A stretch of 64,000 bases of DNA, from assembly GCA_949358305.1 (NCBI GenBank), contig OX442314.1:51530581-51594580 (forward strand), written 5' to 3'. The notes under the pieces were generated by a model. It worked only from the letters and a program-made list of their open reading frames with translations. It did not search any database and was not told the origin of the DNA. This stretch comes from Strigamia acuminata (taxonomy: Eukaryota; Arthropoda; Chilopoda; Geophilomorpha; Linotaeniidae). A program made the position numbers and the translations under genes. Below, piece after piece: positions 1-64,000 of the stretch (position 1 is the first letter of the stretch; each line of letters starts with the position of its first letter).

Positions 1-766
1 GGTCGTCTGTTGTCTCGTTCGTGTCCAAGATGGCGTCCTCGTTGTGGCAACGTGATGTCGTCTTGGGCCGGCGTGGCAATATGGCGTCCTCGGCTCGTCT
101 CTGGCTGGTCCTTCGGGCTCACGCTGGTCAGGCGCGAGTGAATGCTTAGTTAAAAGGCTTATTTCGGTCTGTTGTCTAGGTTTTTGTGTGGTGTCCGGCG
201 ATCACACAGCGGCGGACTCTTCTGGCTCCCGGCGGTCACACAGCGGCGGGAACGCTCGTCGTGGTTTTACTGCAGTTTAGGCTTGTGCGACCGTTTGTCT
301 GCACAACTCGCTAAACTGGAGTAGTTTTTACTATTTCTAGCTGGTGTGCTAAAATAGTGTGGTAATCTTATCTCGCAGGTTACTCTGCGGAGTTTGACAC
401 TGACCAAACGTACTCACGGTAAATTGTCCTTTGTCCTTGGTCAATCCCAGTATATTTACTTGGGCCTGATCTTGTAGGACGACGGGTTTTACGTGTGTTT
501 CTCGTTTGATGGTTGTGTTGGTTCTGCCCGCTCAGTGCAAGGCACATTCCTTTGCACAAAGCGGGGTTGACAGGTGACCGGAATCACCCAATGGTGGGGT
601 GGACGAGCCATCCCCACTCCCTCAGGGCAGACGCCTGTCCATTGACTAGATGTCAATGCACTGAGGGAAGGGAGACGCGCTTGCGGCTCCCCTTACACCC
701 GAAACGAGGTCACGAGAGAAACTCTTCGTTGACCCCGGTCCAGTCGGGTCACCACAAACTGGTAAC
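1..766. other. GC-richer unique flank with hairpin cluster
   Basis: No recognisable protein is encoded here. The stretch is richer in G+C and CpG than the neighbouring DNA and ends abruptly where block B of the duplicated unit begins. It contains two imperfect copies of an ATGGCGTCCTCG phrase near positions 30-90, two copies of a TCACACAGCGGCGG phrase near 205-250, and three neighbouring small hairpins between 313 and 392. It could be a promoter/5' leader or an LTR end. The sequence does not decide. Confidence 0.4.
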
Positions 767-2934
767 CCAGCATTAATTAGGCGCATTGCAAATGTTTAGG
801 ATTTGACTCTAGTGTTAGCGGCCTGAATTTCTTTGCCCGTATTTGCAAAATAGACATGTTGGCTCCCCAGTGTATAATGAATAATGAGTTCTTGATGTGT
901 TGTTTGAGGTCCAGGTAGTGGGTGGTCACTTTTAGTCTGTAATAGTATGTTGGCAAACCGGACAATCTCTACATCTGCACAGACAATGGAACAACAAAAT
1001 ATATTGTATACCAACAAATATTGTAAAATTAAACAAATTAGAAACATGTGCTTTCTCTTTCTTTTCTTCTGCATTTATCTAGACTGAGCCACAGCAACAG
1101 TCTGGGTACAGTTTATCACATGTCAAATGCAGATTCCTCTGCCATGACAGTGGCTATTAAAGATTTATTAAATCAAAAAATTATTTCCGTCCGTCGGCCA
1201 GCTTGCGGTTGGTGTGTTCGCGGTCGGCCTGCTCCTCGTGGTCGGCACGCTCGTAGATGTCCGCACGCTGCTTGCAGTCGGCGCTCTCGCGGTCGGCACG
1301 CTCGAGGGACATGGTTGCGGAAAATAGACGCAAAGTGTTTTTATCACATTAGATAAGTGGGTCGACCCCATTTACCATTCCACATCGGCAGGATAATTTT
1401 TGCCTAACAAGAACAATGGAGGAATGGGTTTCGTCTAACCGGTGCCCTTCTGGATTTGTGGCTTTATTGCAGGTGGCAGATGGTCAGCACTTCTTCTGGT
1501 CTTACTTGGAGTGGTAGAAGTGGGGGATGAGGCTGGTTTTGCCCACGAGTCTGTGACCCACAAGTCTCTGACCTAACCCGCTACCACGAGTAGCGTAGTT
1601 GGTCAAAGTCGACCTTAAAAGGCATTGAAAAGGAGAGAGCTAACACCACTATCCCATAAGGGACTCTAAAAGCTGAGGTCCAGGTACACAGAGAGAAAGA
1701 CAAAGAAACAACTGCTCTCAGTGAAATCCAAGTCTGCCGTAGTCTGATTAAATAATACAAATGATGCAAACAAAGAAACCTTAGAGCAAAGAAAGCATAC
1801 ATTCAGATGGCAAAGCAGTATTGATAACAATGACAGCATAAAGTAAAAGGCTCAAACTATGTTTAACATGGGAATATAAGAAATTCAGAAATAACATAAA
1901 AATAGATGAACAACAGAAGAAATTGAGAATTAACAAGGCAATAATTAGAATAACTATTAATTATCCTCTTGCAGATGTAAACCGTAGGCTTTTAAAAAAC
2001 AGCATTCAGTGACCTGACATTGGACGACGAAGCAAACGCTCTCTCACTTTCAATCGATGTAGCAGCCTACATTATCACAAGTGTGTATTGTCAGTAATGC
2101 ATACAATAGCTTTTGAATATTAGGTGTGATGCTCCCATGTTCACTAGATTCATAGGTTTGAATTTCTTTGTAAAAGATTAACTTCGATGCTGCGAGGCAG
2201 TCGTCCCAGTCGTCGGGCGAAATTCGCGTACGTTTTCACACCTTTTGATCAACGTCCGCACTTGTGGTTCCGTAATTTTTTTTCTCCGCCATTCACTTTT
2301 AGTTTGGTTAGATTCCTAAACGGAATAGTGGTACGAGTTTCATTTCTGATGCTGCAGTTTTCTAATTTTAAACTGATTAATGCGAGACAAGGGACGTGGC
2401 TGCTTTTCCGTCGGTCCCCATGTCTGTCGTTGTTGGCTAAGATCAAGCTAATATAGATGAAGGACAGTGGTGGAGAAAAGCAGTCAATGAAGGGCGAAAG
2501 AGTAATTAGCTATGCCCAAAGAGTGTTGGACAAATATAAATATATAAATAAATAAAAAGGGCAGTGTAAAAACTGCTAAAAATAAAGGCAAAAAAAAAAT
2601 AACGGCCAAACAAGGAGGCCAAAGAGTAATAGGAATGAAGATTTTGATGTGGCATTTTAAATTCTTTGCTCTAAAAGAGCCTGACAACCGAGGCATTGTT
2701 TACATAATAAAGAAAGAATATGTTATCAGTATACTAATTGTTGTTATGGATATACCAAAACAAAATGTCTGTTTTTATCTCAATATTGAATCAACATTAT
2801 GCAGCAAAAAATACATGAAGAATTTGGTTGGTGTTAGTATTAATAAGCTCCTGTACCACGGCAAGGTCCCAACCATCACAGGAGAAAATTGGTAGAAAAG
2901 CCCTTAACCACCTAAGGAACGTTTCTGTTTGTCC
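767..2934. repeat. Composite duplication copy 1: block B plus conserved 3' segment
   Basis: This stretch aligns through most of its length with 46420-49290, with small changes throughout and two large inserts in the second copy. It opens with the AATTAGGCGCATTGC phrase also present at 3848, 46432 and 60291. Its last part (about 2460-2934) is a conserved segment containing the GGCAGTGTAAAAACTGCT phrase and the 3' end of the B-box/RNase H gene; that segment is repeated at 37150, 40455, 48800 and 58370. Because introns are retained in the copies, the unit spread as DNA, not through spliced RNA. Confidence 0.8.
1181..1403 (-). pseudogene. Terminal exon of charged-repeat protein, broken copy
   Basis: This is the minus-strand counterpart of the open exon at 46829-47054. 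It follows a plausible AG acceptor, starts with a Cys-containing stretch (SCRCG) and continues into a repetitive Arg/Asp/Glu-rich tail of the ADREERAD type, ending near an AATAAA signal. In this copy an in-frame TAA (plus 1349-1351) replaces the GAA found in the second copy, so the exon is interrupted. The protein family is not recognised. The repetitive tail is reflected in the DNA as a short GGTCGGC-type tandem repeat. Confidence 0.5.
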
Positions 2935-3713
2935 CTGAAAAAAAAACACAAAAAATGTAAAATCGTGTAGTTAATCGTCCTTACTTACCGTGCAGATCTT
3001 GCAGCCACGTCTGCCTCTTCGTTTCCCAGGATACCTTTGTGGCTGGGAATCCAGCAGAAACGAACATCACATCCGACTTGTCTGGCCTGAAATAGCAAAT
3101 CTATGAGTGATGACACTTCAGGTTTTCGCGCACTCCGACACTGCAGCGTGTCTAAGCAATCTGTATAAATGATCACTTTTTCGTGATTGCAGTCCTTGAC
3201 GTGCTGCAGTGCCAGGCGGATTCCTTCGAGTTCCGCTTCGAATGGCGATGCATTTCCATTTAAAACTTTGGAAATGCTTCGTCCACAACACACGGCGGCT
3301 GCTCCCACCTTCTCGTCACTTTTGGAACCGTCGGTGTAGATGGCCCGGAAATCTTTGAAGTCTTCTCTGTGCCAGTTGAAGAGAGACTGGTATTCCGTCG
3401 GTCCGGTTTTGGCCTTGCGAAATGCGCTCAAAGAATAGTCGCACGCCACGAGCGACTCAACTTCCGTCGCGCATTCTTTGCATTTTTTGACTGCTTTGTC
3501 CCAATCTTGGCAGCAGTTTTCGCAAAAATACTTCTGGCAAACGACGCAAATGTCCACAGTATTGTGCTGCCAGTGGAAGTGGCACGCTTGTTTGGATATG
3601 CGTTTGTCGCAAGTATCCATGTTCTTCGTCCGATGACAAAACGCCGATAAATTAGGCCGTTTAGTATGCAATGCCAAGCTTGGGGAGTTTGGACCAAATG
3701 GCAAATATTCCAT
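2904..3713 (-). CDS. B-box-like zinc finger / RNase H protein, copy 1 (two exons)
   Basis: Proposed CDS is complement(join(2904..2934, 2989..3713)), 251 codons. The first exon encodes a cysteine/histidine cluster (C-x2-H-x8-C-x2-C-x4-C-x2-C, then C-x2-C) resembling a B-box, followed by a complete RNase H fold signature: YTDGS, an AELEG glutamate, YTDCLD and GNEEAD. The C-terminal WIPSHKGILGNEEAD style is typical of RNase H domains from non-LTR retrotransposons, but no reverse transcriptase lies upstream. The apparent stop after ARSAR falls inside a perfect GTAAGT donor. A 54-nt intron ending TTTTCAG joins to a short last exon, and the total stays in frame. The reading frame also stays open upstream of the chosen ATG. 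Catalytic residues look intact. Whether it is expressed is unknown. Confidence 0.65.
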
Positions 3714-3990
3714 TCGAATATCGTCCTCGCAGACCAGGATGCACTGAGTTCTGCAGAAAATAGTGAGGATTGGCCATCCTGTCATGCCTTGTGGGTGTTG
3801 CAGAAACCTTTCTGTTACGTCATTCACTCAAGTGGAAACCCAGTATTAATTAGGCGCATTGCAAATGTTTATGATTTGACAGTGTTAGCGGCCTGAATTT
3901 ATTTGCCCGTATTTGCAAAATAGACATGTTGGCTCCCCAGTGTATAATGAATAATGAGTTCTTGATATGTTGTTTGAGGTCCCATTTATT
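3714..3990. repeat. Upstream module U of the B-box/RNase H gene
   Basis: This sequence lies directly 5' (minus sense) of the RNase H gene copy. Related copies occur at 46247-46565 and 60150-60440, and its distal half is at 767-915. It ends at the GTTGTTTGAGGTCC phrase, after which copies switch to either block A (here and at 60430) or block B (at 910 and 46565), marking a recombination junction between duplicated modules. Confidence 0.7.
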
Positions 3991-5020
3991 CCTAATCAAA
4001 TAGACTTGCATAGTAAATCGCTGAGCCACAGATTCAGCATAATGCCGTTTGATACATCAACCCGTCAACATGGTAAAATCGTATAAGTAGCGTCTCAAAA
4101 CTGATACGGTTGGGACAATTTGTAGTATTTGGACATTGCCCTTCCACCACAACGTTGTAGGGCTGAAGGAGAACAGGTAAATGATTCCATACTGGTATGC
4201 CACAGTTGCATCTTAAACACCTGAAATTTGAAAGAAATGTAATAAATTATACCGGTAATAAAAAACAATATTTTGCATTACTTCATGTTGTAGTACAGGC
4301 GGATATGCCTGACCACAAAACAATCGTGCAAGAAGTAGAAATGTCTTGCAAAAGAATTCAGGTCTTTATCCGATAATGTCGACGCAATGGCCTTCATGTG
4401 GGCCTCAAACTGGTACCAAGCATCAATTGAAAACTCCAAATTCGTACAATCTGGTAGGCGAGTAACAAATCGTATCCATTGTTCTCTCAGAAATACTAAA
4501 AAGGTCTTGATTGAATAAAATTCATCTGCACAGGCCAGATCTTGTCGACTGCGCTATTATTGTATTTCTCCTCTAACGTGTATGGAGCGATCGCTCCATT
4601 ATGGAGCGACCGTAATCGAGACACCCATGCACGATGGTTACAATTTTTTAAGTGAGCCTTTTCTCTCTCTCGGTTAATTGCTACGCAACCGAGGAGACAA
4701 TAGCCTTACATTTATTGTTTGTCACAGCAAGAATACAACATAACTAGAAAATTCCAAGGTGCTACAATTGTATCTATGCATCATGTTAAATAACACTTGA
4801 ATCTAAATTTAGTAACAAATACAGTTTTGAACAGTACATCAAATAGGGTTTTTTTAAAAAAAGGCTTACAATCATTTACATGTGTAATTTAGGCACAAAA
4901 GTGAAAAAATAAATCAAAACAACAACATTCCAAGAAATACATTAAAAAACCCAAATGACACGTAAGAATCTCCGTAGGAGAATCAACATGGCATAATAGG
5001 CCTAGCAAAAACCCATAGAT
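3990..5020. repeat. Block A of the duplicated unit, copy 1
   Basis: About 1 kb that is nearly identical to 60430-61459. It contains the two-exon gene described at 4034-4548, a GGAGCGATCGCTCC palindrome near 4585 and an AT-rich tail. The copies separate sharply after a GCCTAGCAAAAACC phrase. Confidence 0.8.
4034..4548 (-). CDS. Unrecognised two-exon cysteine-rich protein, copy 1 (block A, partial)
   Basis: Proposed exons on the minus strand are 4548-4282 and 4220-4034, with a 61-nt intron starting GTAATG and ending TTTCAG. The join turns an otherwise immediate stop into continuous coding. The second exon reads through a KCLRCNCG cysteine cluster and an FYHVDGLMY phrase before TGA. The copy at 60482-61001 keeps the same frame although the two differ by in-frame indels of one and two codons around the CPNT segment, which argues that this is real coding sequence. 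A more distant paralog lies at 33490-33698. The 5' end is not defined: the first exon is open from a TAG and a GCGCAG acceptor is plausible. No known family is recognised. Confidence 0.5.
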
Positions 5021-5754
5021 CACAACAGACCTGCAAGCCCTTCGTAAACCTAAATTTGACCAAAATAATAAACATTAAAGGCCTGCAAAAAACATCGAGA
5101 AAACTAAGCAAAAGAATACATTTTTAGGTTTAATATACAAATAAACATAACAAATAAACCCTAAAAATAATTAATTAACGATGTCTTTACATATGACAAA
5201 GAAAACGAGCAAACGGGTGAAACTAAAACCCGAAGACAAATATGAATGCTTTAATATATTGCAAAGAACAAAATAACTACAACTCTCTACATCCAACAAA
5301 CAAAAGTGGGGCAAAAACACTTTAATAACACAAGATTGGACATTCTGTTTTTGTTACCATACCTAAATTATCTTTAATGGCGCCTGATCAGTCATACTTC
5401 TAAGCCTATCGTACTCGTGACTAAATCTTCTGTGTCTTTGTCCTCCCAGTATTACTGTAGTTAGGACAAACAATTAAGAAAAAACAAAAAAAAACTTGTT
5501 GGGTAATCAATAACCGATAAACATCAAAGACGATACACATGGATAAATAAACGTTAAACATTAATTCCGGAACCAATTTATAAGCTTACACGTGCACAGA
5601 TTATAATCAGGGTACACGAATTAAACCAAATCTTTCTGAGAAGAGATCTTAACTTCTTCATTCACCATCGCTGCTTGTTTCAGCATTTGAAGAGGAATCT
5701 TCAGAAGAATCCTCTTCATTATTTTTATCATTGAACGACCTAATATATTGGTGG
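5021..5754. other. AT-rich stretch, no gene seen
   Basis: I see no coding sequence, RNA gene or convincing repeat structure here. The stretch is strongly AT-rich with scattered poly-A runs. Confidence 0.5.
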
Positions 5755-6015
5755 GTCGGTTATTGATAGCTAAACCTTCATAAATTGAAAATAAACGATT
5801 AACTTAAAAAAAAATCAAACTCTGCCCAACACTGGATTTGATAAATATTGTAAATGTTAAGGAAATTGCAAATAAGTTTGAAAAATGTAGGACAAATGTA
5901 AAAAATAAAATAAGATAAGTGGAGAAAAAACTCTAAAAATATGGAATAAGCGAGAGCTGAAGTGTAAAAGAGGAGGAAAGAACTGTAAAACTGAGAAAAA
6001 GAGCAATAAAAGTAC
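5755..6015. repeat. Dispersed repeat R, uninterrupted copy
   Basis: Begins with the GGTCGGTTATTGATAGC phrase and runs through purine-rich GAGAAAAAGAGC-type sequence. The same repeat is found split by the Gypsy element: left half at about 6781-6876 and right half at 20207-20360. Another right half occurs at about 21115-21260. It therefore serves as an empty-site reference for the large insertion. Confidence 0.75.
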
Positions 6016-6189
6016 AATGCTGTGTGTGTTTCAAAAAATTACGAACTATTTCAACATATTACGAAATATTTCAACAATTTACTAAATATTTCAAAAAATT
6101 AGGAAAAAAATAAAACAATTCCAAAAATTCAAACAAAATTTGAAATAATACAAAATGAATTTTAGTATTATGTTTGGGCAAAAAAATAT

Positions 6190-6606
6190 TTGTTAAACTT
6201 GAAAATACCCCAAAAAACTGGTGTGTTTAAACTTTTGAAACAGACTGTAGAGGAATCAATTGGTAGTTCTGGCAATTGTGCACAGGAATGGCAACACTGC
6301 TTATGCAAATCACTTTTTTGGTTTCAGACGTACAAATTAAGGAAATTAAATCATCTAATCCAACTACTTTCTAAAGTTAAGCAAAGGGAATTGGTTGTGA
6401 GCAGAGTCCTTTCTGCAGCCATCAGGGACACATGCAGGGTGAATACGGGCTCGTTGGAAAAGGTCTGGGCCTTTGAGGAGTTAGGTATGTTCCAGGTTAG
6501 TCACAGATGTGGGACACTTGGGAAATTTAGGTATTATTTTATGTGGATCTTTGTACGGATGTCATCTTGTTCGCTAATCGTGGCTGGGATGATCTCGGGC
6601 CCCTGA
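6190..6606 (+). other. Unrecognised 138-codon open frame
   Basis: An open frame without an ATG at its 5' end (the first codon is TTG). The predicted peptide has no motif I recognise. It could be an exon remnant or chance. I list it only because it is the sole sizeable frame between repeat R and the Gypsy element. Confidence 0.15.
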
Positions 6607-6876
6607 AAATTCTCTTCCTTTGTCATCTTCATTCTCATTTTCTTTATTATTCATGTAAGTGATGTTTAAATAGCTTATTCAAGCTAACACGTATGCTGGA
6701 GAATTGAATCGCGCCTCAGAGAAACACATATCCTTCTAAGTTCAAATTGCAATTTTGTTTTTCTCCGTGGTTATTGGTGTGTCGGTTATTGATAGCTAAA
6801 CCTTAAGAAATTAAAAAAAAACGATTAACTTAAAAAATACTGTACTCTTCTCCACACTGGATATTATAAATAATGT

Positions 6877-8034
6877 TGTCACGGTCCGGTGTTCACGCGT
6901 ACGAGTAGTACGCATTGTTTCCCCGTGTTGTGTTCCTAATAAACCCTAATTGTGTTCCTACCTTGTATTGTTTTCATTTTGTCTTATGTTTAGCCGAGTT
7001 CTCCTCATTTTCTCTCATCTCTTCCTTTCCTATCTCTTACTCATTCCTATCTTCCTTCTCTTTCTCTCACTTCTCTCTTGTCTCTTCCTAGTTTTTCTAT
7101 TTTTGTTTATTGTTTCGATGCGAACTCATTTGCATTTCTATTCTGGTCAGTACGCGTCAACGTTAGTCATACACTTAGTATGCACCGACTGTACTGATTG
7201 GCTCTTGACTCTTCCGTGATTGGTTGAGCTTGGATGAGTCCAAGTTTACCTTTCACCCTATCTTTCCCTTTTTCCTCAGTTAAGCTCTGTATCCCGAACG
7301 CGTAGGTGCTCCTTGGAGCCAGTGCTCATGGCAGAGTCTTAGCTCACTTACGAAGCTCACTCGTTGCTTTGTTTTCACCTAGTAGTTCTGAGACATGACT
7401 CTAGGTTTTCACCTCATCTTTAACAGTGTTAGCTCACACTTTTATCCACTTGAACCTGTTGTTTTTCCGCTTCCTTTCGTGTTGTTTTAAGCGCCGTGAC
7501 GCGTCGCTTTTTAGGCAGGATAAGTTTGTTTGGCTTTCAAACTGAAATCTTTGTGTCTATTTATTTCATGCATCCGGCGCGTAGCTTAGTTTCGCCGCTC
7601 CCAACGAGCTTTAGCTTAATTAAGCATTAGTTTGAGGTTTAGTTTAGATTTGAGTGACCGTGCAGGCCAGTTACGCACGCGTTAGCACCCATTTCGCGCT
7701 TCACTTCGACAGCGAGGCGGACGCTTGTGAGTCGGGACGTTACGTGTTTCGTTTAACTTCGTGTGATCTTGTGATCTGCACGATACGTTGCGGGACGCGC
7801 GTTAAGTCTTGACTCTGGTGACCGCTAAGCAAATTCTGTCCCCCCATTTTAGTAGCTCGGAATACCCGGCCAAAATAAATATTCGTGAAAAGATCGGGAT
7901 CTGGAGTGTGTGCTACCGACATAAGGCGTGCACTCACGGCTGGGCAGGTCTCGAGGACCAGGCTCCCAAGATTTTCTGTATCGCGGCGTCTTTCAAACGC
8001 GTCCCAAACCGCTCGGGAAACGCGATTCATTACA
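6877..8034 (+). repeat. 5' LTR
   Basis: 1158 bp, TGT...ACA, nearly identical to the 3' copy. It carries an AATAAA at 6938-6943 and a pyrimidine-rich CT tract around 6990-7090. It ends immediately before the primer-binding site. Differences from the 3' LTR that I can see are one C in a C run near 6920, single changes near 7155, 7470 and 7590, and two adjacent changes at about 7804. Confidence 0.95.
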
Positions 8035-8036
8035 CG

Positions 8037-8054
8037 TGGTGCCGAAACCCGGGA
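8037..8054 (+). other. Primer-binding site, complementary to tRNA-Phe 3' end
   Basis: The 18-mer TGGTGCCGAAACCCGGGA starts two bases after the 5' LTR. It is the exact complement of the 3' end of metazoan tRNA-Phe including the added CCA (from established tRNA sequence knowledge), so minus-strand DNA synthesis is probably primed by tRNA-Phe. The position and full-length match make chance unlikely. Confidence 0.85.
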
Positions 8055-8213
8055 GTATTCCGAGTTTTTCCAATTGCTGCCCATATAAACTGCTTTTGCA
8101 GTGGGGTTTGGCAATTGTCTTTGGAAAAACTAAGGTTTAAGTGGCGTTGTTATTCGCTACTTTTTAAGCAGTAAGATCATTCATTTGAGTCACTGCTATA
8201 GTTTCTGTCTATC

Positions 8214-10242
8214 ATGGCGGAAGGAGGTCATCTTGGTGATGACTCTACAAGTGTGTGGCCCGACTGGTTGCGTCGGGCGGGTGAGCGGCTTTACGAACGT
8301 ACGCCGCGCCCGTCTGACTCGCAGCCAAGGCCCAAGTCCGTGCATGGCGTTCCCTTGGCAGGGGATGGTCGGCCGCCATCCTACTCGCAAATACACGAGG
8401 GTGCTGCAATTGCAGAGATGGGGGCCTCCACAACAGATGGCTCCTATCGCCCCGACACCTCCTCGTCTGTGCATGAGTCTCGAGTGGATTTGTCAGCGTC
8501 AGCGGTATTGACTCCCCCGGTGCGAAGAAACCCCACCGCTCCTCCGGGATCTAGTCCGGAGGATAATGTTGCTAGGGAGGAAGTCCAACGTGAACCAGAT
8601 TGGTTGCGTTATTTACAGCGAGCCGAGCTGGCGCTGAATGAACGCGTTGTTCGAACAATGGAACAATTTAGTCATAATATCGACTGCAGATTGGTACATT
8701 GGAGGAATGAGACTCTAGGGGGGATGAGGGATGTAGTTAGGGAGGAAATTGTGGCTTTAACCGTGCAGCCCGTGGAGGGGGTTATTCCACCTGTTCAGCA
8801 GAGACCTCATGACACTCTGCCTGGCGACGGGCCTCCTCCTGGGCAGGATCAGGGGCCGAGACCGGTCCGCTCACGTATCCTGACGCCAAGTGAATTTGAC
8901 AGACAAGGTTTAGCAGGAGAAGGGGGAGCGCCGGAGAATATAAACCCTCCACTCCCCCCCGCGAGAGAGGCCATCGAACGTGACAGCCCAAGCGGGCTCG
9001 CAAAGATACGCTCCGTCGGAGTATGCCAACAGTGAGGTTATGAGGGACATAATTCGTTCCAAATCCTCGGCTGTCAGCCTTCCTTCGACGGCAAGTGTTG
9101 ACCGGGCAGCTGCTGCGCGCGGAAATTCAGTCAATTCGCGTCTCCGGCAGCGGACTTATCCGCCAATACCGGCTTTACAGCCGCGGTATGATTTGTCGCA
9201 TGTGAAATCGGAAAGTGTGCCGAAGTTTGATGAGACGGACCTATCTTATAATGCTGTTGAGCGATTCCTGGCGAAATTGCGTGCACATTTTGTTATGTCA
9301 CGCGTGTCGGAGGAGGCGTACATCGACTTGTTTATTCCTTTGGCCCTGGGTGGGAAACCGTTAAATTGGTTCCTGCGCTTACGCCATAAACCTAAAACAT
9401 GGAGTGAATTTGTCGTGCGCTTCCGCAGGGTGTATTCCCTGTCTGAGGCTGACGCGGCAGTCTTCTTACAAGATGCGTGTCAGGAAGTTGGAGAGGATAC
9501 GGCAGAGTTTCTGTGTGAAATGAGTCGTTACCTTGAATTGACAGGTGTGCTAGGGGATCGGCAGCAGTGGAACTTGGCTCAGCATTGGCTGCAGCCGCAG
9601 ATCACCGATACGATGGTCCGGTATGGCGTACATTCCATGTCGCGAGCGATAGATCTGGGTCAGGCGGCGGATCGTGAGTTGAAGATGCGTGCCCTTCAAC
9701 ACCGTAGATTTGACGAAAAAGGGGTTTGAAAGGGCCCAGTACCCGCTCCCGAACCCAAACCTAGGAAAGTTAGGCTTGGGGAGACTCGGAAAGTGGAACC
9801 GGCTAAGACAGAGAAACCTCCACCACGCCTCCAATTTGATAAGAGAAAATTGGTCGCGTTGGCTGAGGTTTTGGGCTATCCGATGGCGGATGGTGATGCG
9901 CAGAGTGTCGTCGGGCAGTCCCTGAGGAGTGAACCTCCGGCGCCGACACGGGTAATCAGTGCCCCTACGAAGGCCCCGGAAGCAAAGGTTCCTCCGGGTG
10001 TCGCGGTGGCGTTGTGTGGCCATTCCGCACACTCTTTTGCCAACACGGCAAGCCCTCCCAATTTAGTGTTACCACCCGGAGCTGAGTGGGTGCGAAATCG
10101 CAAGGATTGTTGGTATATGCGTGATATTGAAAAACGCATTGCTCTATGTCCCCATTGCTTCAAGCCCTGGCAGTTTCCGGGAAACGACCTGGGTCCGTCG
10201 ACCAACCCGTCCGAGAAGGCGGCGGACCCGAAACGCAAGTAA
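8214..10242 (+). pseudogene. gag: gag with a frame change and an in-frame TGA
   Basis: The first segment starts at an ATG (8214) and is open to 9035. The frame one base on is open through 8980-9729, stops at TGA (9727-9729), then continues in the same frame to 10242. The middle segment has the helical pattern of a Retrotrans_gag capsid (RFLAKLRAHF, LALGGKPLNWF, WSEFVVRFRRVYS). No classical CCHC knuckle is visible, only a CPHC pair near the end. The first shift lies near a run of seven C residues (8954-8960), a plausible slippage or assembly-error site. The TGA could derive from CGA by CpG decay. With LTRs this similar the breaks are recent, programmed, or sequencing errors. They are not repaired here. 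Confidence 0.8.
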
Positions 10243-13200
10243 ATCGGTCGTTGGCTGCTTCTACAGGTGGCCCAAGTGATTGGATTGAGCCACCCAAACC
10301 AGCAGAAGTTGATGCTGCTGTTGTGGCTGGTGCCTCTCCGAAAATGACAAATTTTATTATGCTGTCACCACCCGAGTTTTTAGCTTCTAAAGAACCGAAG
10401 CTGATAATCGGGTTGCAGGACCGTTGTCGCCGCGATGCGCCCTTCGTGAAGATAGCTTGGGTGAACATCGAGTTTATAGCCCTAATGGATAGCGGAGCAC
10501 AGACATGTATAATGACTATGCCGCTGTTCAAAAGGCTTTCCAAGGAAATTGGAGTGGAGATGGTTCCAATGGACGAGACGATTCGGACCGCGTCAAATCA
10601 AATTGAACGCGTCATTGGTTGTGTGCAAATTGCCGTCCGAGCTCCCTTGGCGGTAGTTTGCTTTACTTGTCTCATCATTGCGCAGGGGTCGCAGGAACTC
10701 CTCCTGGGGCTGGACTTCTGTAAGGCCGTTGGTTTATGCGTAGATCACGGCAATAACTATTGGTTTCTCCTGGGAGATGGAACGCGTCACCCCTTCCTGA
10801 ATGAGGAGCAAGCTCGAGCCTCGGATCCGGTGGTCCTCTTCCCTCTGACCAAGGAACAACCCTCGTTGCCGGAGGGAGTTGTCGTCCGAGGCCCGCCTCT
10901 GTACAACTTGCCGGGAATGAGGAATCCGCCGGTCAAATTACCAGAAAACCCGGCGGAACCCATTAGCTCGGTTAAGCAGGAGGTGAAGCCAGACGGGGGC
11001 ACCCCTTCAGTTGAAAAAGAGGAGCCCGTGGTTACTAAGCCGCCGATTGGTGAAGCGAATTGCGTTTTCCTGAGCAAGCGTGAATTTGAAGAAGAGTTGT
11101 TTGAGCCTCCGTATTCGGACAATCCCCACATTGTGAAGGTTGTTTTGGCTCTAAGGAACCCCGACTCTCAGCAATGGACATTCATTTGGTCTCCCCGGAG
11201 GCGTGAAAAGGCGCGCAAGAGTATTGTGCGAATAACGCGCAAACCGGGAAAACGGACCATGTGTTTGAGCCAAATGCGTCGGGCAGTTAAATTGCGCAAG
11301 GCGAGGGTGAAGGCGGCTTCTCGAAGCCCTTCGGTGGCCCTTACGGCTTCTCCCGTGGTGGGGGGCGGCGTGGGCAGCGTGGAGACTCCTCCTACTTTCC
11401 CTATAACAGAAGGTGTTGAGAGCACTCCTAGACAGCATGATATTAATTTTGTGCAATATATCCCGAATAAGGACCCGACCAAGCTCACTTGGGTCTACGA
11501 CCAGTTGTGTAACCAATTGGAGCCTAAACGCATAACTCATCTAATGGATGCGTTGAAGCCAGTTGCTCACATTTTTCGTGAGGAATTGGGGCTCTGTAAT
11601 AATACGCAATTTGAGGTGAATTTGAAGCCCGACTTTAGGCCGATTCATGTTCCGGTTCGTCCGGTGAATCCGGCAAAAAAGGACATTATCGACGCTTATA
11701 TAGACCAGAAAATGTCACAGGGAGTAATAAGACGCTCCAAAAGTGACTGTGCTGTAGCGCCAGTTGTGGTCCCGAAGAAGGACGGGCGCTGGCGCTGCGC
11801 TATGGACTTTAGGCCGATAAATGCCCAAACCTTGCCCGACGTTTATCCGCTCCCAGATATCGACAACATCTTTGCATATCTTGGTGGAGCAAAATGGTTT
11901 TCCATAATCGACGGAAGGGAAGCGTTCCATCAAATAGGAGTCCGACCTGGAGATGAACGATATCTCGCGTTTGTCACCCACAGGGGACTCTACGAATATA
12001 CGCGTATGCCCTTTGGTCCTATTAATGGGCCGGCTACCCTGCAACGCGCCATGAATCTTACATTGGCGGAACACCTCTACAAGTTCGTCTTTGTCTATAT
12101 CGACGATATTATTGTCTTTAGCAAGACCTTCGAGGAGCATGTTGTTCACCTGCAAAAGGTGCTCTCGCTCCTCGACAACGCCGGTTTTACCATGAACGCC
12201 GGGAAGACTGAATTGTGTAAGAGGAGCCTTGAGGTTCTTGGCCATATCGTTGAAGAGGGAATTATCCGACCCAACCCGAAGAAGACAGACGCTATCCAAA
12301 AATACCCAGTGCCTACTAACCTCAAGGAGCTGCAACGCTTCAAGGGGATGGTCGGGTATTATGCGTCGTTCTTCCCCGGTTTTTCCAAGACTTGCGAGGT
12401 ATTTCGTGTTCTGATGCGAAAAAATGCGCCTTGGGTGTGGAAGCCCGAGCACCAGGCGGCCTTTGAGTATTTGAAAAACCAGATTTCGTTGTCTACATTG
12501 CATAGAAATTTCCCCGACTGGAAAAAACCCTATATTCTCCAAACAGACGCTAGTTATTCGGGGCTTGGAGCCGTCTTGATGCAAATCAACAATGACGGTG
12601 TACGCGTTCCCATTGCCTTTGCGTCGAGAGCCCTAAACAAGGCGGAGAAGAATTATATGACAACTGAAATTGAATGCTTGGCCGCTGTGTGGGCCGTCAA
12701 GCGCTTCAGGGCGTATCTCGAGCTAATGGACTTTTACCTCGAGAGTGACCATAAGTCCTTGCTGTGGCTTTTCACCCAACGAGAGCCAAAGGGCCGATTG
12801 GCGCGCTGGATTCTTTCTTTGTCGGAATACCGTTTCACGTTCCTACATTGCAGTGGAACAAAGAATCGGGTTGCCGATGCGTTAAGCCGCGCCCCTGTCG
12901 ACCCACCAATCGAGTTGGATGATGAGGATTGTCCAGCTTTGGACGACACATGTTATTGTGCGTTCTTTGACGATTACAGGGACTGGCCCGTGCCAAAGAT
13001 GGAGGAGTTGGAAGATTTAACGCTTTTCAAACCATCAAATGCTAAAATTGTTCGAGCTGTCACAATGCGTCGTCAAAAACGCATCTTGCTCGCCAGGTTG
13101 GCCGGGGCGGCTCTGGGGTCGGTGGATATTAGTCCGGTGGACAACAACCTTCCAAAAAGGAAGAGGGGACGTCCACGAAAGCACCCGATCGCCGGAGGAC

Positions 13201-13601
13201 CAACACCAGTTGGAGCTACTCCGGTGAAAAGGAAGAGGGGCCGACCAAGGAAGCATCCGGTCGTCCAAAACCCAATGATTGATGGGCTCGTTTCCGATGA
13301 TGAGGAGTCCGTGGCAATTTCTCTCCCTGCTGGGGATCCCCCCGCAAAGAGGAAAAGGGGCCGCCCGAGGAAACACCCAATTATTGAGGACCCTGCGGAG
13401 CGTCTGGCCTCCGAGGAGGGAGAGTCCATGGCGGTTTCCTTGCCTGGGGACGTCCCTGTGAAAAGGAAGAGGGGGCGACCGAAGAAGGTTGTGGAGAAGA
13501 GACCTGTTGGCAGGCCCAAAAAGGCTCCCATAATTTTCGACCGTGCTTCCGACTCCGAAGGCAGTGAAATGTCCCTTTTAAGTGGGGAGCCGCCGGGCTG
13601 A
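10146..13601 (+). CDS. pol: pol: protease, reverse transcriptase, RNase H and AT-hook tail
   Basis: Open for 1151 codons, probably entered by the frameshift at 10179 rather than its own ATG. In order: an aspartic protease with MDSGAQTC near codon 115; RT with the fingers/palm phrase RWRCAMDFRPIN and the active-site box YIDD near codon 651; an RNase H with QTDASYSGLGAVL near codon 799; a linker; then five AT-hook-like motifs (codons about 1003-1130). The integrase follows in another frame. The enzymatic motifs are intact. Products would convert the genomic RNA to cDNA in cytoplasmic particles. An AT-hook block between RNase H and integrase is not a normal part of Ty3/Gypsy pol. Confidence 0.93.
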   Translation: MSPLLQALAVSGKRPGSVDQPVREGGGPETQVNRSLAASTGGPSDWIEPPKPAEVDAAVVAGASPKMTNFIMLSPPEFLASKEPKLIIGLQDRCRRDAPFVKIAWVNIEFIALMDSGAQTCIMTMPLFKRLSKEIGVEMVPMDETIRTASNQIERVIGCVQIAVRAPLAVVCFTCLIIAQGSQELLLGLDFCKAVGLCVDHGNNYWFLLGDGTRHPFLNEEQARASDPVVLFPLTKEQPSLPEGVVVRGPPLYNLPGMRNPPVKLPENPAEPISSVKQEVKPDGGTPSVEKEEPVVTKPPIGEANCVFLSKREFEEELFEPPYSDNPHIVKVVLALRNPDSQQWTFIWSPRRREKARKSIVRITRKPGKRTMCLSQMRRAVKLRKARVKAASRSPSVALTASPVVGGGVGSVETPPTFPITEGVESTPRQHDINFVQYIPNKDPTKLTWVYDQLCNQLEPKRITHLMDALKPVAHIFREELGLCNNTQFEVNLKPDFRPIHVPVRPVNPAKKDIIDAYIDQKMSQGVIRRSKSDCAVAPVVVPKKDGRWRCAMDFRPINAQTLPDVYPLPDIDNIFAYLGGAKWFSIIDGREAFHQIGVRPGDERYLAFVTHRGLYEYTRMPFGPINGPATLQRAMNLTLAEHLYKFVFVYIDDIIVFSKTFEEHVVHLQKVLSLLDNAGFTMNAGKTELCKRSLEVLGHIVEEGIIRPNPKKTDAIQKYPVPTNLKELQRFKGMVGYYASFFPGFSKTCEVFRVLMRKNAPWVWKPEHQAAFEYLKNQISLSTLHRNFPDWKKPYILQTDASYSGLGAVLMQINNDGVRVPIAFASRALNKAEKNYMTTEIECLAAVWAVKRFRAYLELMDFYLESDHKSLLWLFTQREPKGRLARWILSLSEYRFTFLHCSGTKNRVADALSRAPVDPPIELDDEDCPALDDTCYCAFFDDYRDWPVPKMEELEDLTLFKPSNAKIVRAVTMRRQKRILLARLAGAALGSVDISPVDNNLPKRKRGRPRKHPIAGGPTPVGATPVKRKRGRPRKHPVVQNPMIDGLVSDDEESVAISLPAGDPPAKRKRGRPRKHPIIEDPAERLASEEGESMAVSLPGDVPVKRKRGRPKKVVEKRPVGRPKKAPIIFDRASDSEGSEMSLLSGEPPG
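10179..10229 (+). promoter_or_regulatory. Programmed -1 ribosomal frameshift signal (gag to pol)
   Basis: The heptamer GGGAAAC at 10179-10185 is positioned as G GGA AAC relative to the gag frame, exactly as simultaneous-slippage signals require. A -1 slip there enters the pol frame. Five bases downstream, GGGTCCG (10191-10197) can pair with CGGACCC (10223-10229), a perfect 7-bp GC-rich stem around a 25-nt loop. The gag and pol frames overlap across 10146-10242. The same heptamer is used at gag-pro junctions of some retroviruses (established knowledge). Position, phase, spacing and stem together make this a strong prediction. Confidence 0.85.
13153..13530 (+). other. AT-hook array within pol
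   Basis: Encodes four copies of KRKRGRPRK or KRKRGRPKK (codons about 1003, 1028, 1068 and 1106 of pol) and a fifth RPVGRPKK. The spacers are acidic (SDDEES, SEEGES). GRP flanked by basic residues is the established AT-hook that binds the minor groove of AT-rich DNA. The units with their spacers look like internal duplications. An inferred role is nucleic-acid compaction, nuclear retention, or steering integration to AT-rich chromatin. The spacing also suits multivalent binding. Confidence 0.85.
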
Positions 13602-15262
13602 CGAGTTCCAGATTCCGGACTTGCCACTGGATTTGGGGCCTGCGACGCAGACGCGGCGACAATTGGCCTCTCCAACACCCTCCGTCGACCCGGAGTTGTC
13701 CCAACACTCCGACCACTCCTGCGATGGCAGTTTTTACTCACTTCCTGCGGATCACCCGACAATTGAGATACTTCCAACGCAGAAAGCCATTAAAGAAGCC
13801 CAAAACGCCGATGAATGGTCGAAAGGACTAATCTCGTATCTCAGTTCGAAAAGTCTTCCGCCGGATGAAGAAGAGGCTGAAAAGGTCAAGAAACAAGCAA
13901 TTGACATGGCTTTATACAGAGGCTTGCTTTGCAAGTTCCCTCCAACCAAAATTGGTCAGCGGGTTCCTACACGTCGGATATATCTTCCACAGCCGCTACG
14001 CTACAAGTATTTCCACTGTCTACATTTCCCGCCTACCTCCGGCCATTTAGGCATCGAAAAGACTGATGCGTTTAAAAACACGCGTGTTTTGGCCGGGGAT
14101 AAAAAAAGATGTGACGGAGTGGATCAAGGTGTGCGAGTCCTGCCAAAGGGCGAAAGTGGAGCGAAGACTTCCGTACGGCGAGATGGAGACTGCGAAGCCA
14201 AGGAGGTTATTTCGAACTATTTACATCGATTATTTTGGAAAGAAGCTGAAATCGACTGGCGGCCACTGTTATGCGTTTGTCATGGTTGACGCTGCCAGTC
14301 GTTGGGTGGATGTACGCTTAACAGAAAGAGCCGATGTCTCCACCACAATCAAACAGCTTAAAAAGTTCACTTATCGATGGGCATATCCAAAAACCATCAT
14401 TAGTGATAACGCCCCCACCTTCCGCTCCGCCAAATTTCAGGCGCAGTGTGCGGAAATGGGAATGGTCAATAAGTACCTGTCTGTGTACCATCCGCAGGGG
14501 AACTTGGCGGAAAGACTCAACCAATCGCTTAAAACATGCATCCTTGCGTATATTGATGAACATACGCGTTGGGATCGACATATTGGTTCATTTATTCTCG
14601 CCATCAACTCTGCATACCAGACATCACTTAAATTTTCACCATATATGATGGTTACGGGACAGGAAGCACGGTTTCCAGGCGACGTGGACTCGGATACGGA
14701 CGACGGAGAACCACTACCACCAGACGAGGCTCAATTTCTCCATCGATATTTGCTACGCGTTCGAGAAGAAGCTAAGAAGAACTTGGAGGCCGCCAACTTA
14801 CGCCACAAGAGGTGGTATGACCGGAAACGGCGGCCACACGCGTTCAAACCTGGAGATTGGGTCACCGTCAAAAATCGGACTTTGTCGTCGACCGACAAAC
14901 AGGTAAGTTCGGGTTTCCAACACCGAACCGAGGGCGTTTACCTGCTGCATCGTCTTCTTGGACCGAATACCGTGCTTTTAATGGACGAGAATGGGAACAT
15001 CTCGCAGCCAATTCACGTGGCGGATCTCCGCCACTGGTATCAGGCGCCAGAACCAGAACCGGAAGTTCCTGACGTCGCCAGTGACCCTGAAGACGAGGAA
15101 TCTGGACTGGAAATGGAGGATTTGTCCCCAGCAGACCAAGATGACATCTCCGCCCGTGTTGCTGAATTTCAGACAGAAATTCAGTCTATTTGCATTAACT
15201 TCGCAAAGGAACGATGTTTACGCGTCAAAACATCGGAAAACACGGCAGAAGTCGTCTCCTAA
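13582..15262 (+). pseudogene. Integrase region, in two frames
   Basis: The frame one base on from pol is open for 13582-14289 with the integrase HHCC zinc region start (HFPPTSGHLG). The next frame is open for 14066-15262 and continues with CESCQRAK, a DDE core (YIDYFGK, SDNAPTF, then NLAE, with 34 residues between the second Asp and the Glu, one fewer than usual), a GPY/F-like module near RLLGPNTV, and an acidic tail. So there is a shift of +1 at about 13582-13601 and another at about 14050-14070, the latter splitting the HHCC domain. No chromodomain is seen. Whether the shifts are mutations, errors or recoding is open. No joined product is given. Confidence 0.8.
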
Positions 15263-16634
15263 TCGTGTCAAAGTGTTATTTTTGTTTCTTTATTGTATTT
15301 GGAAATTATTGCTAATTTTTACTTGTTTTATTTGTTAATCTCGAGTTTTTGTATTTTTTCCGTGTCCTTGTCTGCTCGTCGGGGCTCAAGTTCGCTATTC
15401 AGAAGAATTGGTAAGCAATTTCCCCGTGGGGCGGCGCTGAGTGTTTATTGGTCAGATGGCCAATCACGTGTTTTTCACACTTGTGCTCGGGCGCCATTTT
15501 CCCCCACTTGCTGGACGCGTTTACCTCGTGCAATTTCAGCTGAGTTCGACAACGCGTAGGATAGCGGGTTTGAGTGTTCGACGGGGCGAGAGACATTGGA
15601 TTTTAGTGTATTTGTAACCGTGAGTGTTATTATTTTTCATTTCATGGACAATTTTGTATTTTTATTCGTGAGTTAGAGTGGCGAACGCCGTCGCTCGCGC
15701 CGTGTCGACAAAACTTTATTTTCTTATGTCTTATTGTTAGAATTGTTGAGTTACTCGATCATTTAACTTCGTTTAGTTTGTTTTTACGCGTTGTTGGTTT
15801 TGTTTTGACATTTTTACGGCTCGGGTTCGGAATTTTCGTCACTCTCACTTTTTGAAAAACAACATGGCCGAATTTGCACTTCGTTGAGGAATTTTGTTGG
15901 GGTCACGTGACTGAGTCCTAGCCTCAATCCGGGCTTGGGCGTCCATCTTTGTTGGACTTAGAACATTTTTCTTCGCGTTTGTCTTTCGACATTTAGCCAC
16001 GCGCTCGTGCTCATATTTGTTTAGAATGCCTATGCATTTGCAGGACGCGTACTTTGTACTTTTCACGTTCTTGTTTGTATTCTACTTGGAAGAGCTTTGC
16101 TATTGCTTATTTGTTTGCACTTTAGACATTTTGATCTTTATTTTTAATTTATTCATGTAATGCAAGCTCATTTTTTGTGCGTATACCTTTGGCTATTTTA
16201 TGTTATATACTGGGTGTTCTGCATTTTAGTTGAAGCTGTATATTGGGAGTGTGCAACTGCATTTTATATTAATTTGTACCTTTTCTTCGAAATTATCAAA
16301 CTGTCAGTTATAGCGCTTGTATTCACCTTGTGGGTTATAGCGAGTATTTTGGAATCCGGTGCTTGTCAGCGGCCTGGATAGCTACCATGCTAGTTAGTGT
16401 TGAGGCCTATGCGTTCTTCGTTTTGATTATGTTCATTTATGCGTTGCACACTTATGTAAATTTCCTTATCAGAACCAGTGTAATAATTTTGAGCACGGTG
16501 TATTTTCTGTTTGTTCGCCATGTTTATTTACGTTGAACTTTGAATTTCTGTCCATGAAATTGAACCGTTTTGCAATTTATTGTTTGTTCATTTGTTTACA
16601 TTCTTTCTGTAATCTAGAGTAGTGTGTTGTCACC
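15263..16634 (+). other. Spacer between integrase and third ORF
   Basis: About 1.37 kb of T-rich sequence with only short frames, one of them hydrophobic (16160-16381). It might carry a splice acceptor or an internal promoter for the third ORF. I cannot identify either with confidence. Confidence 0.4.
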
Positions 16635-18416
16635 ATGCCGGATTCCGACAGTGACAACGAGAGTCTCGATGATGTTTCCACGGATGAAGAGTTTTGGGAC
16701 GACGAGGGAGCGCCAGGAGCGGAACAATGTCCCGATCCGCGTCCACGTTCCTCAACGCGTCGTGGGACTTACAAACCACCCTACCCGGTCCCGGATTTAT
16801 ATGCCGGTGGACCGATTTTGATTCCGCCGTGGCACCCCGATCATCCAAAAGAGGGAGGATTCCCTAACTTTGAGATATGTCCCTACTGCTCGGGCTGGGG
16901 CCACATCGAGAAGGGGACCAAAGAATGCCCGGCGTGCAAGGGAAAGGGTGCCCTCCGCCGTGGCCCATTTAAGATCTGGATGCGTCGGCTCCAGGCGATG
17001 GCCCTCCGTAAGCCCTTTTGGGACAGGCGAGATCTCTCTCAGTTCAGATGGCCGGAGGAGTTCCAAGTGATTCGAGGTGACGCGTACGCGACAACGCGTT
17101 TCGTCCGGCGCCACGAGACGTTCTGGAGGAACACCGTGTCGGAGGCCACGGCGGCCGGGATTAGACCTAGAAATTGGCAGTATCCGCCGATGAACTCGAT
17201 TGTGCCGGTAGAGGGAGCTTGTGCCCCCCCGTTGCCAGTGATGTTACGCGGGCTACCAGATGGCACGAGCTCGATTAATGTCATCCGACATTCTAATCAG
17301 GACGAGATGCCGACCATTACTCGCCCCCTCCACTCCAGGGAACTGCAGAAGAGAGAGGACCCCGAAACAGTGACCAGATGGGGAGCCACACCCGAGGAGG
17401 AGGAGCAGGAACGCGTATGCTGTATCGAGGAGCGTAACGAACATCTGATTGAGGAGATCGCCCAACTTCGTCGGCTCCATCTCCAGGCGGCCGCCCGCCT
17501 CCGACGAGCCATTCCACCAGATTCCACTGTGGAGATTCGAGATGTGACCGAGGCGGCAGGAGGACTTCCGGCAATTGAGGCGTCGCAGCCCATTTGTGAG
17601 GTGGAAGAGTTGGCTTTGGTCCCGGTGAGGAGGGCCGCGGAGGCGCCTACGATCATCCAGGAGGCACCCAAGATTGCGGGAGAAACCCCTGAACAGTTTT
17701 TGGCTCGGAACTATAGTGGGTACTCGCGTCATCAACAAGCAGCGCGTACTCGTTTGGAGCGACGGGCCCTCGCCAAGATTGCGGAGGGGCATATTCGGGG
17801 CGCTTCCGGAGGAAGAGTGGCTGGTGGCGCGCCGGCCCCGTGTAAGCGAAAGGCTATCATGCCTGCCCCTGAGCCGGACGTCATCCCCGAGCAGGCGACG
17901 CGTAGATTTGAGCGCCAGGCCCGGCGAGATTCGAGTCCCAGTTGCAACCCCCTTGCGGTTTCCAGTGTGAACGTAAGGGACTTGAGTGCTGCAGTCCAGC
18001 GAGCAATTTTCCGCCAGCAAAGCAATGGCGACTGGATGCGTTATACGCGTGTGAGTGAGTTCCCTTCAACTGTGTGGGCGCGCGCCGGCTTCGACGAGCT
18101 TTTCCCCTTCGGGGCCCTCGATTGGCAGCGGCCTTCTCTTCGCGACCCCACGACCTTTCTGCAAGCAGACCCGGACTTATGGCGGCAGTACTTTTATGCC
18201 GTCGCGAGGGCAGAGCATGGATGGCCGGAGAATCAGGCCATGGCTCTCTTCGAGTTGGACGACACCCAGATCGGGGCCTTGGAGCAACTCATCGCGTCCA
18301 ACCTCACGCGTTATCGTCCCCGAAACGAGGACCAGCTTGGGGATGTGATTGCGTGTCGTGTGGTGCTCCTGGTCGAGGAGATTCTCCGTGTTGTGTTCCC
18401 AGGAGATAGTGACTAA
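16635..18416 (+). CDS. Accessory ORF of the retrotransposon with CxxCxGxG zinc knuckle
   Basis: 593 codons, ATG in a good context (CACCATGCC), TAA stop, intact. It lies where env would be, but there is no signal peptide or membrane segment. The N terminus is very acidic (DSDSDNESLDD). At residues 82-104 it has CPYCSGWG...CPACKGKG, two DnaJ-type CxxCxGxG half-knuckles. A Glu/Arg-rich stretch near 250-290 may form a coiled coil, a basic patch KRKA lies near 410, and the C-terminal 130 residues look globular (RYTRVSEFPSTVW onward). Its G+C content matches gag and pol. No known family is recognised. Similar knuckles occur in two non-LTR loci of this window (26259-27398 and 50284-50497). Likely a nucleic-acid-binding or regulatory accessory protein, by inference only. 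Confidence 0.75.
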   Translation: MPDSDSDNESLDDVSTDEEFWDDEGAPGAEQCPDPRPRSSTRRGTYKPPYPVPDLYAGGPILIPPWHPDHPKEGGFPNFEICPYCSGWGHIEKGTKECPACKGKGALRRGPFKIWMRRLQAMALRKPFWDRRDLSQFRWPEEFQVIRGDAYATTRFVRRHETFWRNTVSEATAAGIRPRNWQYPPMNSIVPVEGACAPPLPVMLRGLPDGTSSINVIRHSNQDEMPTITRPLHSRELQKREDPETVTRWGATPEEEEQERVCCIEERNEHLIEEIAQLRRLHLQAAARLRRAIPPDSTVEIRDVTEAAGGLPAIEASQPICEVEELALVPVRRAAEAPTIIQEAPKIAGETPEQFLARNYSGYSRHQQAARTRLERRALAKIAEGHIRGASGGRVAGGAPAPCKRKAIMPAPEPDVIPEQATRRFERQARRDSSPSCNPLAVSSVNVRDLSAAVQRAIFRQQSNGDWMRYTRVSEFPSTVWARAGFDELFPFGALDWQRPSLRDPTTFLQADPDLWRQYFYAVARAEHGWPENQAMALFELDDTQIGALEQLIASNLTRYRPRNEDQLGDVIACRVVLLVEEILRVVFPGDSD

Positions 18417-19047
18417 GTGTTTAACAGTGACTTGAATCTGTGTGGACTTACTGAACGTGACTTTTTGTTTTAGCGCATTTTTTGGTTTGGGTGGGTAAGT
18501 CCCCATTCAAACGCGTGTTTAATTTATATTTTTATACTTCGTTTTCCAAGTTGTGATAACTGAATGTGATATTTTTTACCGATTGTGATATTTATTTCTT
18601 TTTGTTTATTTTCTAGTGTTTTCCGCGCCTTCTGTGACCACCTGCACGGCCGAAGGATGTTCATTCCTCCTCCGGCAATCACGTACCGGATGGAGATGAC
18701 CCTTAAATTTTCTTCCTTTGGCTGTGCGGCTGGCCACGGTGGGCGTTGGTTTTCCCAACAATCGAGGATTGTATGGTGATTTTTTGTTAGTTTTAGAGTT
18801 TATCTTAGTGCCAAATGCATTCTTGTTGTTGTTTAGTTTATTATTTAACGCGTCTGACGCGAATGTTTGATTTAGTCATTCTCTTTTGTTATCGCATCAT
18901 TCTTAAGTTTAAGTCCGCTAAGGTTGCGGCGAATCTAGTCTATTTCGATTGTTTATTGATTTTGATTATGTTTTTTGATTTTGTTCCTGCTTTGTATCGT
19001 TTCATTGCTATTTTAACCGGAGCAATAAAACTCTGGTGGTTGGGGCG
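18417..19047 (+). other. 3' noncoding region before the 3' LTR
   Basis: No coding sequence is recognised. The last bases before the LTR (GGTGGTTGGGGCG) are G-rich and are the only candidate for a polypurine tract, though pyrimidines interrupt them. Confidence 0.4.
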
Positions 19048-20206
19048 TGTCACGGTCCGGTGTTCACGCGTACGAGTAGTACGCATTGTTTCCCCCGTGT
19101 TGTGTTCCTAATAAACCCTAATTGTGTTCCTACCTTGTATTGTTTTCATTTTGTCTTATGTTTAGCCGAGTTCTCCTCATTTTCTCTCATCTCTTCCTTT
19201 CCTATCTCTTACTCATTCCTATCTTCCTTCTCTTTCTCTCACTTCTCTCTTGTCTCTTCCTAGTTTTTCTATTTTTGTTTATTGTTTCGATGCGAACTCA
19301 TTTGCATTTCTATTCTGGTCAGTACGCGTCGACGTTAGTCATACACTTAGTATGCACCGACTGTACTGATTGGCTCTTGACTCTTCCGTGATTGGTTGAG
19401 CTTGGATGAGTCCAAGTTTACCTTTCACCCTATCTTTCCCTTTTTCCTCAGTTAAGCTCTGTATCCCGAACGCGTAGGTGCTCCTTGGAGCCAGTGCTCA
19501 TGGCAGAGTCTTAGCTCACTTACGAAGCTCACTCGTTGCTTTGTTTTCACCTAGTAGTTCTGAGACATGACTCTAGGTTTTCACCTCATCTTTAACAGTG
19601 TTAGCTCACACTTTTATCCACTTGAACCTGTTGTTTTTTCGCTTCCTTTCGTGTTGTTTTAAGCGCCGTGACGCGTCGCTTTTTAGGCAGGATAAGTTTG
19701 TTTGGCTTTCAAACTGAAATCTTTGTGTCTATTTATTTCATGCATCCGGCGCGTAGCTTAGTTTCGCTGCTCCCAACGAGCTTTAGCTTAATTAAGCATT
19801 AGTTTGAGGTTTAGTTTAGATTTGAGTGACCGTGCAGGCCAGTTACGCACGCGTTAGCACCCATTTCGCGCTTCACTTCGACAGCGAGGCGGACGCTTGT
19901 GAGTCGGGACGTTACGTGTTTCGTTTAACTTCGTGTGATCTTGTGATCTGCACGATACGTTGCGGGACGCGCGTTGGGTCTTGACTCTGGTGACCGCTAA
20001 GCAAATTCTGTCCCCCCATTTTAGTAGCTCGGAATACCCGGCCAAAATAAATATTCGTGAAAAGATCGGGATCTGGAGTGTGTGCTACCGACATAAGGCG
20101 TGCACTCACGGCTGGGCAGGTCTCGAGGACCAGGCTCCCAAGATTTTCTGTATCGCGGCGTCTTTCAAACGCGTCCCAAACCGCTCGGGAAACGCGATTC
20201 ATTACA
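19048..20206 (+). repeat. 3' LTR
   Basis: 1159 bp, TGT...ACA, matching 6877-8034 except for the few differences listed there. It is followed by ATGT, the target-site duplicate, and then by the right half of repeat R. Confidence 0.95.
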
Positions 20207-21414
20207 ATGTGTAAGTTGTAAAAATGTAGGAAAAATATAAAAAAAAAAAAAAAATGAGTTGGGAAATTGTGAAAAACTCTCAGAATTAGGAAAGAGACCT
20301 GAAGTGTAAAAGAGTAGGAAAGAACTGGAAAACTGGAAAAAGAGCGATAAAAGTGCAAAGCTACACTATGAGAAAAAGCGAAAGATGTGCAAAATTATGA
20401 GAAAAGTGTAAATGAAGAGCAAATAACTGAGAAAAAGAGTGACAGAAATGAGTCGTCCTGGTGGGCGGCAGCTCTTAGTCTACCGTCCATGTCGTGTGGT
20501 CTGTTTATATTTGTTAATAACTCTTCGAAGTTTCGCAGTTTGCTCGTCTCGTGTCGTGCATTTCAAGATCGCGCGTTACTCTTGGTTTTCGCCTCGTGGT
20601 TGCTCTCGATCGTCGCCTCGAATCCGCTCGAATCTTCTCGTTTTTCGGTCTCAATACCGTTTTTTTAGTTCACTGTTGTGGCTGATGATTGTTGAACCTT
20701 CCTTTCTGCTACCATTTGTTATGAATCCAAATATGAACGATTGAAGTTTAATACAATCAAATGCGTCCTCACGGTTATACATTGAGCGGATGTGTGAAAA
20801 ACACAGGAAGTGATCACTCCAAATATGGTAGGAGCGTCACCACGTGATACAAAACATAAATTACACAATCTACGACATCAAGTGATGATTTTCACATCAA
20901 ATATTCCCAACAAACTCTGCCACGTGTTTGGTGTAATGCAGTTTGAGTTAACCGGTTGATTTTGGTTGGCTTTTTGGGGTATCTTTGATGTACCTGTGGC
21001 AGAAAAATAGGTTGTTCAATCATAGCCAAAGCTACTCCATTCGATGGTTCTATTGACTGTTTGCACTGTTTACTGTTATTCACACAAAATCTGAGGAAAT
21101 TTTCGGAACTTGTAAATAGTTGCAAAAGTGTAAAAATGTACAAAAAATAGTGGGAAAGCAATGAAAAACTTGCAAAATAAGGATAAAAGCGACCTAAAGT
21201 GCAAAAGAGAAAGAACGAAGTGCTAAACTATGGGATAAAGAGCGATAGAAATGCAAAACCATAAGAACTATAAGAAAGTGTAAATGTTATGCAAATAACT
21301 GGCAAAAAAAGAGCGGAAGAAATGAATTGTCCCTGTGGGCGGCAGCTCTTAGTCTACCGTCCATGTCGTGTGGTCTGTTGATATATCCATAGAGTTTAAA
21401 GTAAAACAGTTTGA
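20207..21414. repeat. Right half of repeat R and a duplicated 0.25-kb segment
   Basis: 20207-20360 completes the repeat R copy interrupted by the Gypsy element. Parallel segments at about 20258-20510 and 21150-21385 share the purine-rich R tail followed by GGGCGGCAGCTCTTAGTC and a CCATGTCGTGTGGTCTG phrase. No gene is seen. Confidence 0.6.
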
Positions 21415-21545
21415 ATATGGCAAAACTCAGGTGCGGGTGACAAAACTGTACGCAAAAACGGCAAAACTGCACTTAGAAACTTGAAATTTGAAAACTGTGC
21501 ATAGAGATGGCAAAACTGCTTGTGTAAATGGCAAAACTGCATGTT
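21415..21545. repeat. GGCAAAACTGC minisatellite, left cluster
   Basis: Degenerate repeats of a roughly 20-25-bp unit built on AAATGGCAAAACTGCA. A second cluster in the same orientation is at 22608-22690. The two clusters bracket the 1.1-kb segment holding the stem-loop array. Confidence 0.6.
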
Positions 21546-22082
21546 GTGGTGACCTCAAATATTCCTATTTGAGTGCGCACCATATTTCCAAATTGTCTTT
21601 TAAACATATTCAACAAGCTTATATGTTCTGTTTCAATGTAAATTGAAATAAAACATACATTAATAAAATATAAAACAAGACACAATATTACCCAAATAAT
21701 ATTGTGTTTTGCAGCAAGTTTTGGCCCAGCAACAGCGTCAACCAATCGCGCTGCAGCGTGCATTGGTTTGATGATGCTGCTAGGCGTGTGCCTGGGCGGA
21801 GCATCCCTTCCCCTCGCGCGTGCCCGGCTCAATTGTTGCACACGACCCGAAGGCGGCCGTGTGTGATCTTTGTGCAACTCGTCATCTGCGCAGCTTTTCT
21901 GAGCAGATTTAGAAGTGAGCCAAACGGTTTTGGCCCACTCTTCCCGCACTCTTGATTCCACCTCCAAACTGTTCACAACCGTGTCAAACTTCTGCCAAAA
22001 CTGCAAAGTGTGATCTGTGATTCTTGGACGAATTGAGTTTCATCGCTGGTCTGTACCCACTGTACGGAATAGCAACTTTCTA
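21546..22082. other. Segment upstream of the stem-loop array
   Basis: Contains a GC-richer core around 21710-21960. A minus-strand open frame of 177 codons (21473-22006) crosses it but has no recognised domain. It could be a promoter or leader region for a transcript containing the hairpins. This is inference. Confidence 0.25.
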
Positions 22083-22334
22083 GCTTGAATTACTACGTGT
22101 AATTTAAGCCATTTCTGTGTGAAACTAACATCGAGTTTACTCTGTTAGTTTGAAGGCTTTGTGTCGAGTTTAACTCCACAAAGCGATTTGTGTAAAGACC
22201 GATTGTTACGTCGAGCTTGCTCCGTAATAATCGAACCGCTGTGTGCAAGACGTATTCTCGTGTCGAGCGTGCTCCACGAGGATTTTAGAATATTTTGGCA
22301 ACGTATTTTAGCGTCGAGTTTACTCCGCTAAAAT
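22083..22334 (+). ncRNA. Array of six stem-loops, five with shared bulge-and-tip architecture
   Basis: Hairpins at 22122-22151, 22156-22184, 22200-22233, 22254-22283 and 22305-22334 each have an outer stem of 8-11 bp, then a 2-nt TC bulge on the 5' side only, then GAG-loop-CTC. The outer stems are unrelated in sequence (AAACTAACA, GCTTTGTG, CGATTGTTACG, ATTCTCGTG, ATTTTAGCG) yet pair perfectly or with one G-U. Tips are TTTA, TTTAA, CTTG, CGTG and TTTA. A preceding hairpin (22083-22109, 11 bp) lacks the bulge and GAG tip. Such covariation points to selection on folded RNA or on cruciform DNA. Strand is arbitrary. The layout resembles TAR-type RNA (pyrimidine bulge under a GAG/CUC upper stem), as an analogy only. 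Confidence 0.6.
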
Positions 22335-22607
22335 CCCGCGCTCACACGACGCCATCGACGCCATCTTGGAGCCAACGGTCAACTGTGAGTGTACATTTGA
22401 AGAAGAAGCCAGATCGACCCCAAACATTTTAAATAATACCTCCCTTGTATTTTGAACGATTAAAACTATCTAATTTTTCCTTTACTCTGTGTAAAATCAT
22501 TCCCCTAGACAAACATTTGGCCACAGAGTAGAAGTCCTGTACGGCATCTCTACGACGATTGCTTATTGAATTTACATAATTTAATAAGTAAAAACCCGGA
22601 TCGCCGC
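22335..22607. other. Segment downstream of the stem-loop array
   Basis: Includes a GC-rich GACGCCATCGACGCCATC duplication just after the last hairpin, then AT-rich sequence. No gene is seen. Confidence 0.4.
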
Positions 22608-22690
22608 AATGTGTAAATAGCAAAACCGCAGGTATAAATGGCAAAACTGCAGATGTAAATAGAAAAACTGCAGGTGTAAATGGCAAAACT
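22608..22690. repeat. GGCAAAACTGC minisatellite, right cluster
   Basis: About four tandem units of about 21 bp based on TGTAAATGGCAAAACTGCAGG. In the minus direction they happen to be translatable as a repetitive hydrophobic peptide, which is most likely a by-product of the repeat. Confidence 0.75.
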
Positions 22691-22735
22691 TGGAATTGGA
22701 GACTGAAAGTCTACCCAGTACCCAGTAATTTCACA

Positions 22736-23250
22736 CACTCGAAATTAAGCAAAACTCTTTAACTTACGATGGAAATGGTGTTGTACGTGAAAACTATTTA
22801 TCCGTATTTCTTGAATTATCAGCTGGATTCCCAGAGACCTCAAGTAAAGGTTAAATTTGTGGACATTTCTGTATAAAAAGTGCGTGTTCGCATACAAAAA
22901 GTTGTGAATGCATTTTTATTCTGAATTTTTGCACAAAATAAGTGATTTTTTTGCACGATTCAGTAAATCTTTTTACGGAAAAAGTGAATTTTTGCATTCT
23001 CTTAGTGGATTTTTTTTTTAAAAAAAGTTACTTTTGCATTAAAAGAGACTTTTGCATTAAAAAAGCGACTTTATTCAGTTGTCTAGGGGATATGATTGGG
23101 TGTCCACCTATGGTCAAGGAGTTACCTAGGACCTAGGGGCACTCAACAGTCACAAACTACAATTAAAAAGTTTTCTTGCTGGATCCAATTCCAAAATTAT
23201 TAAAATGGATTAGAGATACAAAATCCACAAAACAGTTTGACCTCGTTTTG
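22736..23250. repeat. Repeat D, copy 1 (upstream of FCP1-like gene)
   Basis: Matches 63458-64000 closely, including runs of TTTTTGCAT and GCATTAAAAAAGCGACTTT repeats, with one extra unit in the second copy. It ends about 220 bp before the FCP1-like start codon. Confidence 0.85.
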
Positions 23251-23316
23251 ATAACGTTACAGTCACGTATTTCTTACCATTTACGTAACGTTTTTAACAC
23301 GTATCCGCTAACTTGG

Positions 23317-23330
23317 TATATATGTATAAA
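23317..23330 (+). promoter_or_regulatory. TATA-like element upstream of FCP1-like gene
   Basis: TATATATGTATAAA lies about 140 bp before the ATG at 23470. Position and composition fit a core promoter, but AT-rich context weakens the case. Confidence 0.35.
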
Positions 23331-23469
23331 GCGTGTTGAGCTAACATTAAACATGTCCTCAACCAGGAAGACTCCAAGACTCCAGGAATCCAGGAATACA
23401 AGAATCTACAATATTTTAGACACAACACTTTATTTTAGACATCTGAAGTCCTGGTTATTATAATATACA

Positions 23470-25053
23470 ATGACTTCCAGTCTCAAGAACACTTCAGCGA
23501 TAGCATTCACTAACAAACATGCTGCAAATCTTGTCAAATGGAATGTTGTACGTGGCAGCAGAATTTCGATTGGATCAACTCTCTTTTCTTACCAACTTAG
23601 GACAAGACTGCTGTCAGAATTCAAATCAGACATTGCTGGGACTGTTATCAAAATATTAAAAGAAAATGGCCAAATGCTAAACACTGGCGACCACGTCTTA
23701 ATCCTCAAACATTGTTTGCATCCCATAGTCAATGAATCCTTGTGCGTTGCATGCGGACTTGACTTGGCGCACAATACACAACGATCAACAGCATCCAAAG
23801 TGGTTAATCACAACTTCCTCGAGCTGCGCGTGAGCACAAAGCACGCAAAGTATATTTTGAGCAATGCAGATACAAAACACCTGTTGGACAGCAAGAAATT
23901 AGCATTGTTGGTCGATCTCGATCTAACGCTACTACACACCACCCAAGACCCAACCCCGGATGGCATTGCCGACGTGTTTTCTTACAAGTTGATGGGTTTG
24001 TGCTTCTGCACCAGACTGAGGCCAGGAACGAGAGATTTCTTGAAGAACATGAGCGAATTGTACGAATTGCACATTTGTACTTTTGGGTACGGCGAATACG
24101 CGAGGAAAATGGCTTGGTTGCTGGACCCGGACGGAAGTCTTTTTTCCAAGCGGATTTTATCTCGTGACGAGTTCGTACATCCGTCGTCGAAGAGTGAAAA
24201 CATGAAGTACTTTTTCCCGCGTGGAGATTCGATGGTGTGCGTTATTGATGACCGTGGCGACGTCTGGAATTACGCGCCCAATTTGGTCCGTGTGAAGCCA
24301 TATAATTTTTTCAAAGAAAATGAAGAGGTCGATTTGCAACAATTGCACCGGAATGATGATGACAGTCATTTGTTGCATTTGCAGGCAAAGCTGCGGATTG
24401 TTCACCAGACTTATTACAAGATGTACGAGAATTCGAAGGAGAATTTTGGCGTTCCTGATCTTAAGAAGGTGGTTCCGTTTGTGAAGAAGAATGTTTTGGA
24501 ATCGGTTTATGTTGTGTTTAGCGGTGTTGATCTCCCGCCGAACGTGTCGATAGAAGAAAGTGAAATAGGGAAGATGGCAATGTCGTTAGGGGCTGTGGTT
24601 CAGAACAAAGTTGTAGGCAGGGGTGATCCTAATGTCAAAGAGACAACTCACGTAATATCTACTCGTTTGGACACCGAAAAAGTTCACTTCGCTAAGGTTT
24701 TTAAAAATGTACATTTAGTAAGCCCGGATTGGTTGTGGTGTTGTGCGGAACGTTGGGAAAAGGTTGACGAAAAGTTGTTTCCACTGGTTGAAAACTGTTG
24801 TGTCGATCAAGGTAGAAATGAGGTTCTGACGAGAACAAACCTTGTAGTTAGTTGCACGACAGAAGACGGAGTGAAAATGGATCAAAAGAGAAAAAGAAAT
24901 GTTGTCGGAAAAATAACTGATAATAAAGGAGGTAATATAGTTCGGAGTAAGAGAAAGTTTGTAGAGTCTTTTGGAGATAGAAATGTAAACCCGTGTAAAA
25001 AACGGCACTTCAATTTACCAGCTGTTATGCCAACTTTTAGTCGCCATTTATAG
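23470..25053 (+). CDS. FCP1-like RNA polymerase II CTD phosphatase, intronless
   Basis: 527 codons in a single exon from ATG to TAG. Residues about 28-100 match the FCP1 N-terminal biotinyl-like module and its HCLHP...CVACGLDL tail. The FCPH catalytic domain (about 140-290) has the phosphatase signature DLDLT at 149-153 and the second acidic box DDRGDVW. A BRCT domain follows (about 342-440, ending VSPDWLWCC). The family dephosphorylates the Pol II C-terminal repeat in the nucleus. The tail is short and basic (KRKRN, KRKF, KKRH). Animal FCP1 proteins are usually longer and intron-containing, so this may be a retrocopy or a fast-evolving short version. It is open and keeps all catalytic residues. 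AATAAA follows at 25085. Confidence 0.88.
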   Translation: MTSSLKNTSAIAFTNKHAANLVKWNVVRGSRISIGSTLFSYQLRTRLLSEFKSDIAGTVIKILKENGQMLNTGDHVLILKHCLHPIVNESLCVACGLDLAHNTQRSTASKVVNHNFLELRVSTKHAKYILSNADTKHLLDSKKLALLVDLDLTLLHTTQDPTPDGIADVFSYKLMGLCFCTRLRPGTRDFLKNMSELYELHICTFGYGEYARKMAWLLDPDGSLFSKRILSRDEFVHPSSKSENMKYFFPRGDSMVCVIDDRGDVWNYAPNLVRVKPYNFFKENEEVDLQQLHRNDDDSHLLHLQAKLRIVHQTYYKMYENSKENFGVPDLKKVVPFVKKNVLESVYVVFSGVDLPPNVSIEESEIGKMAMSLGAVVQNKVVGRGDPNVKETTHVISTRLDTEKVHFAKVFKNVHLVSPDWLWCCAERWEKVDEKLFPLVENCCVDQGRNEVLTRTNLVVSCTTEDGVKMDQKRKRNVVGKITDNKGGNIVRSKRKFVESFGDRNVNPCKKRHFNLPAVMPTFSRHL

Positions 25054-25084
25054 CAGTGTGTGGTGATCTCGAGTGTTTTTATCT

Positions 25085-25090
25085 AATAAA
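25085..25090 (+). terminator. Poly(A) signal of FCP1-like gene
   Basis: AATAAA about 32 bp after the stop codon. The DNA around 25060-25180 also resembles, in reverse orientation, 44060-44200, so the 3' end of this gene may lie in or next to a retrotransposon-derived sequence. Confidence 0.6.
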
Positions 25091-26258
25091 ATAATTTATC
25101 ACTGCTTAAGAGTATTTGTTTTTAGTGTTTTTTAATTACTTTGGTTTGGCAGGTAACAAACCAAGTCATGTGACTGTGGGATGTAAATTTTCCAGGCACA
25201 TCTCACCCCAATTTGATGCCACCGTTAATTTTGTAAATTGTAAATTTGGCTTTTCCGTCTCAAAAGGTTGCCGACTCCTGCATTAGGTCTATGGCGGCAC
25301 AGTAATTAATTTGGCTTTGATTTGCGGCATTCGGAAGAGCAATATATTCGGGACCGCATCATTAGGAGCAACGTCGTCCGGAACAGCATCGTGACTGAAC
25401 TGCCCTTAAGACCACACCCGCCTTCTGTTTTATGAGTTTCCTAATGTTGGCCTCACTACATTGCAAATTTCGTGTTGATTTCAAATTTCAATATTTGCCT
25501 GAGTGATGGTAAATTGTTTCCTTTCATTTCAAAGAGTTCATTTGTAATTTAAGAAAAATTGTATGTATCAAATTAAACTTTAATTTCGTGGTGTACACCC
25601 AAACTTAATAATTTTCCTTGGTCCGTACGTATTACAATATTACTTTACACACTTTTTGTACGTATGCAATATGGCACTTTTTGTGTGTAATGCCAATTTT
25701 GAATGATGGAACGACGAGAAAAGAAACCAGAATAGAAATGAAAAGAAAAGTTGATCAAAATTTGAAGTATTGTTTAATTAAAATATTAATTGAAAATTTA
25801 TTGAGGATATTTTTAAAGATTTTGCGTTTCTATTTCTTTTTCGGCTACTTCGAATGCTGAAAACACGATCCCCTTTAGTTCATCTAATACTTATCTAATT
25901 ACTTGTTTTTTCCTAGACCTTGCTGTGTACTCTTGGTAGGATGTCTTGACTTTTAATGACTTCCATTGCTCGCACCACGGGAGAGGATTTGCAGTGCAAT
26001 GCCATGTGAACTTGGCCAAACCCGGCTCCAAACAACGGAACGTATTGCATACGTATTTAGGGTGTAACTTTGTACGGACGTAAACGAAAAATCAACACAA
26101 AAATGCTCCAAACTTTCGTTTAGCATTGTAAAAATCCTCTGTACTAAAATCGTATTGAAGTGGTTACTCGAAATAACAGAATAAAAAATAATTTATCTTT
26201 TAAAGAGTTAGCAATAAATTAACGAAACGTTAGCGATAAAATAGCCAATTTTTGACAA
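25091..26258. other. AT-rich intergenic stretch
   Basis: No gene recognised. The first 100 bp are similar (inverted) to the DNA beside the Gypsy RT fragment near 44100. Confidence 0.5.
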
Positions 26259-27398
26259 TTAACGTTTCTGTCCGTGGTACTGGTTTCCAAAAAACCTACG
26301 AATTTTTGCAACGTCGTACTTGGGCGCCACACGTCGCATGGACGTGTCGTGTGCCAATTGTCTCGGGATGGCAAGATCTTCATCGCACGGCCATTCTCTC
26401 TTAACCATGCGCAAGTCCTCAGTCTGTTGACGAGTCGGCACACAACCCGACGTTAATCCACCGTGGTCGGAACGTTGTGTGTCTAATCTCTTACGTTTTT
26501 CGAAATGAATTCTTACTCTACGGTACACATTATTGTACAACTGCTTCGGAGCGAGTTGTTTGACTTGCATGCTCAAATCGTCGGTTAATTCCTCCAAGAT
26601 CTTGTTGATTTCACTAACAAGCACTATCGGCTGAGTTTCTTCCTGAATTAACTGTTCGTAATAATCTTTCGTTAACTTGACCAAATGAATGGACATTTCC
26701 GCCGTGACTTTCACGTGCGGTTTATCCAAACAACTCTGATAAAAACTTGATTCTCCCTTTTCTTCTGTGTCGGATTCATAATTCATTCCTTGCTGATTGT
26801 GAAAATACATCCACTTACCAACAGGCAAAAGAGTTTCTTTATCACTGCCGGGATGCGTCGCATCCAAGTGCCTTTCAAGATACATTCCTTGCCATCCACA
26901 CAGTGGACAACAAGATGGCGGCGGTGGCAACGAACCACCACAACTGATCTCATCCACCGGGTCTAAGCAATCTGTAGAAATCTCATTTCCTAATGGCTTT
27001 TGTGCGTGTATGTCGTCGACCAGTAGTGAATCTTGCTCTTCTTCGGTTGTATCTAACGCTGATGACACTATCGCCTTTAGTTTATCCAAAACATCGCGTG
27101 CTTGTATTTTTCCGATCGCTTGGAAGAGCGAAGAATTCGGTTCCAACTTCCATTCCTCGTCCCAGGGGCATGATACTTCCGTGCAAGGCTTCGCGAAGAT
27201 TGCCAAACCGGGCTGCAATTGTTTGTGGCTTGGCCTCTGCTTGGTGCCTGAGCAGTTGAAGCAAGGCAGTAGCCACGCTCCGAGTCGCCAATAGCCCTGT
27301 CCGCTGCACATGGTGCACGTATCCCATATGATTCGCGCTCGTTTTGGCAAACTTTGCAGTGTCTCATCGTTGGATCGTTTCCGCGTGCTCGTGGTCAT
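26259..27398 (-). CDS. CxxCxGxG and C2H2 zinc-finger protein
   Basis: 379 codons, single exon, ATG to TAA. An N-terminal basic stretch (KRSN...LPKRAR) is followed by CTMCSGQG...CFNCSGTK at residues 28-51, a pair of DnaJ-type half-knuckles. A C2H2-like finger sits at C164-x2-C167-x9-H177-x4-H182. The middle and C-terminal parts are acidic then helical, ending basic. No named family is recognised. The knuckle and the residues after it (GTKQRPSHKQLQPG) are similar to the exon at 50284-50497 and, less closely, to the retrotransposon ORF at 16635. A nuclear nucleic-acid-binding role is possible. The intact frame and its own TATA element suggest an active gene. Confidence 0.7.
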   Translation of the reverse strand: MTTSTRKRSNDETLQSLPKRARIIWDTCTMCSGQGYWRLGAWLLPCFNCSGTKQRPSHKQLQPGLAIFAKPCTEVSCPWDEEWKLEPNSSLFQAIGKIQARDVLDKLKAIVSSALDTTEEEQDSLLVDDIHAQKPLGNEISTDCLDPVDEISCGGSLPPPPSCCPLCGWQGMYLERHLDATHPGSDKETLLPVGKWMYFHNQQGMNYESDTEEKGESSFYQSCLDKPHVKVTAEMSIHLVKLTKDYYEQLIQEETQPIVLVSEINKILEELTDDLSMQVKQLAPKQLYNNVYRRVRIHFEKRKRLDTQRSDHGGLTSGCVPTRQQTEDLRMVKREWPCDEDLAIPRQLAHDTSMRRVAPKYDVAKIRRFFGNQYHGQKR

Positions 27399-27546
27399 GT
27401 TGCTGCTGTGGTCGAGCCAATGTGGAATGTTTTCAAAGTGTCTAGTTTGTTTAATTATATACGAAGTTATGCGAGAACGAATGAAGTGTATACGACAATG
27501 CTTTAAGACAACTGAATTGTTATGTTTATTTGATAATGGTTTGGGT

Positions 27547-27558
27547 CTTTATATATCC
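27547..27558 (-). promoter_or_regulatory. TATA box of the CxxCxGxG gene
   Basis: Minus strand GGATATATAAAG, about 150 bp before the ATG at 27398. A CGTGACGATGTCACG inverted repeat (27581-27595) and an ACTCGAC/GTCGAGT pair near 27615-27640 lie just upstream and could be factor-binding sites. Confidence 0.5.
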
Positions 27559-27595
27559 CAATAATGTCATGTTCCGTAAACGTGACGATGTCACG

Positions 27596-27908
27596 TTTTA
27601 TATACATGACAGGTCACTCGACTAATCAGTGTCGAGTTGACCAATACAAATGTGTATTGTCCAATCCAACAATATATTCAAGACGGAGGATCGTGTTAGG
27701 TGCGTATGCAGGTGGTTGTGCGTGACGTTTGATGGACGTCACCGTCTGGCAAACAAAACAAAATAATGCATTTTTGGTGTTTATCAGCGACCACACTCTT
27801 TTAGGGTCGCTACAAAAATCGTGGCGATAAACGTACTTTTGTGATGTTTTTATCGAGAAATTGGAAAAACTTTTTTGAATTTTTAATTAGTAATTTAACG
27901 TAATAGGG
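27596..27908. other. Intergenic region between zinc-finger gene and Gag fragment
   Basis: Contains the ACTCGAC/GTCGAGT inverted repeat. No coding sequence is seen. Confidence 0.4.
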
Positions 27909-28370
27909 TTATTTATTTATTTCTGCTGACGTGGCCGTCTCGAGGGCTTTCTCGAAGGTGAGATTCTTTTCAAGATATAACGTTTCTTGCACGTTACGCA
28001 TGTTTAGACCGACAATAAATTGGTTGCGCAACTCGTTGTTCTGGGTTTCGCCAAACTCACAATATTTTGTAAGTGCGTGCAAAGCACTAGCGAATTCAGC
28101 CACGGATTCTCCTTTGTTTCGCTTCCTATTTCGGAAACGGACAATTTCGCCTTGAGCAATCGGCTTTGGCTTTTGGTGGGTCTTCATCAGTGCGATCAGG
28201 TCCGCGTACTTCAGTTCCGTCGGAGCCTTCGGCCGCGCCAAATCCACTATTTTGGTGAAAGTGGCCATTCCCACGCACGCTAAGAGTGTGTTCACCTTAT
28301 CGGCGTCCTCGACGACTTTGTTGCACGAGAAAACGCACCCCATTTGCATGACGTACGTCTCCCAGAACAC
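27909..28370 (-). pseudogene. Ty3/Gypsy Gag capsid fragment
   Basis: 153 codons without a convincing ATG. The sequence has the helical pattern of Retrotrans_gag domains, including VNTLLACVG, a segment on the amount of sequence between ALM and VRFRNRKR, and the LRNQFIVGL phrase typical of such capsids. No pol follows directly and no LTR could be delimited. It is unrelated in sequence to the gag at 8214, so it belongs to another Gypsy family, perhaps the one represented by the RT fragment at 44179. Confidence 0.7.
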
Positions 28371-28695
28371 GAAAACTCACAAAGTCTAAATTCGGGCCTA
28401 ACGGTCAACGCGTGGTCAAGGATGCGAAAAGTTCATCGAAAATTCCCAAAAAGAGCACAAAAAAGTTCGTACAGTACACTGGGTTCAGTTATGTAGTTAA
28501 GTGGATGAAATTATAGGTGGTCGAAATAAGCAGCCATGTCTTAGTTGAAAATTAACATAAGTGATTTAATAAATTCAAAAAGTACAGAGGGCGCTCGCGT
28601 AAGCGGGCGCGTCACAAAATAACGCAAATACAAAATAGAGTCAGGACACTCCACAAATTACACAAATACTTAAAAGAAAAGAAAGAAAATAAGAG
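28371..28695. other. Short intergenic stretch with SGT1 3' end
   Basis: Holds a minus-strand ATTAAA (about 28566) that could serve as the SGT1 poly(A) signal. A CGCGTAAGCGGGCGCG phrase near 28596 is the only GC-rich spot. Confidence 0.4.
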
Positions 28696-29697
28696 TTACA
28701 ATTCAGACTGGTCAACAAACTTTCCATCCCACTGCGTCCATTGCATTCCAGTTGGTGTTTCGGGTTTAACTTTCCTTTTGCGAACATCTTCCCAGTTGTT
28801 GCTTAAAACTGTCCCCCCAGACTCGACGAAAGATTTATTCATCGCTCTTCTCATTTCGTCCGAACATTGACCAAACAGCTGACCCATCAGATCATCACCG
28901 CCGGTTTCTTCCGATTCTTTGTCGTCACTTTCCGTAATGTCGCTCACAACCTTGTCCCAATTCTTTTTCGACGACATAATTACCTGCGCTTCTTCTTCTT
29001 CTTCTTCCAACGTTTTCCACAATCCGCCTTCCAATTTTTCCATTTGAATTTCGATCTTCGTTTGCCTAACGTTCCATTTGCTGTGCGCGGGATTAACCGC
29101 ATGCGCCAAATTAACGTCCAATTCGTAGGCAACTCGTTTATCGTTTCCTTCCACGCTGCATCGCAAACTTTGACCGCCAATTTGCACAGAAACTTCGCCC
29201 GGCTTCGCGTTTTTCACCAGAATAGTTACGATCACGTTAATTTCGGTTTGGTACCATTCGTGCCTCACCTTGATAAGACTACAGGTAGGTGTTATAGCGA
29301 TAGAACGAACGATTTTCGATTCCCTGACCGCAATTTCTTTCAGTTTGACCGCGCACCGATCCAACCACACGCCAAAAGTGTCTTTACTCTCGCTTAAAGT
29401 TTTTCCTTCCAAAAATGCCTTCTCCGCGTCTTCGTAATCGCCCAAATGGAAGCACGCAACACCTTTCCACAGCCTTAATCTAGGTTCTTTCGTTCCTAAT
29501 TCCAAGGCTTTATTCGCGTCGTATTTCGCTTCTTCGTACTTTTCAAGTTTCAAGTTGGAATTCGCCCGATTGACGTAATAATCCGTTTGCGTCGAGTCCA
29601 TCGCAATGGCTTCCGTGTACAAATTAATCGCCGACTCGTATTCTTCTCTGACAAAAGCTTCGTTGCCCTTTTGGTAGTAGTCGGCGGACGATGTCAT
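28696..29697 (-). CDS. SUGT1: SGT1 co-chaperone, intronless
   Basis: 333 codons, ATG to TAA. Three TPR-like helical repeats (about 5-105, NEAFVREEYESAINLYTEAI), a CS domain (about 142-228, beginning RHEWYQTE), and the SGS C-terminal domain (about 245-333, WDKVVSDI and MQWTQWDGK). This is the full SGT1 order. SGT1 works with HSP90 and SKP1 in kinetochore and ubiquitin-ligase assembly in cytosol and nucleus (established). The length is normal for the family. Animal SGT1 genes usually have introns, so a single exon suggests either a retrogene or generally intron-poor genes here. All domains are intact. Confidence 0.93.
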   Translation of the reverse strand: MTSSADYYQKGNEAFVREEYESAINLYTEAIAMDSTQTDYYVNRANSNLKLEKYEEAKYDANKALELGTKEPRLRLWKGVACFHLGDYEDAEKAFLEGKTLSESKDTFGVWLDRCAVKLKEIAVRESKIVRSIAITPTCSLIKVRHEWYQTEINVIVTILVKNAKPGEVSVQIGGQSLRCSVEGNDKRVAYELDVNLAHAVNPAHSKWNVRQTKIEIQMEKLEGGLWKTLEEEEEEAQVIMSSKKNWDKVVSDITESDDKESEETGGDDLMGQLFGQCSDEMRRAMNKSFVESGGTVLSNNWEDVRKRKVKPETPTGMQWTQWDGKFVDQSEL

Positions 29698-30320
29698 TTC
29701 GGATGCGATCAGACTCGGATAATCAAAAGAAAGGTCGGCACAATTAAGTAGTCGTGTCTAAACTGATTTTTACAAAGAAGATAGCTGATTAAATAGTAGG
29801 ATGGATGTGACTAGTGACGTTGACGAGTCGTTCATAGACTTGTAAGCCAACCAGCGAACGTTCTTCCGAAATGAAGTAATCCCAATCTGCGGGGTGCGAA
29901 GGATTTCCGACACGGGGGCATGAAATAATCATCAGAGACGGTTAATTATTCATTACGGTAACTGGTTTATTTACAAGTTGCAATAAAGGGGGCGCTGTGG
30001 AAACAGCTTCACAAAATAACAGGTAAAAGGTCACTATTGTTGTGATATTTTGATGTTTAATTAATATATACCATGCTTGAGGCTTGTATAATCTTATGAC
30101 CACACACGGCGTATTTTTTTTACTAGTGATAAAATACAAAATTGCTGACAATTTCAATTGCCAGCAAAGCGCGAATTTCTGACCTCTCTGAATAGAGAAA
30201 AAAATAAAATAATAGAAAGGCATTCAAAAAAGTCGTGATACGTCGCGTGTTTTAGGTGTTTTTTTTTTTGTTTTCTGATGTTAATAAATAGAAAAACAAA
30301 AAGACAAACACGAAAAACTC
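29698..30320. other. Intergenic stretch upstream of SGT1
   Basis: AT-rich. Would contain the SGT1 promoter (minus direction), though I see no clear TATA box. No gene is seen. Confidence 0.4.
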
Positions 30321-30590
30321 TTGGTGTCGGGAGGGGATAATGGGACACTTTTTCTGTGGGATTGGAAGACGGGTTATAATTTTCAGAGGGTGGAAGCTCC
30401 CGTGCAACCGGGGTCGATGGAGAGCGAGGCGGGAGTTTTCTCGAGCGTTTTTGACTGTAGTGGGACACGGTTGATCACGTGCGAGGCGGATAAGACGGTT
30501 AAAATGTACAGGGAGGACGAAACGGCGACGGAAGAGTCGTGTCCGGTTAATTGAAAGCCTGATATTTTTAAAAGGAATAAGCGATATTAA
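30321..30590 (+). pseudogene. PLRG1 (pleiotropic regulator 1) 3' fragment
   Basis: The frame encodes the last WD40 repeat and tail of PLRG1/PRL1, a spliceosomal NineTeen-complex protein: [20 protein letters not shown] and [14 protein letters not shown] are diagnostic of this family. After CPVN a TGA (30552-30554) stands where the family has Trp, and the following codons resume the expected KPDIFKR tail to a TAA at 30588. Upstream sequence does not continue the protein, and no other exons are in the window. So it is a 3'-truncated copy with one nonsense change, or the last exon of a gene whose TGA is real. Confidence 0.8.
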
Positions 30591-31598
30591 GGTTAGATTG
30601 AATTTATAATTTAAAAAATCGACGTTGAATTTATTTCGACACTGATTCCCAATAGAGAAATAAAAAAATTTGAACAAAAATTTTTTTTTTCGTTGTATTT
30701 TTTATTTTTACGTGACGGTATCGTCAAGTTTTTTAAAATTTTGTGAAATTATATTTTGGGGTTCCGTAATAACCGCGGAAATGAATGATAATTTCGGAAT
30801 TAGGAAACCAGTGCCACCTGATAGCGAAATCAAAAGTATTATTTAGTTCGAAGATTGATTCTATCATTACGTGTGCCCGTGTTTTACGGAATGTAAACCC
30901 CGTGTAATATAACCGTAGTGATGGCACACGTTTAGAGCAGAGGCCTACCGACCGGTAAGTTGGATTTGGGCGAGGTTGATCTCTCGATGGATTTGATTAT
31001 GTCCAGAAAGTGTGAAATGGATTTTAATTTCAATTTTGCACCGTGCCACCAATAACAATAATATTCGTCGGAAATTGAAACGAGATTAATTCGATTGAAG
31101 ATTGCTCAACATCCGTGTTTTATCGATTGTAAACCCCGTGTGTTATACGCGGGGTTTACAACTGTCATTGCACGTTGGACGCACGCCGACATGTTGGATT
31201 TTGTTGTATTCCCGTTCGTTTTTTCCTCATGAAAGTGCATCAATTTGTTTCATTTATCTTTAATTTTAGCTCGGGTGTTTGGTATTTGTTTTACCGATGC
31301 TCGTGTTTTCTTGGAGCTGTGGTTTTGGTTAAAAAATAGGAATTTTAAATTCTGGTAAATTATGTTCCAACTCAAATTTCTCTTCAATGAAACGATTTTG
31401 AAGTCCAATATTTACGTCATAAAAAGTAACATTTTACGGAATTATTAATTCATTTTTCTTATAATTTGTCCATTTTTAATTCTAGTTTATTTTGATTTCC
31501 GATTCGGCCTTTTGGCCTTTTTGGTTGAAATCCGATACAAATTCTCAAGCAAGTTGTTTGAGTTTGTTTTCATTGGGGGTGTAAAATCCAACTCTCTA

Positions 31599-32056
31599 TA
31601 CTCAAACTCACCATAAGAGACACACCACTAACAACAGTTCCTATTGGCCGCCTATTCACTGGTGTAGGGCTACATAAAAGTAGGCCAAAATACAAACGCT
31701 TGAGTTACGGGAAGCCATTTTGTGTCCAGACATAACAATCAATCTTACATTTGAAAACCAGCTGGAGAAAGCAACCGATAAATTTAACGAACTAAACAAT
31801 CATGTAATTTGAAGAAGTTAAAACATAACACATTGCTTTCAGACTTTTTAAAATATTTTATTACTACATCTAAGTCAATTTACATCTTTTCAAACACCGA
31901 AAATAATCAAAGTAATAAAAATCACAACAAACCTACTTTTCCTGGTAGAATAATACAGGGAGCAGTAAGGAGTAAATAGGCTCGGCCACAGTTTCCGGTG
32001 GGCTCGGCCAATAGGAACTGTTGTTAGTGGTGTGTCTCTTATGGTGAGTTTGAGTA
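31599..32056. mobile_element. TA-duplicating MITE, 458 bp
   Basis: Ends are inverted repeats of about 50 bp starting TACTCAAACTCACC. It is flanked by TA at 31597-31598 and 32057-32058. Removing the element plus one TA gives CTCTCTACTTCC, which aligns with the uninterrupted CTCTCTACCTCC at 55711 in the paralogous repeat. No transposase inside, so it is non-autonomous. TA duplication fits Tc1/mariner-type mobilisation. Confidence 0.9.
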
Positions 32057-32337
32057 TACTTCCGCGTGGTCACTCCTGGATAAACTGATGACCTGACACG
32101 TCTCAGAGGAACCAGAAGAGAGCTCTGGTCATTTTCAAATTTATTTGCTTCATTGTATTGTAAGCCCGCATCCTTCTTGACAGGAATGTGGCATTTACAT
32201 GTGTTTGTAATGTAAGCCCACATTCCTCGAGTAGGTGTGGCATTTACAAACGTTTTAAATGCAGCTAAAATTGTCATTTTGTTGTAGTTCACTTGGTCGT
32301 ATGTTCGCAGCTTGTTTTGCATGATCAGACGTCCGAA

Positions 32338-32440
32338 CTCGCTTGCAGAATGTCCTCTAGGTGCCAAGAACGACGTGCCAAGACGGAGTGGTCAGCTTTG
32401 GCTGGCCGAGCAGTCGGAAATAGTTGCTCTCCATTACCAT
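32338..32440 (-). repeat. Dispersed coding-like repeat S, copy 1
   Basis: Shares a phrase of about 80 bp (TGTCCTCTAGGTGCCAA to GTCAGCTTTGGCTGGCC) with 33885-33970 and 36390-36480. In minus translation all three resemble QLFATAGPAKADQSV...LAPRGHSA, so they descend from one coding sequence of unknown nature. Confidence 0.6.
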
Positions 32441-33060
32441 CAAAGAAAAAGAAATGGTAACAAAATTTCATTTGAAATTCTAGGACTAGACTAGAATGGA
32501 ACTTTGAACATGTATTTTTAAAATTTAATTTTAAGAATTGTTGAAACTTGTTTAAAATTTCTTCAGATGTTAATTTAGTACAGATTTTGTTGCTTTTAAA
32601 TATTTTTGAGGGCTGCGACTCCTTGTTAAAAAAAAAGGAAAAAAGTACACGTGAAACTGCAAAGATCTAGCTAGACTTGTTACTTTTCAATAATACAATC
32701 CTGGTGCATAATGAAAATTTGGAGCCTTCTGACACAAACATTCGTTGTATTTGTGTACTGAAAACGCTTTTGGATAGATTCAGTTAATTCACTTGTCTGC
32801 TTGTCTTGATTGTCTCTATCTTTTTCCCACGTTGTATGGCTAGTTGAAGACAATTATTCCCATCACAATTTCGGGTTAATTTAATTACCGGTAATTAATT
32901 AATTAATTAATTAATAGAAGTTTAGAACAAATCCACAGTTAAGTGGTGTTTTTCCTGGGGTATCCAAAGTTAACAAAACTTCTCTTTCCTGGCTGATCTA
33001 AGCAAATACTTGTTAGGGTTAACTGAAAAACTTAGAAACTATACTCGCTATTGAATGCAC

Positions 33061-33489
33061 ACTTCAGAGTAACTAGGGACAAGTTTCATTGGCGTGGGAT
33101 GCACGGTCACGTAAATAACGACTAGGGACTCCAGATTTGGTCCGGTGGCCTTAAATCATTTGTCTAGGGGTTGGAGTTCCCAGTCTAACCTAACTGCTGC
33201 CAGTGCAGTGAGGAAAATGCATTCCTAAATGAATAGATAAGAATAAATTACTTCAACTAGTTCTTTTTAAATTCATTAATTTTTAATATCTGGTTGAGCG
33301 TTTTTTACTTTTACAATTTTAATTTCTAATCAATCGGTAGTAGGATAAATTTACAAGTTCTCGAAACATTTGTAAAGTAAATAATCTTGAAATTTTTGTT
33401 AATTATACACATTTTAGATGATAACTGGGCGCCCATTAACTCGCCAAAATCGTTCTGAAATGTAAAAAAAATAAAATAGATTAAAATTT
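33061..33489. other. AT-rich stretch, no gene seen
   Basis: Nothing recognisable beyond AT-rich DNA. Confidence 0.4.
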
Positions 33490-33760
33490 TTAATTAAAAT
33501 TAAAATCAAATAAACTTGCGTTGTGAATCGGTGCTTGACAGAAATGGCAAAATGCCGTTGGATACATCAACCCGCCATAAACATGGTAAAATCCTATAAC
33601 TAGCGTATCATCAAGAAGTTCGTACAACCTCTTGCATTGGTTGCACCTAAAACCAAAAAATTAAAGTTTTATAAATGTAATAAAATTAAATACTTACCTA
33701 AAGTTGTGAGGAATAATCAGAAAATGAATTTGAAACAAAACTACGATTCTATCCAAATTT
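33490..33760 (-). pseudogene. Paralog of the block-A two-exon cysteine-rich gene
   Basis: Minus strand: an upstream exon ends at 33698 with a perfect GTAAGT donor, a 51-nt intron ends TTTTAG at 33647, and the next exon (33646-33490) starts CNQCKRLYEL and reads GFYHVYGGLMYPTAFCHFC before TAA. This matches the FYHVxGLMYPTA phrase of the genes at 4034 and 60482, at the same exon junction. Here the His-x-Cys continuation that is cut by TGA in those two copies is readable. The 5' part is not defined. The function is unknown. Confidence 0.45.
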
Positions 33761-33884
33761 GAAAGTAGGAATGGCATTTACAAACGCTTTAGATGCAGCT
33801 AAAATTGTTATTTTGTTGTAGTTCACTTAATTGTATGTTCGCAACTTGTTTTGCATGATCACACGTCCGAACTGGCTTGCAGAA

Positions 33885-34102
33885 TGTCCTCTAGGTGCCA
33901 AGACACCTCTGGTGATGGAGTGGTCAGCTTTGGCTGGCCGAGCAGTCGCAAATAGTTGCTATCCATTACCGTCACGGCGGATGCAGACAGGGGCTGCGTG
34001 TACCTCTGCATCACCCTCATTGGGGAAATTAAAATTTGCTAGAACGTCTTCGGCATGAACATCAAAAAGATCGACATCGAACTGCGGTTCCGGCTCGTAT
34101 AC
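33885..34102 (-). repeat. Repeat S copy 2 with adjacent fragment X
   Basis: Next to S, minus translation gives a fragment X with HAAPVCIRRDG that is similar to one at 42885-43010 (HAAAPVCIYRDV). A TAG separates X from S here, where copy 1 of S has GAG. Presumably pieces of one decayed mobile element gene. Confidence 0.45.
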
Positions 34103-34329
34103 ATTCATCAAAGAAAAAAAATGGTAACAAAATTTAATTTGAAATTCTAGGACTAGAATGGAACATTGAACATGTATTTTTAAATTTTTTTTTAAGAATT
34201 TTTAAAACTTTTAAAACGCTTCTTGACGTTGATAGAATAAAAGAATAAATTGAAAAAAGTGAATACCACATTCATAAAAGAATAAAAGAATAAATTAGAA
34301 AAGTAAATACCATATTCATAAAAAAAATA

Positions 34330-34560
34330 AAAGAATGAATTATAAAAAATGTTGTGGCACTGGAACTGGCATTATCCAAATGCTATGGCATATCAAATCA
34401 ATGGTTGGTCTCGGAGCAGCCATTTTATCACTTCTGGTCGTGATGATGGTGCAGTCGGAAAAACAAATACACGACTGTAGCTTGACTAAATGAATTGTAG
34501 ATAAAAATCCACGTCATTGTCGTGTATCCAAGACAATTTCCCAGGCTTGATCAGTCCGAG
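34330..34560. repeat. Repeat T, copy 1
   Basis: Close match to 36640-36900, from a GAATGAATTA-AAAAATGTTGTGG start through GGTTGGTCTCGGAGCA to the CAGTCCGAGC phrase. No coding function is seen. Confidence 0.7.
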
Positions 34561-34742
34561 CGCAGACATCTCAGAGAGAATTCAAGCACTTAAATTGGTG
34601 GGTTGCTTATCACAGTTAAAAAATTTTTTTTTGATTTATTTATTTCGTTATCTTCTTATTTAATTTAATTTTAATGGAATTATATTTTAACTTAATACAC
34701 GTGTGGTATTTGCTTCTTCACCCAAACATTCAACATAATAAA

Positions 34743-35280
34743 TAGAGACCGGATAAATGCATAAATGCATGCAATATATTTTTATTCAATATAAAGCCAA
34801 AATCGGCTATAAATGCATATTTTCCAAAAATCGGAAATAAATGCATATTTTGTCGTTTTTCCGAAAGAAAATGGCGATTTGTGTCACTTTTTTACGATAC
34901 GTAACGTGTACGTATCAATTTCTGCCTTTTTTAAGAAAAATATCGCGTATGTTTTGTATACGTTTCATGTATCGTTGTATACGTATGATTTGCGTTCGGA
35001 AGTGAGGACTTCGCCAAAAACAGAAACCAGGGGAAGTCACTAAATGTGTAAAATAAAAAAATAAAAAAATAGAAAAGAATGAATTGTGATTACTAATTAT
35101 AATACATTTACATCATGAACACTTAGAAATGGTATTAAGTTGTTATTTAACACCTGTTTTCAATCGTATAAATTATTTTATTTTGCATATTTTTATTTTT
35201 ATTTTGCATAAAATGGAATTTTTAGTGCATATTTTATGCACATAAAACAAATTTTATTTTGCATAAATATCCGGTCTCTA
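34743..35280. mobile_element. hAT-type MITE inside Copia remnant, 538 bp
   Basis: Inverted ends TAGAGACCGGATA, with ATAATAAA (34735-34742) and ATAATAAG (35281-35288) as a 7-of-8 matching 8-bp duplication. The interior is rich in ATAAATGCATATTTT repeats. No transposase. It lies directly at the point where the Copia reading frame stops being recognisable. Confidence 0.8.
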
Positions 35281-36350
35281 ATAATAAGATAAGGTCCATG
35301 GACTCTTGCTCTTGGCATTGAGGTGCTTTCAGTACCGCTTTCAATTTTAAAGGATTCCTGGATCCATTTCACAATACACTCCTCGACATAATCGTCCTTT
35401 GAGTACAAAACTATGTCGTCTACATAGAATACAATGACAGCATCTGAATCCAAAGAATACACACAATTTAGGCCCATCATTGGCGTAAATCCCAGTTCAA
35501 GCAGGAGCTCGTGAAGGGCTTGATACCACATGCGCCCTGCCTGGTGTAAGCCATACAAGGCTTTCAGTAACGTCCAACATTTGTGTTGGTTCTCCGCTGT
35601 GCGAAATCCTTTGGGGACCTCAATGTATTGAACTTTATCAAGGTCGCCATAAAGATATGCGGCCTTGATGTCCAAATGAACATCTCTCCATCCTTTTAAC
35701 ACTACTAGAGTGCAAAAGAAAACCATAACAAGGACGAAATTGACCACAGGAGAGAAAACTTCTGTGAAATCAATTCCTGGCCTTTGTTTGAAGCCCTGAG
35801 CAACTAAACGGGCTCGGTAGCGTTTAACCGCACCAGACTGATCTCTCTTCATTTTGTAGATTCACTTGGTCCCCAAAAGTTGCGTCCTTTCTTGTTTGTC
35901 AATTTCTTTATAGACTTTTCTCCTTTTGAAAATGTCTATTTCCTCTTTCATAGCCCCTTCCTAGTCCTGTCTGTGAAAACCCTCCATCACTTCTTCATAA
36001 GTGGCTTCGTCATAAGTGTCGGGCTCCACAGCACAGAAACCAGCAAATGGTAAAGGCTCTTCCCCTTCCAAAGTTTTGAAGTCAAATAGACTGGCGTCAT
36101 ACGCATAGCCTTCCTCGTTGCACCAACTTGCGACGTCGACACGACTTATTATCCTGTCATTAATGGGTGTACGAATGGGTGTACGTAATGTGGACAATGT
36201 TTACCTTCCCTGCAGTTGTACGGCTCTTTCGAACAGTGTGAATTCGTTTCCTTTGTGTCAAGTCCAATGGTAACAGTTGTGGATGTAAAACCACATCCCC
36301 TTTCTTAGGTGGGTTCCGACGTGTTTGAACATTAGGAGGAAGTGTCAAAT
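35281..36350 (-). pseudogene. Ty1/Copia pol fragment (RT), two Trp-to-stop changes
   Basis: Minus translation from 36350 gives the integrase-RT linker, then the Copia RT start: EGAMKEEID, a TGA in place of Trp before IYKMKRD, ARLVAQGFKQRPGIDF, KAAYLYGDL, LYGLHQAGRMWY and the active site YVDDIV. A TAG (near 35963) also sits where EWKxAM-type Trp is expected, and the TGA is near 35868. Both are single G-to-A changes from TGG. The MITE at 34743-35280 truncates the 3' end. It is an old broken copy, described but not repaired. Confidence 0.9.
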
Positions 36351-36389
36351 CTTCATCATCAGCGGGATAAATGTTGAAAAAAATACCGC

Positions 36390-36900
36390 AGAATGTCCCC
36401 TAGGTGCCAAAACACCTCTGGCGACGGACTGGTCAGCTTTGGCTGGCCCAGCAGTCGCAAATAGTTGCTCTTCATCACTAAGCCTGCTATTTTTGCGGAC
36501 TAAAAACAATGGAACAAAAGAATAATAGAATAAATTAAAAAAGGTGAATACTACATTCATGAAATAATAAAAGAATAAATTGAAAATGTGAATACCACAT
36601 TCATAAAAGAATAAATTAGAAAAGTAAATAAATATCACATTCATAAAAAAAATAAAAGAATGAATTACAAAAAATGTTGTGGCACTGGAATTGGCATTAT
36701 CCAAATGCTACGGCATATCAAATCAATGGTTGGTCTCGGAGCAACCATTTTACCACTTTTGGTCATGATGATGGTAAAGTCGGAAAAACAAATACACGAC
36801 TGTAGCTTGACTAAATCAATTGTAGGTAAAAATTCACGACACTGTCGTGTATCCAAGACAATTTCCTAGGCTTGATCAGTCCGAGCACAGACATCTCAAA
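36390..36900. repeat. Repeat S copy 3 and repeat T copy 2
   Basis: 36390-36480 is the third S copy. 36640-36900 repeats 34330-34560. Between them are short GAATAAATTAAAAAAGTGAATACCACATTCAT tandem-like units. Confidence 0.65.
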
Positions 36901-37404
36901 GAGAATTCAAGCACCATTTGCGATGGAACTGATCTGCTTTCACCATCTACAGAGAGCTGTCTGACACAAACACCACTTTCTTATATTCTGGTTTTATAAA
37001 AAGTGAAATAAATCACGACTTGTATTCGGTCTATCCAGTTTGGCTTTGCGGTAATGTGCTCAAGGAATAGTCGCGCCACCTTCTCAGATATGAAAATTAA
37101 GTGAAAAGTTAGGATAGGAAGAAATGGTTCATTGACAAGGGACATGACTGCTTTTTCGTCGGTCCCCATGTCTGTCGTTGTTGGCTAAGATCAATGAAGG
37201 ACAGTGGTGGAGGAAAGCAGCCAATGAAGGGCGAAAGAGTAATTAGCTAAGCCCAAAGAGTGTTGGACAAATATAAATATATAAATAAATAAAAAGGGGC
37301 AGTGTAAAAACTGCTAAAAATAACGGTCAAACAAGAGACGCCAAAGAGTAAAAGTACTGAAGAATTTGATATGGCATTTTAAATTCTTCGCTCTAAAAGA
37401 GCGT

Positions 37405-38177
37405 GTATGTTTTTTTCACATGGCTTCTCTGTACCATCGTTGCAATAAACGTGCCAGAAAATTCCAAAGCTAAACCTTCGGTAACGCTAAACTTTTTATC
37501 AATTACGGTCGTTCCAAGTGAAGTTTGGTAAATATTCGGAACGCGTTGCCGTAAGAACAATGCGCCAACAATTGCGCCAATGGATTGCAAAGTAATGTAA
37601 ACAAAGCAACAATGCAACAACGCGGATTCCTCCCATGAGAAAACGGCTAATGGATACTGCCGGGTTGATTGGCTCATCTCCACGTTCCTGCATTTCTTTC
37701 AAATATATCTAAATCATTTGATTAATTGTAATTGGAAATTGGAATCATTCATTTCCGTAGTAGCAGGTTCGTTGTCGCTTGCGACGAGATTTAGAATCAT
37801 CTTCACTGCCATCACACCCGACTCTCTTGTTTTTTGCCCGTAGCGCAGCGCGTTCATCTGGACTATCGTCACTATCATCGTCGATAATGATGGCAGCGTC
37901 AGGAATCGGTTGCATTTGAACACGCTCGGTGCGTGTGGCAACCTTCTCAAATTTTCGAATAATTGTTCTGTAGTTCTACTTAAATAATGGCAAAGACAGA
38001 TGTAACGATGCTAGTCACTGCAATTAGGACATAGTCGTCGTAGTCCATAGTGTTCCATACGATAACTGACCCACATGTCAAAATTACTATCATACAAGTG
38101 CCAGCTAATTCAATCATGAAGTTTTTTATGGTCAAATTCTCGAAGCGGGTCGAGTGCGCTGAGCAACATCGGAACAT
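37405..38177 (-). pseudogene. Aquaporin-family fragment, rearranged and frameshifted
   Basis: Minus strand: 38177-37983 encodes a first membrane helix of MIP type (MIELAGTCMIVILTCGS) and ends in a stop. 37702 onward encodes the first aquaporin box, EPINPAVSISRF, then the frame changes and continues as YITLQSIGAIVGALFL and TEGLALEFSGTFIATMV, matching helices 3 and 4. The shift lies near 37640. The loop between helix 1 and the NPA box is replaced by unrelated sequence (37720-37975). The NPA box and helix order identify the family; the copy cannot make a channel as it stands. Confidence 0.7.
37734..37970 (-). other. Exon-like frame with SUMO-interacting motif and basic cluster
   Basis: About 75 codons opening after a CTACAG acceptor-like sequence. 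It contains AIIIDDDSDDSPDE, a hydrophobic run followed by acidic residues as in SUMO-interacting motifs, and SRRKRQR near the end as in nuclear localisation signals. No family is recognised. It interrupts the aquaporin fragment. Confidence 0.3.
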
Positions 38178-38689
38178 GATGCGTAAGAATTCAAGTCCTG
38201 AAAGACGAGGATTTTGGCTCTAAAACGACAAAATTCAATAAATCAAAATATTTTTCATTTTTATTTTCCCACCAATTTTGGAACGAGGTGAAAATTGTGG
38301 AATGGCAATGTGCGTGTGGCACTGAGGACAACTTGTACGTTGAAGAGTTACGATGAACTGCAAGAAATAAAATGAAACCGATCATGTCGTAATTTTAAAT
38401 TTACCGCTATTTGAGATGTGCGAGACAGCAAGGTACCGACGGTGACGTTGTGCCCAGTCTCTATGCTATGTATAATAAAGCAGGGAATAAAACTGGCAAG
38501 GATAGAAGAAACTATGTTGTGGGTCATTGCTATTAGCCATTAGCCATTAGCAATGAAATCGCAAGTTGTGCATGAAAAAGAGGAAGAATTGCAAGCTGCC
38601 CTCAGTAGGCATCTTATATCTGAAGGTAAATTAATATTAGATTTTTTTACAGATATCCAAATTTTACTATAAAATAGACAACTGAGCCT
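38178..38689. other. Remainder of the insert beside the aquaporin fragment
   Basis: AT-rich. A short TTAGCCATTAGCCATTAGCAAT repeat occurs near 38531. No gene is recognised. Confidence 0.3.
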
Positions 38690-38915
38690 GACAACTGAGG
38701 CATTGTTTACATAAAAAAGAAAGAATAAGTTACCAGTATACTAATTTAGATTGTTGTTATGGTCTGCAACTCATCCTGCAACGATGCACCGATCAAAACT
38801 CCCATAGTACTCTAGAGAAAAAAAAATTAATTGTATTTTCCAATTAGAGAAATTTAGAGAATTTAGAGAAAATTCGAGAAAATTAAAGAAAAATACGAGG
38901 CTAAATACTTACATA

Positions 38916-39490
38916 TCAAATTGACCTCTGACAGCCGAGACAATTTGTTGTGGGCACAAGGTGATGATTATGTACTTCAAAATTCATCAGAAGATTTTCT
39001 GCTGCAGGAATCATTCGATCGCAGCCTCTAGCTGTGCATTTAAAAAAAAGATCTGTAATTTTAAGACTAGAACGGCCAGACAAGTCAATGTTAACAATAC
39101 GTGCACAAAACGTGAACTGAAATAATAAAATAATAAACGCCACGTATTGTGCACGCACTGTGCATGCACTGTGTATTTTAGTGCACGTTTTGTGCTCAAA
39201 CATTGATGGATTTGATAAGAAAAAAATTCTTACCTGATGTTGTAGGGTATTTTCAAAAAGTTGTCCTCTGGGGGATCTTAAAATTATCCCCAAATACACA
39301 TTCATAAAACCCAGTGACCGATTATCATACATCTTCAGGTGCAAGTGTGGATCTAATGACTTGGGAAGGCTTTGCATCGCTCTGCACCACACAAACCTTC
39401 AAAGCCTCAGTAACCCAGATAACAGCATGCCGAGTTAGATCAGGCTCCTGTGTATGCCCCGAGGGCACAATCAAGACTTTCGGTACCATA
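38916..39490 (-). pseudogene. FLYWCH/MULE-type transposon gene pieces
   Basis: 38916-39060 encodes the end of a FLYWCH zinc finger (FFKCTARGCDRM...VHNHH). 39330-39490 encodes the segment that normally follows FLYWCH in MULE-type transposases (HTQEP...PSQVIRSTLAPED), nearly identical to part of 57119-57374. In minus sense the order is reversed relative to the intact protein, so the pieces are rearranged or from two elements. Confidence 0.55.
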
Positions 39491-39825
39491 GTTTCAAGTT
39501 TTGTTACTCTTTAGCTAAGGGAGGTTGTATGCATTTCCAATCTACACAGTGCAAGTATGACTGTTGCAATGGTTGTGGCAAACCTTTCACGATGGAACTT
39601 TCCAAGCCAAAGGGGAGGAAAAACACTTAAAAGAAAATGGAATAAGTTTGTAACTTTTTTTATTTTAGTTTTTATTTATTTCAATTATATTCTTTTATAA
39701 TTAAAATGACGGTTTGTTATTTTAATTTACTCCATTTATTCCAGCTGTTGATTTTATCACACGAGAAAACTTTCTACACGTATTGGATAAGGGCATGATC
39801 GTGTGCAAATTAGCTCAACTTATTC
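39491..39825. other. AT-rich stretch, no gene seen
   Basis: Nothing recognisable. Confidence 0.3.
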
Positions 39826-40015
39826 AAAGAAAAATAAAAGAATTAAAGAAATAAAAGAAATAAAAGAATTAAAGAAATAAAAGAAATAAAAGAATTAAAG
39901 AAATAAAAGAATTAAAGAAATAAAAGAAATAAAAGAATTAAAGAAATAAAAGAAATAAAAGAATTAAAGAAATAAAAGAAATAAAAGAATTAAAGAAATA
40001 AAAGAAATAAAAGAA
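39826..40015. repeat. AAAGAAATAAAAGAATT microsatellite
   Basis: About 190 bp of alternating AAAGAAATA and AAAGAATTA units, abutting the MITE at 40018. A short remnant of the same tract (TAAAAGAAATAAAAATACC) follows at about 40280, so the MITE probably inserted into the tract. Confidence 0.9.
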
Positions 40016-40017
40016 TA

Positions 40018-40259
40018 CCGTATTTTACCGAATAAGAGTCGCCCTCGAATTGTAGCCGCGGCCGAGATAGGCGACTTGATATAAGAGCCGCCCTCGAATA
40101 GTAGCCGCGGCTATATACGTTCAATGAACGTAATACTAAAATATTGGCCGCTATTTAAAATAAGAGCCGCCCCCGAATTGGAGCCGCCCCCGAATTAAAG
40201 CCGCAGCTCAAAGTGGCAGTTTTGAATAAGAGCCGCGGCTCTTATTTGGTAAAATACGG
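40018..40259. mobile_element. TA-flanked MITE, 242 bp
   Basis: Inverted ends CCGTATTTTACC...GGTAAAATACGG, extending imperfectly over about 22 bp, flanked by TA (40016-40017 and 40260-40261). Inside are several AAGAGCCGC(C/G) phrases in both orientations that could fold into a long hairpin. Non-autonomous. Confidence 0.85.
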
Positions 40260-40439
40260 TAATATAAAAGTATATAATATAAAAATAAAAGAAATAAAAA
40301 TACCTGGGACAAAAACTGCCAATTGATTTGAAACGGCGATAATCTGAGCTATAATACGTAAGCGGTTGGCGGCCGTGGCTGCAACATTAGCTTGGTCCAT
40401 TGCCATAGATATATAGAAAATTTGTCAGGAGATACTTGA

Positions 40440-41780
40440 TAAAGCTGATAAAGATGGAGGACAGTGGTGGAGGAAAGCAGACAATGAAGGGCGAAAGAGT
40501 AATTAGCTAAGCCCAAAGAGTGTTAAACGAATATAAATATATAAATAATTAGAAAGGGCAGTGTAAAAACTGCTAAAAATAACGGCCAAACAAGGGAGGC
40601 CAAAGAGTAATAGGACTAAAGATTTTGATGTGGCATTCTAAATTCTTCGCTCTAAAAGAGTGTGTGTGTGTATGCCTGACAACTGAGGCATTGTTTACAT
40701 AATAAAGAAAGAATAAGTTATCAGTATACTAATTTAGATTGTTGTTATGGATATAACAAAACAAAATGTCGGTTTTTAGCTCAATATTGAATCAAATTAT
40801 GCAGCAAAAAATACATGAAGAATTTGGTTGGTGTTAGTATTAATAAGCTCCTGTACTTCGGCAAGGTTCCAACCATCACAGGAGAAAATTGGTAGAAAAG
40901 CCCTAAAGAACGTTTCTGTTTGTCCTTGAAAAAACAAAAAAAATGTAAAATTGTGTAGTTAATCGTCCTTACTTATCGTGCAGATCTTGCAGCCTCGTCT
41001 GCCTCTTCGCTTCCCAGGATACCTTTGTGGCTGGGTATCCAGCAGAAACAAACGTTACATCCGATTTGTCTAACCTGACATAGTAAATCCATGAGAAATG
41101 AAACTTCAGGACCTGATCCCTCTTGCAGTACTTCTGAATATTGTCGACCATCTCCTAGTGATGTCGTGGGTCCTTTGGGTAATTTGTCCACTGTTGCCTG
41201 CAGTTTGAGTTGCTTTATTTCCAGCTCGTGACATCTGGATAGCAGAATAGTGGAACTTCCGGAGATAATGTCTACTTCTTGTTTCATAAAGCTGATTTTC
41301 GTACTTTTTTCCTGGGTAGTAGCTCTGTTGATCTCCCTGATGGAGTTCAAATCTCTCGCCACCAGGTCCATCCGGCTCATTTCAATTTCTGTACTAGTCG
41401 GTGAGTCATCTGTACGCGGTCAATTATTTTGTCTCTGACTCTAGGGTGTAAAAGTAGACTCTTCCATTTCTATGTTGGCATGGGTCGAAAATGTGGTCTG
41501 AGAAGATCCTGTTGTGACAGGCGTATTCTGGGTTCCCCCCTGCAAGGTCTGATGGCCCGCGGTTGCCTTCACACTTATCCACTCTGTGCGAGCCTCCTCC
41601 ATAGTCTCTGCATAAACGTAATTTTGACGGTTTGTCAGTTTCTGTCGGTTGGCATTTGGGTTAGTTTTACACCACTGCCGCATTCGCTCGTTCATAACGC
41701 CGTGAACCTTTCCAAAAATTTCTGGCCACCCTTCCGTCCATGCTTGATGGAAATTTAGAGGAGTCCCCTCCAAACTCATC
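40440..41780 (-). pseudogene. Chimeric copy: retrotransposon ORF1-like frame fused to RNase H tail
   Basis: Minus 41779-41441 encodes a Gln/Thr-rich frame with KVHGVMNERMRQW. After a frame change near 41400 it continues (41380-40973) with a coiled-coil-like stretch and YSEVLQEGSG, the style of non-LTR ORF1 proteins. It then jumps to PEVSFLMDLL...WIPSHKGILGSEEAD, the C-terminal third of the RNase H of the B-box family. The donor after it is ATAAGT instead of GTAAGT. Below 40969 the usual conserved 3' segment follows. The first RNase H catalytic residues are missing. Confidence 0.65.
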
Positions 41781-42285
41781 GGCGTCAGCTACAACTGCTG
41801 TTGTTGTTGTAGATTATTAGATGCCATATTGAATGTCAGAAGTTTCATCACCTGCCCGCTCCACTTACCTCGGAGCCCAACGAAGGGACGCACATTGCGT
41901 CAGTGCTAGGCAGGGGATATACCCAGAACTAGTCCTGGTTGACCCTCACAGTCGAGATCACTAGCCGATTGAACATGCTCGGGCCTAGCATGCCCTCCCC
42001 CCCCCCGTCTGGGAGAAGCAGGGGACAAAGGCAGAGTATTGGCACAACCAACGCCGGCTTCACCTGCTACGAAAGCGCTGCCCCTTCACGAGTTTTCACT
42101 AACAAATCGTGGGCAACATCATCGGAGTCCAATGAGAAGGAATTTCTTCTTTTGGTGGGTAGCCTGTGTATCAGCTACGGCTAATACACACGAGCGGAAT
42201 ACGAGTGCTTGCTTGGCACAATTGGTACAAGGCAAATGGTACAATTGGTACAAGGCAAATCGATGTAATTAAGCAAATGGTCGTA

Positions 42286-42480
42286 TCACATTAAAACTTT
42301 TAATGTGAAATTAAGAGTGTGCCAAATGCCCACATTTGATGATTCAAGCTTGGCACACTTCGAGTCTGCGAGCCAGACCTGTGCAATTGGCTCATTTTGG
42401 TGCAACAACCTAATTGTTGCACCAGAACAGTTAATTAGGGGCTCAACTAGCCAATTTGGAGTAAGTTGCACCTAGGGAGT
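42286..42480. repeat. Two perfect small inverted repeats
   Basis: CACATTAAAA/TTTTAATGTG around 42288-42308 and TGGTGCAACAA/TTGTTGCACCA at 42399-42425 with a CCTAA loop. They may mark ends of a small mobile element or a hairpin-forming site. No gene is seen. Confidence 0.5.
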
Positions 42481-42884
42481 TTACATTCCTAGGCATAAAG
42501 TTAAATAAAAATAAATAAATAAATAAATAAACAAAGTTAAATAAAATATTAAAAGTACGTTTAGTTAGACAATGAGAATCCAGATTATTAAAAAGTGGAT
42601 TTAACAAAATTACTCTAGGTTGAGTACTTTAAATTGGATCAGTTGGCACCATATAAGGAAAAGAGAAGATCATCATTAACGATCTATAAATAAATTAAAA
42701 ATAATTAGTTTTTATCATGATTACCGCACTGAATTTTTCTCACTATAAACCTGATGAGTTGACGACACGGTGCATGAGGGCAAATTACAACAAATTGTCT
42801 TTGCACTAATTCGCCTTGAAAAATTCTAACGAAATCGTCAAACGAAATTGCTCAATATATCACGCCCGCAGGAATTACACTTGA

Positions 42885-43038
42885 CGTCACGGTAGATGCA
42901 GACAGGGGCTGCTGCGTGTCCCTCTACACCACCCTCATCGGGAATATCAAGATTTGCAGGAATGACTTCGGCAGGAGGCCCAAAAGGAAGTGTAGTGACC
43001 CCGGATCTTATTCCTCTAAAATCACTACTGGCTGCCAC
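42885..43038 (-). pseudogene. Fragment X, second copy
   Basis: Minus translation has HAAAPVCIYRDVKCNSCGRD, similar to 33975-34102. Unrecognised decayed coding sequence. Confidence 0.3.
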
Positions 43039-44170
43039 AACAGGACTTACACAAACTACTTAGCAAATAAACACAAAGTTATTTCAATAAAATCTCACAA
43101 TGGATTTATTTGGTTTTCTGTTGAATAAATCACTTAAAACTAATACAAATAAATACGAGATACATTTTTAAGTAATAAACTAACGATTTAAATTATACAA
43201 TGCTAAAAAATGACTAAATAAAATACTTAAAAGAAACGAGCATGAAATAAGAAAAATGGCGTCGATCGGCGCTGTCTTTCCGCTTTTGACGTGGCTCGAC
43301 GATGGCATCTTATCCGCAATCTTCTCTGAATTAACGTCCGCACGGTTAATAACGGAAGATTTTCCGAACCGCTTCTACTTTGCTCGAGACACGCTTCCTC
43401 ACTCGACTCGGGTCCTCACTTGCACGCCGGCAATGAGCGACCGTGACGGTGACAAATGGCGTCTCGATCTCCACTCAAAACTCTCCCAAATCTTGTTCAC
43501 TCCCACGACTCGGGTTTTGTCCAGCACTCCGGCGTGAACGACAACCTTGACGGCTGCATAAACAAATTGGTTTAAATGAACTCTCGTTGCTAAAATGTCT
43601 AGCGACAAGAATAAAAACTGTCGTCGTTAAATCGTTTAACAACAAGAATGAAATCTCGAAATAACAATTCGGTTATTTCAAGAAAGGTGAGTCTCATAGC
43701 TTGGCAATTTGGCCATAAAATTGTTACAGAGTTTTCTGGGTTTTCTGGAGCAATTTCAGTTGACTAGTTTTTACAAGGTTTACAATAAGACTGAGGATTT
43801 CTTAGCTTTTTTCCTCATTAGCAGGAAGCACTTCCTGTGCCACCTCCTTGTGGGCTGTTTGCCCTGGCAACCTCCCACATGCTATTTTTTGTTAATTTTT
43901 CCAATTAAGGCAAATTTCTCAATTACTCCAGGAAACTCTTTAATTGCACAAATAAAATCAGGGTTAATGTTTTTAATGAACTCAAATTATTTTACTACAG
44001 TGAACACTAAGAATAAAAAATAATATAAGCAAATATTGCAAATTGACTTTTTCGTCTCTCGGTGGCATCCGAGCCACAGCAACATGACTTGGTTTGTTGC
44101 GTGCCAAACCAAGTGAATTAAGAAATAATAAAATACAAATAATATTCTTAAGTGGTGAAAAATACTTTAT
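43039..44170. other. Mixed AT-rich region beside the Gypsy RT fragment
   Basis: Possibly the 3' flank or LTR of the element represented by the RT fragment at 44179, since 44060-44200 resembles (inverted) the 3' end of the FCP1-like gene at 25060-25180. I could not define LTR borders. Two ACTCGGGT...CC(G)GC phrases near 43405 and 43508 form a short direct repeat. Confidence 0.3.
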
Positions 44171-44178
44171 TACAGCAA

Positions 44179-44638
44179 TCAATCGAGATCACCACAGTCG
44201 GAGAACAAAAGCCAACAGAATCGTCGATGTACGGCTGCGTGTGGCTGACGTTTAGCCATCAGTAGATCCATCGTCGGTTGGAAAATGGCAGGAGCTGTTG
44301 AGATTCCATAAAAAAGACGATTAACCTGGAAGAGAACAATATGAGTGTTTATGGTGCACAGTTCTTGGCTAGGACCGTCCAGCTCCAGCTGGTTGTAAGC
44401 TGAGTTCATGTCAAGGGTGGAGTAAGATTGTGCACCCGACAGCTTAGCCGCAACATCCACGAAGAGTGACAGCGGATACGAACGAGGCAATACCGTCTTA
44501 TTTACGGTATGATTATAACATCCGGCGATTTTAATTGTGCCATCCGACTTTTTTACATGCATTATCGGAGACGCAACCGGTGTAATAATTCCCAAGTCCT
44601 GCAAATGTTTTAGTTCGAGTTCCAGAGATGGTTTGATC
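44179..44638 (-). pseudogene. Ty3/Gypsy reverse transcriptase fragment
   Basis: Minus translation shows the RT start typical of Gypsy elements: LQDLGIITPVASPIMHVKKSDG, YPLSLFVDVAAKLSGAQ, YSTLDMNSAYNQLELD and NRLFYGISTAPAIFQ. The catalytic box that should follow is lost through divergence and a frame change. It is not closely related to the pol at 10146. It is cut at its 5' side by hAT-like sequence starting at 44639. Confidence 0.85.
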
Positions 44639-44760
44639 TAGGGTTTCTGTTTTCCCGCCTTTTTAAAATTCCGGTTCCCGGTACCAAAATGGCCGGCACT
44701 CCCGGGACCAAAAAAGGTCAGGCGAGAGGCGACGAAAAAAAGCAAATTTTTTTCTAATTT
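44639..44760. mobile_element. hAT MITE end fragment
   Basis: Starts TAGGGTTTCTGTTTTCCCGCC and matches, inverted, the right end of the complete element at 58588-59099, then diverges. Only one end is recognisable, so it is truncated. Confidence 0.7.
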
Positions 44761-45260
44761 ATTTTTTTATTTTTTGCCCATTGTAAAAAGATATGGTGCA
44801 GAAAATTGACTGAGTTTCACGTATAAACGTTTGACGGATGCATTAATGTGTTAATCGGTGATCAAATGCCCGATAGGGGCGCTGAAAACTCAAGTAACGA
44901 ATAAGCGACGTTGCAAATATAAATAATAAATATAAATAATGAATAAATTTTTTTTTAAAACTTATTGCCTAATCAATATTACGTCAAAAGTTGGATTTTT
45001 TGATAAAATAATTGGATGCTTTTGGTAAACTACCGTAGTCGCAGTTCTCTGATGTAAAATGGGACGCAAACTAGAGATTTGTTCTATCTAGAGTAGTTAT
45101 TCCCTCGTTTTTCGGTTGTGAACCCCGTACCATGAATCGAGACAAAGCGATGTCGTTTCTTCCTCCATTTCGGGCGTCGTTTCCAGCCGTTGTTTCTTCT
45201 CGCATCGAAGCATTTTCGGTTCCGCATTTGTCGCAATTTCCCGTGGTTTTTCCGTCGTAT
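44761..45260. other. AT-rich stretch with a short open frame
   Basis: A 63-codon ATG frame (45132-45323) has no recognised motif and is probably chance. Confidence 0.2.
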
Positions 45261-45269
45261 TTATGCAGT

Positions 45270-46100
45270 AACCGAGGTACTAGATTAAGGCTGGTTGCGA
45301 GTCGATGGTTTGATTCGAGTTAATATTTCTTCACGGTCGATAGTGTCATTTTGCACGTCATTTTCATTTGATATTTTTTCTCGAATTCAAGGCATTTTTA
45401 TGTGTTCGTTAATTCTCAGAATCACTATTGTTTTTCGATCGTATTTATTAATAATTATATCCACGCATAATCATGGAACAGGATTAAGATAGGCTTTTCA
45501 GACGATGGTTTGATTTGGTTAAGATTTCTCTCTGTTTATTCATTTATTCTGGCATAATGGTGACAAATCGTTTGGTGGTTGTAAGCCTGCATTTGATATA
45601 CGTAAGTGTAGCATTCCCCGATTGAAAATTGATACGTGCAGATTTTTTAAAAAAAATGCATTTTGGTCACTCAAATAATCTTCTTTATTATTAGGGTACG
45701 AATTCTTATTTTTAATTTTCAATTTTCCATTTGTTTTCAACGTTTTAAATTTCATGTGTGGTGCTGTTTCTGCTGAATTTCCAAATCATTTGTTTTTTCT
45801 GTTTGTACATACGATTTCCCAGTTCTCACATATGTAACAGGATTGAGATAGGATTTTGAGACGATGGTTTGATTTGGTTAAGATTTCTCCCTGTTTATTC
45901 ATTTATTTTGTGATAATGGAAACAAATCGTTTGGGAGTTGTAAGCCTGCATTCGAATATGCGAGTGTAGCATTCCCCAATGTGATTGAAATTGATAAATG
46001 CAGATTTTTAAAAAAATGTATTTTGGTCACCCAGACATAATCTTACTATAGAAAACTATAGCATATAAGACTTTATTTGGCTTTCATGCTGGTATTATTT
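45270..46100. repeat. Local tandem duplication, about 360-bp unit
   Basis: 45477-45680 and 45837-46035 align well (GACGATGGTTTGATTTGGTTAAG, GTAAGCCTGCATT, GTGTAGCATTCCCC). A partial third copy begins near 45290. No coding function is seen. Confidence 0.75.
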
Positions 46101-46828
46101 TATTCTAATTTTGGCTATGGTTTTTTTCATTAATTTTTTGAAAGTCTTAAATTTCGTGTGTAGTGTTGTGGTTGATGAATTCAGACATTTTTTTTTCAAT
46201 TCTAAAATTGATATCTCTTTGTTAGATTGTGGCTACACTGGAAGTTTTGGACTCGTATGTTAGCATTCAGTCTCGTAATATGTGGCACAATTCGAACATC
46301 ATCCTGGCAGACCAGGATGCCATGGATTCTGCGGAAAATAGTGTGGATGGGCCATCCTGTCAGAATGTTCCTGTGGGTGTTGCAGAAACCTTTCTGTCAT
46401 GTCATTCAGACAAGTGGGAACCCAGCATTAATTAGGCGCATTGCAAATGTTTAGGATTTGACTCTAGTGTTAGCGGTCTGAATTTCTTTGCCCGTATTTG
46501 CAAAATAGACATGTTAGCTCCCCAGTGTATAATGAATAATAAGTTCTTGATGTGTTGTTTGAGGTCCAGGTAGTGGGTGGTCACTTTTAGTTTGCAATAG
46601 CATGTCGGCAAACCGGACAATCTCTACATCTGCACAGACAATGGAACAACAAAAAATATTCTATGCCAACAAGTATTGTAAAATTAAACAAATTAGAAAC
46701 ATGTGCTTTCTCTTTTCTTTCTTCTCCATTTATCTAGAACGGCAACAGTCCGGGTACAGTTTATCACATGTCAAATGCAGATTCCTCTGCCATGACAGTG
46801 GCTATTAAAGATTTATTAAATTAAAAAA

Positions 46829-47054
46829 TTATTTCCGTCCGTCGGCCCGCTTGCGGTTGGTGTGTTCGTGGTCGGCCCGCTCCTCGCGGTCAGATAGCTG
46901 ATCGTGGATGTCGGCACGCTCCTCGCGGTCGGCGCGCTTGCGGTCGGCAAGCTCGAGGGACATGGTTGCGGAAAATAGACGCAAAGTGTTTTTGTCACAT
47001 TCGATAAGTGGGTCGAACCCATTTGTGATTCCACATCGGCAGGAGAATTTTTGT
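46829..47054 (-). CDS. Terminal exon of charged-repeat protein, open copy
   Basis: Minus strand exon after a TTCTTGCTAG acceptor, open to TAA at 46829 with AATAAA following within about 20 bp. It begins with KFSCRCGITNGFDPLIECD and ends in an Asp/Arg/Glu-rich repetitive tail (LADRKRADREERADIHDQL). The upstream exon was not found, so this is partial. Copy 1 (1181-1403) has a stop in the same frame. Family unknown. Confidence 0.45.
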
Positions 47055-47205
47055 CTAGCAAGAACAATGGGGAAATGGGCTCGTCTAACCGGTGTCCTTC
47101 TGGATTTGTGGCTTTATTGCATGTGGCAGATGGTCAGCACTTCTCCTGGTCTTACTTGGACTGGTAGAAGTGGGGGGGTGACGCTGGTTTTGCCCATGAG
47201 TCTCT

Positions 47206-47240
47206 GACCTAACCCGCTACATCAGGTAGCGGGTTAGGTC
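47206..47240. repeat. Perfect 15-bp inverted repeat at insert border
   Basis: GACCTAACCCGCTAC, loop ATCAG, then its exact reverse complement. The left arm with its AGTCTCT lead recurs at 47556-47577 on the other side of the insert, giving 22-bp direct repeats around it. Confidence 0.75.
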
Positions 47241-47320
47241 AAAGAAAAATAAAGAGGGGTTAGGTCAAAGAAAAATAAAGAGAAATGTTTTGGGCTGCAT
47301 AACGGACGAATAACAATAAC

Positions 47321-47455
47321 CTTTCCTCATGTCGACGCATTGTTTGCCACAAGCTAATGGCATATATTCTTCCGGACAAACGCAAGTGTAGTTCCCTTCG
47401 ACGTTAATGCAATGACCAACTCCGCAAATGTTCGGCTGCAGACATTTGTTGATAT
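47321..47455 (-). other. Orphan calcium-binding EGF exon, fibrillin-like
   Basis: 135 nt between a TTGCTTTTAG acceptor and an AAAG/GTTATT donor, phase 1 at both ends, as usual for EGF exons. It encodes DINKCLQPNICGVGHC...GNYTCVCPEEY, the pattern of a calcium-binding EGF domain, followed by a CVDMRKG phrase reminiscent of the start of a fibrillin TB domain. It lies inside an insert absent from copy 1 of the repeat. No neighbouring exons of the parent gene are seen. Confidence 0.7.
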
Positions 47456-47776
47456 CTAAAAGCAAAATACAATTTATTAAAATAATTTTATTTAATTAAT
47501 TTACCAATGTGCGTGACGATCATCAGTTCCCGCGGTCGAACACGATCTGACATACAAGTCTCTGACCTAACCCGCTACCACAGGTAACGTAGTTGGTCAG
47601 AGTTGATTTCAAGAAGGATTGAAAAGGAGGGAGCTGACACCACTAGCCCATAAATACTCAACTACAAATAACCAATTAATTAAACGAGAGTATTAATAGG
47701 TCACACTGCATAGAAAAAAACAGGAACTTATTAAATTTCCGTGAATGACACCGAGGCTACTAGTCTCTCATACCAA

Positions 47777-48021
47777 TCAGCTGACAATATCTTCTGTTTG
47801 AGTTTCTGCCGTAAGATTCGCGGTGGTTCCACCACACGCATATAGCGCACCATCAACTTCCTGAAGAAAAAAAAAATTAGATTAAAATAATCTGAAAACA
47901 GTAGTATACGATAAGTTGCTTACTAAAAAACTTATTATTTGTGGACAACCATCAGGAGAGGGGCATTGAATTGTGTACTCGTTGGGGAAAACTTGGTCGA
48001 ACAATAATTCTTCATTCTCTT
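47777..48021 (-). other. Two-exon fragment of an extracellular-type protein
   Basis: Minus exons 48021-47924 and 47860-47777 are separated by a 63-nt intron (GTAAGC...TTCTTCAG). The join reads PDGCPQIISFLEVDGALYACG and ends at TGA. The CGxxA-type phrase after LYAC is faintly like a semaphorin domain, but I would not assign it. It is in the second insert of copy 2 and missing from copy 1. Confidence 0.4.
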
Positions 48022-49259
48022 CTATTGTGGTAGGTACACAAAGAGAAAAACAAAGAAACACAACTGCTCTCACTTGTCAGTGAAATCCAAATCTACCGTA
48101 GTCTGATTTAATAATACAAATGATGCAAACAAAGAAAAATTAGAGCAAAGGAAGCATATATTCAGATGGCAAAGCAGTATTGATAACAATGACAGCATGT
48201 TTAACATGGGAATATGAGAAAATCAGAAATAACATAAAAAATAGATAAACAACAGAAGAAATTCAGAATTAACAAGGCAATAATTAGAATAACTATTAAT
48301 TATCCTCTTGCAGATGTAAAAAGTAGGCTTTTAAAAAACAGCATTCAGTGATAAATCACTCTGTGAAGATCGTTTTTTTGTCCTGACATTGGCCGACGAA
48401 GAAAACGCTCTCTCACTTTCAATCGATGTAGGCTGTATTGTCAGTAATGCATCCAAAAGCTTTTGAGTATTAGGTGTGATGCTCTCATTTTTCACTAGAT
48501 TCACAGATTTGAATTCCTTTGTGAAAGATTAACTTTGATGCTGCGAGGCAGTCGTCCCAGTCGTCGGGCGAAACTCGTGTACGTTTGCACACTTTTTTAA
48601 CAACGTCCGCACTTGTGGTTCCGTAATATTTTTTTCTCCGCCATTCACTTCTAGTTTGGGAAAATTTCTAAACGGAATAGTGGCACGAGTTTCATTTCTG
48701 ATGCTACAGTTTTCTTATTTTAAACTCACTAATGCGAGACAAGGGACATGGCTGCTTTTCCGTCGGTCCTCATGTCTGTCGTTGTTGGCTAAGATCAAGC
48801 AAATAAAGATGGAGGACAGTGGTGGAGAATAGCAGTCAATGAAGGGCGAAAGAGTAATTAGCTAAGCCCAAAGAGTGTTGGACAAATATAAATATATAAA
48901 TAAATAAAAAGGGCAGTGTAAAAACTGATAAAAATAAAGGCAAAAAAAAACGGCCAAACAAGGGAGGCCAAAGAGTAATAGTAATAGGACTGAAGATTTT
49001 GATGTGGCATTCTAAATTCTTCGCTCTAAAGGAGCCTGACAACCGAGACATTGTTTTCGTAAGAAAGAATAAGTTACCAGTATACTAATTTAGATTGTTG
49101 TTATGGATATAACAAAACAAAATGTCGGTTTTTAGCTCAATATTAAATCAAATTATGCAGCAAAAAATACATGAAGAATTTGGTTGGTGTTAGTATTAAT
49201 AAGCTCCTGTACCACGGCAAGGTCCCAACCATCACAGGAGAAAATTGGTAGAAAAGCCC

Positions 49260-50078
49260 TTAACTACCTAAGGAACGTTTCTGTTTGTCCCTGAAAAAAA
49301 CAAAAAAATAAATATAAATTGTGTAGTTAATTGTCCTAACTTACCGTGCAGATCTTGCAGCCTCGTCTGCCTCCTCGTTTCCCAGGATTCCGTTGTGGCT
49401 GGGTATCCAGCAGAAACGAACGTCACATCCGACTTGTTTAACCTGAAATAGCAAATCTATGAGTGATGACACGTTAGGTTTTCGCGCACTCAGACACTGC
49501 AGCACGTCTAAGCAATCTGTGTAAACGAATACTTTTTCGTGATTGCAGTCCATGACGTGCTGCAGTGCCAGGCGGATTCCTTCGAGTTCCGCCTCGAATG
49601 GCGATGCATTTCCATTTAAAACTTTGGAAATGCTTCGTCCACAACACATGGCGGCTGCTCCCACCTTCTCGTCACCTTTGGAACCGTCGGTGTAGATGGC
49701 CCGGAAATCTTTGAAGTCTTCTCTGTGCCGGTTGAAGAGAGACTGGTATTCCGTTGGTCCGGTTTTGGCTTTGCGTAATGCGCTCAAAGAATAGTCGCAC
49801 GCCACGAGCGACTCAACTTCCTTCGCGCATTCCTTGCATTTTTTGACTGCCTTGTCCCAATCTTGGCAGCAGTTTTTGCAAAAATACTTGCGGCAGACGA
49901 CGCAAATGTCCGCAGCATTGTTCCGCCAGTGGAAGTGGCACGCATGTTTGGATATGCGTTTGTCGCAAGTATCCAATATATCCATGTTCTTCGTTCGATG
50001 ACGAAACGCCGATAAATTAGGCCGTTTAGTGTACAATGCCAGGCTCGGGGAGTTTGGACCGAATGTCAAATATTCCAT
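49260..50078 (-). CDS. B-box-like zinc finger / RNase H protein, copy 2, intact
   Basis: Proposed CDS complement(join(49260..49290, 49345..50078)), 254 codons, ATG start, 54-nt GTAAGT...TTTCAG intron. Zinc ligands: C47-x2-H50-x8-C59-x2-C62-x4-C67-x2-C70 then C81-x2-C84. RNase H: D131 (YTDGS), E164 (AELEG), D188 (YTDCLD), D238 (NEEAD). All four acidic residues are present, so the enzyme could cleave RNA in RNA-DNA hybrids. Compared with copies 1 and 3, the sequence upstream of the ATG is entirely different and includes a TATA element. There is no RT. Origin from a non-LTR retrotransposon RNase H is likely from its C-terminal motif; function as a host gene is inference. Confidence 0.7.
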
Positions 50079-50148
50079 TGCGCTTGAAAGTTGTTGTTGG
50101 CTTCGGTGGTTTCATGCAGAATGAATGACGTTATAAAACAGTTGGTCG

Positions 50149-50155
50149 CTTATAT
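50149..50155 (-). promoter_or_regulatory. TATA box before B-box/RNase H copy 2
   Basis: Minus strand CATATAAGC about 70 bp before the ATG at 50078, with a second TTTATAAC about 53 bp before it. These elements are not in copies 1 and 3. Confidence 0.4.
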
Positions 50156-50283
50156 GCAGTTTTTTTTATGAACGTCGCATATACATAGCACGAATGTGAT
50201 TTTCGTTACGTTTTGGCCACGTTCTCGTATGTTATTGGACGTGACATTGGAGATGGACAACGTTAAACTATTGCGACAATATT

Positions 50284-50497
50284 TTAGCAGCTGATGAAGT
50301 ATAATAAGTGTGGATGCAGTGTCTTTAGTCCAAATAATGAGTTCCTGGGATTCCAGGTTTTGTTGGGAGGCATTCGTTTGGCACCTCTGCAGTTAGCACA
50401 TACTGTTGCGTGCATACCGGAAACGATGGCTGTCAGCCAGCCACATCCCGAACACATGGGACATGGTACGTCGTTCTTTTTTCTTATGGGGTTCCAA
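50284..50497 (-). CDS. CxxCxGxG knuckle exon, paralog of 26259-27398 gene
   Basis: A terminal exon of about 71 codons after an ATATGCAG acceptor, ending TAA at 50284. It encodes NDVPCPMCSGCGW...CANCRGAKRMPPNKTW. Spacing and flanks match the knuckle of the protein at 26259-27398 (CTMCSGQG...CFNCSGTKQRP). The upstream exon is not identified; the frame does stay open upstream, but with unconvincing hydrophobic sequence. It lies about 130 bp before the TATA box of the next gene on the same strand. Confidence 0.5.
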
Positions 50498-50646
50498 CTG
50501 CATATCTTGATACATTGAAGGTATACAAATGTTGTATTATAACAATTTACTGGTCCATATATGTATGTTGTTGAAAACATAATGTAGAAGTATCCTATAA
50601 ATAAGTACCTGAGCAAGAACATGTTTGCATAAATGGAAATAACCAA

Positions 50647-51337
50647 AACTTTAATGACAAGACAAGAAATGAATATACGGAGTACTTGACAAAATAAGTG
50701 ATGTACTGTATTACTGTTAGTTTACAACTTTGCTTTTTTTGACAGAAAATCATACATGGTCAATAAATACAACATTCTGGTTTGATGGTCATCTTGTGCT
50801 GATGGCCTGAGACGATCACAGGCACAAGGGCCTGACATCTTCCGGGTGCAGCTGCCTCAAGAAGTTGGGCAGGGCGTGGTGATAAAATAAAAATAATAAA
50901 ATAATACAAATTGTTCGAAATTAATGAAAATTGTGCCAACATGAATCAAATTTGTCTACACTTTCAAATTGTTCTTAACGGTTTCTTCTCCTAGCAGCGA
51001 TCAGTTTGTTTAGAGTCATAAAGCTGCACATAACTCCTAACAGCAATGCTCTCGATAGGTTTATCTGATACAAAAATGTTTTTTAAAAATTTTAAAAAGA
51101 AAATGTTCTGTGCATAACTTTATACAAGTGTCGGTTGTTTTGCCGCTTCTCGGGATAAGTGACCAGAAGATTATATCGATTGGTGTTGTATTTCTTCTGC
51201 CTTTAGCATAAGCTCTGAGGATTGTTATTCAATGAGAATTCCAGTTGCTTGAAAATACACAAACAAATCTTAAATCTTAAATCAAAATCTAATTACCGGT
51301 AATTAAATTTTGTTCACGTGTTAATGGTATAATGAAT
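50647..51337. other. AT-rich intergenic stretch
   Basis: No gene recognised. Confidence 0.4.
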
Positions 51338-51389
51338 TTTATTGCGTTAAACAACTACACAAATAATACAAAGTAAAAATTGGCTAAAG

Positions 51390-51779
51390 CTAGCGTGGTT
51401 CGTAGGTCATCAATTGGTCATCGTACTCGGTCTTCAAGTTCCATTCGTGTCGACGGAGCAACACGAATGGGATCGTAAAAGTGTTGGTGTCTGGTCCAAC
51501 CTGGCCACTGACATTAAAAACTCTGCTTAAATGCAGTAAATGACGAGGAAACGGATGAACTTGTTGGTGGAACCGCCTATCCAAAATATAGCAGTCACTG
51601 CGACGAATCAAAAAAGCAGTGTCGTACGCTTCGTACGAAAACCCAGTCCACAAGTTGACGTATCGGTACAGGGTGCGTTTATGCATTTGTCTGTGTACCT
51701 TTGGTTTAGTCTTATCACGGTCTAATGGTCCGAAAGAACATTTTGGGATTTTTAAATAGTCGTTCTTGGTATACGTCAA
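51390..51779 (-). CDS. Terminal exon of an unrecognised gene
   Basis: Minus strand, about 129 codons from a CGTCTAG acceptor to TAG at 51390, followed by AATAAA at 51338-51343. The peptide is rich in aromatic and basic residues (LYRYVNLWTGFSYEAYDTAF, RHLLHLSRVFNV) and looks globular. No signal, membrane or zinc motif. The family is unknown. Upstream exons are not found, since the sequence just 5' is palindrome-rich DNA. Confidence 0.45.
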   Translation of the reverse strand: MTYTKNDYLKIPKCSFGPLDRDKTKPKVHRQMHKRTLYRYVNLWTGFSYEAYDTAFLIRRSDCYILDRRFHQQVHPFPRHLLHLSRVFNVSGQVGPDTNTFTIPFVLLRRHEWNLKTEYDDQLMTYEPR

Positions 51780-51792
51780 CTAGACGAGAATT

Positions 51793-51854
51793 TTCTTACG
51801 TACGTAAGAATAGCCGCTCGTAGGGGATACGTTATTCTTACGTATACGTAAGAA
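51793..51854. repeat. Two perfect palindromes, 18 and 20 bp
   Basis: TTCTTACGTACGTAAGAA at 51793-51810 and TTCTTACGTATACGTAAGAA at 51835-51854 share their outer arms. They sit directly upstream (minus sense) of the exon at 51390-51779, in what would be its intron. Confidence 0.85.
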
Positions 51855-52199
51855 CATCAGGGGATTCACGCAGGGAAGCCCAGGATTTGTCCCTGAAAAC
51901 AAACAAAACGAACCAAACGGACTATTAAATGTATTTTTAAAATTAATTTTATTATAAAACAAAACAAATTATACCAAACAAAAATAAGTTTTAAAAGTTA
52001 CAAACAAAAAACAACACAAATTCAATCCAGTGCCACCACATCAGAGCAACACAAACATCACTTATTCTGCGCACAAACTCTCTACGTGTAATGGCTTTCA
52101 CATGACGGTAACTCCATATGTAATTAAGCATTCACAGTGAAACCACTCACTGTATTCTAAGGAATAAACAATTTGATCAGACAGGCTGGGGAGATTCCC

Positions 52200-53095
52200 C
52201 ATCATTTCTTCGACAGTCATTACTTCGAAAAGCAAATTTAAACTCCCTTTGATGCAGTTCCATTTCTCCCACACTCAGTTCTCGAATGGCTCATTTCTTC
52301 GAAATTCACTTCTTCGAATTGGTAGGTTCTTCGAAATTCACTTCTTCGAATTGGTCGGTTCTTCGAAATACACTTTATGGATCGTGTCGCTTATTTGCGT
52401 CAACGTGACGCCGCTAACAGTCACGTCGCATTCAGTCGGCACACAGACAGTTGAAGCCACTGTTCAGCCCAAATGCAGCTGGTCTTTTGCTATGGTGGGA
52501 GAACAATTATGTTCTTGGCAATGTCAGACGAAATGGAACATGTGCCACGCCGCTTTTCCCACCGGAGCTCTAGAGTTGCTACCAGTTCTATAATGAGGGT
52601 GAGCCGAGTACGAGCAATCTTGTGGAGTCATGGCATAACAGATTTAACATCCTTGTGGGTGCTAATCACGTTGGGATCTTCAGGATGCTTGTGGCGATGC
52701 GTCGAGAACAGGAAGACACTAAAGCCGCGGTCGAAGGTATCGTTACAGGGGTTCCAAACCCCTCCAAGAAACGTAAGGACCTGCTAAGAGAGGCAAGAAT
52801 ACGACACTTGATGACTGAGAGGTGCACAATGTCCACATTAGCCTTCATTTGTGGCATTGCCCACAACTTTGCTAAGTTTGAGTAAATTTTATAAACATTT
52901 CAAAACATTTCAAAACATTTTAAAAATTGAAAATTGTGGGTTACTTCTCAGTCGATCACTTCTCGAATGTGTCGTTTCTTCGAAAAATGTCTGTCTGAGA
53001 AATGACCTATTCGAGAAACGTGGTCTTTGAAATGATTGTCTAAGAAGTGAATTTCGAAGAAGTGACCCAGACTCTCTGGGGATCGACCCACAAAA
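52200..53095. mobile_element. Probable MULE remnant with CACTTCTTCGAA-rich ends
   Basis: Both ends carry many CACTTCTTCGAA-like motifs, in opposite orientation at the two sides (about 52205-52380 and 52940-53085), as subterminal repeats of a DNA transposon would. The transposase fragment at 52579-52885 lies between. Exact termini and a target duplication could not be fixed. Confidence 0.5.
52579..52885 (+). pseudogene. MULE-type transposase C-terminal fragment
   Basis: The frame reads LVESWHNRFNILVGANH and continues for about 85 codons to TAA. The xNxxExWHxxFN phrase is characteristic of the C-terminal part of FLYWCH-associated MULE transposases. The catalytic part upstream is not readable. 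Confidence 0.65.
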
Positions 53096-54051
53096 TGCTT
53101 CAGGATTGTCACACGACTGATATGTCATGAGCAATGATTTTTGCACCATTGCAGTGTGATGTCTTTTAAGACTTGAAGGTGCTGATTAAATATTTTAGTC
53201 CCATCTTTGAGGCACTGAATCGGCAACAAACAATGTCAGTCCTGACTTATCTCGGACAGCAAACATATGACAACACGGCAGCTTTCGCATTAAAAAAGAC
53301 TGCAATAGATCTTTGAAAATTTTGGTCAGTTGATTCAATTATGGGATCATCATAACAATGGTTGAAATCCCCCTCTATAAGAAAAATTATTGCAAAATTG
53401 CGAGTGTTTGGACGGACACCATGTGGTCAGGGGAGGACTAAAAGGTGATGGACGCAACACATCGGAGCCGATCACGGTGAACTTCAAGCCCGTGTCTACC
53501 TGAAGTAACACATGAGTGTTATTAATGGTCAGCATCTATTGTTATTTGTGGTATGAAGCACTTATCGGTCCTGTAAATGGAACTGGTGGACCCAATATGG
53601 CAATTTTATTTGCCATGGGTGGGATGTTTAGTCTTAAAGGTGGCTTCTGTTTCTCCCTGTCACTGCTACTCCCACTAGTGGACATTCATGAGTCGCACTG
53701 ACCAGGCTCCCAGTGCCATGTTGATATGAGGTTGTGGGTCGCTTCACAATCCACACATTTACACACGAATAAACGAACAGGTGATTAATGTTCAAATCGT
53801 TTAAAAGTCCATACGTTGGGATTAACGATGCACTCACAAAATTCAAAATGTCTAACTGAAGCTGATAAAAAACACAGTTTTGCAATCTTATCTGTGCATT
53901 TCTTCATCATTGCAGACAACTGTCTTGTTCACACTGGGCTCTCCGCGTCATGCACACCGGCGTTTAAATATGCATTGAGTATGACCATGTAATTACAGAA
54001 TGTCCACGAAACAAACTTACGGTATATTACATTGCGAAATATGATGAATTG
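53096..54051. other. Intergenic stretch, no gene seen
   Basis: Several short frames, none with recognisable content. Confidence 0.3.
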
Positions 54052-54306
54052 TTATATTGCTTTTGCTTTTGGGCCTACTGGTTCAGATAAATTAACTAAC
54101 AAACAACATACATGAAAAATATTCTGTATTAGTAGTGCCATCGTGATCGGCAAGGCCCCTTCCAAAATATGAAAATTTTTAATCCTTCCCATTGTTCTTT
54201 CAATGTGTATTCGTATTTCAGCAATTCTTCTTCCTTCCACAATTTCAGGTACATCAAACTGGTGTTTATCTCTCAAAAAAGGTGGAATGTTTAATCTACA
54301 ACCTCT
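54052..54306 (-). pseudogene. PIF/Harbinger (ISL2EU-like) transposase C-terminal fragment
   Basis: Minus translation gives IPPFLRDKHQFD, EGRRIAEIRIHIERTMGRIKNF and NIFHVCCLLVNL, the end of a DDE_Tnp_4 transposase in which RIHVERxIGRIK carries the last catalytic Glu. The first two Asp residues are outside the fragment. Confidence 0.8.
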
Positions 54307-54880
54307 TATAATTGTTAAAATTATTGTTAAATAAAGCAGTCACATGACCTGAAAAATGTATCTTTCTTATATTTAAATGCAACGCTCTCTGACATTTAAA
54401 AGTTATACCAGCAATGATTAGTAATAATAAACACACACAAGTAGAAGAATAATAATTTTAATATTTTATTTTATTTTTTAAATTCATAAAAATCATAAAA
54501 ATCGCTAAAAAATTATGAAAATAAACATCGCTTTTCCAAAAAACAAAACTCATGATAACTGGTTTAGGTTTAGGTTTATTGTAGAATGAGTAAAACTAAC
54601 ATCAAACAAGATTTAAATTATTAAAATCGAATCAAATAAATAAATGCAGCACTGGATGAATTCGCGGGGCCATTTCTTTTATTATTTGATCGAAGTTGTT
54701 ACATTTCGTTAAGTCATGTTTTCATAACGTGCGTTTATCCTTTTGCGTATACAATATAAGTGCAACACTTCTTTAAATGTTCACTTGTGTAAAGATAGAA
54801 CAAATATTTAAAATTAATTAACTGTTTGGATTTAGTCTTTTCTAGTTTCCACGATTATAAATCGGTGCGCATCCGGGCTA
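54307..54880. other. AT-rich stretch
   Basis: No gene seen. Confidence 0.3.
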
Positions 54881-54889
54881 AATTTATTT

Positions 54890-56030
54890 CATGGACCCAC
54901 ACGAAAAAGGGTGGAAAATAAACCATGAGTAAAACTTGAAGTGCCACCTTGTAGCTAAATCCGAAATATTATTTAGTTTGAAGATTGATTCTATCATTAC
55001 ACATACCCGTGTTTTACGGAATGTAAACCCCGTGTAATATGACTGTCGCGATGGCACTTCACGTTGGAGGCATATCCGTAAGTTGGATTTGAATGGTCGT
55101 ATTCTCGATGGATTTGAGTACGTCCAGTAAGTCTGAAAGGGATTTTAATTTCAGTGTCTGCATCAATGACAATAATATCGGTCGCAAATCGAAACGACAA
55201 AATCAAAACGATTAATTCGATTGAAGATTACTCAATATCCGTGTTTGATCGAATGTAAACCCCGTATTGTTATACGGGGTTTACAACTGTCATTGCAGGT
55301 TGGACGCACGCCGACATGTTGCATTTTGTTGTATTCCCGTTCGATTTTTCCTCATGAAATTGCATTAATTCGTTTCACTTATCTTCAATTTCACCTTGTG
55401 AATTTGTATTACAGAAACACTCGATTTCTTGGAGCTGTGCTTTGGGTTAAAACCGAGAGGAAATTTCAAATTCTGGTAAATTATGTTCCAACTCAAATTT
55501 GTCTTATTACAGGAGTTTAATGAAACAATTTTGTATCCATTATTTTCGGAATTGTTTTCATTTTTCTTAAAATTTATTCATTTTAAATTGTTCTAGTTGA
55601 TGCCGCCGATTTTGATTTTCCGATCTGGTCTTTGTTGGATGAAATTCAATACAAATTCTCAAGCTGAGTTGTTTGATTGTGTTTTCTTCGTCGGGGGTGT
55701 AAAATCCAACTCTCTACCTCCACGTGGTCACCCCTGGATAAACTGATGACTTGACAGTCTCAGTGGAACCAGAAGAGAGCTCTGGTCATTTGCAAATTTC
55801 TTAACTTCATTTTATTCTTATTTCTTACCGTTTCTTTGTTTAAAATTCCTGTGCATTGTATCGTAAGCCCGCATTCTTGACATGAATGTGGCATTTACAT
55901 GTCTTTGTATTGTAAGCCCACATTCCTTATGAATGTGGCATTTACAAAAATGTCTCTAATTTTTTGCTGATCCAAGCAAATAGGGTTAATTGAAAAAAAC
56001 TATACTCACCTTTAAATGCACAATTCTGCC
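54890..56030. repeat. Repeat P, copy 2
   Basis: Diverged copy of 30750-33060 with the MITE-free junction at about 55711-55720. Contains the same GTAAACCCCGTAT/ATACGGGGTTTAC inverted repeat near 55254-55280. Confidence 0.75.
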
Positions 56031-57118
56031 CTGTTTTTCCTTTGAATATTAAACACTTTTTCCACACTTCTAATGGCTTAAACCATCCTTTGCGGCCACT
56101 AACTCTGCCACCCGGATACCCGCCGTTGCGGCCTTCATCACCTCCGGTCCGGCTGGGGGTTCCTGATCCGCCTCAGGAACGGATTTTCTTGGACGTCCTG
56201 AAGGGTCTGCTGCCGCTTTTGGTGTGAGATTTGCCATCTGCAATGGAAGTACAAGAAAAACGTTCGGAAGCTTTGATAAATGAGTCTGGCTTATCACAAA
56301 ACATGTTTCCACTGGTCCAGTTCAAGTTGACAGCGTTAGCAGTGGGCATTATTATGACATTTTGACTTCATTATTGTTGACTAACAATTAAGTTCAGTTA
56401 GGAGTTTTAACACAAACCGAAACCATGCGCCACCGTCCATAGAGTAGCGCCTGGTGACAGGAAGCTCCGTGTCATTTTTTTTGCTCTGCGCATGCTTCCG
56501 GACTTTTAGAGCAATCAAACTTTAAGGTTCAGGCGCAACTATTGCGACCGATTTCCCGGTTCATTTCGTGTGGCTTTCCTTCCTCGCAACTTACGCGAAC
56601 ATAAGATAATGCCGGGGAAACATTCGCGGTTACCGCGTCTTTCGACGTGCCTCGCTTACCTTTACCTTCCCTTTCGTTGCAATCTTTGGGAAAAAAAAGA
56701 GGAAAAGAAACAAACGTAATAAATACAATTGAAACAAATCAAAACAAATGGGATGCTAAATTTAGTCCTATTGGTGGCTACTGCAGCAACAACGAAAGAA
56801 ATATCCACACCACACATTGTTCGCGCGAGTCTGCGTGTGCAATACGTGCATAACCGCGCGGGATTAATTAACAAAAATTATCCTGAAATGCCAATGAAGT
56901 GTGTACAGCTGTGTAAATAAGTCTGGCACTGTTTTAAAAGTATCATTTCCAAGCATACTCTCAGCCTTTGAGAGGTGGCGAAGGTTCTTTTTCGTGGTAA
57001 ACATGAACATTCGGGATCCGCAAATAAGTTGTCAACATATACATGAACCGCTCTCCTCTGAGAGTGTTCTGAAAAGGTCCAAGAGACTCACTGCCCAAAT
57101 CACTGAATGTTAACGGAT
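56031..57118. other. Mixed region with a short AT-hook-like frame
   Basis: A minus ATG frame starting at about 56237 encodes MANLTPKAAADPSGRPRKS, containing one GRPRK, and ends near 56070 (about 55 codons). It is too short to assign. The rest shows no clear gene. Confidence 0.25.
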
Positions 57119-57374
57119 CTTTTGGTGCGTGAATCGGTAGTCTCCTAGCACGCAGCACAGCTGGTGCCATTGCATGACGTGAAGGTAGTGCCTGACGGAC
57201 AACTGCATCTTCAGGTGCAAGTGCGGATCTAATGACTTGGGAAGGCTTTGCATTGCTATGCACCGCACAAACCTTCAAAGCCTCAGTAACCCAGATAACA
57301 GATTGCCGAGTTGGATCGGGCTCTTGTGTATGCCCCGAGGGCACAATCAAGACTTTCAGTGTGTTAATGTTCAC
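57119..57374 (-). pseudogene. FLYWCH/MULE-associated gene fragment
   Basis: Minus frame with [28 protein letters not shown] and LPSRHAMAPAVLRARRLP, the segment after the FLYWCH finger in MULE-type transposases. The first third is nearly identical to 39330-39490. The frame runs on to 56961 with less convincing sequence. Confidence 0.65.
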
Positions 57375-57426
57375 ATCAGTGGTCTTTCATCCACCACATG
57401 GTGACTGAAGCTAACGGTCCGGCAAC

Positions 57427-57680
57427 ATGTTCCATCGCGGTGGCCGCCGCCACTGCCCGAAAATCAACCTGGACGACTTAGACGGCTTTTGCGTTTCCCG
57501 ATGCGGTCACCACCGTTGTTGCAAACGCGACCGCTTTGTGTGCTGCCGTGGCCGACTCTGCCGCTATCCCAGCCGCCAGAGCGACAGTTCTTGTGGCCTC
57601 AACCAAAGCCGACTCCAATTTGTCCATCCTAAATGGAAGCGAATGGCGCGTTCCACCGCTTTTACCGCTTTCTTGTAAGG
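57427..57680. other. GC-rich low-complexity stretch
   Basis: Repetitive GCCGCC-like DNA with overlapping frames. None is recognisable as a protein. Confidence 0.25.
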
Positions 57681-57741
57681 TACTCTGGTGCAGAATATCG
57701 CAGTGGAAACTGTTGCTCGCATTTGTGTGTCATGTTTAGGC

Positions 57742-58056
57742 CTAAAATCCCAGTAGAAACTCGCGCTCGTTGTCTAAAACTTTCAGAAGTGGTAAACTGT
57801 TTAAAAATAAATGACAGCCATCGACACCGATACCGCGTATTTTCAACTCGACGAGTTTGGTGTAACGTTTAAGCAAATTAATCCTACTAATTTTTCTGCA
57901 TTGTGACAGATCTAGATGCGTTATCCTGTGACAGTGTTTGGCTATTTTGTCCACGTCTCCATTGATCAAGTCGAACACGATAAACGTCACTCGCGAGCAG
58001 TGGATGAATTGGGCGGTCGAGTGCGAGGAGGTGGCGGTCGTCATTCGGACCGTCAT
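57742..58056 (-). CDS. Leucine-rich-repeat protein fragment
   Basis: About 104 codons, ATG at 58056, TAG stop at 57742. HCHRITHLDLSQCRKIS followed by LLKRYTKLVELKIRGIG and LFLNSLPLLKVLDNE are LRR units of the RNI/F-box-LRR type. It could be one exon of a larger protein. No other exons are recognised. Confidence 0.5.
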   Translation of the reverse strand: MTVRMTTATSSHSTAQFIHCSRVTFIVFDLINGDVDKIAKHCHRITHLDLSQCRKISRINLLKRYTKLVELKIRGIGVDGCHLFLNSLPLLKVLDNEREFLLGF

Positions 58057-58139
58057 CGGTGTGGGTGTAATGTATTTTTGCAATAAAAAAAATAACACTA
58101 AAGACGCTAAAAAAAATTGAAAGGGACATTTTATTCAAA

Positions 58140-59440
58140 AAAAATTAGAATAACTATTAATTATCCTCTTGCAGATGTAAAAAGTAGGCTATTAAAAAAC
58201 GAGAGCATTCAGTAAAAAATCACTGTGAAGTTTGTTTTTTTTGTACAGAAATTGGCCGACGAAGAAAACACTCTCTCACTTTCAATCAAAGCAGGCTGTA
58301 TTGTCAGTAATGCATCCAAAAGCTTTTGAATATGTCTGTCGTTGTAGGTTAAGATCAAACTGATGACGATGGAGATCAGTGGTGGAGGAAAGCAGCCAAT
58401 GAAGGGGAAAGAGTAATTTAATTAGCTTAGCTGAAAGAGTGTTGGACAAATATAAATATATAAATAAATAAATAAAAAGGCAGCCAAAGATTGGCGAAAA
58501 GGGCGGCCAAAGTGAGTGGCAAGAATGGTGGGCAGTGTAAAAACTGCTCAAAATAACGGCCAAACGAGGAAGGCTTAAGAGTAATAGTAGGGTTTCGGTA
58601 CCGGGAAACCGGGGTACCGATTTCCCGGGAATCCCATTGAGAAATCACGGTACCGGGAACCGGGAAATTGGAGAAAAACCGGTTCCGTCAAAAAATCGTT
58701 GCAAAAACGTCATTTTCGTCATTGAAACGTTACATTTTGCAAAGTTTTAATGATGACAATGGCCATTTTTAACGAATAATGGCTACAAATGGCCATTTTT
58801 AACGCAAAATAGTTAAAAATGGCCATTTTTGATCAAAAACGGCCATTTTTAACGAAAAACGGCCATTCTTGATCAAAAACGGCCATTTTTGACGGAAAAC
58901 GGCCAGTTTTGATGGAAAATGGCCATTTTTACCATGAAAGATGGCTAGAAATGGCTAAAAATGGCCATTTTTGACAAAAAACGGCCATTTTTTGTCATTT
59001 TTCGTCGTTTCCCGCCTGACCTTTTTTGGTCCCGGGAGTACCGGCTATTTTGGTACCGGGAACCGGGAATTTTAAAAAGGCGGGAAAACAGAAACCCTAA
59101 GTAATAGGACTGAAGATTTTGATGTTGCATTCTAAATTCTGTGCTCTAAGAGCGTGTGTGTGTTTGCCTGACAACCAAGGCATTGTTTACATAGTAAAGA
59201 AAAAATAAGTTTCCAGTATACTAATTTAGATTGTTGCTATGGATATAACAAAACAAAATGTCGGTTTTTAGCTGAATATTGAATCAACATTATGCAACAA
59301 AAAATACCTGAAGAATTTGGTTGGTGTTAGTATTAATAAGCTCCTGTACCACGGCAAGGTCCCAACCATCACAGGAGAAAATAGGAAGAAAAGCCCTTAA
59401 CCACCTAAGGAACGTATCTGTTTGTCCCTGAAAAAGAAAA
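58140..59440. repeat. Composite duplication copy 3: end of block B and 3' segment
   Basis: 58140-58345 matches the end of block B (ATTAATTATCCTCTTGCAG). 58370-58579 and 59108-59440 are the conserved 3' segment, interrupted by the hAT MITE at 58588-59099. Confidence 0.8.
58588..59099. mobile_element. Complete hAT-type MITE, 512 bp
   Basis: Ends TAGGGTTTC...GAAACCCTA, flanked by the exact 8-bp duplication AGTAATAG (58580-58587 and 59100-59107). The uninterrupted site is visible in other copies of the host repeat (AGAGTAATAGGA at 2624 and 40600). Subterminal GGTACCGGG/CCCGG motifs and a central tract of AATGGCCATTTTT repeats, but no transposase. Confidence 0.93.
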
Positions 59441-60113
59441 AAAAATGTAAAATTGTGTAGTTAATTGTCTTAACTTACCGTGCAGATCTTGCATCCTCGT
59501 CTGCCTCCTCGTTTCCCAGGATACCTTTGTGGCTGGGTATCCAGCAGAAACGAACGTCACATCCGACTTGTCCTCGGACTTGTCTAACCTGAAATAGCAA
59601 ATCTATGAGTGATGTCACTTCAGGTTTTTGCGCTCTCAGACACTGCAGCGCGTATAAGCAATCTGTCCATGACGTGCTGCAGTGCCAGGCGGATTCCCTC
59701 GAGTTCCGCCTCGAATGGCGATGCATTTCCGTTTAAAACTGCTCCCACCTTTTCATCACTTTTGGAACCGTCGGTGTAGATGGCCCAGAAATCAATGAAG
59801 TCTTCTCTGTGGCGGTTGAAGAGAGACTGGTATTCCGTTGGTCCGGTTTTGGCCTTGCGAAATGCGCTCAAGGAATAGTCGCACGCCACGAGCGACTCAA
59901 CTTCGGTCGCGCATTCTTTGCACTTTTTGACTGCCTTGTCCCATTTTTGGCAGCAGTCCTCACAAAAATACTTCTGGCAGACGACGCAAATGTCCACAGC
60001 ATTGTTCCGCCAGTGGAAATGGCACACTACACTTGTTTGGATTTGCGTTTGTTGCAAGTATCCTTGTTTTTCGTCCGATGACGAAAAGCTGATAAATTAG
60101 GCCGTTTAGTATA
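59430..60113 (-). pseudogene. B-box/RNase H gene, copy 3, broken
   Basis: Same gene as at 2904 and 49260 with the intron sites kept (GTAAGT donor), but it has a frame change before CHFHW near 60030, an in-frame loss of the GAAAVCCGRS region after EKVGA, and a deletion of about 28 nt that removes the third catalytic region and shifts the frame near 59670. Confidence 0.8.
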
Positions 60114-60440
60114 CAATGCCAGGCTTAGTGAGTTTGGACAAAATGTCAAATATTCCATTCGAATATTGTCCTGGCAGACCAGGATGCACTGGGTTCTGCG
60201 GAAAATAGTGAGGATAGGCCATTCTGTCATGCCCTGTGGGTGTTGCAGAAACTTTTCTGTCACGTCATTCACTCAAGTGGAAACCCAGCATTAATTAGGC
60301 GCATTGCAAATGTTTAGGATTTGACACTAGTGTTAGCGGCTTGAATTTCTTTGCCCGTATTTGCAAAATAGACATGTTGGCTCCCCAGTGTATAATGAAT
60401 AATCAGTACTTGATGTGTTGTTTGAGGTCCCATTTATTCC
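60114..60440. repeat. Module U, copy beside broken RNase H gene
   Basis: Matches 3714-3990 closely and leads into block A in the same way. Confidence 0.75.
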
Positions 60441-61459
60441 TAATCAAATAGACTTGCATAGTAAATCGCTGAGCCACAGATTCAGCATACTGCCGTTGGA
60501 TACATCAACCCGTTAACATGGTAAAATCCTTTAAGAAGCGTCTCAAAACTGATACGGTTACAATTTGTAGTACTAGTATTTGGACATTGTCCTTCCACAA
60601 CAACGTTGTAGGGCTGAAGGAGAACAGGTAAATGATTCCATATTGTTATGACACAGTTGCATCTTAAACACCTGAAATTTGAAAGAAATGTAATAAATTA
60701 TACCGATAATAAAAAAAACAATATTTTGCATTACTTCATGTTGTAGTACAGGCGAATATGCCTGACCACAAAACAATCGTGCAAGAAGTAGAAATGTCTT
60801 GCAAAAGAATTCAGGTCTTTATCCGATAATGTCGACGCAATGGCCTTCATCTGGGCCTCAAACTGGTACCAAGCATCAATTGAAAACTCCAAATTCGTAC
60901 AATCTGGCAGGCGAGTAACAAATCGTATCCATTGTTCTCTCAGAAATACTAAAAAGGTCTTGATTGAATAAAATTCATCTGCACAGGCCAGATCCTGTCG
61001 ACTGCGCTATTATTGTATTTCTCCTCTAACGTGTATGGAGCGATCGCTCCATTATGGAGCGACCGTAATCAGACAACCATGCACGATGGTTACAATTTTT
61101 TAAGTGAGCCTTTTTTCTCTCTCGGTTAATTGCTACGCAACCGAGGAGACAATAGCCTTACATTTATTGTAGAATACAACATAACTAGAAAATTCCAAGG
61201 TGCTACAATTGTATCTATGCATCATGTTAAATAACACTTGAATCTAAATTTAGTAACAAATACAGTTTTGAACAGTACATTAAATAGGGCTTTTTTAAAA
61301 AAAGGCTTACAATCATTTACATGTGTAATTTAGGCACAAAAGTGAAAAAATAAATCAAAACAACAACATTCCAAGAAATACATTAAAAAACCCAAATGAC
61401 ACGTAAGAATCTCCGTAGGAGAATCAACATGGCATAATAGGCCTAGCAAAAACCTATAG
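60430..61459. repeat. Block A, second copy
   Basis: Near-identical to 3990-5020, with loss of a few short segments. Ends at the GCCTAGCAAAAACC phrase. Confidence 0.8.
60482..61001 (-). CDS. Unrecognised two-exon cysteine-rich protein, copy 3 (block A, partial)
   Basis: Exons 61001-60735 and 60671-60482, intron 63 nt (GTAATG...TTTCAG). The frame is open through CLRCNCVIT and FYHVNGLMYPTAVC to TGA. Compared with 4034-4548 it has in-frame codon gains and losses near CPNTS only. Function unknown. Confidence 0.5.
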
Positions 61460-61734
61460 CAAGTAGGGAATCCATAATTTGTTGCAGTGCTTTTTCTTTA
61501 TTATGCAACTGTTCGTTCGTTTGTCTGCAACATTCTATAGCTGACAACACGATTTCAATTACTTTAAGTACATTTTTGGCTGCCATTTTTGAATATCTGA
61601 ATATCGGTAGGCAGACTAGAATCCAGAAATCAAGAAATAATATAACAACTCAATAAGAATAGAAAATGATTTTATTGCCCTGAAAAATACGTGGAAAAAT
61701 ATACAGTACACTATACAGCAAGCACCCATCCAGA
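61460..61734. other. 3' flank of the B-box gene
   Basis: Carries a minus-strand AATAAA at about 61671-61676, about 60 bp after the stop of the B-box gene. No other gene. Confidence 0.5.
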
Positions 61735-62471
61735 TCATACGATTGATAGGGTTTTCAATGACTGTTCCGCTTCTAACGCGAATGTGTGGTAGATGCGCGT
61801 TTGTTCGTACCAATACGTAATCGTATTTTTGATTTTGGACAACGCCAACCTCCCCGTCTGTTTATCGCCCGTTGTCGTCCTCAAATGTTGATTAAAAATA
61901 TCGCAAAGTAATTTTTTTAAACGACCTGTTTGTAACATCGCTCCATACGCTGCAAGCGAATACAAATAAAACGTGTGAATATATGAATAAACAATAAATA
62001 AAATTGCAACTAACCTTCAGTTCTGAAACGATCGTTCACCAGTAGATGTGTTGTGTTCTTTATCTTCAAGAATTCCAATCGGGATATCAAACTCTTGGTT
62101 TCGCCAATAATACACAGATTCGCCGACCTTTCGATCACATGTTTGAATGTGTCGGCATCTCTCAATATCATTTGCAAACCCGCCAAAGTTTCTGTCAAAA
62201 ACTTGCCACGATGCGTCAAATACGGACTAGTTCTTGTCGCGTGGTTTGCCGGGCGGGAATGATCGGTTTGGCATCTCCTGCTGCACTCGGCGCACACAAA
62301 TTCGCTGCAGATTTCACACCAGTCCGTGGCATCGGTCCAATGCTTGTTGCACATGACGGGCGCGGCATTCGTAACGTCGGCGGGTGTCGGGCGCCAAATG
62401 TCCACTTCTTGGCTCGTTAGTGAAGTCCAGGTCCATGTTGCACAGTCGATATCGCATCGTTTCGATTCCAT
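61735..62471 (-). CDS. B-box zinc-finger protein, two exons
   Basis: Proposed CDS complement(join(61735..61949, 62015..62471)), 223 codons, ATG at 62471 chosen because the open frame farther upstream begins with GTG. Intron 65 nt (GTTAGT...TTCGCTTGCAG). A B-box is at residues 41-77: C41-x2-H44-x7-C52-x2-C55-x4-C60-x2-C63-x7-H71-x5-H77. It is followed by helical sequence that may form a coiled coil, as in TRIM-like proteins, but no RING is present. B-boxes mediate protein contacts. A minus AATAAA follows. The finger has spacing like the one fused to RNase H in this window (CxxH, CxxC, CxxC). Confidence 0.7.
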
Positions 62472-62578
62472 TTGCGACGCTGTTTCGGAAAGACGCGGGT
62501 GGTTTGTTGTTTCGAAGATTACTTGCAACACGTGACTTGGGTTATGGGTTTCCGTGGCTTATGACAACAGATTATGTA

Positions 62579-62765
62579 ATCAGAATAGGCCAATGGGGAC
62601 AGGTTGGTTACAACAATGGTGCCACCTAGTGGCCAATGCAATCTTGTCAGAATAAGCCAATGGGGAAAGGTTGGTTACAACAATGGTGCCACCTGGTGGC
62701 CAATGCAATCTTGTCAGAATAGGCCAATGGGGAAAGAGGGATTAAAACAATGGTGCCACTTAGGT
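62579..62765. repeat. 67-bp minisatellite with CCAAT boxes
   Basis: About 2.7 copies of a unit containing AGGCCAATGGGGA, AACAATGGTGCCACCT and GTGGCCAATGCAAT. It lies about 110 bp upstream of the B-box gene start, so the repeated CCAAT (two per unit) could act as a promoter element. Confidence 0.85.
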
Positions 62766-63457
62766 AACCCCTCGTACAATGATCTTTGAAGTCAAACTGA
62801 AGTTCAAATAATCATAATACACAATTATGCCATGCAGCAAGGCCCACAGGCTGCGAAAGTCCCAGAAGACTTCAGACCGATCTTGTGGTCACCATCTGCT
62901 CCGACTAGACTTCCTGCACTGGAGAAACTGTCTGAAAGAGGCTAAACATCACCATGTTTGATGTAAACCAACCTTTATTAATTTACCATCGTATATACAA
63001 GAATAGTAAGACCAAAAAATGTCTTCAGGTCAGACAATATCAAAGACAATCAATAATATCACTTGTAAAACCAAGAATATCACAGCATTTATTACATAGG
63101 TTAATATTTTTAAGCAAATTTACGTAAATGTTACAAATGGTGGGCTTATTGAGCTCTTTGCTAGTAGACTACAGTTAATCATGTATAAATCATGTATTGA
63201 CATTTATAACTTGTTACATCAGATACTTTTATGGATGTAAAGTTGTGATCTAATTTTGGTTTATTTTGGATCATTTTGGACCAATTTCAAGGTCTCCACT
63301 CTTTATTTTATTTAGGAAACTTTTCTTAGTTTTTTTTTATGATGTAATTGTGATTTTTACTAGTTTTTACTAAATCAAAATCCTCCAGTTGTGTCCCATG
63401 CGAGAGTTTCGGCATCAGGTTTTCGGGTTACTTTTAGGTTTGTTTACGTTTTGCAAA
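62766..63457. other. AT-rich stretch
   Basis: No gene seen. Confidence 0.4.
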
Positions 63458-64000
63458 CACTCGAATTTAATCAAAACTCTTTAACTTACGATGGAAATGC
63501 TGGTGTTGTACGTGAAAACTATTCATCCGTATTTCTTGAATTATCAGCTGGATTCCCAGAGACCTCCAAGTAAAGGTTAAATTTGTGGCCATTTCTGTAT
63601 AAAAAGTGCATGTTCGCATACAAAAAGTTGTAAATGCATTTTTATTCTGAATTTTTGCACAAAATAAGTGATTTTTTTGCACGATTCAGTAAATTTTTTG
63701 ATGGAAAAAGTGAATTTTTTCATTCTCTTAGTGGATTTTTTTTTAAAAAAAGTTACTTTTGCATTAAAAGAGAGACTTTTGCATTAAAAAAAGCGACTTT
63801 TGCATTAAAAAAGCGACTTTATTCAGTTGTCTAGGGGATATTATTGGGTGTCCACCTATGGTCAAGGAGTTACCTAGGACCTAGGGGCACTCAACAGTCA
63901 CAAACTACAATTAAAAAGTTTTCTTGCTGGATCCAATTCCAAAATTATTAAAATGGATTAGGGATACAAAATGCACAAAACAGTTTGACCTCGTTTTGAT
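63458..64000. repeat. Repeat D, copy 2, running off the window
   Basis: Matches 22736-23250 to the last base of the window. In copy 1 the FCP1-like gene starts about 220 bp farther on, so the continuation may hold another copy of that locus. Confidence 0.85.

Follow-up and report, generated by a model that had tools for sequence, protein, structure and literature searches.

A putative RNA docking platform in a centipede LTR: tandem predicted hairpins with a TAR-type core in a young retrotransposon of Ty3/gypsy type

In the TAR RNA of HIV-1 and HIV-2 and in 7SK RNA, a pyrimidine bulge that starts with U is set between a paired purine below and a G-C pair followed by an A-U pair above, and the other bases of the TAR bulge are replaceable. 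TAR is located in the LTR of a retroelement, and 7SK contains several such motifs per RNA. Structured leader RNAs occur as well in other LTR elements, e.g., the packaging and dimerisation leaders of retroviruses and of Ty3 and Ty1, which are candidate targets of Gag. Hairpins are also present in the LTRs of foamy virus and BLV, where they give rise to microRNAs; these have longer stems, are transcribed by Pol III and are conserved along an arm.

The arrangement seen in TAR and 7SK accommodates an arginine sandwich, in which, as described in an extract of PMC6189040, the bulge pyrimidine caps the arginine via a triple with the pair above, and the paired nucleotide before the bulge forms the base. 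The corresponding positions are U23, A27-U38 and A22 in TAR; the 7SK counterpart is a pseudo form, with the U40-U41 bulge as the cap over A43-U66 (same extract). Resemblance to TAR has also been claimed for coronaviruses (extract of PMC10970485). Such resemblance is easily over-read, and the comparison made here therefore rests on which bases are fixed and which are free, not on looks.

The window (the whole stretch of 64,000 nucleotides analysed, from Strigamia acuminata) contains five neighbouring hairpins, h1-h5, that have a TC bulge, GAG, a tip and CTC in common, and a preceding 11-bp hairpin, h0. Coordinates and anatomy of all six had been proposed in a sequence-only reading and hold when read in the sequence. 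The array and its surroundings are as follows.

21460-21540, + strand: GGCAAAACTGC minisatellite that makes up the left half of the target
21541-21544, no strand: target-site duplication ATGT, left copy, read in the sequence
21545-22608, + strand: solo LTR of Ty3/gypsy type, 1,064 bases, TG...CA, with the array at LTR position about 539-790
22083-22109, + strand: h0, 11 bp with one G-U, bulge-free, GCTTG...YRAGC, weakly like motif B (see below)
22122-22151, + strand: h1, 9-bp stem, UC bulge, GAG-UUUA-CUC
22156-22184, + strand: h2, 8-bp stem, UC bulge, five-base tip, GAG-UUUAA-CUC
22200-22233, + strand: h3, 11-bp stem with one G-U, UC bulge, GAG-CUUG-CUC
22254-22283, + strand: h4, 9-bp stem with one U-G, UC bulge, GAG-CGUG-CUC, predicted by local folding only
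22305-22334, + strand: h5, 9-bp stem, UC bulge, GAG-UUUA-CUC, predicted by local folding and partial in the unrestricted fold
22459-22464, + strand: candidate poly(A) signal ATTAAA, 3' of the array
22609-22612, no strand: target-site duplication ATGT, right copy, read in the sequence
22611-22690, + strand: GTGTAAATAGCAAAACTGCAG minisatellite with a 21-base period that makes up the right half of the target

The array differs from TAR and 7SK in having five tandem hairpins, a two-base bulge of which the second base is free, a YNNR tip and a centipede host; a relationship in sequence is not claimed. Like the packaging leaders, it would be part of the structured leader RNA of an LTR element and is a candidate target of Gag, but the literature extracts contained no tandem array built on a single common bulge-tip core. 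Searched against Rfam, neither the window nor five loci reached the gathering score of any family, and the open-licence literature on LTR hairpin arrays, TAR-like retrotransposon elements and Strigamia gypsy elements contained, as far as its extracts go, no earlier description of such an array.

The owner of the array is a young Ty3/gypsy-type retrotransposon. When a 301-base segment was searched against the window's own assembly (237,517,015 bases, 157 contigs), at least 40 matches were obtained (40 of 264 candidates were scored, and all 40 match). Pairwise comparison of 20 loci gave a repeat length of ~1,065 bases, and seven pairs of copies among these first 20 loci lie 11.4-11.8 kb apart, six of which are 99.4-99.9% identical when aligned over the whole LTR; many copies are >90% identical. 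In pieces of three copies, Pfam detected Retrotrans_gag with a zinc knuckle, followed by reverse transcriptase, RNase H and integrase in order, with a protease match below the cut-off. Paired LTRs, TG...CA ends, a short target duplication and the gag-pol order (protease below the cut-off) are thus all present, as in Ty3/gypsy elements. The idea of a multi-hairpin noncoding RNA is consequently wrong as far as a free-standing gene is meant, since the array belongs to the LTR of a retrotransposon. The copy in the window is a solo LTR, as self-comparison revealed no second copy there; homology to other copies begins and ends at its boundaries. Minisatellites do bracket the segment, as had been reported, because the LTR inserted into a minisatellite; that the minisatellite is part of the element was rejected, as it is the insertion target.

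Several other observations concern the copies of this element. A division into two LTR subfamilies was rejected, as half of the loci simply lay in the opposite orientation. L008 and L009, which are 12.5 kb apart and identical over 3.3 kb including flanks, probably represent a tandem duplication or an assembly effect and were left out of the pair count. In L012, two arrays lie on the same strand at a distance of 1.4 kb, in a nested or tandem LTR arrangement. The element has a third open reading frame of 829 residues (L023:1162-3651), for which there was no Pfam match, no homologue at E 0.001 or better among 7,998 candidates scored in a search of 5.8 billion proteins, and one weak match in the PDB (E 0.7). 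The window also contains a full-length gypsy element (6877-20206; LTRs 6877-8034 and 19048-20206, 99.5% identical and unlike the array LTR), which was rejected as owner on the basis of its dissimilar LTRs in self-comparison and a compared pol stretch of 37% identity. It has a third open reading frame of its own (16635-18416) with a CxxC...CxxC zinc-finger-like stretch (Pfam match below the cut-off); comparison of the third open reading frames of the two families gave no convincing match (best E 0.014).

The segment folds better than expected from its composition. As RNA, the + strand of 22060-22350 reaches -92.7 kcal/mol versus -69.7 (sd 4.3) for shuffled sequences (z -5.33; 0 of 200 shuffles equal), which bears out the anticipated folding. 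The - strand gives z -3.19 (1 of 200 shuffles equal), and DNA parameters give z -5.63 (0 of 200). In the unrestricted fold, the mean pair probability is 0.97-1.00 for h0-h3, 0.39 for h5 and 0.001 for h4, because the arms of h4 and h5 enter longer-range pairing; all of h0-h5 form completely if the pair span is limited to 60 bases. The six-hairpin structure alone amounts to -72.1 kcal/mol against the minimum of -92.7. The longer-range pairing at 22254-22334 that wins the unrestricted fold is an alternative conformation that may matter. With its own partner, each outer arm of h1-h5 reaches -7.5 to -11.9 kcal/mol, and 19 of 20 cross-hairpin combinations are at -2.5 kcal/mol or weaker, the exception being h2 with h4 (-6.9); this comparison is of 5' arms with 3' arms, so that longer-range pairing using a stretch that overlaps the 3' arm of h4 falls outside it. 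A hairpin model, built partly from h1-h5, found h1-h5 and nothing else convincing in the window. The core word TCGAGNNNNCTC occurs six times in the window, four of them in the array (expected 0.85).

Further arrays are present in the genome, which had been posed as a test of the structure. Two TCGAGNNNNCTC cores 30-60 bases apart were found at 430 places (219 + 211), against 2 (2 + 0) for the reversed pattern; about the first hundred of the 430 places were listed individually, all on contig C1. Cores separated by 24-33 bases occurred at 31 places versus 1 in the control, and 26 of these 31 belong to one subfamily in which an h2-like unit precedes an h1-like unit, as in L052. This duplicated unit suggests that arrays change by whole hairpin units. 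One place fitting the two-core pattern was rejected: L063 (C1:50046851) is a satellite with a ~36-base tandem repeat containing TCGAGNNNNCTC, and has no array, LTR match or hairpin by rule.

For the analysis of covariation, 40 scored places (window copy included) were taken, and with them 20 places chosen by eye for divergence, these 20 all on C1; 19 of the 20 gave an array and L063 did not. Together with the window row and the second arrays of L012 and L052, this yielded 62 arrays, 43 of them distinct, and 41 distinct arrays after both rows of L052 were dropped due to its internal duplication. Relatives keep the complementarity of the stems, as a selected structure would: 2,895 of 2,939 pair cells are standard (98.5%), and 13 of the 44 others are A-C. 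Relative to the commonest pair, 22 types are changed on one side and paired, 22 changed on one side and broken, 9 changed on both sides and paired, and 1 changed on both sides and broken. Compensated examples are C-G to U-A and A-U to G-C in h1, and A-U to G-C and G-C to A-U in h5. When the partner is slid by 1-3 bases, pairing falls from 98.5% to 36-46%. On the sense strand there are 24 G-U versus 9 A-C pair types (binomial p 0.014, a guide only as the copies are related; 170 versus 13 cells), which points to pairing in the sense RNA.

Shuffled alignments of 23 of 48 distinct 28-mers gave a mixed picture, to be read with the caveat that related sequences may exceed shuffles without any structure: cells paired (97.1% versus 75.7%), score (0.690 versus 0.262) and cells with a change on both sides (69 versus 22.4) were reached by none of 500 shuffles, while pairs with a change on both sides (9 versus 7.7; 84/500) and further pair types (19 versus 18.9; 293/500) did not exceed them. 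By mean diversity the bulge comes first (0.156), followed by linkers (0.132), tips (0.124) and stems (0.080), and GAG/CTC has 0.005. When 48 distinct LTR rows are compared, diversity of the GAG/CTC core is 0.004 versus 0.075 for the whole LTR, and none of 20,000 random column or triplet sets was as low. The claim of selection for structure is supported by this covariation (nine compensated types changed on both sides, 98.5% of cells paired), and an RNA structure is predicted with good support.

The core consensus is R-[U N]-GAG-YNNR-CUC-Y, counted over 204 of 205 hairpins, the other having a gap. U occupies the first bulge position in 204/204, and the second is C in 157, U in 42, A in 4 and G in 1. 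The 2-nt TC bulge described for the window is thus kept in its h1-h5, but in other copies only the first base is conserved. Below the bulge, a purine is found in all 204 (G 156, A 48), with C (155) or U (49) as partner and a single G-U. Above it, the G-C pair next to the bulge keeps its G in 203/204, the A-U pair is unbroken in all 204, and the two G-C pairs hold save for single cases. All 172 four-base tips found by pattern, a count that leaves out the five-base tips of h2, are YNNR (CUUG 67, UUUA 65, CGUG 36, UCUA 3, UGUA 1), which means that the outer bases of the tip also covary. The likeness to TAR proposed earlier is therefore more than a look-alike, since the fixed and free positions (U, purine and A-U in 204/204) match the arginine sandwich arrangement. 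What that arrangement requires (a bulge pyrimidine, a paired base below and a pair above) is present at the level of sequence. The core may accordingly be regarded as a candidate arginine sandwich, and the pattern makes an arginine-rich protein the most likely partner.

Such a protein is encoded by the element. An arginine-rich stretch precedes the capsid domain of Gag in all eight pieces spanning that part, and a second arginine stretch passes the rule in one of the eight; six further pieces beside diverged LTRs comprise five without a gag match and one with the 48% gag (see below) only. The stretch in eight of eight pieces makes Gag the leading candidate partner, with moderate odds, and the co-occurrence of Gag and array is that of one family. 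A repeated RNA-protein docking site is the best idea for the function of the array, putative as it is. In the form to which we give about an even chance, the array is a selected multi-hairpin platform within the RNA of the element, on which its own arginine-rich Gag probably docks; partner protein, exact RNA location and purpose (packaging) are what we infer from the evidence above. The tandem hairpins probably arose by duplication of one hairpin unit, after which compensating changes would have let the stems diverge until each outer arm matched its own partner and, one case excepted, hardly any other. All hairpins would then display one common small surface for binding, R-[U N]-GAG-YNNR-CUC-Y, while their stems are interchangeable. 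An arginine-rich protein, with the element's own Gag as the leading candidate, may dock at the cores, and with five sites in a row the RNA of the element would be captured avidly and selectively, be it for packaging, for dimerisation or for strand transfer.

Related gypsy families carry a different type of hairpin. The diverged LTR of L044/L067 adjoins a gag of which the capsid part is 48% identical to that of the array family. This capsid part has at least 151 matches in the genome (150 of 1,645 candidates scored), which fall into identity tiers, the array family being within the 48% tier. The 6 kb upstream of 20 of these matches were taken for analysis, and neither model R1 nor a regex found the TAR-like core in any of the 20 related-family pieces; it is thus not indispensable to the clade. 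By rule, such an arginine stretch is missing from 11 of the 13 sister gag pieces that were examined out of 20. Instead of the TAR-like core, the upstream pieces contain motif B, first seen in L082 and L092, which consists of UCUUG, a variable stem, a tip, the stem partner and YGAGA (later widened to YNRGA). Like the array, motif B forms short hairpins in the middle of the LTR, up to four per LTR, with unrelated stems and one fixed element. In contrast to the array, what is fixed in motif B is the foot of the hairpin (UCUUG/YNRGA, including a U-G or U-U pair that is mostly retained), the variable stem is on top, and the TAR-like core is absent. One example is located in the window.

43582-43683, - strand: motif-B hairpins in an apparent related-family LTR, the first 112 bases after TCAGT

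This region (43450-43810, - strand) resembles the LTR of a related gypsy family, with UCUUG...YGAGA hairpins at 43683-43654 and 43610-43582 and a degenerate one in between. Motif B is absent from the window's array LTR, where h0 alone is loosely similar and is not matched by the motif-B model R2; weak motif-B-like matches at 7767 and 19939, in the LTRs of the window's gypsy element, were taken as chance.

In its earlier form, motif B was found 22 times in sense and never in antisense orientation in the 20 pieces, against 0.55 in shuffles. The LTR start and TCAGT (the first such word per LTR) could be assigned in 18 of the 20 pieces, L095 and L096 being dropped. In 400-base segments from TCAGT, the YNRGA form occurred 44 times in sense and twice in antisense, against 0.52 in dinucleotide shuffles, with 27 distinct hairpins; the YNRGA arm was chosen after the folds had been viewed, five segments (L082-L084, L092, L093) had defined the motif, and the 18 segments are not independent because they come from a handful of families. 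L094 has no motif B, and 7 of 20 extra sister pieces have no motif-B hairpin by rule. Of the 27 distinct hairpins, 25 have G and 2 have U opposite the fourth base of UCUUG, and this kept non-Watson-Crick pair again points to RNA; an exception is one further copy, L115, with an A at this place. Model R2, made from 13 hairpins, gave 56 matches with E up to 0.5 in 201,346 bases from 27 sources, 9 of them on the complementary strand; all were placed in motif-B arrays by position, those in the window being at 43582-43683, and 13 match by construction. In the motif-B alignment, pairs with a change on both sides numbered 7 versus 6.0 (155/500) and further types 22 versus 16.8 (1/500); its high pairing is partly built in, because rows were chosen for pairing and length, and it is the count of sense against antisense hairpins after TCAGT that provides independent evidence.

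Every base of an LTR is present at least once in the genomic RNA of LTR elements, wherever R begins and ends. In 14 of the 17 segments having one, the first motif-B hairpin starts about 92-125 bases after TCAGT. On the 3' side of the hairpins, AATAAA or ATTAAA precedes the primer-binding site by about 110-240 bases; several sister LTRs also have AATAAA upstream of TCAGT. The sister-family hairpins are therefore predicted to be located in R. In L091, the primer-binding site is followed at ~3217 (element orientation) by further tRNA-like sequence, GGGATTTGAACCC, longer than that of its sisters. In the array family, ATTAAA was found 250-279 bases after the h3 anchor, with 57 matches in 58 anchored copies of 59 examined. 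A clear TCAGT initiator is absent from this family, where TCATY candidates only were seen. By analogy with the sisters, the array may lie in R as well; two AATAAA (LTR positions 103 and 118) and a TATAAA (125) are upstream of it and, if used, would place the array outside R.

Other functions of an RNA structure at this position have to be weighed against docking of Gag. Nascent hairpins might bind an arginine-rich element protein or a host factor of the HEXIM/P-TEFb type and raise elongation from the LTR, as in TAR. Conservation of the core would fit the arginine sandwich of TAR and 7SK, and the distance of the first sister hairpin from TCAGT (14 of 17 segments) is one where such control could act, but neither Pfam nor the third-ORF search found a Tat-like protein and the sister families carry a different class of hairpin. 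The TAR hexaloop, moreover, helps to recruit cyclin T1, and the tip here is YNNR rather than that hexaloop. Transcription control is thus considered unlikely, and we assign the same low probability to a post-transcriptional leader role, i.e., nuclear export, translation or poly(A)-site control by host proteins. The position of the array upstream of a conserved ATTAAA and the structure predicted in LTR parts beyond the array agree with such a role, which would not by itself need five near-identical bulge-tip cores. Drosha and Dicer need longer stems than the 8-11 bp plus 3-4 found here, and conservation peaks in the GAG/CTC pairs instead of along one arm; a precursor cluster of small RNAs, suggested by tandem hairpins in an LTR and by the LTR microRNAs reported for foamy virus (extract of PMC7104284), hence has very little probability.

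The remaining explanations do without an RNA function. Cruciforms or protein-binding inverted repeats at the DNA level would be in line with the folding as DNA (z -5.63), and cruciform sites of a transposase had been among the original suggestions. They are disfavoured because the stems accept G-U more readily than A-C in the sense orientation and because the owner of the array is a retrotransposon; the bulge on a single strand and the U-G mostly kept in the sister class also speak against DNA, which leaves this explanation highly improbable. Duplicated palindromes in a functionless young repeat might seem conserved merely through recent copying, given that many copies are >90% identical. Compensated changes, a core diversity 18-fold below the LTR mean and linkers that vary more than stems (0.132 versus 0.080) argue otherwise, and recent copying is just as poor a candidate. 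Overall, selection for structure and likeness to TAR have stood from the sequence-only reading, while the free-standing noncoding RNA and the transposase cruciform have not found favour.

Beyond the docking platform for Gag, a wider scenario may be entertained tentatively, with chances clearly short of even. It holds that a centipede Ty3/gypsy clade carries arrays of self-pairing, mutually non-pairing hairpins in the R region, that one family independently reached a five-fold TAR/7SK module paired with an arginine-rich Gag, and that its sisters use UCUUG/YNRGA, the module having been swapped and the layout kept. If this is true, TAR-type recognition would exist beyond lentiviruses and 7SK, in multiple copies, and the copies would provide natural covariation data on the essential bases of the arginine-sandwich module. 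The two hairpin classes would also allow the exchange of retroelement RNA-recognition modules to be studied, and the core may help to find structured LTR leaders in further elements of arthropods.

Three further features were observed in the window. An open reading frame of 379 residues at 26259-27398 (- strand) contains a CxxCxGxG...CxxC stretch, has no Pfam match and is perhaps a stray third open reading frame of a retroelement. An open single-frame gene at 23470-25053 encodes an FCP1-like phosphatase with BRCT. At 28696-29697 there is an open single-frame SGT1 gene, which is closest to a Strigamia maritima protein (60%), and several SGT1-like S. maritima proteins are among the matches listed.
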